From Prorocentrum cordatum (Eukaryota > Sar > Dinophyceae > Prorocentrales > Prorocentraceae), in assembly GCA_963575745.1 (NCBI GenBank), contig CAUYUJ010019882.1:669159-733158 (forward strand): 64,000 bases of DNA. Direction: 5' to 3'. Shown piece by piece: positions 1-64,000 of this stretch (position 1 is its first letter; each line of letters begins with the position of its first letter). The position numbers and the translations under genes are program-made. The notes under the pieces are model-generated. The model was given only the letters and a program-made list of their open reading frames with translations, had not been told where the DNA came from and did not search any database.

Positions 1-150
1 CCCTCCCCCGCCTCCCTCCTCCTCCTCTCCTCCTCCTCCTCCTCCTCCTCTCCTCCTCCTCCTCCTCCTCCTCCTCCCTCCTCCTCCTCCTCCTCCCCAT
101 CCCTCCCCTCCCCCCTCCCCCCCCCCCTCCCCTCCCCTCCCCTCCCTCCC
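1..150. repeat. CT-rich microsatellite tract
   Basis: Nearly pure pyrimidine on the plus strand, mostly CCT triplets. It resembles the intron-like and spacer tracts seen throughout the window. No coding signal. Confidence 0.9.
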
Positions 151-549
151 TCTGCTGCTCAGGCTCGAGATGTCACCCTCGCCTCACTCCCCGAGCTCGT
201 GTGGCAGCGGCGCGCCCAGGAGCGAAGGCAACAAGGGGGAGGGCCTTCCCAAAGGCGCAGAAGGCCCCCGGCCTTATGCGAAGATTTCGAAAACGCCTGA
301 AAACCTCTGAACTCGAACCCGAAACTCCCAAACCTCCCCAAACGAGCCTCGAACCCGAATGACTCGGTCAGCGTGAAAGAAGCGGGTCCTGCGGGAAACG
401 GGTCCTGGACTCGGCGGCCTTCCACGAGCACCGATTTGTCATCCCTAATCGTTTTCTGAAAAACAACAAAATTACGAAAAACCGTCCCGTTTCCCTCAAG
501 ACCCGTGTCCCGTTTCCTTGGGCACCCCGCGGCTGGAGTGATGGGCCGC
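151..549. other. Non-coding stretch, nothing recognised
   Basis: Mixed-composition DNA with short degenerate AAACCTC/GAACCCGAA motifs. Similar GAACCC-rich text recurs near 62980-63180. The open frames are short and show no protein-like features. Confidence 0.5.
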
Positions 550-690
550 GTTTCCACCACCACTACCATAGGTAGGAGCGTGAGCAGGAGGAGCAGGAGG
601 AGGAGGAGGAGGAGGAGGAGGAGGAGGAGGAGGAGGACCTCCCCATCCTCCCTTCTCCCCCGTCCTACCTATGGCAATGGTGGTGGAAAC
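550..690. repeat. Foldback hairpin with GGA core
   Basis: Two 28-bp arms (550-577 and 663-690) are inverted copies of each other with 2 mismatches; each begins or ends with GTTTCCACCACCA or its complement. They enclose a (GGA)n tract and a short CCTCC-rich segment that could pair with it. No flanking target duplication is visible. Confidence 0.8.
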
Positions 691-1087
691 TTTTGGCGTG
701 CCGTCGAATGAGGCAGCCCGACCGCCCTCCGGCGCGCAGATCACCCGGGCCGCGACGCCGCCAGGGGCACGTAGCGGACTCGGGTTCCGCTGGAGGGAAA
801 GACAGAAGGGGACCATTACACGTCGTTTGGAAGAAGTGGGCGGAAACATGACGAGGGAAGAGGAAAGACTAATCCACTCTTGAAGTAGTAGGGCGCCTCA
901 AGTAGATTGGGACTTGGGCATCCCAAAATACCTACTTTCAACGACCGACAGGTACCAGAACTGAGCTAGCACAGGCTGGCGGGGGAAACGTGGATAATTC
1001 CCCCTCCATTCTGGGGTTCGGGTGCCATCCTGGCTCTCTCTCTCTCTCTGTCTCTCTCTCTCTCTCTCTATCCGAGGGCTCCCAACA

Positions 1088-1114
1088 TCGCGCTTCGCGC
1101 TGCGCGAAGCGCGA
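1088..1114. repeat. Perfect 12-bp-arm hairpin
   Basis: TCGCGCTTCGCG and its exact reverse complement are separated by 3 nt. The same GCGAAGCGCG core recurs at 1185-1210 and 5555-5570, suggesting a short dispersed palindrome family. Confidence 0.8.
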
Positions 1115-1430
1115 ATAACTTCGCGCTCTAGCGCCGCCTCCCAGGGGAGAAGAGGAGAATGAGGAGGAATCAGAGCCGAACCGCGAAGCGCGAACAACTT
1201 CGCGCTCTCGAGGGCGCCCTTGCTCTCTCTCTCTCTGCTGGTCTGTGCTGTTTCTGTTTCCTGGAAGTGCCCAGTCTATCGGTCCCCATTCGGCAACGGG
1301 CAGTATCGCCAGGACTCCCGAAGCTGGCCGCCAACGGCGCCCGACAGAGAGCCATGGAGGGGAAGGAAACGGGGACCACGACCACGACTCAACGGGGAAC
1401 ATCAGCGCCGATGTTGGTCACCGTCCATCC

Positions 1431-1629
1431 CCAGGGGAACAAAAAGTGACATAAACATAAAAACTCTGAGGTCCGCGCGGATTTCTCGGATCGGCGCTGG
1501 ACCCCCTCCCTGGCGCGCGGAGCGCGCCAGGGGCGGCGCCGGAGGCGCCGCTGGGGGGCCCCAGCGCCGATCCGAGAAATCCGCGCGGAGCTCCAAGTTT
1601 TTATGTTTATGTCATTGTTCGTTCCCCTA
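1431..1629. mobile_element. hAT-like foldback MITE
   Basis: A non-autonomous element of about 199 bp. The termini are (C)CAGGGGAAC on the left and GTTCCCCTA on the right, so the ends read CAGGGG/TAGGGG as in hAT transposons. The inverted arms extend about 80 bp each, including GACATAAACATAAAAACT at 1448 and its complement at 1595-1613, around a GGCGCGCGGAGCGCGCC centre. An 8-bp direct repeat GTCCATCC flanks it (1423-1430 and 1630-1637). The homologous repeat at 60.57 kb has a single GTCCATCT and no insertion, i.e. an empty site. It encodes no protein, so a transposase would have to act in trans. Confidence 0.85.
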
Positions 1630-1640
1630 GTCCATCCTGG

Positions 1641-2289
1641 TCAGCGTAAATTCGTGTATCATCCTCGCGAACTGTGGTGGTTGGGGCATGGACAACATCT
1701 GGCCTTTGGAGGGCCTCTGGAGGTCAAGCCTTTCATCCATGCCGTACCCCCGCGAGCGGCCACATCGAGGAACAGTGACGACGCTCGAAGGTTCACAAGG
1801 ATTGCTTAGGTCGACGCTGAACTCCCTCAGTCGGGCGCTGCCAAAAGAAAATGGCCTTGGCTCAAGGAGGGCCCAGCGTTTCCACGGAAGCCCAAATGGC
1901 CCCCATGCGTAGCACCCGCTGCGAAGCCGAGGACCCAACAGACACCCGGCCGCTCCGATTTGTTCGATGCGTGGGCTCTGGAATTCTGGACCACCTCCCC
2001 ACGTCCAAGAATGGTTTTTGACAGTCCCGAGGCCAGGCGAGGGCCCCTGGAGGCCGAAAACAAGCAAACGGCGCGAGGAGCCAGAGGCAGCCTGGGCTGG
2101 GGCCACTGCCACCAGCCTCCGATCCAGGGTGGATGTGCGATGGCGCCGCTCCTCGCGCGCGAAGCGCGTCAGGAGCGGCGCCAAGGCCGGCTTTAGGATG
2201 CAGGGTTGAGGGCCCACTGGCCCTGTGGACGCGTCCCGCCCAGCCAGTGGCGAGGGACGAGCCCCTGTCGAGCCCACAGGTAACACTCA
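1641..2289. other. Non-coding stretch with a GC hairpin
   Basis: No gene supported. A perfect 12-bp-arm hairpin (GGCGCCGCTCCT at 2142-2153, complement at 2171-2182) has the GCGCGAAGCGCG-type palindrome in its loop. Confidence 0.6.
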
Positions 2290-2540
2290 GGCCGGCGCCA
2301 GCGCTGCGCCTGGGAAGCGCCCGCAGGCGCCTTGGAGCGCCCGCGGGCGCCTAGGAGTGCCTCGGAACGCTTGGGGAGCGCGTGGGAACACCCGCGAGCG
2401 CCCGGGAGCGCTCGGGGGCGCCTGGGAAGCGCCTGGGCGCCGGGGAACGCTTCGGAGCTCCTGGGGAGCGCCTGGGAGCGCCTGGGAAGCGCCTGGGGGC
2501 GCCTTGGAAGCCCCAAGGAGCGCCTGGGGGCGCTTAGTCT
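2290..2540. repeat. Minisatellite, GCGCCTGGGA-type unit
   Basis: Degenerate tandem units of about 10-20 bp related to GCGCCTGGGA. Open frames through it are Arg/Gly/Ala-rich artefacts. Confidence 0.8.
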
Positions 2541-2559
2541 CCCGCTCCCCCTCCGCCTC

Positions 2560-3760
2560 CCTTTCTCTTCTTCCGGCCGACCGTGCCCCGCCCTTCCCCC
2601 CGTGCCCCCCCCCTTGTGCCGACCGACCGTGCTCCCCCACCCGCTGTCCGACCGTGGTCCACCCCCCCGCTGTCCGACTGTGGGCCCCCCGACCCCCCCG
2701 CCCCTGTCCCCTCATTGCAATCGGTCGTGTCCCCCCCTCTACCCCCGTAGGCCGCCTCCCTTTCTTCGACCGACCGTGCCCCCCCCGCTGCCCCCCCGCT
2801 GCCCCCCCCCTCTTTCCCCCGTGGCCCCCCTTTTCCTGATTCCGATCGGCCGTGCTCCCCCTGCTGCAAGACCGAGACCGTGGCTCCCCGATCCCCTCCC
2901 GCCACGTTCCCCCCCACCCCCTCTCCGCCCCATGAACCTCCTCCCTTTGCTCCGACTGACCGTACCTCCCACCCCGCTGCCCGACCGTGCTCCTTCGCTC
3001 CCCTCATCCCGCCCTTGTCTCCTTATTCCGACCGACTGTGGCCCCCGGTGCCCCCGTGCCCCCCGCATTTACCTCCAACCGACCGCGCCCCCCCCGCTGC
3101 CCACCCGCACCCGATTCGGCACACCCCTCACACGCTTCGTGGCCTCACAGGGAGCTCCACTGGAAGCCCCAGTGGCACAGTCCGATTCGGCACCCCCCAT
3201 CACACGCTTCGTGGCCCCATAGGCGACCGTGGCCCCCGTTCCCATCCCACCGCTCTTGTCCTCCCATTCCGACCAGCCGTGCCTCCCCATCACTCCCCGC
3301 GTGGCCCTGCCCTCGCTCTGACCGACCGGGCCCGCCGGCCGTGCCCCCCTCCCTTCTGCCCGACTGTGGCCCCCCGGCTCCCCCCTCCGCCCCCCTTCCT
3401 TTCCTTCCGACCGACCGTGCCCCCTCCACCCCCCCCCTCCTGTATTCCAACCGGCCGCGCCCCCCGCCCTCCCGCACCCCCTTCCCTGTCCCCGCCAAAC
3501 GTGCCCCCTCCCCCCCCCCTCCTGGCCGTGCGTTCCAGCCCGCCCCGCCCCGCCCCACGCCCTTCATCATTCCGACCGACCGTGCCCCCCCCTCTTTATT
3601 CCGACCGACGTGCTCCCCCCCCCGCTGCCCGATCCCCCTCCGCTCCCCTCACCTTATTCCCACCGACTGCGCCCCCCCCCCCGCTCCCCGTGGAACCCCC
3701 CTTTTTCCGACCGACCGCGCCCCCACCCGCTTCCCCTCGTGGCCCCCCGCCAAGACGGCC
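2560..3760. repeat. C-rich minisatellite, CCGACCGACCGTGCCCC unit
   Basis: Irregular tandem repeats built on TTCCGACCGACCGTGCCCCC. An imperfect duplication at 3113-3225 shares GATTCGGCAC and CACACGCTTCGTGGCC. The strand bias (C on plus) leaves long Pro-rich frames that I do not consider genes. Confidence 0.8.
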
Positions 3761-4935
3761 CCAAGAGGCCCCCAAGAGAGCCCGAGGGCGGCCGAAGCCT
3801 TCCGAGATACCCGAGGACAGCCCAAAAGAGCCCCAGAATGAGCTGGCACTATTCTTTAAAAAGAGGACCCCCAGGAAGCCCCAGAGACACCAAACAACAA
3901 AGGCACTAAAAAGCACGCCATTGAAACATCGCAAACTTCCCCGTCAAACTGAGAATGCCTGCGAATCGAAACCGCGCGCGCTGCACTAACACAGCCATGT
4001 CGCAACTGGCTGCTCCCTCGTTATGGTCACTCGCCGGCCTGTCGCAGCACTCGCGCGCTTACACAAAACTGCTAGAGATTGGCGCCATCGCCATCTCCAA
4101 TGGCCCCGCATCCGTGATTGCATGATCCTTGGCACACGTGCCCCCTGTTTACTCATAGGCTCTTAATTCTCAGGGCCTACCTTGGCGCGCGCGCGCTGGC
4201 TGCGATCCCCCCCCATCGAGACTGTTCGGGGGGATCGCTGCCCGAGCCGCGCGCGCCTCGAACATTGCGCCTCCAGCCCCCGGCCGCCCAGAGTAGAGCC
4301 AATCGAGGTTTCGGGCTTCTCCCCCTGCCCCGCCCTCATGAGCAGGCGGCAAGGGGCGCGCGCGGCAGACGAGGTGCTCACGGGAGCCCCCGAGGCCTCG
4401 CACCCGGGAAAAAGACGTGGTGAGTGTGCAGGCCTTGCGCACCATTCACTGGTCGGTGACCCACCCCGCCCTACCCCGGGGGGCTTTCGAGTGGTGCGCG
4501 CAAGCGCTGTAGCGCAGCGCGCAGACCGACGCGGCCGTGGCAATGCGCATCCATGTGAGCATGCGCGCAAGGCGCCTGGCGCACCTTCGGCGTCGAGTTT
4601 CGCCGTTGGGCTGCCGCTGGCGCAACACATCCACGGGGTTCCGGATTTGCCTCCGGAATTGAATTGCGGCGCTGGGCTGCCGCTGGCGCAGCAATCCCAT
4701 GGGCTCCCACTGCCCTTCGGCGTGTGGCTGCACCCTGGGGCCCCTCGCTGGCGGCGATGCGGTTCGCCCTCGAAGTTGGGTTTCGCCGTTGGTGTCGCCC
4801 CCGCTGAAGCGATTGCATTCGTCGACGCAGCCGCCCTCGGCGCGACCTTCGAACGGCTGGAGGGGGAGCGCGAGGGGGTGGGTCTGGCACCCACCTCGCT
4901 GCGACAGCGCCTGCATGGCGGGGCCCGTGGGAGGA
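3761..4935. other. Non-coding, small tandem duplications
   Basis: No gene supported. CCAAGAGGCCCC-type units occur near 3760-3790, and a duplicated GGGCTGCCGCTGGCGCA block at 4609 and 4675. Confidence 0.5.
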
Positions 4936-5530
4936 CCCTGAGAATGTCTTGGGATCCCTGACAGCGCTGGGGCGGCCTTTGAAAGCTTTGCGAGCGTTGG
5001 GACTCCCAATGCTTCCCTGGTGCTCCCAATTTGGAACACCAGGGAAGGCCCTTGGAAGGCATCAGGGAGCCTTGCGAACGCTGGGGGGCGCCCTGGGAAC
5101 GCATTGAGGAGGAGGAGGAGGAGGAGGAGGAGGAGGAGGAGGAGGAGGAGGAGGAGGAGGAGGAGGAAGGATGCGCCAGGAGCACCCTGAGAAGCTCCGG
5201 AACGCCCAGGAATGCTGGGCTCCCTGGGAGCGCCTGGGGCTGCGTCGGGAGCGCCCTGCGAGGAACCTGGGAGGGCCCTGAAACGCGAAGTCTGGGGAAC
5301 GCCTTGGGATCGATCGCCCTGGAAGGTTCTGGGAGCGCCCTGCGGAGCCTTGGAAACGCATGGCACGGCCCTGGGAAGGCCCTGAGGCGACTTAGAACCG
5401 CTCAGGAACGCCCTGCGAATGCCCTGGGGGGCCTGGGAGCACCCAGAAGGCCCGAGAAGCACGTGGATGGGCCCTTGAAGGCCCTGAGACTTCTCGGAAG
5501 CGCCCTGGAAAGCCCTCGAAACATCCTGGG
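4936..5530. repeat. GCCCTGGGA minisatellite with (GGA)n
   Basis: Degenerate tandem GCCCTGGGAACGC-type units on both sides of a pure GGA run (about 5106-5167). The Glu-run frame on plus and Leu/Pro-run frames on minus are by-products. Confidence 0.8.
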
Positions 5531-6463
5531 GCCAGCGATGCTTCTATCTTCACACGCGAAGCGCGCTCCGAGAAGGCCCAGGGGCCGCTGTAAGCGTATT
5601 TTCACGCGCGTGGCAGCCCCAGGGGAGGTCGGGGAAGCCGCTTGCTGCGGCTGAAGGTTTGAAATTCTCTCCGTTTGTCTGAACCGCCCCCGGGGGTACC
5701 GCGCGGCGGGCGAATTCCACCTCAGCGCTACGCGCTTCGTGGGCGCCACGTACGTGGAATTTGGCTTTGCTCGCTGATCGCTCAGCCAGGCGCCGCGGGC
5801 GTCGAGGTTGCAGCGCCCTCGGCTTGCAGTTTAGGGTCTAGGGCTTAGGGGCGGCGCCAGGGGCGCCGCCAGAGGGCCTGGAACTGACCGAAGAAGTCTG
5901 CGCGGACGTCCGGAAGAGGCGCGAATCATTAATTTTCAATGGGTTTCTGACGGTTCTTGGCCGTTTCGCGTTTGCGGTTTTCCGACGCTCCAAGACGGCC
6001 CATGAGGCCCCCAAGGTCGCCCCAAGACGGCCCCAGAGGCCCCAGAGAGGGCCCCAAGACGGCCCAAGAGTGTCATCGTCTGCTCTTCGGAGCCAATGGG
6101 GGGGGGCTCATACAGTGGAGGCCCATGCCAAGAAACACCCTGCTTGCCTCCTGGGTGCCCTGGGTTTCTTGGGTTTCGATGGTTTTGCTTTGGAAAACGT
6201 GACGTTCCCACACCAAACATCAATGGACGTCCTGGGGTCTCAGGGTTGGGCTTCTCGTGGAAGGTCTCTTGTGGACTGGCCTCCACTGTAGTACGAGAGT
6301 GATGTCGTCATGAGGTTGGCGCAGGATGCGTCCAGGAGTTCCAGAATATGTGGCGGCCCTCTGTTCTGGAGCCTGCGCGGAACAACAGGACATCTTAGAG
6401 ATCCGGGGAATCCTGTATGACTGTCGTGCCGTCTTGCTTATCTGATTACGCTCCTCGATGTAG
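5531..6463. other. Non-coding, CCAAGACGGCCC units
   Basis: No gene supported. Contains CCAAGACGGCCC-type tandem units (5990-6070), also seen at 3750-3790 and 56085-56600, and the palindrome GGCGGCGCCAGGGGCGCCGCC near 5850. Confidence 0.5.
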
Positions 6464-6798
6464 ACCTGCAGGAGGAGGAGGAGGAGGAGGAGGAGGAGGA
6501 GGAGGAGGAGGGAGATTGTGCAGGGAGGAGAAAAAAGGGGGAGGAGGACAGGGAGGAGGAGGAGGAAGAGGAGGAGGAGGAGGAGGAGGAGGGGGAGGAG
6601 GGAGATTGTGCAGGGAGGAGAAAGGGGGAGGAGGACAGGGAGGAGGAGGAAGAGGAGGAGGAGGAGAAGGAGGGTGAGGAGGAGGAGGAGGCGGAGGAGG
6701 AGGGAGGAAAAGGAGCAGGAGCAGGAGGAGGAGGAGGAGCAGGAGCAGGAGGAGGAGGAGGAGCAGGAGCAGGAGCAGGAGCAGGAGGAGGAGGAGGA
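6464..6798. repeat. GGA tract, left border of retrotransposon
   Basis: Almost pure (GGA)n/(GGAGCA)n on plus. It abuts the first base of repeat A1, and the right end of the element at 22437 is again followed by GGAGGAGGA. This suggests integration inside a pre-existing GGA microsatellite. Confidence 0.85.
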
Positions 6799-6928
6799 TT
6801 AGTTGTTCGTCCTAAACGGTTGGACCCCGCCCTCCCCAGTCGGCTTGGGTTTTCCTCTCCCTGCTCCTGCCTCTGCTTGCCCTTCCCTTTCCCTCTCTCC
6901 CGCTCAAGCCTTCGGGGCTCAAAGCCCT
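6799..6928 (+). repeat. Split direct repeat A1 (left end)
   Basis: Begins TTAGTTGTTCGTCCTAAACG and ends AAAGCCCT. It matches A2 at 22011-22140 with 3 substitutions and no gap. It precedes ORF1 and probably contains the promoter or the start of the transcript. Confidence 0.95.
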
Positions 6929-6981
6929 GGAGCCGACTTCAGGAGGTCTGGGCGCCCGCGGCGCCCGGAAGCGTGCGTGCC

Positions 6982-9900
6982 ATGGCTGCCCGGCGCCCCG
7001 CGCTGGCAGGTGCGGCCCGCGGGCTGGCCGCGCTGGTCACCAGCGCCGCCGCCTACGACTGGCGCGGGCCCCTCAGCTCCGCTGTCGCCCGCGCCAGTTG
7101 GGGCCACCCGGCTGCGGCCCAGGAGGCCCCGTTCGGGTACACCGTGCCGTGCTACGACGACTCCGAGTACGGCACGGAGATCGGCGAGCCCGAGGAGGAG
7201 GGTGGAGATGCAGGCAGCCCCCAGGCGCCGCCCGACAGTGGGCCACCGGGAGCGCCGCCCCCGCCCCCAGCCCAGGCCGCCGGAGGAGTCGACAACAGCA
7301 GCGACCCCCCCAAGGACCCGGGCAGCGAGGAGTCTTGGGTGGGCGGCTGGGGTGTCTGGGCGCTGGGATTGAAGCCCCTACGTGCGGGCACCTGGGCCTG
7401 GCGCCTGAGTGGCATGGGCGGAGTCGCCTACGAGAAGCTCGACAGTCTTGGGAGTGCCTTCTCCACCCATGCCGAGACGGGCTGGCTGACCAAGGATGGT
7501 GGGTGGTTCTTCTATGCTCTCGAGAAGCTGGGCCTGACGGTCTTCGGGGCCGCTTGGCCTGCCGTGGCATGGACGTTCATCCTCTTGGCTTTCCTGGCAG
7601 TGCTGGCTTTCCTCACTCACATCTGTCGTACCCTGCTGGCCCCATGCGCAGCCGCCCTCTGGCTGATCGGTCTACTGGCGCGGTGCACTAAGTGCCGCCG
7701 GCGAGAGCCTGGCGATGCAGCTGCCGAAAGGTACCTGCCGCCGGCTCCGCCTGCCCTCACCCAGATCAATTGGATGGGGCCAGAGACCGGACCAGCCACG
7801 ACCACGGAGTACTACAGCAAGAAGGTGAAGGGTCGTGGGACTGGGAGGCGGCCTAACGATGTGCTGATCAAGATCGACGACCACGTGGCCCGGCTGAAGA
7901 TCGACCTTTCGGAGCCCAAGCGGATCGACCGGAAGGGACTCTGGGTAGACTACCTGGGCGTGAAGGGGGCCAGCTCACGCGCACTCCGTCAGAAACTGGA
8001 GTCGCTCGAGGGCCGTTCCATTCACCTGTGTCGCAACCTGGCCTGTAGAGATCAACCTGGAGAAGTTCATTGTAAAGAGTACGCTGCCTTGGACTCCGAG
8101 GCGATCGTGGACATCGGCTCCCACGCCAGGTTCACCTCCTGCCGGGGCGTCTTCTTGCTCTGGCGGACCGTCGCCGACCTGGGGAGAGCCATCTGGAAAG
8201 TGATCGTGTTCCTTTACTGCATCCTTTCCTGCGGTTGCTCCTTCTGCTGCCGGCGACGCCGCCGTCGCAAGACAGGCGCTGCGGAGCCAGGCGTTGCAGG
8301 GAGCATCGCAGAAGTTTTGGATCAGGAGTCAGAGTCGGAGGTGGAGGCCGAGGACAGGCCATGTGAAGCTGTTCGGGTGGGTATCGTTCTACGTGGCGGC
8401 GCTCGCCCCTTGGCACCCGACGGTTGCAGGGACGCCGCGGAGGCAGAGCCGACCACCCTGCTCTTCGAAGACGGGCAGGCTTCAGACCTCCCGCCACCCA
8501 GCGACGGGCGGAATTCGTTCGCCCATCTCTGCGCACATCATGCCCAGGTTTACCGAGCATCTCGATATCGTGACAAATGCTCGCAAGTGACTTGTTACCG
8601 CCAGGCAGTTGGCAACGCAGAGGGCGTACCACTATGTCTTCTTCATCTGGGTGGAGAAGCAGGTCGAGCAGTGCAGGCAGCTGCAGCCGCCCCGGGCCGC
8701 GGATTCCTCTCGAGCTTGGGCTTGCGGCGTCGGACGGTTCGCAGCCGCAGCCCACGGGCGCGCGAGCAGGGCGTCCCAGTCAACGCAGCTCCCCCCGCAG
8801 ACGGAGTACGGGGACCGGAGGGCCATCGCGGACACGCAGCCCTTGGGCAGCACCGACGAGAGGCATCAGCTTCGCCGCGAGGTCCGCCTGTTGGTGTCAG
8901 GTTCGAAGCGCCGCCTTCTCCGAGGGTGCCCCTCCCGCGAGACGCCAGCCCCGCCCCCGACGAGGAGATTGAGCAGGGTGACCCTCTCGTACTGCGTGTG
9001 CGAGTCCACTGGGCCGCCGGCCCACAATGGGTTATCTTCTTGGGGAAGTCCCGTCCAGGGGGAGGGCCCACCGGAGATGGCAGCACGACTGTAGTAGACG
9101 CGGAGGAGCCGCACTGCAAAGACTACTCGGCGGAAGGCCAGGAGAACGTCTGCTTCACCCTCAAGACCGCGGGGATCGAGTACGCCCCCGTCGCCAGCGA
9201 CCAGGGCAGGCTCCCCGCAGGCTACCTGGAGGAGCTCTTGTATCACCCACCACTCGGGGCCGAGGAGATGGGGATCGGTGTGCACGGCGTCGTCGTGAGC
9301 AGCACCCTGTGGGAGAAGCTACGTCCTTGGAACGGGGTCCCCGTCGGCGGGAAGACCAAGCGTATCGGCCGCCCTCAGTGGGCTCAGCTTCGGGCCCGCG
9401 GGGACTTGCTCGTGTACCGGCATCCAGCGGGCACCTCAGGTGATGCCCCCGGAGTACCGCAGCCCACCTCCGACGAGCTGGACGCGCAGCTCAAGAAGCA
9501 TTGGGCGAGGCTTGATCGCAGCAGTTCCCCCAAGCCCCCATTCGGCGTCGGGTGGGGCTTGGGCGAGGAGGGTGGTCTGGCCTCCTCAGCCCCTCGGCGC
9601 TCTTCACGCAGCCCAGCGGGGAAGGACCACGAAGAGGAGAACACCGGGGAGGCCATGCTGGGGCTGTACCTCGCCGCTCACGAAGAAGGATCGGACGACG
9701 CCTCCGCGCTGCAGAGCGTGGCGGCAGGATACGACGAGGACATCACCGTGGTCTTGGAGCATCTCATCAAGTACACCAAGCGTCTCATGCGCAGCAGCGG
9801 GACCGAGGAACGGACAAAGTACCAGGCGCACATCGACAGGTGGGAAAGAAAGTTGGAGCGGGTTCGAGCCGAAAAAGATGAAGGGGTGAACCCACCCCTC

Positions 9901-10329
9901 GCTAGTGGCCTCTTGAAGCTAGATACCGAGCGCAAGCCCGATGCCAGCCAAGAGCCCAGCCCACCTGGAGTTCCCCCTGGGCTGGACGCCGCCATGAGCG
10001 CTCCGCCATTGCCGCCGCCGGCTACCCCGCCTGGCGTGCGCGTGCCGGGAGCGACTCGTTTGTCTCCGCCAGGTTTGATGCCCGGCCTTGTACCGAATCT
10101 CGGCAGATGTTCACTAACAGGAGCGCTTATGGCCACGGAGGACTGGTTAAAACCCCGGGGCAGCCAGACCGTAGGTACGCCGCAGGAGCCGGAGAAGGTG
10201 AACCCTCAGCCGCTTTCTCCACCTACGCGCAAGTCCTCCAGAACGGTCAAGAACAGCAGCACCTGGACAACATGCGGCTGCTGCAGGCGGTGGACAGCCT
10301 CCGCAGGTCCGGCGAGGAAGAGAAAGTAG
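6982..10329 (+). CDS. Retrotransposon ORF1, membrane/Cys-rich protein
   Basis: 1115 residues from the first ATG (6982); the frame is open upstream into repeat A1 but without an ATG. The N-terminal part is Ala/Pro-rich with acidic patches. Residues about 175-240 (nt 7505-7700) form one or two hydrophobic membrane segments followed by a basic CTKCRRR stretch, and a second hydrophobic Cys-rich segment (FLYCILSCGCSFCC) lies near 8210-8250. Spaced Cys/His groups occur at 8030-8070 and 8520-8650 (AHLCAHHAQ...CYRQA...CLLHL). The last 220 bp overlap ORF2 in another frame. I recognise no named domain. Its position ahead of the Gag-like ORF suggests a structural or membrane-targeting role (inference); such a protein is not standard in DIRS elements. 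Confidence 0.75.
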   Translation: MAARRPALAGAARGLAALVTSAAAYDWRGPLSSAVARASWGHPAAAQEAPFGYTVPCYDDSEYGTEIGEPEEEGGDAGSPQAPPDSGPPGAPPPPPAQAAGGVDNSSDPPKDPGSEESWVGGWGVWALGLKPLRAGTWAWRLSGMGGVAYEKLDSLGSAFSTHAETGWLTKDGGWFFYALEKLGLTVFGAAWPAVAWTFILLAFLAVLAFLTHICRTLLAPCAAALWLIGLLARCTKCRRREPGDAAAERYLPPAPPALTQINWMGPETGPATTTEYYSKKVKGRGTGRRPNDVLIKIDDHVARLKIDLSEPKRIDRKGLWVDYLGVKGASSRALRQKLESLEGRSIHLCRNLACRDQPGEVHCKEYAALDSEAIVDIGSHARFTSCRGVFLLWRTVADLGRAIWKVIVFLYCILSCGCSFCCRRRRRRKTGAAEPGVAGSIAEVLDQESESEVEAEDRPCEAVRVGIVLRGGARPLAPDGCRDAAEAEPTTLLFEDGQASDLPPPSDGRNSFAHLCAHHAQVYRASRYRDKCSQVTCYRQAVGNAEGVPLCLLHLGGEAGRAVQAAAAAPGRGFLSSLGLRRRTVRSRSPRAREQGVPVNAAPPADGVRGPEGHRGHAALGQHRREASASPRGPPVGVRFEAPPSPRVPLPRDASPAPDEEIEQGDPLVLRVRVHWAAGPQWVIFLGKSRPGGGPTGDGSTTVVDAEEPHCKDYSAEGQENVCFTLKTAGIEYAPVASDQGRLPAGYLEELLYHPPLGAEEMGIGVHGVVVSSTLWEKLRPWNGVPVGGKTKRIGRPQWAQLRARGDLLVYRHPAGTSGDAPGVPQPTSDELDAQLKKHWARLDRSSSPKPPFGVGWGLGEEGGLASSAPRRSSRSPAGKDHEEENTGEAMLGLYLAAHEEGSDDASALQSVAAGYDEDITVVLEHLIKYTKRLMRSSGTEERTKYQAHIDRWERKLERVRAEKDEGVNPPLASGLLKLDTERKPDASQEPSPPGVPPGLDAAMSAPPLPPPATPPGVRVPGATRLSPPGLMPGLVPNLGRCSLTGALMATEDWLKPRGSQTVGTPQEPEKVNPQPLSPPTRKSSRTVKNSSTWTTCGCCRRWTASAGPARKRK

Positions 10330-13300
10330 CGCAGCGGGGCACCCTCGGCGCCATCGGACGGGCCGAGGAGCTGGACGTGTACCTGGCGCGGGGCTGCGAC
10401 ACCCTCGACGTAGAGGTCTGCGGTACCCTGACCGGGCGGGAGTTGTTCCATGGCCTCAAGCGCGCCTGCGAGCACGCGAAGCACGCGATGCAGGCGGTGA
10501 ACTGGCCGACGACGGTGACGAACAGGATGGCGCACGGCATCGCCGCCTTCTGTTGGGGGGGGCGGGACCACAAGGATCTGGCCGAGTGGTCGATCTCCGT
10601 GGCTGATTTTCCCCATTGCAAAGCAGAGGTGTTCGACGCCTACACCATGCCCACCACGTGCAAGCTCGAGCCGCGCCCCCGGCACCCGGTCGTCTTCTCT
10701 CAGTGGGTAAGGCAGGCCGAGAACGCCATCACCGTCTTCGGGCTGGTCTACGGGCGGATGCACGAGCCCGAGCGACGCCGAGCCCTGGAGACCCTCCGCC
10801 TTGCCTACGAGGAGGACGACGTGGCCTTCCCAGCAGACTATGTGTACAGCCTTTGGGAGGAGCTTGCTGCAACCTGGTGCGAGCAGCTTCGGGAAAAGCG
10901 AAGGGAGGTGTGCCGCATCCTGGGGCTCACCAACCCGCGCCGGGAGGACATCAAAACCATCGCCCTCGCCCCTGCAGGACCGTCTGGGAGCGCGTGGCTG
11001 ACATTCCCGAACGTGTACGACCTCGACGCACCGGACGGGTACTACCAGGTGGTGTGCGTCCCTCGCCAGGCCCGGCGGCTGCAGAGGTTCCTTCATCAGA
11101 ACCTCCACGCCGGCCCCTCGAGGACCCCCAAGGCTGGGAAGGCTGACGAACACGCCCCAGCAGATCAGGAGGCGCCCACCGGAGCTGGCCCAGGCACTGG
11201 AAAGGCAGGGGCCGCAGTCAAGAAGGCTGCTGCTAAGAAGCGGCCCGCCGCTCGGGCGTACCCAGCAGGGAAGGCGCTGACGTCCAGCGAGATCGGGCGC
11301 TCAGTTAAGCATGCCCCCCGGGACAAGAACGGGAAGGTCATCTGCTGGGACGCCTGTACCTGGGCTGGCTGCCCCAAGGCGGCAGGGACTTGCGCCCACT
11401 CCCACGAGGCCATCAAGGGGCTTGGCAGCCTGGACTGGACCGTGCAGGCGCAGCTCATCAGGCGCGGCGGCCTGAAGTCTGGCGCTAAGGTCGACCCCGC
11501 CTCGGTCGACGGGCGGGTGGCTCAGCTCAGGGCCCAGGCCAAGGCCGAAGCAGACAGCAAAAGAGCTGGGGGAGGCGCCGGAGAAGGTCCCGGGGCCCCT
11601 GCGGGGGGCAGCCGAGCGGGAGGCTCGCCGGCTGTTTGGTCCCCCCCAGCTGCCTTCGACGAGATTCAGACCACCGCCCTCGAGGAGGAGCTCAGGCAAG
11701 CCGTCCAGGGCCCCGAGGAGGACTGGTTGCTGGACGCCCACGCCAACGCGCCCGCGGTGGAGGGGGCCAGTGAGACGACTCATCCCGCTGCTCTCGAAAG
11801 ATGGAACATCATCGAGAAGATCCTGGAGAGCGGGACCATCGCGACGCTGGGCGACATCAGCGACTACCTGCATTCACACGCCCTGGCCAGGCTTGCACGT
11901 GCCAGCTCAGAAGGCATCTCCCTGAGCTTGGAGGAAGTATTGCTGGAGGCGACTCGGGACGGGGGGCCAACCCTCGCCGAGGAAGCCGGTCGGGCCCTCG
12001 ACAGGCTGGGATCAAAGGCGGCGAGGAGCAGCACTCAGGACCTCAGTATTGGAGGAGCCTCCTGGGACGAGGAGGCTGGAGTTGGCCGCGGGAAGCTCAC
12101 GGTGCAAGACCAAGAATGGGACTATCTCGACTTCCAGGACGAGCTTCAGCCCGACGAAGAGATGAGAACCCGGCTCGGCCTCAAGGAAGGCGACGCAGAG
12201 CTCAGGCAGTGTCTGGTGCTCCACATCGCGGCCGCCCTGCTTTGGGGGGATAAGGAGCCTGATGCGCCGGCCGTGAAGGCCCTGGCTGCTCAGCTCCGCC
12301 GCGAGTTGTGGGATGGAGCCACCACCGCCTCCGCCGCATTGGGGGATGCACCTCCCTTCGTCTCACCACGTGAAGCCGAGCTCCGGATGCACTGCCATGA
12401 TGTCCAGCACCCGCACCACGACAAGGACTTCAGGTGCATCTCGGTATTCCCCCTGAGTGCCCTCAACACAACCACCGTCCGGGTCTGGAGGATCAACCAC
12501 TGGAACCAGCTCGAGATCGACTCCGTCCTGCCGACGCAGACCAGCGAGAGGGAAGTCCACGTCATGATCCACCGAGGGCACATGCGGGTGCTCAAGCCAC
12601 CGGTCATCGGCGGCCAGAGTCCCAACAAGCGAGGCCGGGCATTTGGGGAGATCCTCAAGACCTGGACGCTAGCTGGGAAACCCGTCCGCGACCTACTCAC
12701 AGTCGGCTGGGAGATGTACCTGGAGTCAGAGGAGGTCGCGGGGCCCGTGATCCCGAGCCGGCCCCCGCCCTGCCTGCACTGCAAACGTATGCAGCAGGCT
12801 CAGCTCCCAACGCGGGAGGGCGCAGTCGGGAACCAGGAGCTCGAGGAGGAGGACTTCTCCGGCCTCGCACCGCTCCTGCGCAGACCCGCCTTCGCGTGGG
12901 GCATCCGCACTCGCGAGATCTTCGCAGGGACAGGGAACTGGACCAAGGCGATGCGAGAAGCTGGACTCCAGACGGCCCCATCTGTCGAGTATTTCCAGGA
13001 CCCCCTGGCCCAGACCGGGCCCCAGGAGGAGCACGACATCCTCGATCCCCAAGTGCGAGAGAGGCTCCTCCTCGACGCGGGGGCAGCGCCAGGCCCCGAC
13101 GAGGCGAACGTCTACCAGTTGGCCCCCCCGTGCACAACCCACTCAGCCTGGTGCCTCAAGAACGGCGGGACCCGCACGTTTGAGCACCCGGACGGCGACG
13201 GGGCGGTCCAGGCGGAGATCGACAGCAACATCATGACCGACTTCGCCGCCGACCTCTGCGAGCGCCTCGACGCCAACGATCGAGAGTGGATGCTCGAGAA

Positions 13301-14810
13301 CACGGCCAGCGATGGACGCTACCCGAAGATCTGGGACAGGGCCAGGATCAAGCAGCTGCAGAAGCGCACAGGAGCACGGATTATCTCCGTCGCCATGTGC
13401 GAGTGGGGGCTAGGGCCCCCAGAGGAGCCTGCGAAACGGCACCGCAAGCTGACGTTCTGGATGGTCTCGAAGGGCCTCTACCCCTGGGCGCTCTCTCTGG
13501 CGAGGCGCTGCACCAACCAGCACGAACACGTCGCCCTGGAGGGGCCTCTCCCCTACGACCTGACCCAGGCCCAGATCGACCACTACAACTCCTCCAAGCT
13601 CTCGCTCAGTCAGCCCGAGCAGAAGGACATCCTGAGCCTGACCAATCGACTAGCCCTGGCAGGCGCGCAGGCTCAGGGTCTCGCCGCAGATACCAAGACC
13701 CTGGAAACCCCACAGCTCGGACCCGAGCTGCTGCGCCCACTGAACGACCTCGTCGGCAAGCTGGGGCCCGTGAACTTCCACTGGAGCCGGGTCGAACCAC
13801 GCACCGGGAAGGCCTTCGAGGACCTCCCGGAGGGCGCCGTGGCCTTGTACTACGGACGTGATCGAGCCAACAGTTTCGTGGCCAAGATCTCACACCGGTC
13901 GCCCCCGTGCCTGCGCGGGGGCGGGCGCGTCCTCAGCGGAGCTCCCCCACTGGCCAAGGCACTGCGGGAGGAGTTGAGCATTCTCGGCTTCCAGGTCGGT
14001 CAGCGTGGACTACGTCGCACCCGCTACGCCGGCCAGTACCCGACGAGGCTGTGCGCTGCCTGGGCCGAGGTCGTCAAGGCCGCGGGAGCGGGGACCTCCC
14101 CCGCGAAGCTCCTGAAGAAGCTTGAGCCCATCGTCACGACGAGGGCCGGAGACAAAATGGCGGCGGGAGCCGGCGACGGGGTTCACCTGGCGGAACCCCC
14201 CCCTCCTTTTCGCATCTTGGACGGGCCAGTCACGGAGAAGGAGGCGGAGGAAGACCATCCAGCTGAGCTCAGAGGATGGCAATGCGCGAACAGAGGCAAG
14301 AAGAGAGGAGGGTGGAAACGCAACAAGGCGAGAAAGAGGGATCCCGACCGAGGAGCACCACCACCGGGCCCTGGAGGAGATGGCGGAGACGACGAACCTG
14401 GGGGAGACGAAGGAGAAGGAGAGGAGGAAGAGGAAGAGAAGGAGCCGCCCAGGAGGGTCAAGAAGTCCAGGCAAGCCGAGCAGCAAGCCGATGAGCCAGT
14501 CAGGGTGATCCTTCCACAGCGTGGGGATCGATGGATACCAATCCCGGGGGGCCCCATGTACGCGCACGAGCCAGAGCGTCCTCATAACCTGCAGATGGCT
14601 GCGCGACGACGTCCTCAGCCCCGAGGAGCTTCGCCTGTTCGTCTACACCGACGAGGGGGACACCGCAGGAGCCGAGGGACCTCCCTTAGAAGACGACGAT
14701 CGTGTCGAGCCCGGGGAACGCCTAATCCTGTGGATCGGGAAAGAGGACATCGGGAACTGGGCAGCCTGGGCGCCGCGCTGGATCAAGAGGGCCGCGGACG
14801 AGGAGCGTGA
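10107..14810 (+). CDS. Retrotransposon ORF2, Gag-like + zinc finger + MTase-like lobe
   Basis: 1567 residues from an ATG at 10107, in the -1 frame relative to ORF1. Residues about 50-340 are helical and charged as in Gag proteins. A CCCH-like cluster follows (C417, C422, C429, H433). Residues about 930-1135 look like the catalytic lobe of a C5 cytosine methyltransferase: motif I REIFAGTGNW (F939-G943), motif IV QLAPPCTTHS with the candidate nucleophile C1009, motif VI MLENTAS (E1064, N1065), and a late MCEWGLGPPEEPAKRHRKLT block. Motifs IX/X are not present here. The C-terminus is acidic/basic low complexity. The last part (after about 14590) looks out of frame, and the coding signal moves to ORF3. 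Confidence 0.8.
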   Translation: MFTNRSAYGHGGLVKTPGQPDRRYAAGAGEGEPSAAFSTYAQVLQNGQEQQHLDNMRLLQAVDSLRRSGEEEKVAQRGTLGAIGRAEELDVYLARGCDTLDVEVCGTLTGRELFHGLKRACEHAKHAMQAVNWPTTVTNRMAHGIAAFCWGGRDHKDLAEWSISVADFPHCKAEVFDAYTMPTTCKLEPRPRHPVVFSQWVRQAENAITVFGLVYGRMHEPERRRALETLRLAYEEDDVAFPADYVYSLWEELAATWCEQLREKRREVCRILGLTNPRREDIKTIALAPAGPSGSAWLTFPNVYDLDAPDGYYQVVCVPRQARRLQRFLHQNLHAGPSRTPKAGKADEHAPADQEAPTGAGPGTGKAGAAVKKAAAKKRPAARAYPAGKALTSSEIGRSVKHAPRDKNGKVICWDACTWAGCPKAAGTCAHSHEAIKGLGSLDWTVQAQLIRRGGLKSGAKVDPASVDGRVAQLRAQAKAEADSKRAGGGAGEGPGAPAGGSRAGGSPAVWSPPAAFDEIQTTALEEELRQAVQGPEEDWLLDAHANAPAVEGASETTHPAALERWNIIEKILESGTIATLGDISDYLHSHALARLARASSEGISLSLEEVLLEATRDGGPTLAEEAGRALDRLGSKAARSSTQDLSIGGASWDEEAGVGRGKLTVQDQEWDYLDFQDELQPDEEMRTRLGLKEGDAELRQCLVLHIAAALLWGDKEPDAPAVKALAAQLRRELWDGATTASAALGDAPPFVSPREAELRMHCHDVQHPHHDKDFRCISVFPLSALNTTTVRVWRINHWNQLEIDSVLPTQTSEREVHVMIHRGHMRVLKPPVIGGQSPNKRGRAFGEILKTWTLAGKPVRDLLTVGWEMYLESEEVAGPVIPSRPPPCLHCKRMQQAQLPTREGAVGNQELEEEDFSGLAPLLRRPAFAWGIRTREIFAGTGNWTKAMREAGLQTAPSVEYFQDPLAQTGPQEEHDILDPQVRERLLLDAGAAPGPDEANVYQLAPPCTTHSAWCLKNGGTRTFEHPDGDGAVQAEIDSNIMTDFAADLCERLDANDREWMLENTASDGRYPKIWDRARIKQLQKRTGARIISVAMCEWGLGPPEEPAKRHRKLTFWMVSKGLYPWALSLARRCTNQHEHVALEGPLPYDLTQAQIDHYNSSKLSLSQPEQKDILSLTNRLALAGAQAQGLAADTKTLETPQLGPELLRPLNDLVGKLGPVNFHWSRVEPRTGKAFEDLPEGAVALYYGRDRANSFVAKISHRSPPCLRGGGRVLSGAPPLAKALREELSILGFQVGQRGLRRTRYAGQYPTRLCAAWAEVVKAAGAGTSPAKLLKKLEPIVTTRAGDKMAAGAGDGVHLAEPPPPFRILDGPVTEKEAEEDHPAELRGWQCANRGKKRGGWKRNKARKRDPDRGAPPPGPGGDGGDDEPGGDEGEGEEEEEEKEPPRRVKKSRQAEQQADEPVRVILPQRGDRWIPIPGGPMYAHEPERPHNLQMAARRRPQPRGASPVRLHRRGGHRRSRGTSLRRRRSCRARGTPNPVDRERGHRELGSLGAALDQEGRGRGA
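14521..14810 (+). other. ORF2/ORF3 overlap, candidate +1 frameshift zone
   Basis: ORF2 (codon starts divisible by 3) and ORF3 (remainder 1) overlap here. Protein-like composition moves from ORF2 to ORF3 near 14590. A homopolymeric GGGGGG-CCCC stretch lies at about 14548-14557. The ORF1/ORF2 overlap at 10107-10329 needs a -1 shift or internal initiation. Confidence 0.5.
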
Positions 14811-17800
14811 GGAGGCGCCGTGGCACCGCAGCGAGGCCACCCCCGCATCCCACCGCAGCGTCACGCTGAGGATCGCCGACCGCGTCAGCTCCCAGGGCTT
14901 TGGCAGCCCAGAGCTCGGCGCTGTCTGGAACAGGCGGGCCCCCCCGCCGCACTCAGGAGGGAGGCGTTTCCAGCAGGCTGCCGCCCAAGCCCTCCAGAGA
15001 CAAAGCCGCGAGGCGCCCGCTGGAGGGTCCAGCAGCGGAGGCAGCTCAGCCGACAGCATCAAGCTGGAGAGCATAAGGAGGAAGCTCGAAGCTGCCAAGG
15101 CCGCCGAGGTAGGTGTCCTGGAGGAGGAGGAGAAGCGCATCAAGGAGCTGCAAATACAGCTGGCAGAGGCTAAGGAGCGCCGTCGGGCCCGTCGTGCGAG
15201 GGATGCCGGCAAGCGCGAAGCAGAGCAAGCGCGAGCCGGGCATCCCCGCCGGGCCAGCTCAGAACCCCCCAGCGGGCAAGGCGCGGCCACCCCTCTCGAT
15301 CCAGCCTGGGAGGACGAGACCCCGCTGCCCTCAGCCATCCTGGATGGGGAGAACAAGTGCCACGAAGCGGAGTGCATCTTGAATAACCTGCTCGGGGTTC
15401 CAGCTGACGATCCCACGGGACCTGATCGGAGGAGGAGAGCGCGGGAGCTCCTGATCGAGGGCATCAGCTCCATGTTCGAGGACCTACCGCGGAGCTGGAC
15501 CGGCACCCCCTACGAGGAGCAAGGCGAGATCGCGAGCGAGTACGTTGACATCCTCGAGAAGCTGACCCGCAAGATGGTGAAAGCAGGGGAGCTGGACGAC
15601 ACCCCCGCAAAGAAGCGCCGGAGAATTGTTTACGAGAAGGCGGAGGAGGAACCCACGAGCGACGACGAGGACGCCGACGAGAGCTCAGAAGACGAGGTGG
15701 TGGAGAAGCCGTACGCGAGGACCGAGGAGGGAATAGACCCCCCCCTCCCAGAGGGTCCAGATCCCCTGAGCCTCTGGCCCGGGCAAGCGGAGGCGGCCAG
15801 GCGGAGCAGGGAGGAGACTCTCCAGAGCTCTCCTGGGGCCAGCGGCAGCGGAGGCCCCGCCCCCGCCGCAGGCGCAGAGCTACCGCCGAGTGCACCTCCA
15901 CCGCCCGAGGTACTGGAGACTCCCTCAGACCCAGCCCAGCATCGGAAGAGCAGACTCCCCGCCACGATCCCCCAGAAAGCCGCACCAACGAGGAGAAGCC
16001 GCTCGGCCATGACAGTCGTGGAAGCAGCCAGGCGTGCCGCAGGCAGGTCGACGACCTCCAGCGGAGACCCCCCCACTGGGGGGGCCGACGCCGGCAGCGC
16101 AGGGACGTCCGGAGAAAAGCTCACACTCAGGCCCAAGCCGAGATCACTGGGTGCCCAGCTGCGCGCCACCTCCAAGGGAAAGCCATCGCAGCCCAGACCC
16201 CGCCAAGATGATCCAGCCAGGCCGCTCGTGCCCCCGGATCACGCAGTCAGGCCCCTGGTGAGACCTCCAGGGTGGCGCCCGCTTCTCCCTGGGCAACTCG
16301 CCCGGCCGCCGGGGATGCCGCCGATGATGCCGCCCCCTTGGCCATCCCCTCCGCGGGGAGGCCGCTGTGGAGGACCCCCTTTAGGGGAGGCGCCGGCGGC
16401 GCCGAGCGGTGGGAGGGCACAGGAGGAGGCGCGCGACTACGTCAAGTGGTGCGCGGACCACCCCACCTTCCAGCCCGAGAAGGTGCCAGAGGTCGTGAAG
16501 CGGGGCAACTCACTCCTCCGCCTCGCCGGCAGCATCGAGAGGGCTGCCGAGTTGCTGAAGCACGCGCGGGAGGAGGTCCATGGGAACCCGCTGGGCGGAG
16601 TACTTCAAGAAGACGTGCAGAAGTCCTTGGACCCGCACCACGCCGCCTACCTCCGGGCTATGGCCACCGGGGGAGTACCCGTGCGACGCACGGAGGAGCG
16701 GACGCGCACGCAGGCCAAGTCGCACTCCTCGGCGGTGGACCACGCGCTGGAGATGTTCGAGAAGGCCTGGAAGGACAGCCGCTACGGCGTTGTCCTCTGG
16801 GCCTCGGACGAGGTCGAGGACGTGCTCGCCGCCTCGGCACTGGTCGAGTCGCCCAGCGGGAGGGTCCCCAAAATGTTGCCGGATCGGACCATCTCGAAAG
16901 AGGGCCGGCCGATCCACGACATGCGGGCGGCCAACGCCTTCTCCCCGAAGGAGCAGCACCCGCCAGCGAAGCAGCCCCTCCACAGGGGGCTTGCGAGGCT
17001 CAGCCTCTGGTGGGGGGCGAGGCACCCGGGCGTCCAGCAGGTGGTGGCGAAGCGCGACGTGGCCAGGGCCTTCAAGTGGCACCACCTGGAGCCAGCTGCC
17101 GTGCCAGAGTTCGGGACGACGCTCCCGGGCAAGGAGGTCGGGGTGCCAGGGCGAGTTATCCTGATCCACGGCGTGCTGGTCTTCGGCTGGGCCGGCAGCC
17201 CGGGCGAGTACATGGCGTTCGCCTGGGCGGCCAAGAGCGAGCACGAGAGGAGGAAGCCGCCGGCGCCCAGGATCAACGATACCGTCAGGTACGCCTCCAA
17301 GTGGCTCATGGACGACGGGGTCGTCCTCGAGCCGCGGGTGGGCCTCCGACCCTGGCTCTCGGCCGAGGAGCTCGACGGGGCCATGAAGCGAGTCTGGGGC
17401 CCGGACGCAGTTAACGAGGAGAAGCTGGACGTCGAGGGGGAGTTCGCGGCAGAACAGTTGATCTGGGGCCTCCTCATGAATTTCGACACGAAGGTGGTCA
17501 GGCTCCCAGAACCCAAATGCATCAAAGCTCAGTACCTGCTCGCCCTCCCGGAGCTCAGGGGATCCAGGCGGGTCCCGCTGAAGGTCGCCCAAGAGCTGCG
17601 AGGCTGTGCCCAGTTCTGGGCGTCAGCACAGCCAGCACTCCGCCCCGAGCTTCCCGCCCTGGACCGACTCCTCAGCAGCGGGACGAGCTGGGCAGAACCG
17701 AAGGGTACGCCTGAGGAAGTCGAGCTCGCCTGGGAGGAGTGGGACGCGTCAGTGGGGTTTCTGAGGATGCTCTTCGATGTCCCGGAGGCCTGGAGCACGA

Positions 17801-20800
17801 CCTTCCAGGCCAGCTTCACGCAGGCCCTGTCGGTGCGCGAACGCCTAGCCTTGCCAGGGACAGCACGTACCACAAGGTGGACGGGCGGAGACGCTACCAC
17901 CTCCTCGATCGGTGCCATCGACTGGGGGAGCGCGACTGCAGGGGAGGCCGCGCCGACGCCAGAGTACATGGCCACGGACGCCGGACCACTGCCCGAGGCC
18001 CTGAGTCACGCGGTCAGAGGCGAGAGTGGCGAGGAAGGCTGGATCATAGCGGTGGTCGAGCTGCTGGCGGTGGTCGCGTTGGCCACGAAGCAGGGCTCGA
18101 AGTGGGAAGGCGAGCCGGTATTTTACGTCACGGACAACCAGAATGTGAAGGCCTGGCTCACCAAGAGAAGCCCCAAGAACGCCCTGGCCCGCCACCTGAT
18201 ACGTCTGGTGGAAAGGATCGAAGCCATGCACGGATGCCGCATCGTCTCGTTCTTCGTGAGGACCTACCATAATGAAGTGGCCGACTGGCTTACCCGCGAA
18301 GAGGTCAAGAAGGTTCACGACACGCTGGCCACCTCAGGGTGGACGCGCCTAGAGCCTCCCGCAGCCTGGGGCCAGATACTGGAGGACGCCAAGGAGCGCC
18401 TTCTCAGGCTCCCTGGAGAGACGGGCCCCGTGGCCGAGGCTGCCCTTCGACACCGAGCACTTCAGCGAGGACATGGACTGCCGAGAGCTCTCCCGCTCCG
18501 CGGGAAGCTGGGTCGAGAAGTGGGGAGCCTTATCAACCCGTACACGAAGGCCTTCAAGCGCCTCGGGGGATCGGAGCCCGAGGAGAACCAGAAGGTGGGA
18601 TGGCTCATGGCGTCGCTGTCCCTGGACCCCAAGGGCCGAGAGATGGAGGCTTTCCTCGTCGCAGCAACTCAGGAGAGCCCTGAAGTGGTGGTCGTGGATG
18701 CCCCAACCGGGGTCGACACAGCCAGGTTCGAGAAGGCACTTAAGCAGCTGGGCTACATGGTCTCGAAGTTCGAAGTGGTCTGCACGCACCACGGGGACGC
18801 CACGACGAGGACCAGGCGGGTGCTCGTGGGCGGACGTCGGAAAGCTGGGGTGGGCCTGGCGTGCATTAACATGCCGCCGGCCTGCTCCCGAGCTGCCAGC
18901 GTCAAGCCCCTCCTGGACCAGGGAAAGGACCACCTGTGGCTCGACCAACAAGGCGAGGTGTCATGGGACCCCCGCATCCAGTCCACCAGCGACCCCCTCC
19001 TCCTCAAGCCGGTCGGGCACCTCAAGAAGGATGGAGCGAAGCACCTGATCTACAGCGAGGAGGGGCCGGTGGGCACGATCCGCTGGCCCGGGGCGGAGCT
19101 CCAAGGACCCGGGGCGACGCTCCTCCGTGTCACCGGAGGGGGCGGAGGCACGGTCCGCGCCCTGACGCCCCAAGAGGTTTGGCGAGCGCAGGGAGGGACC
19201 AACGACGAGTGGACCCACTTGCGAGCCCAGGGCTTCACCGAGGACGAACTCCTCAAGGGCGCCGCCAGGGCGCTCCCGCCGAGGACCGCAGAGGCAGTGC
19301 TGACCGCGGTGACAGAGGCTCTCGACAGCACCAGCACTCAGCGGGCCGGGGTGCGCCATGACCCAGAGGAGCAAGCTGCGCGGGAGGCCACCAAGCGCTG
19401 GTTCCGCGCCTGGGCCCAGGCACCAGATCAGCCCGCCTTGGCACTGGCAGCAGAGGACGAGGCGAGGGCCGGAGGAGCGCTCACCGACGAGATGCACAAG
19501 AACCGCCGGCGCGCCCAAGCAGTCCGCTTCAAGATGATCGACGAGGACACGCTCATCGGGCCCCGGGAGGCCCCAGCCGCCGAGAAGGTCAAGCTGGATA
19601 AAAGTGTGACACGCTCGAAAAGTCCTCGCAAAAAGAGCCCTCGGCGTGCCAAAGGGATGCCAGCCACCGACTTGGTGAGGCCGCAAGCGCTGGGCGTGGC
19701 TCGGAAGACCAACTACCCCGGGAAGGAGCTCGCCCCCGCCGGCCGCGCTGAGCCTGGCGGAGCCAACTACGCCGGCTGGTTCGCGCAGCAGAAGATGGAG
19801 GCCATGCTGCAGAAACTCAGTGAAGGCACAAGGGCGGGTTACGAGGGGGGATGGCGGCTCTGGGTTGCCGTGCGCCAGGCGCAGGGGCTCAGCCCTTGGC
19901 TCCCAGGACGTGATCGCGAGGAGCGCCTGGCCGACGAAGAGGCGCTCATCAACTTCGCCGTCCTCTTAGCGCGGGTCGTCGGGAGGACCGAGGGGACCAT
20001 CAAGCAGAAGCTCTTCGCGGTGCGCTACGCCCACCTGGTGGCTGGCTATTCGGACCCCCTGCTCCACAGAGGCCGCCTCTGGAGCACGCTGGCAGGGCTG
20101 AAACGCTGGCAGGGGCCCGAGACCAAGCGGAAGAAGCCCGTCACGCCAGCCATGCTCGAATGGCTCCGCAGCTTTCTCCAGCAGGAGGCCAAGCTCCCCG
20201 AGGAGGATGCCGTGGTCATCTGGGCGGCCATCGTGACAGCGTTTTTCTTCCTCCTGAGGGCCTCAGAGTACCTCCTCCAGGACGGGCGCTCATGGTCCTT
20301 CGAGCGCGTGCTGCACGGCGAGGACGTGGAGCCCAAGGAGGGGAGGCGCGTGGCCAGCTTCCAGGACGCCGACGAGATGGTGATCTACATCAAGGGCAGC
20401 AAGACGGACCAGCTCAACGTCGGGACGGTGAGGAACCACTACCGCGCCGGCACATCGCTCTGCCCGATCGCGGCGATGGAGCGGCTCCAGGCTCACCATC
20501 CTCAGCGGATAAAGGGCACCGAGGAACGGCTGCCCCTTTTCCGCTGGGCGTCGGGTACACCGATCCGCAGGGCGGAGGTGCAGCACTTCCTGACGGTCGC
20601 GGGGCTGGCCGCCGGCCTCTCCGGGGAAGAGATCGGCAGCCACTCCCTGAGGATCGGCGGGGCAACTGCAATGTACCACGTGAACGAGGACCTCTCCCGA
20701 GTGCGCCGATTCGGGCGCTGGCAGTCGGACGCGTTCCACGGCTACCTGTGGGAGTCGCACGAGCCGATGAAGGGCATCTCCGGCAAGATGGCCAGGGACA

Positions 20801-20886
20801 ACTCCTCGTTGACCAACCCGGCGAAGGACAGCGCCCCCAGCAGAGCTGCCGCCGGCGCCGAGAGCGCCAGGCGCGAGAGCCCATGA
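14521..20886 (+). CDS. Retrotransposon ORF3, RT-RNase H-MTase-like-tyrosine recombinase
   Basis: Up to 2121 residues; numbering is from the GTG at 14521. There is no nearby ATG, so synthesis by +1 frameshifting from ORF2 is likely (a GGGGGGCCCC run lies at 14548). Residues 1-700 are charged low complexity with a coiled-coil stretch. RT: motif A KRDVARAFKWH (D846), motif B FGWAGSPGEY, motif C LMDDG (D931, D932). RNase H: D1134, E1180, TDN (D1205), NEVADW (D1255). Residues about 1385-1570 resemble the C-terminal half of a C5 methyltransferase (TRTRRVLVGGRR, RALTPQEVWRAQG). The C-terminal tyrosine recombinase has R1913, K1958, H2041-x-x-R2044 and the nucleophile Y2075 (FHGYLWES). This would copy the element RNA and insert the circle into the genome. 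Confidence 0.9.
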   Translation: MGIDGYQSRGAPCTRTSQSVLITCRWLRDDVLSPEELRLFVYTDEGDTAGAEGPPLEDDDRVEPGERLILWIGKEDIGNWAAWAPRWIKRAADEEREEAPWHRSEATPASHRSVTLRIADRVSSQGFGSPELGAVWNRRAPPPHSGGRRFQQAAAQALQRQSREAPAGGSSSGGSSADSIKLESIRRKLEAAKAAEVGVLEEEEKRIKELQIQLAEAKERRRARRARDAGKREAEQARAGHPRRASSEPPSGQGAATPLDPAWEDETPLPSAILDGENKCHEAECILNNLLGVPADDPTGPDRRRRARELLIEGISSMFEDLPRSWTGTPYEEQGEIASEYVDILEKLTRKMVKAGELDDTPAKKRRRIVYEKAEEEPTSDDEDADESSEDEVVEKPYARTEEGIDPPLPEGPDPLSLWPGQAEAARRSREETLQSSPGASGSGGPAPAAGAELPPSAPPPPEVLETPSDPAQHRKSRLPATIPQKAAPTRRSRSAMTVVEAARRAAGRSTTSSGDPPTGGADAGSAGTSGEKLTLRPKPRSLGAQLRATSKGKPSQPRPRQDDPARPLVPPDHAVRPLVRPPGWRPLLPGQLARPPGMPPMMPPPWPSPPRGGRCGGPPLGEAPAAPSGGRAQEEARDYVKWCADHPTFQPEKVPEVVKRGNSLLRLAGSIERAAELLKHAREEVHGNPLGGVLQEDVQKSLDPHHAAYLRAMATGGVPVRRTEERTRTQAKSHSSAVDHALEMFEKAWKDSRYGVVLWASDEVEDVLAASALVESPSGRVPKMLPDRTISKEGRPIHDMRAANAFSPKEQHPPAKQPLHRGLARLSLWWGARHPGVQQVVAKRDVARAFKWHHLEPAAVPEFGTTLPGKEVGVPGRVILIHGVLVFGWAGSPGEYMAFAWAAKSEHERRKPPAPRINDTVRYASKWLMDDGVVLEPRVGLRPWLSAEELDGAMKRVWGPDAVNEEKLDVEGEFAAEQLIWGLLMNFDTKVVRLPEPKCIKAQYLLALPELRGSRRVPLKVAQELRGCAQFWASAQPALRPELPALDRLLSSGTSWAEPKGTPEEVELAWEEWDASVGFLRMLFDVPEAWSTTFQASFTQALSVRERLALPGTARTTRWTGGDATTSSIGAIDWGSATAGEAAPTPEYMATDAGPLPEALSHAVRGESGEEGWIIAVVELLAVVALATKQGSKWEGEPVFYVTDNQNVKAWLTKRSPKNALARHLIRLVERIEAMHGCRIVSFFVRTYHNEVADWLTREEVKKVHDTLATSGWTRLEPPAAWGQILEDAKERLLRLPGETGPVAEAALRHRALQRGHGLPRALPLRGKLGREVGSLINPYTKAFKRLGGSEPEENQKVGWLMASLSLDPKGREMEAFLVAATQESPEVVVVDAPTGVDTARFEKALKQLGYMVSKFEVVCTHHGDATTRTRRVLVGGRRKAGVGLACINMPPACSRAASVKPLLDQGKDHLWLDQQGEVSWDPRIQSTSDPLLLKPVGHLKKDGAKHLIYSEEGPVGTIRWPGAELQGPGATLLRVTGGGGGTVRALTPQEVWRAQGGTNDEWTHLRAQGFTEDELLKGAARALPPRTAEAVLTAVTEALDSTSTQRAGVRHDPEEQAAREATKRWFRAWAQAPDQPALALAAEDEARAGGALTDEMHKNRRRAQAVRFKMIDEDTLIGPREAPAAEKVKLDKSVTRSKSPRKKSPRRAKGMPATDLVRPQALGVARKTNYPGKELAPAGRAEPGGANYAGWFAQQKMEAMLQKLSEGTRAGYEGGWRLWVAVRQAQGLSPWLPGRDREERLADEEALINFAVLLARVVGRTEGTIKQKLFAVRYAHLVAGYSDPLLHRGRLWSTLAGLKRWQGPETKRKKPVTPAMLEWLRSFLQQEAKLPEEDAVVIWAAIVTAFFFLLRASEYLLQDGRSWSFERVLHGEDVEPKEGRRVASFQDADEMVIYIKGSKTDQLNVGTVRNHYRAGTSLCPIAAMERLQAHHPQRIKGTEERLPLFRWASGTPIRRAEVQHFLTVAGLAAGLSGEEIGSHSLRIGGATAMYHVNEDLSRVRRFGRWQSDAFHGYLWESHEPMKGISGKMARDNSSLTNPAKDSAPSRAAAGAESARRESP

Positions 20887-21782
20887 GAGGCCGCAGCGGG
20901 CGCCGCCGGTACTTACGCACCTGGCGTGCGCCCAACCCAAGCCGCCGGCTTCACGCCGTGCGTGCTTGGGCGCAGCCACCAGCCACCTGCCCCGCCGGCG
21001 AGTAGCCGCGCGCTCGCAGGGTACACCCGCCCGTGCTTTCCAGCACTGGCTAATACCTCACGGCAAAAACATGCTGCGGGTCCGTCCATCAGGGCCCCAC
21101 TAGTGCCTGGGATACTGTGGGTCCCCTTGCAGCCCTGGACGAGGATCACACTGGAACCCGCCTGGCACGCCGGCTCTCTATACCAAGCCTGGGCGTGCCA
21201 GGCATACTGGCGCCAGCTGTGCTACAGTAGCTGGCAATCTGACGGCCCGGGTGGCCGCAGCGCTCGAATTCACGCGCAGGCGCGGGCCCGCACCCCAGCG
21301 CCGGCCCGGGGAACCCCCTCTGTCAGGGGCCGGACCCTGCCCGCCCCGTGCACTTTGGGCACTTGTGGAGGCGGGGAGCCGGGAGATCTGGAGGCCGCGG
21401 CGCAGACGGGGACGCCAAGTGCCGGCCCGCGCCAAGCGCCAGCGGCAACACCCTCGGGCCTCAGCCCGAGGTCGGGCTCCGCCGGCAATCAAGGTACCGG
21501 CGCGAGCCCAAGGCCTAGCCTCACGGAGGACAGCCGCGCACGCCGGCATCAGTTGCCTGGCGGCAGTCGGCAGACAGAGGGCCAGTCGGGCCCTCACACG
21601 CGCGCCGGCGCACACGCCAGGCGATGCGTGACTCAGTGCCTAGACGGTGCCGGCAACACAACGCCTGGCACCCAGTTTTGGCGACGCCCATCAGGGCGCC
21701 CACACAGCACGCCGGCGCGTAGAACCCGCCAGGCGGCCAGTGTGCGGGGGCACTGGCAGCAGCACCCGTATTATAGAACAAA
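20887..21782 (+). other. Element 3' non-coding region
   Basis: About 0.9 kb, GC-rich, rich in GCCGGC and CCTGGC words with local inverted repeats (TGCGCCCAA near 20930 with TTGGGCGCA near 20966). No ORF with protein character. Likely the 3' untranslated part of the element transcript. Confidence 0.55.
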
Positions 21783-22010
21783 GGCGGCGTAGCCCGCTTC
21801 GCGTGGCGGAAGGAGGGACCCGCCTGGCGTGTCACCGCCGGCGGGAGGAGCGTGCGGCCAGCGCAGCAGCAAAATGGGGGGGGGCTGCACCGCTGCCGCC
21901 ATCATCGTCATCGTCTCCTGAGGGCCCGCCTCAACCGCTTCGCGGCTGGCACGTCCCGCGGCCTTAAAGCAGGCCGCGTTTCGCTAGCGCCGCACTGTGG
22001 GGGCGGGGTC
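21783..22010 (+). repeat. Split direct repeat B1
   Basis: Starts GGCGGCGTAGCCCGCTTCGC and ends GGGGGCGGGGTC. It aligns with B2 (22208-22436) almost perfectly, with one extra T in B2 (GTTTTCGC versus GTTTCGC). It runs directly into A2. Confidence 0.95.
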
Positions 22011-22140
22011 TTAGTTGTTTGTCCTAAACGGTTGGACCCCGCCCTCCCCAGTCGGCTTGGGTTTTCCTCTCCCTGCCCCTGCCTCTGCTTGCCCTTCCCT
22101 TTCCCTCTCTCCCGCTCAAGCCTTCGGGGCTCGAAGCCCT
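22011..22140 (+). repeat. Split direct repeat A2
   Basis: Internal copy of the left end. The B1/A2 boundary (GGGGTC then TTAGTTG) is what joining the right and left ends of the element into a circle would produce. Confidence 0.95.
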
Positions 22141-22207
22141 CCCAGGGCCCAAAGGGGCCCTCTTTTGCCCACCCACCCTGGGCTTTGCCTCGGTGTCATA
22201 CGGCACC

Positions 22208-22436
22208 GGCGGCGTAGCCCGCTTCGCGTGGCGGAAGGAGGGACCCGCCTGGCGTGTCACCGCCGGCGGGAGGAGCGTGCGGCCAGCGCAGCAGCAAAAT
22301 GGGAGGGGGCTGCACCGCTGCCGCCATCATCGTCATCGTCTCCTGAGGGCCCGCCTCAACCGCTTCGCGGCTGGCACGTCCCGCGGCCTTAAAGCAGGCC
22401 GCGTTTTCGCTAGCGCCGTACTGTGGGGGCGGGGTC
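22208..22436 (+). repeat. Split direct repeat B2 (right end)
   Basis: The last base of the element is the C of GGGGTC at 22436, followed immediately by GGAGGAGGAGG. A 67-bp unique linker (22141-22207) separates it from A2. Confidence 0.95.
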
Positions 22437-22621
22437 GGAGGAGGAGGAAAGGGGGAGGAGGAATAGGAGGAGGGAGGAGGGGGAGGAGGAGAGGGAGGAG
22501 GAGTGGGGGCTCTCGCCGAAGGTCCGCCGTCCGCGCGAAATCGATTCGCGCGAAAACTGCGGGCCGTTCGAAAGAAATCCGCTGAGCGCGCGCGCGAAAA
22601 GAACCCACGGCATCCCAGAAG
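22437..22621. other. GGA tract and linker
   Basis: GGA-rich DNA to about 22503, then a GC-rich linker containing the palindrome CGCGCGAAATCGATTCGCGCG (near 22535) leading into the first, most diverged satellite unit. Confidence 0.6.
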
Positions 22622-25465
22622 ATGGCGGGAACCATGATTTTCGAGAAGTCGAGGCTGGAAAACCCCCGAAATTCCGGTTCCTGGCTCTGGCTGGCGCCTC
22701 AGGGACCCACGGCGGCCCCGAGGATGGCGGGAACCACGATTTTGGAGAGATCCAGGCCGGAAAAGCCCGAAATCGTGGTTCCCAGCTCTGGCTGGCGCCC
22801 CTGGGGCCCACGGCGGCCCCGAGGATGGCGGGAACCATGATTGGGAGAGATCCAGGCCGGAAAAGCCCGAAATCGTGGTTCCCAGCTCTGGCTGGCGCCC
22901 CTGGGACCCACGGCGGCCCCGAGGATGGCGGGAACCACGATTTTGGAGAGATCCAAGCCGGAAAAGCCCGAAATCGTGGTTCCCAGCTCTGGCTGGCGCC
23001 CCTGGGACCCACGGCGGCCCCGAGGATGGCGGGAACCACGATTTTGGAGAGATCCAGGCCGGAAAAGCCCGAAATCGTGGTTCCCAGCTCTGGCTGGCGC
23101 CCCTGGGGCCCACGGCGGCCCCGAGGATGGCGGGAACCACGATTTTGGAGAGATCCAGGCCGGAAAAGCCCGAAATCGTGGTTCCCAGCTCTGGCTGGCG
23201 CCCCTGGGACCCACGGCGGCCCCGAGGATGGCGGGAACCACGATTTTGGAGAGATCCAGCCGGAAAAGCCCGAAATCGCGGTTCCCAGCTCTGGCTGGCG
23301 CCCCTGGGGCCCACGGCGGCCCCGAGGAACTACGACTTTGGAGAGATCCAGGCCGGAAAAGCCCGAAATCGTGGTTCCCAGCTCTAGCTGGCGCCCCTGG
23401 GGCCCACGGCGGCCCCGAGGATGGCGGGAACAACGACTTTGGAGAGATCCAGGCCGGAAAAACCCGAAATCGTGGTTCCCAGCTCTGGCTGGCGCCCCTG
23501 GGACCCACGGCGGCCCCGAGGATGGCGGGAACCACGATTTTGGAGAGATCCAGGCCGGAAAACCCCGAAATCGCGGTTCCCAGCTCTGGCTGGCGCCCCT
23601 GGGACCCACGGCCGCCCCGAGGATGGCGGGAACCATGATTTTGGAGAGATCCAGGCCGGAAAAACCCGAAATCGTGGTTCCCAGCTCTGGCTGGCGCCCC
23701 TTGGGTCCACGGCGGACCCGAGGATAGCGGGAACCACGATTTTGGAGAGATCCAAGCCAGAAAAACCCGAAATCGTGGTTCCCAGCTCTGGCTGGCGCCC
23801 CTGGGGCCCACGGCGGCCCCGAGGATGGCGGGAACCACGATTTTGGAGAGATCCAGGCCGGAAAAGCCCGAAATCGTGGTTCCCAGCTCTGGCTGGCGCC
23901 CCTGGGGCCCACGGCGGCCCCGAGGATGGCGGGAAACACGATTTTGGAGAGATCCAGGCCGGAAAAACCCGAATCGTGGTTCCCAGCTCTGGCTGGCGCC
24001 CCTGGGACCCATGGCGGCCCCGAGGATGGCGGGAACCACGATATTGAAGAGATCCAAGCCGGAAAAACCCGAAATCGTGGTTCCCAGCTCTGGCTGGCGC
24101 CCCTGGGACCCACGGCGGCCCCGAGGATAGCGGGAACCACGATTTTGGAGAGATCCAGGCCGGAAAAGCCCGAAATCGTGGTTCCCAGCTCTGGCTGGCG
24201 CCCCTGAAGCCCACGGCGGCCCCGAGGATGGCGGGAACCACGATTTTGGAGAGATCCAGGCCGGAAAAGCCCGAAATCGTGGTTCCCAGCTCTGGCTGGC
24301 GCCCCTGGGGCCCACGGCGGCCCCGAGGATGGCGGGAACCATGATTTTGGAGAGATCCAGGCCCGAAATCGTGGTTCCCAGCTCTGGCTGGCGCCCCTGG
24401 GACCCACGGCGGCCCCGAGGATGGCGGGAACCATGATTTTGGAGAGAGAAATCCAGGGCCCCAGCCCCCGAAATCGTGGTTCCCAGCTCTGGCTGGCGCC
24501 CCTGGGACCCACGGCGGCCCCGAGGATGGCGGGAACCACGATTTTGGAGAGATCCAGGCCGGAAAAGCCCGAAATCGTGGTTCCCAGCTCTGGCTGGCGC
24601 CCCTGGGACCCACGGCGGCCCCGAGGATGGCGGGAACCACGATTTTGGAGAGATCCAGGCCGGAAAAGCCCGAAATCGTGGTTCCCAGCTCTGGCTGGCG
24701 CCCCTGGGGCCCACGGCGGCCCCGAGGATGGCGGGAACCACGATTTTGGAGAGATCCAGGCCGGAAAAGCCCGAAATCGTGGTTCCCAGCTCTGGCTGGC
24801 GCCCCTGGGGCCCACGGCGGCCCCGAGGATGGCGGGAACCACGATTTTGGAGAGATCCAGGCCGGAAAAGCCCGAAATCGTGGTTCCCAGCTCTGGCTGG
24901 CGCCCCTGGGGCCCACGGCGGCCCCGAGGATGGCGGGAACCACGATTTTGGAGAGATCCAGGCCGGAAAAGCCCGAAATCGTGGTTCCCAGCTCTGGCTG
25001 GCGCCCCTGGGGACCCACGGCGGCCCCGAGGATGGCGGGAACCACGATTTTGGAGAGATCCAGGCCGGAAAAGCCCGAAATCGTGGTTCCCAGCTCTGGC
25101 TGGCGCCCCTGGGACCCACGGCGGCCCCGAGGATGGCGGGAACCACGATTTTGGAGAGATCCAGGCCGGAAAAGCCCGAAATCGTGGTTCCCAGCTCTGG
25201 CTGGCGCCCCTGGAACCCACGGCGGCCCCGAGGATGGCGGGAACCACGATTTGAAGAGATCCAGCCGGAAAAGCCCGAAATCGTGGTTCCCAGCTCTGTC
25301 TGGCGCCCCTGGGACCCACGGCGGCCCCGAGGATGGCGGGAACCACGATTTTGGAGAGATCCAGGCCGGAAAAGCCCGAAATCGTGGTTCCCAGCTCTGG
25401 CTGGCGCCCCTGGGACCCACGGCGGCCCCGAGGATGGCGGGAACCACGATTTTGGAGAGATCCAG
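22622..25465. repeat. 101-bp hairpin satellite, array 1 (about 28 units)
   Basis: Tandem 101-bp units starting ATGGCGGGAACCACGATTTT. Each has perfect 14-bp inverted arms (GGGAACCACGATTT / AAATCGTGGTTCCC) around a loop of about 27 nt (GGAGAGATCC...AAAAGCCCG), followed by about 45 bp ending CGGCCCCGAGG. The consensus has no stop triplet on either strand in any frame, so open frames of up to 1038 codons result. The first unit is the most diverged. Internal variants include loop deletions near 24360, a shortened unit near 23330 and an insertion near 24447. The array ends abruptly in the loop (GATCCAG at 25465). Confidence 0.95.
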
Positions 25466-25600
25466 ACTTACCTAGACGTAGCAGGGTGCTTGGGTGCTCG
25501 GTGTATCCCCCTCCCCCTTCCTTCACTGCCCGTCTCTTCGTCCTTTCCCTTTTGGGGCCGATGCCGTATGCGTATGCGTGGGCGTATATAGTACATGCAC
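25466..25600 (-). repeat. Array-flanking sequence F, copy 1
   Basis: Begins ACTTACCTAGACGTAGCAGG. It is the inverted equivalent of the DNA left of array 2 (about 49975-50073). Read on the minus strand, the border is TAG|GTAAGT, identical to a strong 5' splice site, leading straight into the satellite. Confidence 0.8.
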
Positions 25601-25862
25601 ATATGCATTATTGGGGGTATGTCGGTATGCGCGTTTGTACGTTCAGGTTTATGCTATTATGGTTTGGTTACCCATCGTTTTCTTTATCATCGTATATCCC
25701 GTTTTGTTGGTTATAGAGTTATTTGTGTTGGCGTTGACGTTGTTGCTGATGTTGATGAGGACGGCGGTGAGGATCATGATTCTAATGTTGTTGATGATGG
25801 TGTTGATGGAGGAAAGTACGTAGCATTCCCTGAGTTCGGAAGGCAGTCATCCTCGGGCCCAT
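25601..25862. other. AT-richer spacer
   Basis: Lower GC than its surroundings, with TGATGTTGATG-like triplets (25740-25815). No gene supported. Confidence 0.5.
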
Positions 25863-26550
25863 TCAGCCAATCATGGCTTCCAAATCAGCATCTGTGAGCT
25901 CGACAGGCTCGACGCGCCCAGCGCACTGTCAAATCTCCAGGCCCTCAGATCATCAGAGGACTAACGTGACTACGATTGTCACTCGGATCCCGCGGGTACC
26001 CTTGACATCGAAATCCGCATTCGCGGCCGCGCGCGTTCCCCACTTGCCCCTTCTCCCCACTGCTCACCCGCCATTGAAATACGAGTGAGGAGCATCACGG
26101 GGGAGGGGGGTGGGAACGCTCGCCACCGTGAGGGTGGATTTCAGGACACTCTGAGGCCGCCAGATGGCAAAGTGTGATGATATTGTCAAGGCCTTTCGCT
26201 GTAACGAACTTGCCGACATTCGCCAAAACCCTGACGCTGTTCGTTTCGCTCCGGGTGCTCTGAGGAGGCGCAGAACGAGTAGGACAATGAAAAAGAAAGG
26301 TACGGGGAAGGCGAGGGGGGCGAGAAGGAGGGGGAGGCGGAGGAAGGAGTAGGAGTGAAAAGGGAGGAGGAGGGGGGAGGAGGAGGATGTTAATGCGAGG
26401 AGGCCTGCCAGATGGCTTCTGCAGCCCGTTCTGCGGTAAGCAGCGCCCCCCGTTCCTAATCTAACCTCTCCATGCTCGCTTGTCAGCCATGGAAACAACA
26501 TTGGGCGTGGGACCTCGGAGCGATGGAGCCCATGCGGAGCCAGGTGGGCC
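25863..26550 (-). CDS. Fragmentary multi-exon gene, unknown product
   Basis: Protein-like pieces on the minus strand: 26550-26466 (ends NVVSMADKRAWR, donor GAGAG|GTTAGA); a 26-nt mini-exon 26430-26405 bounded by CCGCAG and a GC donor CAG|GCCTCC, in phase with the first; about 26236-26113 (VRVLANVGKFVTAKGLDNI...); and a C-terminal piece ending VELTDADLEAMIG and a stop at 25863-25865. I could not make the third and fourth pieces agree in phase with the second, so an exon or exact border is missing. No family recognised. It follows the methyltransferase gene in the same orientation. Confidence 0.35.
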
Positions 26551-26579
26551 CTTGAGAACAGCAATGGTTTCAGAAACTG

Positions 26580-26660
26580 GAGGGGGGGGAAGGACAGGAG
26601 GAGGAGGAGGAAGCCGAGGAGGAGGAGGAAGCTGAGGATGAGGAGGACGAAGGGGCGGAA
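26580..26660. repeat. GGA tract
   Basis: Purine-rich on plus, therefore CT-rich in the sense of the minus-strand genes. Probably intron or spacer. Confidence 0.7.
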
Positions 26661-26970
26661 GGGGGGGACGCGGGGCCCCCCGCCGGCCGGCCGTGTGGAG
26701 AGAGAGGGAGAGAGAAGGGGAGGGAGGCTGTTGCTACTCCAGGTCTTGGCGCCCCCCATACACCCTCTGCTCCTCATTCCTCGTCTGCGCTCCCTCAACG
26801 CGTTCCTTCTTCCTCTTATTCTTGATATTCCTCCGTCGCTCAGTGTGACCGTTCGTATCCTCACAATCCTCCTCATCATCGGCCTATTTCCAGAATAGCT
26901 CTTCCATTGGTTGCTTACTTGGCAAATTCCAGACAGCGAGCGTCCTCAACCAGGCGCCAGCTGAGACCCA

Positions 26971-28513
26971 CTACCCTAAGATTGACGTGCTCAGAAAGGG
27001 AACATGCAAGGAGGGATCGTGTACCCTTTTTTTGGCCTTCTTGGGTGTTACGAAATCGTCTTGCCATTTATCGAATACAGGCTGGTTGATAATCACCACG
27101 GCGATCAAGCTGCGAATAAGCACTCTCTCCATCACGTTGACTGAAAAACTATTCCCCAGCATTTTACCGAATTGTGAGTTGGAAATCCCGTCGAGGTTCA
27201 GCTCGCTGTAGTTGAAGCCCTGAAGCCCAGCCATGATGACCGGCCCCATCATGCGGCCATATTTCAGCAGAAAGAAGCCACCTAGTAGAGGTGGGCTCTT
27301 CTCCTCCTCCTCCTCTTCCTCCTCATCCTCCTCCCCCCCATCATCCCCCCAAACCCTGGAACGTTTTTCTCCCAAAACAATGCCCCAAGATAGGGAAGGT
27401 TGCGAGTTCGATCGCTGGGCCAAGGCCATCCGAATATTTCAATATCAGGGGGGAAAGGGGAACGGGCGGTGGAACGAACAGTGGGGTTGATGCATGTGAT
27501 GAGATGCTTTTCATGCAAGCTGACCTTGAGCCCCTCGGCTCGCTGTAATGCAGGGGCTGTACCCGACAGTGTGGGTGTGGAAGTCCTTCGACGCGTGGAT
27601 GTCCACGCACGCATTCAGGTCAAACGGGTTCAAGCCCTGGCCGATCAGCTTCTTAGTGGTAGCGAAAAGCGCAGCGCGAGCAGTCTTATGCATGGTGTGC
27701 ACATATTGCGACAGCGGCTTGATGTGCAGGCCTGACGTAAACGCGCCAAAGTTCAAGGAGGGCACCGGCTCAGGCCAGGAGAACTCGTTGGCGATGTTGG
27801 CAACAGCTAAATCAACGATGTAGATGCGGGTCCGGCTGTGGGGCAGTCCATTCTCCAAGGTGTTGAGGCGTTGGACCGAGATTTGGTAGTGCTGCTTGCC
27901 ACGGCTGTCCTTGATGCCAGCAAGCTGGGAAAACAAAAGGCGCGTGAATGCCTCAAAGCGTTTGGTCATCAACCCTCCAACGTTCTCTAACACAAAGATC
28001 TTAGGCTTATGCAGCCTGATGTAGCTTATCATTTTGAATGCTATCAACCCGCGCCCTCGAGAATCCTTGGGGCGCTCCTTCTCGCCCAAGAGACTAAACG
28101 GTTGGCAGCTAAAGCCACCGGCGTAGACGTCAACTTCAGCCATGATGCGCGGTGAGCGCTCTTCGATATTATCATAGAGCGAAACAACATCGGGCCAGTT
28201 CTGATTGATGAATCTCATCCCACTCGGTCGCGAACTCGTGCTGCACCGAAACACCAATCGATTTCAAAGAAAACATCTCGGTGCACATTCCTGAACATTC
28301 TGACCCAACGCGTACGACCACATCTGTCAATGCATTCCTGCTCTTGCGCATGTTGGCTGCCCATGTCTTGCTGTAAGATGTCCGGTATTTGGTCTGGGCC
28401 AGTGGCTGGCGCGCCGCGGCCATGGGCGCAGCTGCGGGTCGGCGTTTCACCGTGGGCATTGGTGGCATGCTGGGTGCCGCGGCCGGTCGGCGCCTCAACT
28501 TTGACGCTGGCAT
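26971..28513 (-). CDS. C5 cytosine DNA methyltransferase (one frameshift)
   Basis: Transfers a methyl group to C5 of cytosine in DNA. About 430 residues. The start ATG at 28513 is followed by an Ala/Pro/Arg-rich tail (MPASKLRRRPAAAP). Motif I is VGSECSGMCTEMFSL. An extra base near 28216 (after HEFATEWD) shifts the frame, which resumes with RFINQNWPDVV; motif IV GGFSCQPFS has the catalytic Cys codon at 28105-28107; motif VI FVLENVGG; motif VIII GLPHSRTRIYIV. A 243-nt GT-AG intron (27524-27282; CAAG|GTCAGC, CTAG|GTGGC) restores GAQGGFFLLKYGRMM, followed by motif IX/X (LQGFNYSELN, MLGNSFSVNVMERVL). All catalytic motifs are intact, so the frameshift is either a recent lesion or a sequence error. 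A spliced-leader-like relict lies just upstream. Confidence 0.85.
27282..27524 (-). other. Intron of methyltransferase gene (GT-AG)
   Basis: Phase-1 intron, donor AAG|GTCAGC, acceptor ACTAG|G. It contains a CCT-rich block on plus (GA-rich in the sense strand). Removing it joins two conserved methyltransferase blocks without a gap. Confidence 0.8.
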
Positions 28514-28527
28514 GTTGGCGTGCCGAC

Positions 28528-28547
28528 CTAGAGCCCAAAAAGGGCTA
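28528..28547 (-). other. Possible relict spliced leader
   Basis: On the minus strand reads TAGCCCTTTTTGGGCTCTAG, 14 nt upstream of the methyltransferase ATG. It resembles the dinoflagellate leader core TAGCCATTTTGGCTCAAG with two inserted bases and substitutions. Weaker than the relicts at 36.8 and 47.4 kb. Confidence 0.45.
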
Positions 28548-28574
28548 TATATTGGTGATGAGGTGACGATGGGA

Positions 28575-29333
28575 TGAGATGAAATGCAGCCTGAGGAGGA
28601 GCAGCGGGAAGATGAGGAGAAAGAAGAGGAGAAGGAGAGGTAGGAGAGAGGAAGAGCCAGAGGGGGCCCGACAATTAGGAGTGAGTTATCGCTAGCATTT
28701 GTCTCGCCAACTTGCGAATCGCCAGAATTTTTCCAGGGGGCGCTGGGATCGCACGGACGGCCGCGCCGACGTTTTTCAGGGTCCCTGTTCCAAGAGCGAA
28801 GCGTCTTATCGGAGCGAATCGACCAACCGCAACGTGCCAGAAATGAGACACACAGGCTGCACCGGCAGAGATTCATTGCTTATGCCAGAGGAGGCAGGAG
28901 AAGGGGGAGGAGGAGCAGGAGATGGAGGAAGGAAGAGGGGCCTCGAAGGATGAAACACAGCTTGAGGAGGAGCAGCAGGAAGATGAGGAGGAAGAAGAGG
29001 AGAAGGAGAGGTAGGAGAGAGGAAGTGCCAGAGGGGCCCCGACAATTCGGAGCGAGTTATCGTTAGCATCTGCCTCGCCGACTTGCGAATCGCCAAAATC
29101 CTTCCAGGGAGCGCTGGGATCGCACAGACGGCCTTGCCGACGGAAATGTTACATGTTCAAGGCCCCCACCAGATTTTCCAAGAGCGAAACTACTTCTCGG
29201 AGCGAATCTATCAACCGCAACGTGCCAGAAACGACGCGCACAGGCTGCACCGGCAGAGATTGCGCAGTCCAGTGGAGGCAGGGGGAGGACGATGAGGAGG
29301 AGCAGGAGATGGAGGAATGAAGAGGAGCCTCGA
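28575..29333. repeat. Tandem duplication, about 370-bp unit
   Basis: Two diverged direct copies (about 28575-28946 and 28947-29333). Shared blocks include GAGGAGCAGC, TTGCGAATCGCCA, GCGCTGGGATCGCAC and CACAGGCTGCACCGGCAG. A partial third GA-rich start follows near 29290. It lies directly upstream of the methyltransferase gene. No convincing exon inside. Confidence 0.85.
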
Positions 29334-29921
29334 AGGAGGAGAAGGAAGAGCGAATTGGACGAGGAAAGGGAGGCGAAGGAAGGAGGAGGAGGGCAGCAGC
29401 AAGAGGGACAGGATGGGACTGGAGAGAGTCTGATGTCTCCACGCGGCACCCCGCGGCGTCTGAAAAAAGAAAGCCCAGGGAAAAAGCACGGAGGAGGGGC
29501 GTCTCACCGGCGCGGCGCTCCTAGGAGCGGCTGCTCGCAGAACTTGTAGGGCATCAGTGCAGATGGCATAGCATGTGACCCCCACCCATGCCCACAATTC
29601 CCCTCGAAGTGCTGATGAAACTCAGCACGCTATGCCAGGGCCCCACATAATAGTATTACACACTCGTTGCCCGCGGTCCCGCCGACCCTGCAGCAGCTCT
29701 AAGAAAATGCCGCCAGGCGCCAGACGCGTTTAAACTCAGATCGCCATCGACGTAATCGTCATCGTAGTCGGTGTCGTCATCGTTTTCAATGTCGTCATCG
29801 TCGTTGTCATCTCCTTCTCCTCCTCATCCTCCTCCTCTTCCTCCTCCTCCTCCTCGCCCTATCCTCCTCCTCATCCTCCTCCTCCTCCTCCTCCTCCAGC
29901 TGGGCTGCAGCAGCGGGGCGC
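29334..29921. other. Non-coding spacer with CCT tract
   Basis: No gene supported. A GTCATCGTC/CCT microsatellite at 29750-29900 precedes the stop codon of the upstream minus-strand gene. Confidence 0.5.
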
Positions 29922-32900
29922 TCAGTCATCATCCGCGGACTTGTTGGCCTTCCCCGAGGTTTTCTCCTCCAGCGCAGTGAGCTGCTTCAGGAGAGAGGCC
30001 TGGTCGTCTGAGCCGCCGTTGTCCGAATCATCGTGATCATCAGCCTTCGGCTTCTTTTTGGGTTTGGCCTTCGGCTTTGTCTTGTCATCCTTGTTCGGTT
30101 TGTCATCTTTGCCAGTCTTCTTGCCGTCTTTGTCTTTAGTATCCGTGTCCTTACCTTTCTTACTATCATCTTTGTCCTTACCCTTCTTGTCCTTGTCCTT
30201 GTTCTGCGGGGTCTTCTTCTCGTCGTCGCCGCCCTCCTCCGCGGGGTTCAGGGCTGCCACCAAGCCGTTCTGATAAAGCGGGCTATATTCGGTCTGCATC
30301 TCACGCCAGATCGCAGCATCAAGCACCGACTGCAATTTGAGCACATGCTGCTCTGTAAAGCAGAAGCCCAGGTAGGGCTGCTTGTGCATCACCGCGGCCA
30401 GGGCCCCTGTCCCGTCTGCCGGGGTGATGTCGATCATCCCCTGGGGTGTAAAGAAATATGCGCAGCTAAGCTCCCCCTGTGGTCGTTCTCCCTCCTCCTC
30501 CACCTCCTCATGGACTCCACATCTTACTCGTCCTCATCTCCGTCCTCCTCCTCATCATTCTCCTCCTCATCCTCCCCCCTCCTCCTTCTGATCCGTATCC
30601 TCCTCTTAAGTCGTCCTTACCTCCCCCCGCTGAGTGGTTGTCGTGTCCCTCAACCTTCAGGCTGTAACTGTGGCACAGCTCATCGTAGAACTTCATGGGG
30701 GAAACGTGGTAGAAGAGCGGCTCTCTGCTGTTGCCCGGGCGGCTGGGCTGCGGATTTCATCAAGTGGGCAACCGCGCGATCACATCCTTTGAGTCGGTTC
30801 GACTGCAAACCCTCCCAAAGCTGATGTTTCCCTACCTAGGCTCTGCCTAGAAGGGTTCTTACTCCGTTTGCTTAAAGGGGCCGGGCAGTGCAACTCGCCC
30901 CAGGCGGTTCCCCTGGTCCCCTGGGAGCGGTTCCCCCAGTTGCGCCCCCTAGCCTTAGCTTTAGCGTTAGCATCAGCTTTAGCTTTAGATTTAGCTTTAG
31001 CTTTAAGCTGTAGCTTAGCTTTAGCTTAGCTTTAGCTTTAGCTTAGCTCTAGCTTAGCTCTAGCTTAGCTTTAGCTTAGCTTTAGCTTATATTTAGCTTA
31101 GCTTTAGCTTAGCTTTAGCTTAGCTTTAGCTTAGCTTCAGCTTAGCTTTAGCTTAGCGTTAGCTGAGTTTTAGTTTAGCTGCAGCTCAGCTTGAGCTTAG
31201 CTTTAGCTTAGCTTTAGCTTAGCTTTAGCCTTGATTTAGCTTAGCTTTAGCTTAGCTTTAGCTTAGCTTTAGCTTAGCTTCAGCTTAGATTTAGCTTAGC
31301 TTTAGCTTAGCTGTAGCTTAGCTGTAGCTCAGCTGTAGCTTAGCTGTAGCTTAGCTTTAGCTTTAGCTTAGTTTTACCGTTACTACTAATGCTGCATTCC
31401 TAGAGGCTCCAACTCCTAGGCAGGGTCGCACTCGGATAATTTGGCATTGCCTTGGCGGCTGGGCTGCGGATCTCATTATTCAAGTGAGTAGCCACGCCGT
31501 GTCATTCGAGCATTCCGACTTCCGTGCCCCCACGAATTTGATATCATGGAGGAGATAGTCGGTTCGAAGTTTTGGACGGGGGGTGGGATAAGACGGACTG
31601 GTTGGCACGGAGGGGAGGTGAAGGACGAGGGGGAGTTGGGGGAGGGGGGGAGTTGGAGGAGGTGGATGGAGGAGGTGAAGGATTTGGAGGGCAGGGGGTC
31701 AAAGGAGTCAGGAGGATGAGGAGGAAGAGGAGGGGGAGAGGTGGAGGAGGAGGAGGATTTTGTTATGCAGCACCGTGACACCGCGGCCGCCGCCCACCTT
31801 GTTGCCCTGCGCGTGCACGGGGACAGACTTCGTGGTCATGTCGTCGATGACGCCCTCCATGTCTGCCGTGTCGCTGCAGCAGCCGCCGTCATCATCACCG
31901 CTGCTCCCGGCGTCGCTCTCGATTGTCTTGCCGCCGACCTCGATGCGGTTCTCTGGCCCGAGGATCTTCTTCTTCTCGTCGAAGGTAACGTGTGGCAACG
32001 AATCCCAGCTCGGTAAGACAATGGGCCCCATGATGTTCCCACGGTTCGTGCCGCCGTAGACCTTTATCTTCCTCTCGGGGTGCTTGCACGCTGTTTTCGA
32101 GATCACATACATGTGCTCAACTTGGTGCAGCGTGCCGTAGCTGTGCATCCTGTTCCTGCGGTCCCGCAGGCTGGATTCGTCAGTAGTCAAAAAGATCGTC
32201 TTCACCGATAACTTCTTGGGAGCCTTGTCGGCGGTGCCGAAGGTGTTCACGTACTTGGTCCTGTCGACATCGACTACGCAGCATCGCTAGGGTTGGCCAG
32301 GCCCAACCAGCCAGTCGAGCTCGTCGCGCCATCCGGGCGACGAGTTCGTGGCCAAGCAGACCTCGCCAAACCAGGTGATAGTGCATTGTCAACCTGATAT
32401 CTTGTTCCCGTGCGCCCCAGCAGCGCAGAAAATGTACGCGTCCGATGGGTTGAGCTCCGTCTCCTCGTCACTGGCGCCCGACGGCTTCCGGGCTTTCAAG
32501 ATGGCAGAGATGATCTTGGCGAAGTGGCCGTTCTCTTTGAGCCTCAAAGGCGGCATCCTGATGTGTGGGGCTGTGTGAGTTTCTCCGTTGCACTTCGTGT
32601 CGCAGAAGATTGCCACGTAGTCGTTCTTCGGGTCCACGCCCAGCGTGCTTGCTGGCATGGACTCAACCACTTGGGACGCGATCAAGCTCTCTGACTTCAG
32701 GGGGACGACCAGCTTCATGTACTGCGCCAGCAACCTCTTCGAGAGCGCCTTGAAGGGCGCCACCACGTCCACCACGCCGCGAGGAACCTTTGACAACTCG
32801 ACCACGTCACCGTCCCCGCAGCCGTCCTCCTCATCATCGTTGGGCACATCCTCATCAACGTCGATGCCGGCCTCGTCGTCCTTCTTGCTGCCAACGTCCA

Positions 32901-35900
32901 TGGAAGCCTTCTCCTTCTCGACCAACTTGGTGATGTCCTTTGGCTGATCTCACCTCCTCCGTCTCCTCCTCCCCCTCATCATCATCCTTATCCTCGTCGT
33001 CCTCCCTCTCATCATATTTCGCCTTCTTATCATCCCTCTCCCTCTCCTCCTCATCCCCCTCGTCCTCCGTATCCTCCTTCTCCTCCTCCTTATCTCCTCC
33101 TCCTCCTCATTATCCGTATGATCCTACTCCTCCTCATTCTCCTCCTCCCCCTCCTCACCCTCCTCCCCCTCCTTTCTCGCATTCGCCCATAGTCCTCGAA
33201 GCCCTCCTGGACGAGGCCCTGCTCGATGCAGTCATGCATCGACTTCGAGTGCCTCAGCATGTTCTGAATCGTCCCATCAAAGGCACTGCCGTAGATCAAT
33301 GCCTCTATGGAAGCACATTCCAACAAACAAAACATGATGGACCCACGAACCAGGAAAAGTGATATAGAACCACATGCATGGAAACGTTTGCACGACACGT
33401 CCACGAGACACCCCGCGAAACATTCCACGAGACACGGGCGATTGTTTTCAACGTTTTCCTGGAAACATTCCACGAGACACCCCGCGAAACAGTCCACGAG
33501 ACACCCCGCGAAACATTCCACGACGACAGGCAATCACTCAACCAAGGCGGTGTGGTCGTGCTGGGGAGTGGTCGTGTGGTCGTGCTGGGGGGTGGTCGTG
33601 CTGCGGGGTGGTCGTGCTGGGGGGGTAGTCGTGCTGGGGGGTGGTCGTGCTGGGGCGTGGTCGTGCTGGGGCGTGGTCGTGCTGGGGCGTGGTCGTGCTG
33701 GCTGGGGTGTGGTCGTGATGTGGTGAGGTCGTGCTGGGGCGCGGTCAACGCACGCAACGACGAGGAACAGGTCAACGCACGCAACGACGCGAACGCCACT
33801 CATCGAACACACAGGGGCGACGACAGGCAACCATTCAACCAAGGCGGTCCCAGCGACGCGCGACGCGCGATAGGACAACCACGAGGAACCGCGCAATGCA
33901 CGCAACAGCACGGGTGCCACTCATCAAACGCATTGGGAGTCCGCGGCTGCTTTGGTTGAGTGGTTGCTTGTCGTCGCCCCCTGCTGGGGTGCGACGGTTT
34001 CCCCAGCCACTTCTGCGCGCCCCCCACTTCCCTGACCAAGGCAACGTCTCTGGGGCGCCCAGATCCCTCAAGTTCTACACAACAAGCGATTCGCTCGAGA
34101 CATCCTCGGTAACTCTGCGGAGCAAGCGTTTCGCTCGAGACATCCTCAACACGCGAAAGAGTGGCCCGCGCCCTGATTTATCGATCGGGATTTCAAAAAC
34201 AAGCGTTTCGCCTGAGACATGCTCAATTGTTAATCCGCCGGCCCGCCTCGACCTGGATATTTATCAGGGAAAGAATTCGCCGGCCCACCTCAGTTGAGGC
34301 ACCGGGGACAGATTACCATCCTAAAAGAGAAACCTGGGCCCACGCCCTTTCCGGGAAAAAGAGGAGGGAGAGGAGGCGGAGGAGGAGGAGGAGGAGGAGG
34401 AGAAGGAGGAGGAGGAGGAGGACGAGGAGATGAAAAGGAAGCAGAAGGAGGAGGAGGCAACGGAGAAGGAGATGAGGAGAAGGGGGAGAGCAATGCGTTT
34501 CAATTCATCTGTTATGTTTTTTGTTTTTTTGTTTTTTTTATATACTATCTACAAGGCTGCGCCTGCCCCTGGACCCCTCGACGCCATGGGCCCCCTGATA
34601 GCACGTTCGTCGCCCCCCCAGCCAGACCTCGAAGTGGGAGAACGCCTTCTGAGCGCTCTCCGGCCAGGACCCCATCCAGAGGCAGGACAGGCCAGCGCCG
34701 GTCTCTGGGAATCCCATCCGCTCGCGGTAGTTGGAGTGGTTGTCCAAGACGCTCTCCAGGGTGCCCCTCACGTCAGCCGAGATGTGGCAGAGGTTGGTGT
34801 TGATGAAGGTTCCCAAGTAGTGTCGAAACTCCTGCTTCATTAAGAACTTGTCCACGATCCCCTTGTGGTTGTATGCGCTCTTCAAACTCCGCTGAGTCAC
34901 CTCATCCACGTTCAACGTGGTAGCCTGGACGGCGTCCCAGATGGCTGATATCACCCATCTGATGTTGTTCTTGCTGCTCGCGCGGTTGACGATGGCGACC
35001 AAGCTGTGCATCTTGCTGAAAGGGTTCTCGCTCGGGCGCCGTGACTCTGCCAGCAATATGATGCGCATCACTGGATCTTGAATGAGTGCTCTGTTCGATA
35101 CCGTGATGGCGCCATCTATATACGTCTCCGTAAGATTCTCCTCGTCGGCGACCCCACCTCGGTTCTTGTACAGTGCAGCAAGCGCCTTGTTGGTGATTGG
35201 CCCTGTACTCTGCTCGACCTTCTTCTTATAAGTAACGATCTCGCAGATCCGCTGGAAAGGAGTCCGGTACATCGCGCGCTGGTCCACGGCCGTGTTCTCT
35301 CGAAGCCTCACAGATCTCCAGAATACGTCGTCGTCGCTCTGCAAGAGCTCAAACACAAAAGTTGTTGTCAGCATTATATTTCTCCATTTTTTGAGCTTCT
35401 CTTCGTCTGGATTCGGCTTGACCAGCTCGTCGTTGACGGCAAAGATGAATGCAAACACGATCCCTTCTGGAGAAACTCGTTTGAGCGATCCCTTCATCTC
35501 GAGGGGGGCGGTGTCCTGCTGATCACAAGAAAGCCGAATACGGCGACGACGACGCACGTTAAATAATGGGGTAGGAACGCGCGCGGATCTACATCGCGCA
35601 GAGGAGGCGGCTCGGGGAGAGGGAGGTAGACGACAGAAGAGGATGAGGAGGGGGGAGAAGGACATGAACTTAAAGGATATTGAGGCGGGATTACTCTTAG
35701 CCCATGGGTCCTTGTTCACTGCAATCACGAGCGGGAACGGGAAGCGGGCTGGCTCTGTGAAGTACTGGTTTTGCAACGCGTAGATGCCTTGCTCGTTCGG
35801 GGGGACCTGAGGGTTCCGGGCGACCGTGCTCCCTCCCCCTCCCCTTGCTGCGCGTCCCTTTGTCACCATATGTTTCGCCTCATCTGTGCTGAGCTCGCTC

Positions 35901-36748
35901 TTACTCGTCCTCCTCACTTCCTCCGTCTCCTCCCCCCCGTCTCCTCATCATCCTCTGCCGCCGCCTCCTCGTGTGGCTCATCCCTATGCAGCTCGTCACC
36001 CTCAGCCTCCTCATCATTGTTCTCCTGCTGTTCGCCTTCTTACCCAATGGGATGCTATGATCAGGAGGGTGGTGAGGGTGGTTCACTTGCATGCGTTCGG
36101 ACCCCAGGCGAGGAAGACCACTTGTAGTCCGCCCACCACAGGTTGCACGCACACTCGTACTGGGCATGGTCCCCCTCGATGGCCGTCTGAAACTTGTCGG
36201 GGTCGAACGCGTCCTGAGCGGGGAGGGGGTGGTGCCACGCATATACTATTGACGTTCTGGTGTGATAGAGTGACCGTTCCCACTCACCTCAGCAAGCATC
36301 TAAAACCAGAACTAGTCAAACAACATTACACCCAGGGAATCTCCACATCGTCATAAGCTGACGGAAGTCGGCAGCGGAGTTCTGGATCGTCGATGGACCC
36401 CTTGGCGGCGCCCCGCTGCCCAGGGGGGGGCCCAGCGCCGAGCTAGGAATTCCGCCGATTTGCGTCAGAGATTGACCTTAGATATGCACCAAGATCCTTG
36501 TACCCCTTGTTCTCAATGCCCAAGGGCATGGCTTTGTCAACGCCCTTGAACACCTTGTGATGCATAATGTTGTCGACGGCATTCTCTATTTTCACTCGAA
36601 GCTGGGTGACCATGTCCTTCGCTGCGCTGCTGGTTTCCACTGGGGTAGCATCATTTCCGTCTGTCACCTTATCCGTCCGTTTCATTTTCTGCTGCCGTGG
36701 TGCTGCGCCAGTGCCGCCAGTGCTGCCAGAGGAGGCCCGTTTTCCCAT
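29922..36748 (-). CDS. Long multi-exon gene of unknown function (about 1,060 aa)
   Basis: Reconstructed from open, protein-like minus-strand segments whose phases agree: 36748-36497 (starts MGKRASSG), 36213-36122, 35888-35711, 35515-34628, 33302-33195, 32937-32394, 32273-31798, about 30720-30616 and 30476-29922. Joins include GYK/DAFDPDKF, AVNK/DTAPLEM, SHFE/ALIYGSAF, EGFE/DITKLVEK and GNKIS/V/DVDRTK. The join into the 30720 exon is the least certain and an exon may be missing there. The largest exon has FEYE-like helical text but no domain I can name; the C-terminus is a Lys/Asp repeat tail (KDKDKKGKDKDD...) typical of nucleic-acid-binding or disordered tails. A spliced-leader relict lies 70 nt upstream of the ATG. 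Four of the inferred introns start with GA. Confidence 0.55.
30738..31500. repeat. Direct duplication flanking the TTTAGCTTAGC element
   Basis: GGCGGCTGGGCTGCGGAT followed by TTCATCAAGTG-like text occurs at 30738-30785 and again at 31454-31500, 716 bp apart and on either side of the element. It may be an exon/intron edge copied during insertion. Confidence 0.7.
30830..31425. mobile_element. TTTAGCTTAGC element, copy 1
   Basis: Ends are inverted: CCCTACCTAGG at 30830-30840 and CCTAGGCAGGG at 31415-31425. Inside is a conserved left block (TTGCTTAAAGGGGCCGGGCAG, GCGGTTCCCC...), then about 400 bp of 11-bp TTTAGCTTAGC tandem repeat, then a conserved right block (ACCGTTACTACTAATGCTGC). A second copy lies at 49343-49896 with the same order. 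Similarity also continues about 15 bp past the right end (TCGCACTCGGATAAT). No protein and no clear target duplication. Probably inside the last large intron of the gene at 29922-36748. Confidence 0.75.
32938..33194 (-). other. Inferred GA-AG intron, pyrimidine-rich on plus
   Basis: Donor CGAG|GACTATG, acceptor AAAG|GACATC, phase 0. The interior is a CCT/CAT-rich tract. Both borders read AG|GAC, so exact splicing is ambiguous by a few bases without altering the phase. Confidence 0.5.
33315..34358. repeat. 1.04-kb dispersed repeat, copy A
   Basis: Same order and orientation as 41412-42455. Contains CACGAGACACCCCGCGAAAC tandem units, a GTGGTCGTGCTGGGG minisatellite (33550-33720), the word CGACGACAGGCAACCACTC twice directly and once inverted (33950-33980), and AAGCGTTTCGCTCGAGACATC units (34083-34220). 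Lies in the 1.3-kb intron 34627-33303. Open frames here are minisatellite artefacts. Confidence 0.9.
34359..34470. repeat. GGA tract
   Basis: Purine-rich block directly after repeat copy A, inside the same inferred intron. Confidence 0.8.
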
Positions 36749-36818
36749 CTCTGTTGACAGAAAACGACGATCAAGTCAGTCAAACACGCTGCGCGCCGAA
36801 GCAACACAGCCAATGCTA

Positions 36819-36832
36819 GAGCCAAAATGGCT
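36819..36832 (-). other. Relict spliced leader upstream of 36748 gene
   Basis: Exact AGCCATTTTGGCTC on the minus strand, 70 nt before the ATG at 36748 and in the sense orientation. It is followed by TAGCATTGGCTG, which may be a second, older and shortened leader. Dinoflagellate mRNAs receive this leader by trans-splicing, so a genomic copy upstream of a gene indicates past re-insertion of a processed mRNA (established for dinoflagellates). Confidence 0.75.
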
Positions 36833-36949
36833 GCATGAGGTGGAGGAGGCCCAGGTGGAGGAGCATCGTTACAAGGCACCCATCAGCTGTGAGGGTGGGG
36901 TTGACCGACACGTCAAGTATTTGACGATCAGTGGGATAGAGAGAGAGAG

Positions 36950-37195
36950 GCTGAGGAGGAGGAGGAGGAAAAGGAGGAGGAGGAGGAGGAGAAAGAAGGG
37001 GGAGAAAGATGAGGAGGAGGAAACGGGACTCTACGGAGGAGGAGGAGGAGGAGAAGAATGACGAGGACGAGAGGAGGAGGATTGAGGGAAGAAGGTGAGA
37101 GGGAGGATGAGGAGGAGTGAAGACAGGAGGAGGAGGACGAGGCAAGGGGGGGGGGGGGGCGAGGGAGGAGGAGGAGGGGCCGAAGGAGGCGAGGA
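36950..37195. repeat. GGA tract
   Basis: Long purine tract on plus between two minus-strand genes. Arg/Glu and Ser/Pro frames through it are not genes. Confidence 0.85.
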
Positions 37196-37610
37196 GGATA
37201 TGGTTGCTGATGCCACAACCTCCCTCAATCACTCCAGGACCGCGGTTAACTTATTGCGTAAACGACTTGTCCACCAGGCAAGCGCATTCGAACACAAATT
37301 GCACGGGGGGTGTATGCAGAAGAACGATGGACGAGGAGATGGAGAAGGAATGCGAGGCGCAAGGAGAAGGTAGAGGAAGCTTGAGAGTAGTTGGCAGCAG
37401 CGTAGGAACTGACGCAGCGAAGCTTGCCCGACGCGCGAACTTTACTGAAGCTAATATTCCTCATCGTCGCCTCCTCCTTACCACCGCCCTCCTCCGCATG
37501 TCTCTTAAGATATATCCTGCGACTGTTTTACAGCGTTCTATCTTCACTCGTCCTGCAGAGCATTGGTGCTGACTCCTGGCAGGCCCACCAGCAGGTCAGA
37601 ATCGGTTTGA
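37196..37610. other. Spacer, no gene supported
   Basis: Mixed-composition DNA between the GGA tract and the nested hairpin. Frames exist but show no recognisable protein. Confidence 0.45.
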
Positions 37611-37860
37611 CCGTCGATAGGGGGGGGAGCGAGGGGCCCCCCCCGATGGACGGTGGCGAGCGTTCAGGACCGTCCGTAGCCAAGTTGGGCGAGGTCGCCA
37701 GCCTCGCGTTGGGGTCACCGATTCGCGCGAGCAATCGCTGCACTATGTTCGGGGCCCCGTCGCGAGGCTGGCGACGTGGCGCAACATAGCTACGGACGGT
37801 CCCGAGCGCCGGGGAGCGTCGATAGGGGGGGGAGCGAGGGGCCCCCCCCGATGGACGGTC
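37611..37860. repeat. Nested hairpin bounded by duplicated G/C-run blocks
   Basis: GTCGATAGGGGGGGGAGCG followed by AGGGGCCCCCCCCGATGG occurs at 37611-37655 and 37817-37860. Between them are two nested inverted pairs: GACCGTCCGTAGC (37669) with GCTACGGACGGTC (37790), and GTCGCCAGCCTCGCG (37694) with CGCGAGGCTGGCGAC (37757). Confidence 0.85.
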
Positions 37861-38400
37861 GGAGTGCCCTCAAGGTCGTCGTCTGAGCACCTCCCACGCC
37901 CGAGCGCTCAGGACTGTCGATGGCTCGCGCGCGCCTGCCACCTCCCATCCGAGCGATCAGGACTGCTGGTGGGCTGCCCACTTCCCACCCGAGCGCTCAG
38001 GACCGTCGATGGCTTCCCGAGCGCTCAGGACCGTCGATGGGCCACTTCCCGCCCGAGCGCTCAGGACCGTCGATGGCCCACCGCCTGCCACCCGAGCGCT
38101 CAGGACCGTCGATGGCCTCCCGAGCGCTCAGGACCGTCGATGGCCTATCGCCTGCCACCCGGCCGAGCGTTTAGGACAGTCGATGGCCCCCGACTTGCCA
38201 TCCGAGCGATCAGGGCCGTCGATGCCCCCCCCCGCTTGCCACCCGAGCGCACAGGATTGTCGACGATGCCCCCCCGCCAGTGAAACTTGCAACCCGAGCG
38301 CTCAGGACTGTCGATGCCCCCCTCCCCCCTACCGAGCGCTCAGGACTGCCGATGGCCATCGCCGCCTGCCATGCGACCGAGCGTTCAGGATTGATGGATC
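37861..38400. repeat. Minisatellite GAGCGCTCAGGACCGTCGATGG
   Basis: About 15 units of 28-55 bp built on CCGAGCGCTCAGGACCGTCG with variable spacers. The unit shares AGGACCGTC with the hairpin just upstream, suggesting it grew from that sequence. Confidence 0.9.
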
Positions 38401-38864
38401 GTCGCTCGCCCCCTTAAATCATCGTTGTGGCCGTCGTGTCGTCGCCATCGCGTCGTCGCGCGTCGTCGTTGTCGCCCGATCGCCCCCGACGCGACGGCGA
38501 TGACCGAGCCGATCGATCGATGGCACAGGAAAATGTGTTTGCAATGCCAAGTCTTTCTATGCAATTCAAGAAAACACCACCGATGTTTCGCCAGGCGTCG
38601 CGGCGACGTGTCTGATACTCGCCACCCAGCGCTGAGCCGTCGAGCCTTGACCCCACCAAGGCAGGCTCTTACCACTTGCGCCGTCGTTTCCAGCATCGGC
38701 TACAGGGTGCCCCATTTGTGAGCAGAATCCAGCGTGGCGACGAGATAACTAGATCATCGTTAGCTGTCAGTTCGCGCTTACCCCGATCAAAACATCCATC
38801 AGCAGATGATGGATACGACGCGTGGGAAAAAAAAATACATCTTACACATCAGCGGGGGGAAAAC

Positions 38865-47380
<8,516 letters not shown>

Positions 47381-47400
47381 TGAGCCAAAATGGCTGTCCG
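47381..47400 (-). other. Relict spliced leader at the ATG of the hAT-like gene
   Basis: Minus strand reads CGGACAGCCATTTTGGCTCA directly followed by ATG (47380). AGCCATTTTGGCTCA matches the dinoflagellate leader core exactly and in the right orientation. Confidence 0.8.
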
Positions 47401-48374
47401 GGTGGATGGTGACGACAAGGAAGCTGCCTCATGCCATTGGATGGGAAAAGAAGGAGGGAGGAGGAGGAGATAGAGGAGCAGAATGATGAGGAGGACGAGG
47501 GAGGAGGAGGGATAGAGGAGGGGGTGGGGAGGGGAGGAGGGAAGTGAAATTTGAATTGGCAACTGGGACACGTAGGCATTTCCTCAAGTATCGACGGTGC
47601 GAGTTCGTCGCCTCCTTTGTATCACTTCGGCCCCGCGCTGGAACCAGTGGAATTTTCAAGGAAGCGGGGGGTCAGGAGGGGCGAATCCAGGATCGGGGAT
47701 CAGGGGGCCAGCCAGGGGGCCCAGGAGGTGCACTGCGCGCGAGCACGGGCCTGAGAGAGCAACCTCGGGCAGAGCGGGCAGGGTCGGACCAACAACCTCG
47801 TTCTTTTCTCATCTCTCCTTCCTCTCCTACCTCCTCCTCCTCCTCCCCCTGCTTCCTCGTCTGTCTCCCCCCTTCCATCCCTCCTCCCCTCCTCTGGTCC
47901 CCCCTCCTACCTTTCGTGTTTTTTTTCCCCATGCCCGTCGTCGGATTTCTTCTCCCCCCAGCCTCTTCGACTCCTACTCCAACTCCTAATTGCTTTGTCG
48001 TGCCCTGAAGTCGAACCTGCCGCTCGCGGCCAGAGAAATGCGCCGATACATTTCCAGTCAGGCCGTGCCAGCTGACACTGGATGGGGGCGCAAGCCAGCG
48101 CGGACAGCCTCACTCCCTTCACCTTCCCACCTCCACTTCCACCCCTTTTCCTCCTCCTCCTCCTCCTACTCCTACTCCCCCTCCTCCTCCTCCTCCTCCT
48201 CCTCCTCCCTCCTTCTCGCCAAAGAGGGCTCAAATCGTTGCCCACGTGGAACGAGGCAAGACGATTGTCAATCTCGCCGCGGTCGAGATTCGACGCAGCT
48301 AGGCCAACAGTATTGATTGAGCAGGCGAATTAGGATAGATTCCCAGCTGCGTGAAACAACAACGGGCAATGGTC
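47401..48374. other. Spacer with GGA and CCT tracts
   Basis: Purine tract 47450-47540; CCT tracts 47815-47905 and 48140-48220. No gene supported; the frames here are composition artefacts. Confidence 0.5.
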
Positions 48375-48992
48375 CTACGGCTGCGAGGTCGGCATGGCGA
48401 CCTCTATCTCGTACTTCATAGTGAAGGTAGCATGGTCTGGAACCTTGCCGTCCTTGAAAGAGTCGGCAATCATCATCTGGAAACCGGCTCTGAAATGGTC
48501 TGGGATAGAATTAACGTCGTCGTAGATGTTGGTGCGGCTGAAGTTTTTCTTCCGTGCGACTGCGAGTGGCTGGTTGGCTGGAGCTGCCCGTTTTTTCCCC
48601 TGAGCGTCGACGATATCCCTTGGAAGACTTCCATCTGCCAGCAGCGAGTCAGCATAGGGCCCCTCCATCTCAATCTGCCTCGGCCGCGGCGGAATAGCTT
48701 TTTTCGGGACCACCTTCGGCAACCACCCTGACGGCCCTGGCATCTCCGGAGACGACATTGACGTTGCCGCTGGTGCCGCGGCCTGTTGATTTGATGATGA
48801 TGCCGATGGTGGTGGGAGAGCCGCCGCTGGCACAGGTTCTGGTACTTGCGATTCAATCACGATTACATCATCTGTAGGAGCAACAGCTGTAGGAAACATA
48901 GGCCCAGGACTGTCGTCTGGCTGCGTGCCCCCACCATCGCCGAACTCTGGCTCCCATTCCTGCAGCGCGGCGTCCCAGCATTGCGTTGTCAT
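48375..48992 (-). CDS. Proline/alanine-rich protein or exon, unknown
   Basis: 205 residues from ATG 48992 (MTTQCWDAALQEWEPEFGDG). A Pro/Ala/Ser-rich middle is followed by a more structured end (NFSRTNIYDDVNSIPDHF...FKDGKVPDHATFTMKYEIE). The open frame continues upstream to 49193 with a hydrophobic stretch (CIVVSIIVIFMLEWLCVLI) that may be translated or intronic. A possible donor ATAGAG|GTCGCC lies near 48394, so the 3' end may be spliced instead of ending at 48375. Same orientation as the neighbouring gene cluster. No family recognised. Confidence 0.45.
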   Translation of the reverse strand: MTTQCWDAALQEWEPEFGDGGGTQPDDSPGPMFPTAVAPTDDVIVIESQVPEPVPAAALPPPSASSSNQQAAAPAATSMSSPEMPGPSGWLPKVVPKKAIPPRPRQIEMEGPYADSLLADGSLPRDIVDAQGKKRAAPANQPLAVARKKNFSRTNIYDDVNSIPDHFRAGFQMMIADSFKDGKVPDHATFTMKYEIEVAMPTSQP

Positions 48993-49342
48993 TGCAGGCC
49001 AGTGCCTTGGAACAAGCTGCGGTACCGGAATGAGAACGCACAACCATTCGAGCATGAAGATGACAATGATGCTAACGACAATGCAGCGAGACTCACAAAC
49101 TACGCCATATCCACATGCGCAATGTGCTTTTGATGTGCGTACGTGCTCTGACTGGCTGTGTATGCGGGTACTTCGAGTACATGGTTTGCGCAAGTGTGTT
49201 GGTGGCGCGTTGTGCTCCTTACTCCTCCTTCTCCTTCTCCTCCTCCGCCTTCTCCTCCTCCTCCTCGTTTTTCCCCAGGTATTCGTTGCTCCCCCTTGTC
49301 CTCCTCCCTGATTATCTGACCCTGTTCCGAAGTATCTTTATC

Positions 49343-49896
49343 CCCTACCTAGGCTCTACCTGGAAGGGTTCTTACTCTGTTTGCTTAAAGGGGCCGGGCA
49401 GTGTAAATCGCCCCGGGCGGTTCCCCCGGTCCTCTGGAGCGGTTCCTCCAGTTGCGCCCCCTAGCTTTAGCTTCAATTTTAGCTTTAGCTTTAGCTTAGC
49501 TTTAGCTTGGCTTTAGCTTAGCTGTAGCTTAGCTTTAGCTTAGCTTTAGCATGGCTTTAGCTTAGCTTTAGCTTGGCTTTAGTTTAGCTTTAGCTTGACT
49601 TTATCTTAGCTTTAGCTTAGCTTTAGCTTAACTTTAGCTTAGCGTTATTTTAGATTTAGCTTAGCGTTAGCTTCGTTTTAACTTATAGTTAGCTTAGCTT
49701 TAGCTTAGCTTTAGCTTAGCTTTTGCTTAGCTTTAACTTAGCTTTAGCTTCGCTTTAGCTTAACTTTAGCTTCGCTGTAGCTTAGCTGTACAGCTTAACT
49801 TTAGCTTAGCTGTAGCTTAGCTGTAACTTAGCTTTAGCTTAGCTGTACCGTTAATACTAATGTTGCTTTCCTAGGGGCTCCAACTCCTAGGTAGGG
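49343..49896. mobile_element. TTTAGCTTAGC element, copy 2
   Basis: Same organisation as the copy at 30830: CCCTACCTAGG at 49343-49353, a conserved left block, degenerate 11-bp TTTAGCTTAGC repeats, ACCGTTAATACTAATGTTGC, and CCTAGGTAGGG at 49886-49896. More diverged tandem units than copy 1. It lies about 180 bp before hairpin-satellite array 2. Confidence 0.75.
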
Positions 49897-50073
49897 TCGC
49901 ACTGGGATAATGTCATATCCTCTTATATATAGAATGTGTATATACACGCGTGCATAAACGCGAATGGGCATAAATGCATGGCACGGCAGTCGGAGGAAAA
50001 GAGAGGCGCAGTGGGGAGGGGTGGAAGGAGGACGCCAAGCACCCAAGCACCCTGCTACGTCTAGGTAAGCAGA
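49897..50073 (+). repeat. Array-flanking sequence F, copy 2
   Basis: Inverted relative to 25466-25600: here AGCACCCAAGCACCCTGCTA leads to CGTCTAG|GTAAGCAGA and then the satellite. TATATA/CGCGTG words at 49920-49960 correspond to TATATAGTACATG near 25585. Confidence 0.8.
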
Positions 50074-51958
50074 CCGGAAAAGCCCGAAATCGTGGTTCCC
50101 AGCTCTGGCTGGCGCCCCTGGGACCCACGGCGGCCCCGAAGATGGCGGGAACCACGATTTTGGAGAGATCCAGGCCGGAAAAACTCCGAAATCGTGGTTC
50201 CCAGCTCTGGCTGGCGCACCTGGGACCCACGGCGGCCCCGAGGATGGCGGGAACCACGATTTTGGAGAGATCCAGGCCGGAAAAGCCCGAAATCGTGGTT
50301 CCCAGCTCTGGCTGGCGCCCCTGGGACCCACGGCGGCCCCGAGGATGGCGGGAACCACGATTTTGGAGAGATCCAGGCCGGAAAAGCCCGAAATCGTGGT
50401 TCCCAGCTCTGGCTGGCGCCCCTGGGACCCACGGCGGCCCCGAGGATGGCGGGAACCACGATTTTGGAGAGATCCAGGCCGGAAAAGCCCGAAATCGTGG
50501 TTCCCAGCTCTGGCTGGCGCCCCTGGGACCCACGGCGGCCCCGAGGATGGCGGGAACCACGATTTTGGAGAGATCCAGGCCGGAAAAGCCCGAAATCGTG
50601 GTTCCCAGCTCTGGCTGGCGCCCCTGGGGCCCACGGCGGCCCCGAGGATGGCGGGAACCACGATTTTGGAGAGATCCAGGCCGGAAAAGCCCGAAATCGT
50701 GGTTCCCAGCTCTGGCTGGCGCCCCTGGGACCCACGGCGGCCCCGAGGATGGCGGGAACCACGATTTTGGAGAGATCCAGGCCGGAAAAGCCCGAAATCG
50801 TGGTTCCCAGCTCTGGCTGGCGCCCCTGGGGCCCACGGCGGCCCCGAGGATGGCGGGAACCACGATTTTGGAGAGATCCAGGCCGGAAAAGCCCGAAATC
50901 GTGGTTCCCAGCTCTGGCTGGCGCCCCTGGGGCCCACGGCGGCCCCGAGGATGGCGGGAACCACGATTTTGGAGAGATCCAGGCCGGAAAAGCCCGAAAT
51001 CGTGGTTCCCAGCTCTGGCTGGCGCCCCTGGGGCCCACGGCGGCCCCGAGGATGGCGGGAACCACGATTTTGGAGAGATCCAGGCCGGAAAAGCCCGAAA
51101 TCGTGGTTCCCAGCTCTGGCTGGCGCCCCTGGGGCCCACGGCGGCCCCGAGGATGGCGGGAGAGATCCAGGCCGGAAAAGCCCGAAATCGTGGTTCCCAG
51201 CTCTGGCTGGCGCCCCTGGGACCCACGGCGGCCCCGAGGATGGCGGGAACCACGATTTTGGAGAGATCCAGGCCGGAAAAGCCCGAAATCGTGGTTCCCA
51301 GCTCTGGCTGGCGCCCCTGGGGCCCACGGCGGCCCCGAGGATGGCGGGAACCACGATTTTGGAGAGATCCAGGCCGGAAAAGCCCGAAATCGTGGTTCCC
51401 AGCTCTGGCTGGCGCCCCTGGGGCCCACGGCGGCCCCGAGGATGGCGGGAACCACGATTTTGGAGAGATCCAGGCCGGAAAAGCCCGAAATCGTGGTTCC
51501 CAGCTCTGGCTGGCGCCCCTGGGACCCACGGCGGCCCCGAGGATGGCGGGAACCACGATTTTGGAGAGATCCAGGCCGGAAAAGCCCGAAATCGTGGTTC
51601 CCAGCTCTGGCTGGCGCCCCTGGGACCCACGGCGGCCCCGAGGATGGCGGGAACCACGATTTTGGAGAGATCCAGGCCGGAAAAGCCCGAAATCGTGGTT
51701 CCCAGCTCTGGCTGGCGCCCCTGGGACCCACGGCGGCCCTGAGGATGGCGGGAACCACGATTTTGGAGAGATCCAGGCCTGAAAAACCCGAAATCGTGGT
51801 TCCCAGCTCTTGCTGGCGCCCCTGGGCCCGAGGATGGCGGGAACCACGATTTTGGAGAGATCCAGGCCGGAAAAGCCCGAAATCGTGGTTCCCAGCTCTG
51901 GCTGGCGCCCCTGGGGCCCACGGCGGCCCCGAGGATGGCGGGAACCACGATTTTGGAG
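50074..51958. repeat. 101-bp hairpin satellite, array 2 (about 19 units)
   Basis: Same unit and same plus-strand orientation as array 1 but much more uniform. One unit near 51158 has lost the left stem arm, and one near 51825 is missing part of the 45-bp spacer. It starts inside the loop (CCGGAAAAG) and ends inside the next loop (TTTTGGAG at 51958), where a different minisatellite begins without a gap. All six frames are open, as in array 1. Confidence 0.95.
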
Positions 51959-53136
51959 TTCTCTGCTGTTCTGCTGCTGCTCTCTGCTCTGCTGCTGCTC
52001 TGCTGTTCTGCTGCTGCTCTCTGCTGTTCTGCTGCTGCTCTCTGCTGTTCTGCTGCTGCTCTCTGCTGTTCTGCTGCTGCTCTCTGCTGTTCTGCTGCTG
52101 CTCTCTGCTGTTCTGCTGCTGCTCTCTGCTGTTCTGCTGCTGCTCTGCTGCTGCTGCTCTGCTGCTGCTGCTGCTCTCTGCTGTTCTGCTGCTGCTCTCT
52201 GCTGTTCTGCTGCTGCTCTCTGCTGTTCTGCTGCTGCTCTCTGCTGCTCTCTGCTGCTGTTCTGCTGCTGCTTCTCTGCTGCTGCTCTGCTGTTCTCTGC
52301 TGCTCTGCTGCTCTGCTGTTCTCTGCTGCTCTCTGCTGCTTCTCTGCTGCTCTCTGCTGCTCTCTGCTGCTCTGCTGTTCTCTGCTGCTTCTCTGCTGCT
52401 GCTCTCTGCTGCTTCTCTGCTGCTCTCTCTGTTCTCTGCTGCTCTCTGCTGCTCTCTGCTGTTCTCTGCTGTTCTCTGCTGCTCTCTGCTGCTCTCTGCT
52501 GTTCTCTGCTGTTCTCTGCTGCTCTCTGCTGTTCTCTGCTGCTCTCTGCTGTTCTCTGCTGTTCTGCTGCTCTGCTCTCTGCTGCTCTCTGCTGTTCTCT
52601 GCTCTCTGCTCTCTGCTGTTCTCTGCTGCTGCTCTCTGCTGTCTCTGCTGTGCTGCTGCTCTCTGCTGCTTCTGCTGCTGCTCTCTGCTGCTCTCTGCTG
52701 CTCTCTGCTGCTCTCTGCTGCTCTCTGCTGCTCTCTGCTGCTCTCTGCTCTCTGCTGTCTCTGCTGCTCTCTGCTGCTCTGCTGCTGTTCTCTGCTGCTC
52801 TGCTGCTGTTCTCTGCTGCTCTGCTGTTCTCTGCTCTCTGGTGCTCTCTGCTGCTCTCTGCTCTCTGCTGCTCTCTGCTGCTCTCTGCTGCTCTCTGCTG
52901 CTCTCTGCTGCTCTCTGCTGCTCTCTGCTGCTCTCTGCTGTTCTCTGCTGCTTCTCTGCTGTTCTCTGCTGTTCTCTGCTGTTCTCTGCTGTTCTCTGCT
53001 GTTCTCTGCTGCTCTCTGCTGTTCTCTGGTGCTCTCTGGTGCTCTCTGGTGCTCTCTGGTGCTCTCTGGTGCTCTCTGCTGCTCTCTGCTGCTCTCTGCT
53101 GCTCTCTGCTGCTCTCTGCTGCTCTCTGCTGCTCTG
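51959..53136. repeat. CTG/CTCTCTGCTG minisatellite
   Basis: The first about 300 bp use a 21-bp unit (TTCTGCTGCTGCTCTCTGCTG); the remainder mixes CTCTCTGCTG and TTCTCTGCTG 10-mers, with a CTCTCTGGTG variant block at 53025-53075. The Leu/Cys/Ser frames are artefacts. Confidence 0.95.
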
Positions 53137-53220
53137 GATTAGCTTTCGCTCGGTTGGTTTTCGCTTGAACGGATTACCTTTTCGCTCGAACGAGCGTCTT
53201 TTCGCTTGAACGATCCACCC
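53137..53220. repeat. TTTTCGCTTGAACG short tandem
   Basis: Three or four units of TTTTCGCTYGAACG separated by variable spacers, directly after the minisatellite. A related ATCGTTCAAACTTGAACGAT palindrome is at 55585-55604. Confidence 0.7.
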
Positions 53221-53415
53221 TCGGGCAACAACAGCAGCAGCAAAGGTAAGGATCCCGCGTCGACGGCCGAGCAGAGGGCCGTCCCGCGGCCGAAGGGCGG
53301 CGGCGGCGGTCCCTCAACACCTCCAGCGCCTCGCCCACGCGCCTGTAGAGCTCGTCCTGGGTATCGCCGCGGTCGGCCAGCAGCCGGGCGTGGGCGAGGG
53401 GTGGGAACGGAGGCA
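53221..53415 (-). CDS. Possible exon (LADRGDTQDELYRRVGEALEV)
   Basis: An open, non-repetitive minus-strand frame with helical protein character between two repeat blocks. It continues with a Pro/Arg-rich segment. No start, splice sites or family can be fixed. Confidence 0.25.
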
Positions 53416-53424
53416 ACTCCTGGG

Positions 53425-54012
53425 AGGTCCTCCTCCTCCTCCTCCTCCTCCTACTCCTCCTCCTCCTCCTCCTCCTCCTCCTTCTCCGCCTCCTCCTCAC
53501 CACCACCACCACAATCACCACCACCACTATCATCACCGTCACCACCACCACCACTACCCGCCTCCTCCTCCTCCTCCTACTCCTCATCATCATCACCACC
53601 ATCATCATCACCACCACCATCCTCATCCTCATCCTCATCCTCATCCTCATAATCATCATCATCATCATCACCATCACCATCACCATCACCATCACCATCA
53701 TCCTCATCCTCATCCTCCTCATCATCATCATCATCAGCCTTATCACCACCATCACCACCATCATCATCATCACCGCCATTACCATCATCATCATCATCAT
53801 AATCGTCGTCATCGTCATCGTCGTCATCGTCATCATCATCGTCATCGCCATCGCCATCAGCAGCATCATCGTCATCATCATCATCATCGTCATCATCATC
53901 ATCATCATAAACATCATCATCATCATCATCATCATCCTCGTCCTCGTCCTCATGATAATCCTCCTCCTCATCCACATTATCTAACACCTCCTCCTCCTCA
54001 TCATCATCATCG

Positions 54013-54052
<40 letters not shown>

Positions 54053-54892
54053 CGTCATCACCATCATCGTCATCCTTATCGTCCTCGACATGATCATCAA
54101 CAACATCACCAGCATCATCATCACCACCAACGCCACATACACCATGATTACTATCGCCATCTAAGCATCATCATCACCACCACCACAAACATCATCATCA
54201 CCACCACCATCATCATAATCATTACTAATATTATTACCATCATCATTATCGCCATCATCACCATCATCATCATCGTCGTCATCATCATTATCATTGCCAT
54301 CGCCATCCATCGCGCATCATAAACATCAACCATCATCCATCATCACTTATCCAGCATCCATCATCAACCGTCCACCGGAATCCACCACCCAACATTCACC
54401 ATCCATCATCATCCACCATCCATGATCATCATCACCACCGTCATCATTGTCATCATCATCGTCATCGTCGTCATCATCATAACCACCATCGCCATCACTA
54501 TCATCATCAGCATCATCATCATCGTCGTCGTCGTCATCATCATCCTCATCCTCATTATCTTTCTCCTCCTACTCCTCATCATCATCATCCTCATCCTCTT
54601 CCTCATCACCACCATCATCAGCCGCGTCATCATCGTCATCATCATCATCGTCGTCGTCATCGTCGTCGAAATCATCACCATTAACACCATCCGCATCGTC
54701 ATCGTCATCGATATCCTCATCCTCATCCACATCCTTACCTTCATCACCACCACCATCATCATCACCATCACCATCACCATCACCATCACCATCACCATCA
54801 CCATCACCATCATCATCATCATCATCATCATCATCGTCGTCATCATCATCATCATCATCATCATCGTCATCATCATAATCATCATCAACATA

Positions 54893-54947
<55 letters not shown>

Positions 54948-54970
54948 GTCGTCGTCATCATCATCATCGA
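53425..54970. repeat. CCT/CAT/GTC microsatellite block
   Basis: 1.5 kb of interleaved CCT, CAT/ATC, CAC and GTC triplets. Produces His-, Asp-, Met- and Ile-run frames that are not genes. Confidence 0.95.
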
Positions 54971-55113
54971 GTGAGAGACGGAAGGCTAGGAAGCAACTTC
55001 TGGAAAGTCTTCGCCTGGTAGGCCCGACTGTGGGGCCACTGGGCCGAATGAAGCCAGACTACGCCCAGGAGCAAGCCATATTGAACTCGACTCAGCGGGA
55101 TTAGGCGGAATTC

Positions 55114-55845
55114 ATGGCGTATGCTGGGCTAGGCTGGTCTTCGACCGCGGATGCACCAGCGCCGATGCTGCATCTACCCTCCCAGGAGCTGCATCCTAAA
55201 GACGCGGACCACGGGAGGCTCTCTCTCCCCCTACCCCAGGTAAGGAAGGCTCTCTGGAGCCACCGGACACGAGTCCTGAAGATCGGAGCCCGACAGAAGG
55301 TGAATTCCTGCGGGGTCTCGCGGGTTCGGGCGCGAGCGCACAAAGACAGGCACGTCAGTCTGGGAGGAAACCTGGTGGCAAATCAATGCCTCGGTGCTAC
55401 CACGCTTCCCCCTGCAAAACGCAACTCGAGCGTCCGGACAAGCTGCGTCGGGGGCGGCATGAACACCCCACCGTGGCGGGAGGCACGGCGCCTGCGCCAA
55501 TTGATGCGACCCCAAGGGAAGGAAAGAGCCTACGGCAGGTTCGTGTCGAGTCGACCCTGGCGATGGTTCCTGACACCGCGGGAATCGTTCAAACTTGAAC
55601 GATGGGCTGTTTCCGAAACGTCATATCGTTCAACATCGACCGATTCTGGGTCGCTGGCGGCATTCAACCTTGAAGGCCGGCGGCAGAGTCGCTACCGGTC
55701 GACACGACGCGAACCCACCGTACCCTCGAGTACCCCTGGAAGCTACCGCGGACGTAAACGATCAACGAGAAACCAACTGATAACGTTGGAATCCCGCCGC
55801 TCAAAAAGTTTGAGCGCAGCCAAGGCCACGACGACCCCAGGCTGA
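55114..55845 (+). CDS. Doubtful 243-aa ORF
   Basis: An ATG-initiated frame of 243 codons in unique DNA (ATG lies within TTCATGGCGTATGC). It is basic and Ser/Arg-rich with no recognised domain, and overlapping frames are also open. Listed because it is the longest non-repetitive frame here, but a chance ORF is as likely. Confidence 0.2.
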   Translation: MAYAGLGWSSTADAPAPMLHLPSQELHPKDADHGRLSLPLPQVRKALWSHRTRVLKIGARQKVNSCGVSRVRARAHKDRHVSLGGNLVANQCLGATTLPPAKRNSSVRTSCVGGGMNTPPWREARRLRQLMRPQGKERAYGRFVSSRPWRWFLTPRESFKLERWAVSETSYRSTSTDSGSLAAFNLEGRRQSRYRSTRREPTVPSSTPGSYRGRKRSTRNQLITLESRRSKSLSAAKATTTPG

Positions 55846-56999
55846 AGAGAACTGCACATGTGATTCGCGTTTGTTCTACGTACATTTTCAGCGGCAGCCG
55901 CCGATCGTGCCCAGCTTTGAACTCGCGGCCTTTGAGTGACGAACTCCCCCCAGCCCTTTGGACTACGGTGGTCTAGCGAGTTGTTGCTTTCCTCCTCTCC
56001 AAAAGCATACTCCTTTCCAGGAGGTTTACCTCCCCCCTCCCTGAATTTTTGTTGGGGGGGCGAGGGGGGGCGCGATCGGTCAGATCGCCCCAAGATGGCT
56101 CCAAGAGGGCCTCCGATGCTCCAAGATGGACTCCAAGATGTCTCAAGCTAGCCCACGATGGTCAATATAGCTTTCTCAGAGAGGCCCGACGAGGACCACA
56201 AGACAGTTCCAAGTGCTCTCATAACCCCCCTGAGGACCTCCCCCCGAGGGGCAAAACTTCTTTCAACACCAAAGGAGAATCAATGATGTTTACCTTCTCG
56301 CCGTTTCGCTTCCGATGCGCTTCTGAGGCTTCACGATGACCCCAGGATGGCCCAAGAGAGGCCCAAGAGTGGCCCAAGAGGCCCCCCAGACAGCGCCAAG
56401 ATTGCCAAAGACCGGCCCCAGAGGGCCCCTAGAGGCGATTCTGATGGCCCAGGGGGGGGCCTAACATCGAGGACTCCCCCTTCTTTGATCGATAGCCTCC
56501 AAAATAGGGTGTCCAAGAGGGCCCCAAGAGAGCTCCAAGAGGGCCCCAAGACCCCCCGAAAGAGCCCCAAGAGGACCCCAAGATCCCCCCAAAGAGTCCC
56601 GAGAAAGCGCCACGAGGCGATTTTGAGGGCTCTGTCCTCGTCGAATCTTGCCGAGAGCAGCCGCTTGCCTGAATGCCGCTATGGCGGGGGCGTTCGCTTC
56701 CGCTGCCGCTGAGACCTTGCCCCGCTTGCCGGAGCGGAGGCAACAACCGTGGATTAGCGTTAAGTCGGGCCTGTCCCCCGACAGGGGGATTTTCGACGAC
56801 AGATAAAAGATACCCCCAAAATAATAAAAAATAATCCAAAAAATGGTCTGGGGACTATTTTTTGAATATTGTTTGACCTTCTTGGGGTATTTGGGGGGTA
56901 TTTTTTATTTTTCGTCGAAAATCCACCTGTAAGGGGCACGCCCGACATAATATTAGCGACGCACTTCGGGGGGTAATTAGCCGCCGGAGCGAGCCCAGG
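55846..56999. repeat. Spacer with CCAAGA-type minisatellite
   Basis: Degenerate CCAAGAGGGCCCC units at 56085-56600, related to those near 3760 and 6000. The rest holds no gene I can support. Confidence 0.6.
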
Positions 57000-58862
57000 A
57001 GGCAAGCAAATGCTGAGTTGGAGAAGCGGCTCCACGGACAAGTCAGGGCTTCCATAAAGAAAGACAGGGCGGATTGGCTCGACCAAGAGTTGGAGAATAG
57101 AGACTGGGAGCCTGTGCGCAAACTTCGGAAGCCTCGCGGCGCGACCCTGGGGCGCCTCTGGGACGTGCGCGGCAAGACAGTTGACAGCGACGAGCGGGCG
57201 CAGACGCTCGCAGAATACTTCGCTGCAGTGCAATGGGTCGTGCGACCTAAGACAGCATTGTACGGCGCAGACTTGCTGGTGCCGCTACTGCCAGTGTCGG
57301 ATGGCCCAATCACGGCAGAGGAAGTCTGCGCAGCAGCGCACTCGCTGAAACGACACCGCGCTGCTGGCAAGGATGGTGTGCCAGCCGAGTTTTGGAAGGC
57401 CATTTGTTTCAAGGACACGCCTGCGTGCAAATGGGCAGCACTGCTGTGCAACAAGTGCTGGGCGGAGTCGTCGGTCCCACAGGAGTGGCACGAATTGGTG
57501 GTCACAGCCATCTTCAAAAAGGGGGACACCTCAGATTGCTCCAACTACAGACCCATATCGCTTGTACCCATCCAGTACAAGCTCTACGCTACGATACTGC
57601 TTGCGCGCCTCAAGGCCGCTGGCGCGGAGGACCGTATTTGGGGCACGCAGTTCGGCTTCCGCTCGGGGCGGGGCACCACTTATCGCCAGGCACTTAATCG
57701 AAGATGCCATGGACGCTGGCTCAAGACGCCTTCTTCTGCCTGCGCTAGACTGGGCCAAAACTTCGACAGTGTATCGCCAAACACGCTTCTGCAAGCTTTG
57801 ACGCGCTTCGGAATCCCGGAGAGGTTCGCATCTGCAGTGCGAGGGATCTACACGAACAAGAGTTTTCGCGTCATGGACACCGGTGCGACTTCCGATTCTT
57901 GACCACAGGCTTTTGGCATTTCGAAAGGGTGTCCGTTGTCTCCTTTCTTGTTTTCGATGTTGATGAGCGTGCTGATGCATGCTGCGACACGTAACTTCGA
58001 ATATTTTGGGCTACAAAAGCACAGCGTTCTTCCGATCAGCGAACTTGTTTATGCGGATGACACACTTCTCGTTGGTGCTGACCAAGTGTACGTACACCAA
58101 TTGATGGACTGCGTGCGGGAGGCTGGGGAACACTACGGCCTATCCTTCAACTAGGGCAAGCTTGAAATACTGTCGGTACGATGTCAATCGCAGCTACTAC
58201 GACCAGATGGCGGAGTCATACCGCAAAGGGACAGTATGGTATACTTGGGTGGACTTCTCTGTGCCGACGGGAGCAGCGGCCCTGAGCTCTGCAGGAGGAT
58301 AGGAATGGCGCGCAGAGACTTTGAATCATGTGTAGAGTGTGGAAGTACATCAGATTGCCGTTGAAGAGAAATGTTGCAATTTTTTTAATGCGTGCGTGTC
58401 TTAAATAAAATGTACTGCTTGCACACCGTATGGCTGAAGAAAACAGAGCACAATACATTAGACGCATTGCAAGCGAAAAGCTTACGCAAACTCGCCGGCA
58501 TATCGCACTCGTACAGTAGCCGAGTCACGAAAAGTGCAGTTTTGCGAACGTGCAAATGCCAACGGTTGAGTGCTCAATTGGCGCTGCGCCAGATGCTTCT
58601 AATGGGCAGGGTGGCCCAACTTCTTCCAGAGAGCAGTGCTGTTCGACGATGTGTGTGTGTGTGTGTGTTCGGGCCGGGGACGTTTGGCTTACGCTGGCCA
58701 GGCGGTCGCCGCAAGCGTGGCAGGCCGAGGAGCTCCTGGAAGAGAAAGGTCTTCGAGATGTCACGCGTGGCAGCTGGTGGTAAGGAAGCCTTAATCCGAT
58801 TATGGCGTGGGAGAGCCGGCGCGTGGCAAGCCATGCCCAAACAGTTTAGCTCGCAGTTGTGA
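57000..58862 (+). pseudogene. Decayed LINE-type reverse transcriptase
   Basis: Remnant of a non-LTR retrotransposon RT. Recognisable blocks: RAAGKDGVPAEFWK, WHELVVTAIFKKGD, NYRPISLVPIQYKL, TQFGFRSGRGT, FDSVSPNTLLQAL, GCPLSPFLFSM and the catalytic LVYADDTLL (YADD near 58050). In-frame stops interrupt it at 57900-57902, 58152-58154 and about 58365. Two compensating frameshifts flank 57690-57765, where the other frame reads ALDWAKT. Downstream text LNKMYCLHTVWLKKTEHN and GRRKRGRPRSSWKRKV resembles the C-terminal end of LINE ORF2. No endonuclease domain remains, consistent with 5' truncation. It is on the opposite strand from the gene cluster. Confidence 0.85.
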
Positions 58863-58865
58863 TCT

Positions 58866-59570
58866 CCTCTCCCTCCCCCTCTCCCTTCGTCGTCGTCGTC
58901 GTCGTCCTCCTCCTCCTCCTCCTCCCTCTTCCTGCCAGCGAGGCAGCTTTAGTAGTTCTCGCCGTTGCAGAGGTCGGTGCCGCAGTTTTCAGGCTTGCCC
59001 GGCACGACGCGTTTCACCGAATTCGTTGCCAAGGCACCTGTGATGTGCACGGCTTTCTCTCTCTCTCTCTCTGTCCTCGTCAGTGTTGTCCTCCTCTTTC
59101 TCCTCCTCGTCCTTGTACTCGTCCTCATCGTCTTCCTTGCATTTTGCTCCCTCCTCGCCGTAGTCGTCCTCCTCCTCCTCATCCTCCTCCTCCTCATCCT
59201 TCTTCCCTCGCCCCCACGCGGGCCCCAAGGATGGCCCGAAGAAGCCCTCCAATGCCATCCCCTTGATCCCAAAGATCTCTCCGTTCACCCGTGTTGCCCG
59301 CTTTGTTTCACTATATGTAGCTGTCTCTTCGTCCTTTTTTCTCGTCAGCTCTCATTTGCAATGCAAAATTTCTGAATGGGCTGGTGGGGATATGTGGGGA
59401 TCCGCAAAGCGTGAAGAATTCCAACGCTATTAATCATTTTCGCGGGGAGGAGGAGGCGGAAGAGGAGGACGCTGAGCACGAGGAGGCTGAGGAGGAGAAG
59501 GAGGAGAAGGAGGAGGAGGAGGGGGGAGAGGAGGGGGGAGGAGGGGGAAGAAGAGGATGGGCGGGGAGGT
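58866..59570. other. Low-complexity spacer
   Basis: CGT/CCT triplets 58890-58930, (CT)n at 59055, CCT tract 59080-59210, GGA tract 59440-59560. No gene supported. Confidence 0.6.
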
Positions 59571-60317
59571 CATCCCCACTCCTCCACTTCTTCCCCCTTT
59601 ACACCCTTTCCGGTTCGCACTCTCACCCCGCCCAGCCCTGTCCGCCTGGCCTCCACTCTCTTCCTTCCCTTTCCTCTCCCGGTCCTTCGTCCCCAGGAGG
59701 GGCGAGAGAAGGGAGTGCAAGCGAGGGAGAGATGGGAGAAAACTAGCAACAAAAACAAAAAACACAGGAAGTAGGATATGACAGTGAAGCCTGGGATGGA
59801 AGCAGCGGCTCGTTCCCCCTTTTTCGGGCTCTCCCCCTCCCCCACCGTTCCCTCTTTGTACATCTCCGCTCCTCTCCCCGCCCTCTCTGCCTCTCCCACT
59901 CCCCCTCTTCGAGAGGGTGCGCGAACTGCTGCGTGACCCCTAACGGTCACAAGCTGCGCATTTGTGATGAACCCGCTGCCGAACCTAGATTTGTCATGAC
60001 ATGACGGACACGCGGCTGTTCACGAATGAAGGTCGCGTGGTGGGACTGAATGTCCCCTACGGAGCTCGAAGCTGGCGGATTTAAGTCCTACGGAGCTCGA
60101 GCTGCACGGAACCGTGCGTGCTCGCTCCAGCACCCCTCTCAGGAGCTCGGACCGGCGAAGATCCTGGAGCAGGCTTTTTCCTTGGCCTTGTCCATGCGGA
60201 GGACCGAAAACTGACCAACCATGCAGCGGACCGACAAGCGGCAAGGCTTGCCTCGTCACTTTTCGGTCTGCCGCTTGGCTTGTCACTTCTCGATCTGCGG
60301 CATGGCTTGCCGCGCGT
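59571..60317. other. Spacer, no gene supported
   Basis: C-rich plus strand to about 59910, then mixed DNA with short repeated GGAGCTCGAAGCTG-like words near 60060-60110. Confidence 0.45.
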
Positions 60318-60600
60318 GAGCTGGCACAGGCTGGCGGGGGGGGGGACGTGGATGTTGGCCCCTCCCTTCTGGGCTTCGGGTACCATTATGTCTCTCCTTG
60401 CTGGTTTGTGCTGTCTCTGTTTTTGGGAGGTGGTCCTTACTCGGAAACAAGCGTTATCGCAAAGACTGTCGAAGCTGGTCGCAACGGCGCCCGACGAAGA
60501 CCCATTGAGGGGAAGAGAACGGGGACAATGACCAAGACTGAACGCGGAAGCGTCGTGGCAATCTTGGTCACCGTCCATCTTGGCCAGCGTCAAGTCCGCT
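60318..60600 (+). repeat. Dispersed repeat, copy 2 (empty site)
   Basis: Homologous to 963-1640. At 60573-60580 it has a single GTCCATCT where copy 1 carries the foldback transposon and the duplicated GTCCATCC. Confidence 0.8.
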
Positions 60601-61045
60601 TCTTCCCTCGAAGCCAGGGCGGTAGGGCCAAGGGAACGCATTGGAGTAAGAAGAGGGCGCCATGCATTCTGGGGCGCCTCTCGACGAGGCGCACACGCTG
60701 GAAGGCATCCCGAGGCTGGAAAAAACTGCCGAGAACAGACGAAAACGTCCGAGAACTTCTAACCTCCAGCCCCTTTCGCTGGCCGCCCACGCGTCCTGGT
60801 TGGTGAGGTTCAGCATAAGCTCGTTGATGGTCGGGCGGGTGTTAAAGGGGGGGTGACCTAAAGGTGGGGTGAAGAAAGGGCCCTTTAGGGCCCCTTTCGG
60901 ACCCCCATTGGCCCTCCCCGTTAGGTCAGCCCCTTAGCACCCGCCCGAGATGGGCAGCTCCAGGAGCATCCCGGTGATCTTCTGTGCCTCCGCTCCCACA
61001 GGCGCCCGCCCGTCCAGCACCCTCCGGTAGGGCTCGAGCTAGACA
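60601..61045. other. Spacer, no gene supported
   Basis: GC-rich unique DNA. A local GGGCCCTTTAGGGCCCC palindrome-like stretch lies near 60878-60895. Confidence 0.4.
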
Positions 61046-61135
61046 GTGATTCTCGTTGTCGTGTTGCTTCTGTTTTTCGTCGTCGTCGTCGTCGCTGTCC
61101 TCGTCGTCGTCCTCGTCGTCGTCGTCGTCCTCGTC

Positions 61136-61168
<33 letters not shown>

Positions 61169-61509
61169 TGTCGTCATCGTCGTCGAGGTCGTCGTCGTCG
61201 TCGAGGTCGCGGTCGTCGTCGAGGTTGTCGTCATCGGTGAGGCTCGAGGTCGTTGTCGTAGTCGTCGTTATCGTCGTCCTCGTCGTCGTCGTCGTTGTTG
61301 TCGTCGTCGTTGTCCTCGTCTTCGTCGTCGTCCTCATCGTCGTCCTAGTCCTCGTCGTCGTCGTCTTCGTCGTCCTCGTCGTCGGTCGTCGTCGTCGTCG
61401 TCGTCGTCGGTCGTCTGTCGTCGGCGTCGTCGTCGTCCTCGTCGAGGTCGTCGTCGTCGTCGTCGAGGTCGTCGTCGTCGTCGTCGAGGGTCGAGGTCGT
61501 CGTCGTAGC

Positions 61510-61540
<31 letters not shown>

Positions 61541-61720
61541 GTCGTCGTTGTCCTCGTCGTCGTCGTCGAGGTTGTCGTCGTCGTCGTCGAAGTCGTCGTC
61601 ATCATCGTCGTCGAGGTCGTCGTCGTCGTCGTCGTCGAGGTCGTCGAGGGTCGGGGTCGTCGTCGTAGTCGTCGTCGTTGTCGTCGTCGTCGTCGTCGCC
61701 GCCGCCGCCGCTTCCCGCCA
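61046..61720. repeat. GTC microsatellite
   Basis: Interrupted (GTC)n on plus with GAGGTC and CCTCGT variants. Val/Ser/Arg frames are artefacts. Confidence 0.95.
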
Positions 61721-62590
61721 CGCCCGTGGCGGCCGCCAGTCGTGCTGGGCCAAGGGCTCCCTGGGCCATGGGCTTCTTGGGCTGGAAACCAAGGATTCAG
61801 GTCATCGGCGTTGGGTACGGTCGGACTTGGGACAGAATGACATCCTTCAACAACGTGAGACCCTCCGCCGGCCCAGAGGGAAGAACCCTCGAGGGTGCCC
61901 TCCCCCAGGATGCACGAGAACATGCAACAAACACGAAGAACATTAGGGCATCCTCCCCGAACCGACCTCGATCTTATACCTCGGTCCGACTGTAAGGCTT
62001 CGGGCAATCGGCTTTGGGTAAGACTGTCTCGTTCTGCCTAAATTCCGCATGTGCTGCAAAACTAAGTCGAAACGAAAACTGTCCACGAAAATACCAAAAC
62101 ACCGCTTAGCTCGAGCTCTCCCCTCCAGGGCGTGCTCCAGCACCGTCCGCCGCTCCACAACATCCCCCGCCCCTCCCTCCTCTGCAGCCGAGATTTTGTC
62201 AACATGAGCCTCGGACGGAAACGAAAGATAAGCCCTTCATATTTTCCCCCAGTGTGGTAAGGATTTGTGTTCTGCGCCAAGCCCCAGAAGCCAAAGAGCA
62301 CATGCTCCCTTCCGTTCGTTCCCGGGCCGTGTCTAGTTCGATGCCCTGGCAGCGGGCCAACGGACCAACGCGCCCAGGAGCCGAGGGAAGAAAACTGGAG
62401 AGGATAACCCCGCGGTGCCAGGCGTGGGAAAACGGCTGTAAGTGGCGGGACAAGCAACCCAAACAAAACCAACTGCAGGGCACAGGGCTGGGCAATGTGG
62501 TACGAGCGGACAGCGCCGAAGGATCCATATCAACTGCCAGCAGGAAAATTAACACCAACTGCCCCAGAAGGGAGGAAGGGGGGGTGCGGG
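61721..62590. other. Spacer, no gene supported
   Basis: Unique-looking GC-rich DNA. Short frames only, none protein-like. Confidence 0.4.
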
Positions 62591-62629
62591 GATGAGGCGT
62601 AAGAGGACGAAGAGGAGGAGGAAGAGGAG

Positions 62630-62670
<41 letters not shown>

Positions 62671-62835
62671 GGAAAAGGAGGAGGTAGAGGAGGAGGAGGA
62701 GGAGGAGGAGGTAGAGGAGGAGAAGGAGGAGGAGGAGGAGGAGGTGGAAGGAGGAGGGAGGAGGTAGGAGGAGAAAATGGGGGGGGAAGGACGAGGAAGG
62801 GAGGTGGAGGAAGAAGAAGAAAAGTAGGATGAGGA
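62591..62835. repeat. GGA tract
   Basis: Long purine-rich run on plus, same type as 6464-6798 and 36950-37195. Confidence 0.9.
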
Positions 62836-64000
62836 GGAAGAGGAGGGGGAGGAGAACGACAACGACGACGAGAAGCAGGAGGGCGCAGGAGGCAAGACGA
62901 GCGAGGAGGAGCAGTGGGATAGGAGAAGTGGCAGGGGGAACGGGCGGAGAAGGGAGGGCGATCCCGATGAGGTCAGAGCGTGAACCCGGGAATTGTTTGA
63001 AGCGAAACCCAGGGCCCAGAACGAGGCGAAGCCTGGAATCGGCCCAGCCGCAACCCGGAACCAGGAACCGAACCCCAGAATCTCCCAGGAGCAAGCACAG
63101 AACCGACGGCAGGCGAAACCCGAAACAAGCAGAGAAGTGAAGATCAGGAACCCTGAAAGCTAAACCCCCTCGAATCCGAACCCTTCGACAAACCCGCGCA
63201 CCACCCAAAAACGCAACGGAACTGCGCCCCGCCCTGGCGAGAATTTCCCCAGCGCCACTGGGATCCGTCGACTGAAGAACCACGCCGTCAGATCTCTACG
63301 CGCACGCGTCGTCCTCCCAAAACATCCCTGGTTTATAGCAAAGAATCCTGCAACGGCAAACATCACGAATGAACGGATACCCAACGACGAGACAAATCCG
63401 CACTAAGATCCGGAATAGCAGCACATCCCGAGATGACCGGCGCAAGACGAATAATAAGCAAACGTCGCCAACACCTTGCGATTGTGACCGCCGGTCGCGA
63501 CTCCCACCGGTTCCCCGCGAAAGCAAAATTTGCTCATTGTTTCCCCACCCACCTCTATCCCAGCGCCGCTCCCACTTTCGCGTCCTCCTCGCATCCACCC
63601 ACGTGACCACGCGCCGAAACACTTTCAAAACCACGCGCGCAAACCATCCATGCGCCTCGGGTTGAAAACCGAAGCCACGCTGAGATTTCAACTTTTGAAG
63701 CAGACGCGCCCGTCCGCGAATGCATCTGACGACGCGACGACGGCGACGGTGACGTCGACGACGACGACGAGGACAAAGCGAACAAACGACAACGACAACA
63801 ACGAAGGCGCCGACGGCAACCGACGGCTCGCGACCTCCGAATAACAAACAGCGCCCCCGACGACGACGACAACGACGCAGGCCGCCCCAATTAGTTCCAA
63901 CCCTCGCGAGACGAGTTCATTACCAAAGCCAATCCATGATTTCATATCCACGGTGAACGCGCCCGTCCGCGAGTAGAACGCTGACAACAACAGCGACGAC
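62836..64000. other. Terminal stretch, no gene supported
   Basis: GAACCC/CCCAG-rich DNA to about 63180, then mixed sequence with a GACGAC microsatellite at 63730-63780 and again near 63860. No coding frame I trust. Confidence 0.4.

Follow-up and report, generated by a model that had tools for sequence, protein, structure and literature searches.

Anatomy, ends and copies of the element

The window, a stretch of 64,000 nucleotides from the dinoflagellate Prorocentrum cordatum, contains at positions 6799-22436 a mobile element copy of 15,638 bp, all of whose features lie on the plus strand. Its unusually large size was already recognized in the first-pass annotation, and the split direct repeats described there, in the order A1...B1-A2-B2, are borne out to the single base. 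A1 (6799-6928), the left terminal repeat, forms the element's left end, and comparison of repeats within the window shows that it differs from A2 (22011-22140) at 3 of 130 positions. The same comparison defines B1 (21783-22010), upstream of A2; a linker (22141-22207) composed of a GC hairpin and then CTTTT follows A2 and leads into B2 (22208-22436), the right terminal repeat and right end. This A1-...-B1A2B2 layout is that of PAT and Ngaro-type elements. The 3' untranslated region (20887-21782) is predicted to be strongly structured (folding z -4.89), equal stability being found in none of 20 shuffles. An Rfam scan and a tRNA scan of the window were both empty, and the dinoflagellate spliced-leader motif is absent from the window at up to three mismatches.

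A 10-bp inverted repeat (GGGCGGGGTC/GACCCCGCCC; 22001-22044), whose left arm stops at the B1/A2 joint, marks a putative circle-junction site, and we propose that it is the site of recombination. Arms of this length were reached by 4 of 2000 base shuffles; when the rest of the element was taken in 120-nt stretches, however, 6 of 259 had them as well. Seventeen of 20 copies preserve the joint core GGGGTCTTAGTT exactly, and the other three are truncated before reaching it.

Scored recombinase matches in the host assembly (4.13 Gb) number at least 104, and ends and flanks were compared in the best 20 other copies among these. Copies with different end points had been named beforehand as the observation that would speak against an element with these borders; what we find instead are common ends within differing flanks, the right end falling at exactly the last base of B2 in 17 of the 20 copies and the left end at exactly the first base of A1 in 12 of 19 left stretches. 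Each of the remaining three right and seven left stretches either has no match or is incomplete through truncation, interruption or the end of a contig. Two of the copies, C4559 and C14686, have an identical 600-nt right flank and differ by one mismatch and one gap over 3,000 nt; they are therefore a single insertion counted twice, which makes the number of separate right ends 16 of 19.

The flanks have no base in common at nine of the 11 copies with both ends, and insertion is thus without a regular target-site duplication, as in the DIRS order. The flank match of the window copy is 12 nt, namely the (GGA)n array that surrounds it, and that of C15102 is 4 nt. No stretch examined bridges both flanks of the 10 other both-ended copies as an empty site would. 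Mean divergence is 1.19% between A1 and A2 (11 copies) and 1.61% between B1 and B2 (18 copies), and CpG decay is slight at most. The family is of high copy number, a point that the first-pass annotation had missed, and recently mobile, in keeping with the recent spread first suspected. Viral contigs yielded no match to an ORF3 pattern, none to a B-A joint pattern, and 40 pattern-matching stretches but no relative with the alignment labelled A1; a pattern search of genome contigs likewise returned 76 matching stretches, none of them a relative.

Domains of the polyprotein

Coding capacity in the window copy is divided among ORF1 (6982-10326; first ATG at 6982, context GTGCCATGG), ORF2 (open from 9906 to 14807; first ATG at 10107) and ORF3 (14509-20886, stop included), which together are colinear with one Durusdinium trenchii protein model. 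ORF1, the N-terminal part of the polyprotein, matches Durusdinium trenchii P0003 at 30% over 788 aa. Values of dN/dS are low in each domain tested (0.08-0.20 across domains), including ORF1 (0.14) and the region 10335-12860 of ORF2 (0.10). ORF1 contains hydrophobic segments (7561-7617 and 8170-8226) and a Cys/His motif (8530-8646), which give the polyprotein N-terminus a membrane-like segment and a motif of zinc type, both of them missed in the first-pass annotation. ORF2 comprises a gag-like region, with a Cys/His zinc-finger-type motif at 11355-11405, and then a domain that we term MTase1.

ORF3 encodes a putative reverse transcriptase (RT), RNase H, a second domain termed MTase2, and a tyrosine recombinase, in that order. 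The RT core (16870-17590) is recognizable in six aligned sequences by motifs A (KxDVxxAFK), B (FGWxxSPGEY) and C (MDD, 17308-17316), the last retained in five of five copies; its palm model is poor, and no Pfam or PDB profile matched it. RNase H (17866-18321), in the position after RT that characterizes the DIRS order, was assigned by fold comparison using the RNase H part alone of a model of ORF3 residues 690-1637 that is poor overall (pTM 0.42). The recombinase (19684-20883; R..HxxR..Y), found in place of a DDE integrase as in other members of the order, matches PF00589 with an E value of 0.0017, which falls short of the curated cut-off, and its R, H and Y are invariant across nine aligned sequences, those of the window and eight relatives. 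Repeats, RNase H fold, and recombinase family and residues together sustain the DIRS/PAT-type class originally assigned, and the named relatives, Durusdinium and Polarella, agree with a dinoflagellate setting.

The two remaining domains, both derived from C5-cytosine methyltransferases, had no place in the earlier account. MTase1 (12864-13562), which precedes RT, has the fold of the catalytic lobe with motifs FAGTG, PPCT and ENT, and its catalytic Cys (motif IV) and Glu (motif VI) are the only two invariant columns among 22 aligned sequences; both are retained in five of five other copies. Since MTase1 profiles found no sequence match in PDB, its identity rests on fold comparison and these invariant residues. 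Neither a target-recognition domain nor motifs IX-X were recognized by eye in ORF2 downstream of it. MTase2 (18538-19419) lies between RNase H and the recombinase, the position of the PAT methyltransferase, where it looks C5-type and degenerate: neither motif I nor the catalytic Cys was recognized. At E≤1 in PDB, 12 of 13 matches to its profile are C5-methyltransferases (five different enzymes; best E 0.12), as are three of seven for a smaller profile (best 0.039). These profile matches, the weaker evidence of the two, suggest a degenerate C5-methyltransferase-derived domain, which aligns with HhaI residues 95-284, a stretch that we take to hold the recognition part. Pfam PF00145 at E≤10 matched none of six MTase1 and none of five MTase2 sequences. 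The window also has an ORF of its own with PF00145; hhalign gave nothing convincing between this ORF and MTase2, or between MTase1 and P0010.

It may be asked whether MTase1 and MTase2 are junk without a role, simply inherited within the polyprotein. The small CpG mutational signature and the catalytic motifs missing from MTase2 would suit such a reading, as would the catalytically inactive methylase reported, in the relevant passage of PMC3537659, for one DIRS1 group. However, dN/dS of the two domains (0.08 and 0.14) is similar to that of RT-RNase H (0.12), and conservation in MTase1 is concentrated on precisely the catalytic residues; we therefore regard a role-less inheritance as unlikely.

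Related elements and the reading frame

The nearest published system, as far as the sections of the reports cited here extend, is the SymbioDIRS-Dnmt3 group from Symbiodinium (de Mendoza et al. 2018, PMC5890265). According to the part of that report that describes them, SymbioDIRS-Dnmt3 elements have A-coding-B-A-B repeats, RT/RNase H, a tyrosine recombinase and a cytosine methyltransferase, reside in dinoflagellates, and have an RT that Pfam hardly detects. The similarities of layout, host and element-borne methyltransferase raise the question of whether we are dealing simply with one more SymbioDIRS-Dnmt3 element, but this too we consider improbable. In the same description the Dnmt3 domain, found via PF00145, is in Pol and the recombinase ORF is separate, whereas here recombinase and RT are in one frame, a Pfam-invisible MTase1 lobe precedes RT, a second and degenerate domain lies downstream of RNase H, the N-terminus has a membrane-like segment, and in two copies a single frame spans about 4,700 codons. 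With PF00145 unmatched by MTase1 and MTase2, membership of the Dnmt3 type as it stands is rejected.

Further comparisons are each limited to what the cited passage describes. PAT elements (Pat1-like, Toc and Kangaroo, of the DIRS group) also have split direct repeats, a methyltransferase and a recombinase, and Pat1-like elements a gag with a zinc finger (PMC4157794); DIRS-class methyltransferases are described as Dam-like and adenine-type (PMC5890265), whereas the present domains look C5-type. Ngaro elements of Cafeteria, about 6 kb in length, have A1-[ORFs]-B1A2B2 repeats, RT/RNase H and a recombinase (PMC8547959) but are described as without an MT-like domain (PMC9210276), and Xenopus DIRS-like elements are 4,146-6,224 bp long (PMC9210276), compared with 15.6 kb here. 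An ALOG-type DIRS1 element of Ectocarpus, slightly over 9 kb, resembles ours in its RT-RNase H, inactive methylase, recombinase and a predicted transmembrane protein near the 5' end, but differs in its adenine-type methylase, ALOG domain, separate 5' ORFs and smaller size (PMC3537659).

The copy had been called apparently intact, with three ORFs, and this part of the earlier account does not hold. Two other copies have a single open frame of 4,696 and 4,692 codons, and among five copies read over the coding length the second frame break (14509-14810) is absent in all five, each 2 nt longer than the window copy, and the first (9906-10329) in four, each 1 nt longer. An intact three-ORF element is thus rejected, and the window copy is either frame-broken or mis-assembled. 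The breaks may be assembly errors, since the same insertion reads as an open frame of 1,558 codons in C4559 and of 4,696 codons in C14686. That three proteins are truly made through ribosomal frameshifting, in the style of DIRS elements with overlapping ORFs, is a reading we hold to be quite improbable. Overlap is described as frequent among DIRS ORFs (PMC9210276) and the window copy has overlaps of 424 and 302 nt, but besides the unbroken copies, the first overlap has no in-frame X XXY YYZ heptamer and the second would require a +1 shift. Its standing is slightly raised by C3335, which is 3 nt longer in the first zone and also changes frame there. An assembly artefact, or host genes between chance repeats, has a negligible probability: despite the two frame breaks and an insertion duplicated across contigs, about 100 near-identical copies lie on different contigs, most of the 20 examined have the same ends, and dN/dS is low, which contradicts both chance repeats and host genes.

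Proposed cycle and role of the methyltransferase domains

The reading that we favor, and regard as highly probable, is that the window copy, 15.6 kb long, belongs to a DIRS-order family of PAT-like tyrosine-recombinase retrotransposons with the following polyprotein and cycle. The family polyprotein of about 4,700 codons would comprise the membrane-like and zinc-type region, the gag-like region with its zinc finger, MTase1, RT, RNase H, MTase2 and the recombinase. An RNA running from within A1 to B2 would be copied by RT and RNase H, with the missing terminal bases supplied by the internal B1-A2 copy, so that a circle bearing one B-A joint results. The phage-like recombinase would then cut this joint, as the presumed crossover site, and integrate the circle into arbitrary DNA with no duplication of the target. 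MTase1 may methylate the cDNA or the circle, MTase2 probably serving as its inactive partner. Directly shown are the anatomy and ends, the lack of a regular target duplication, the low dN/dS and the copy number, whereas the circle, a crossover at the joint, methylation and tethering to a membrane are inferences.

A more specific arrangement can be put forward only tentatively. The two domains could form a divided C5-cytosine methyltransferase, in which an active MTase1 lobe without target recognition and a dead MTase2 lobe with the recognition part fold round RT/RNase H, methylation requiring the two together, and mark the cDNA circle before insertion, the complex being tethered to a membrane via the polyprotein N-terminus. 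DNMT3L helps DNMT3A, which offers an analogy for such a division of labor. Because dN/dS is low in both domains, work with each in isolation could test whether such domains act on cDNA of the element that carries them.

Recombinase-integrating retrotransposons can evidently reach 15.6 kb, with a single frame of about 4,700 codons, and yet be present in about 100 or more copies. In dinoflagellates, methylase-bearing retrotransposons are described alongside an unusual CG methylation over most of the genome (PMC5890265), and the present family points to a second, Pfam-invisible mode by which such elements carry cytosine methyltransferases. A profile of MTase1 would permit a recount of these elements across dinoflagellate genomes.

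Repeats, ends and insertion sites

The element at 6799-22436 is real, and the DIRS/PAT-type class given to it in the first-pass annotation is correct, as seen in its split repeats and its recombinase-type insertion pattern. Comparison of the repeats within the window reproduces their annotated coordinates exactly: A1 (6799-6928) and A2 (22011-22140) differ at 3 of 130 sites, B1 (21783-22010) and B2 (22208-22436) by two substitutions and one gap, and A2 directly adjoins B1 and is separated from B2 by a 67-nt linker. At the B1/A2 joint lies a 10-bp inverted repeat (22001-22010 and 22035-22044). An arm of this length was reached in 4 of 2,000 shuffles of the bases of that stretch, and also in 6 of 259 120-nt stretches elsewhere in the element. 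The core of the repeat is preserved exactly in 17 of 20 copies; the remaining three are truncated before it. The linker (22141-22207) has a GC hairpin followed by CTTTT and resembles a terminator or 3'-end signal. The 3' untranslated region (20887-21782) has a very stable predicted folding (z -4.89) and, by eye, many GCCGGC and GCCTGGC/GCCAGGC motifs.

The annotated boundaries stand as well. Among the 20 best other copies, right stretches of 3 kb (n=20) match to exactly base 22436 in 17, with departures from the element at 20965, 21494 and 21962 in the others; left stretches of 3.9 kb (n=19, one cut by a contig end) begin at exactly 6799 in 12, and the other seven comprise three without a match, one cut by the contig end, one internal, and two starting at 6904 and 8134. 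The flanking DNA varies between sites; for the 10 both-ended other copies, the only flank similarities in the stretches compared were the duplicate pair C4559/C14686 and a partial repeat of the C13469 right flank, more than 400 nt away from that copy's joint. Left and right flanks have no bases in common in 9 of the 11 both-ended copies (window copy included), which is the pattern of tyrosine recombinase insertion. Copy C15102 has four common bases and the window copy 12, the latter explained by the polypurine (GGA)n array that flanks it on either side.

A 400-residue recombinase query of the host assembly (4,128,499,153 bases in 21,875 contigs; the published Prorocentrum cordatum assembly is described as 4.15 Gbp in 22,724 scaffolds with 59.7% GC, PMC10666404) gave at least 104 scored matches, 91-100% identical and including the window copy, a lower bound drawn from the best scored of 2,531 first-look candidates. 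The query region is stop-free in 93 of the 104. Low divergence between repeats, at 17 of 1,432 sites for A1/A2 (11 copies) and 66 of 4,100 for B1/B2 (18 copies), agrees with the earlier impression that the element is recent. We found no description of it in the open-access papers searched, and the words 'retrotransposon', 'DIRS' and 'LTR' do not occur in the main text of the paper on the P. cordatum genome (PMC10666404).

Reading frame and constraint

The layout of three ORFs proposed at first does not describe the family, as two of the 104 scored matches, C14686 and C13644, lie in single open frames of 4,696 and 4,692 codons that begin a little way inside A1 and continue to the stop of the recombinase (each read in two overlapping stretches). 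Nor is the window copy intact as assembled, as it had appeared to be; its open frames (6799-10326, 9906-14807 and 14509-20883) are broken in two zones. All three further copies read over the coding length have frame breaks, C4355 near 9.1-9.2 kb, C16034 near 12.3-12.5 kb (window numbering) and C3335 at several places, one within the window copy's own first zone. Compared with the window copy, four copies have 1 nt more and C3335 has 3 nt more in the first zone (9906-10329), and all five other copies have 2 nt more in the second (14509-14810). Among these six copies the second break thus occurs in the window copy alone, and the first has a counterpart in place only in C3335; copies with neither break exist.

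Some of this breakage may be assembly error, since C4559 and C14686 are one insertion on two contigs (600 nt of right flank identical; one mismatch and one gap in 3,000 nt), yet their open frames measure 1,558 and 4,696 codons. Copy counts and frame breaks thus include assembly effects. A single protein model of Durusdinium trenchii (P0003, 3,520 aa) follows ORF1 (30% identity), ORF2 (31-47%) and ORF3 (37-38%) in colinear order, which points to one polyprotein, with the caveat that predicted models can bridge frames. In ORF1 there are hydrophobic segments (hydropathy 2.47 and 1.68) together with a C-x2-H...C...C...C-x2-H motif, and in ORF2 a CCCH-like motif; P0003 also has a strong hydrophobic segment (2.11) and the ORF1-type C/H motif.

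Across six copies (15 pairs; few and related, with stops in projected domains skipped), dN/dS was 0.14 for ORF1, 0.10 for gag/Zn, 0.08 for MTase1, 0.20 for the ORF2 end (where all five other copies have a stop in the window's frame), 0.16 for the ORF3 start, 0.12 for RT-RNase H, 0.14 for MTase2 and 0.17 for the recombinase. Any effect of out-of-frame patches would be to raise dN, and no domain looks unconstrained. Stops fall in the projected ORF1 and gag/Zn (three each in C3335, one each in C16034), ORF3 start (one, C16034), RT-RNase H (C13644 two, C4355 two, C3335 seven) and MTase2 (one, C3335).

Methyltransferase-derived domains and proposed life cycle

The single giant frame and two methyltransferase-derived domains, MTase1 (12864-13562) and MTase2 (18538-19419), make the element more interesting than first described. 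SymbioDIRS-Dnmt3, as described in PMC5890265, has the repeat layout in common with it but differs in having a recognisable Dnmt3 and a recombinase in a separate ORF.

MTase2 (ORF3 residues 1344-1637) lies between RNase H and the recombinase; we recognised neither motif I nor a catalytic Cys in these residues, and a Pfam scan matched none of five members. With a seven-sequence profile, 12 of 13 PDB matches at E<=1 were C5-methyltransferases (five different enzymes; E 0.12-0.6), including six HhaI entries covered over residues 95-284 or 102-284. A five-sequence profile matched HhaI at E 0.039, C5-methyltransferases being three of its seven matches, and both matches of a long RT-to-MTase2 profile were C5-methyltransferases (E 0.18-0.19). 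The relative P0010, in which RT and RNase H follow one another in the same order, has a sub-threshold PF00145 match at the MTase2 position (E 0.00036, with 20.5 bits against a cut-off of 22 bits). These similarities suggest that MTase2 is quite probably a degenerate C5-methyltransferase that retains the recognition part.

In the general model for elements with split direct repeats, an A1-to-B2 transcript is copied with its ends restored by the internal joint, and the resulting circle is inserted by the recombinase. Most likely, the present element would likewise be transcribed from within A1 to B2, reverse transcribed with its ends restored via the B1-A2 joint, circularised, and integrated into arbitrary DNA by its recombinase acting at the B-A joint; the copies display the products alone, and the route is that of the general model. 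We propose that MTase1, aided by MTase2, may methylate the cDNA, as de Mendoza et al. proposed for SymbioDIRS (PMC5890265). Counting against this, transitions between copies are just 1.4 times as frequent at CpG as at other C/G sites (0.056 versus 0.040; A/T sites 0.087), and the copies thus bear no strong mark of methylation decay.

Neighbouring sequences and domains of relatives

A strong PF00145 match (C5-cytosine methylase, E 4.3e-21) lies in an ORF at 27514-28263 (-), which may belong to a LINE-type DNMT retrotransposon distinct from the element; RVT_1 was found in one other ORF of the 71 scanned (E 6.3e-10). One 101-bp satellite unit, containing the inverted repeat GGGAACCACGATTT...AAATCGTGGTTCCC, forms tandem arrays at 22603-25465, just beside the element, and 50070-51958, and an 11-bp repeat, TAGCTTTAGCT, forms arrays at 30950-31369 and 49462-49844. 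Among the relatives, eight (P0003, P0004, P0006-P0008, P0012-P0014) have the precomputed Pfam accession PF26692, apparently the gag-like part of ORF2, which was absent from our own scans of P0003, P0007 and P0012. In the EukProt relative P0007, a Tpt1/KptA RNA 2'-phosphotransferase domain (residues 1985-2150, E 1.5e-23) separates the MTase2-like region from the recombinase and is either a captured domain or a gene-model fusion. A NUDIX domain (residues 1738-1843, E 1.8e-8) lies within the RT-RNase H-C5-methylase protein P0010 (ENA).
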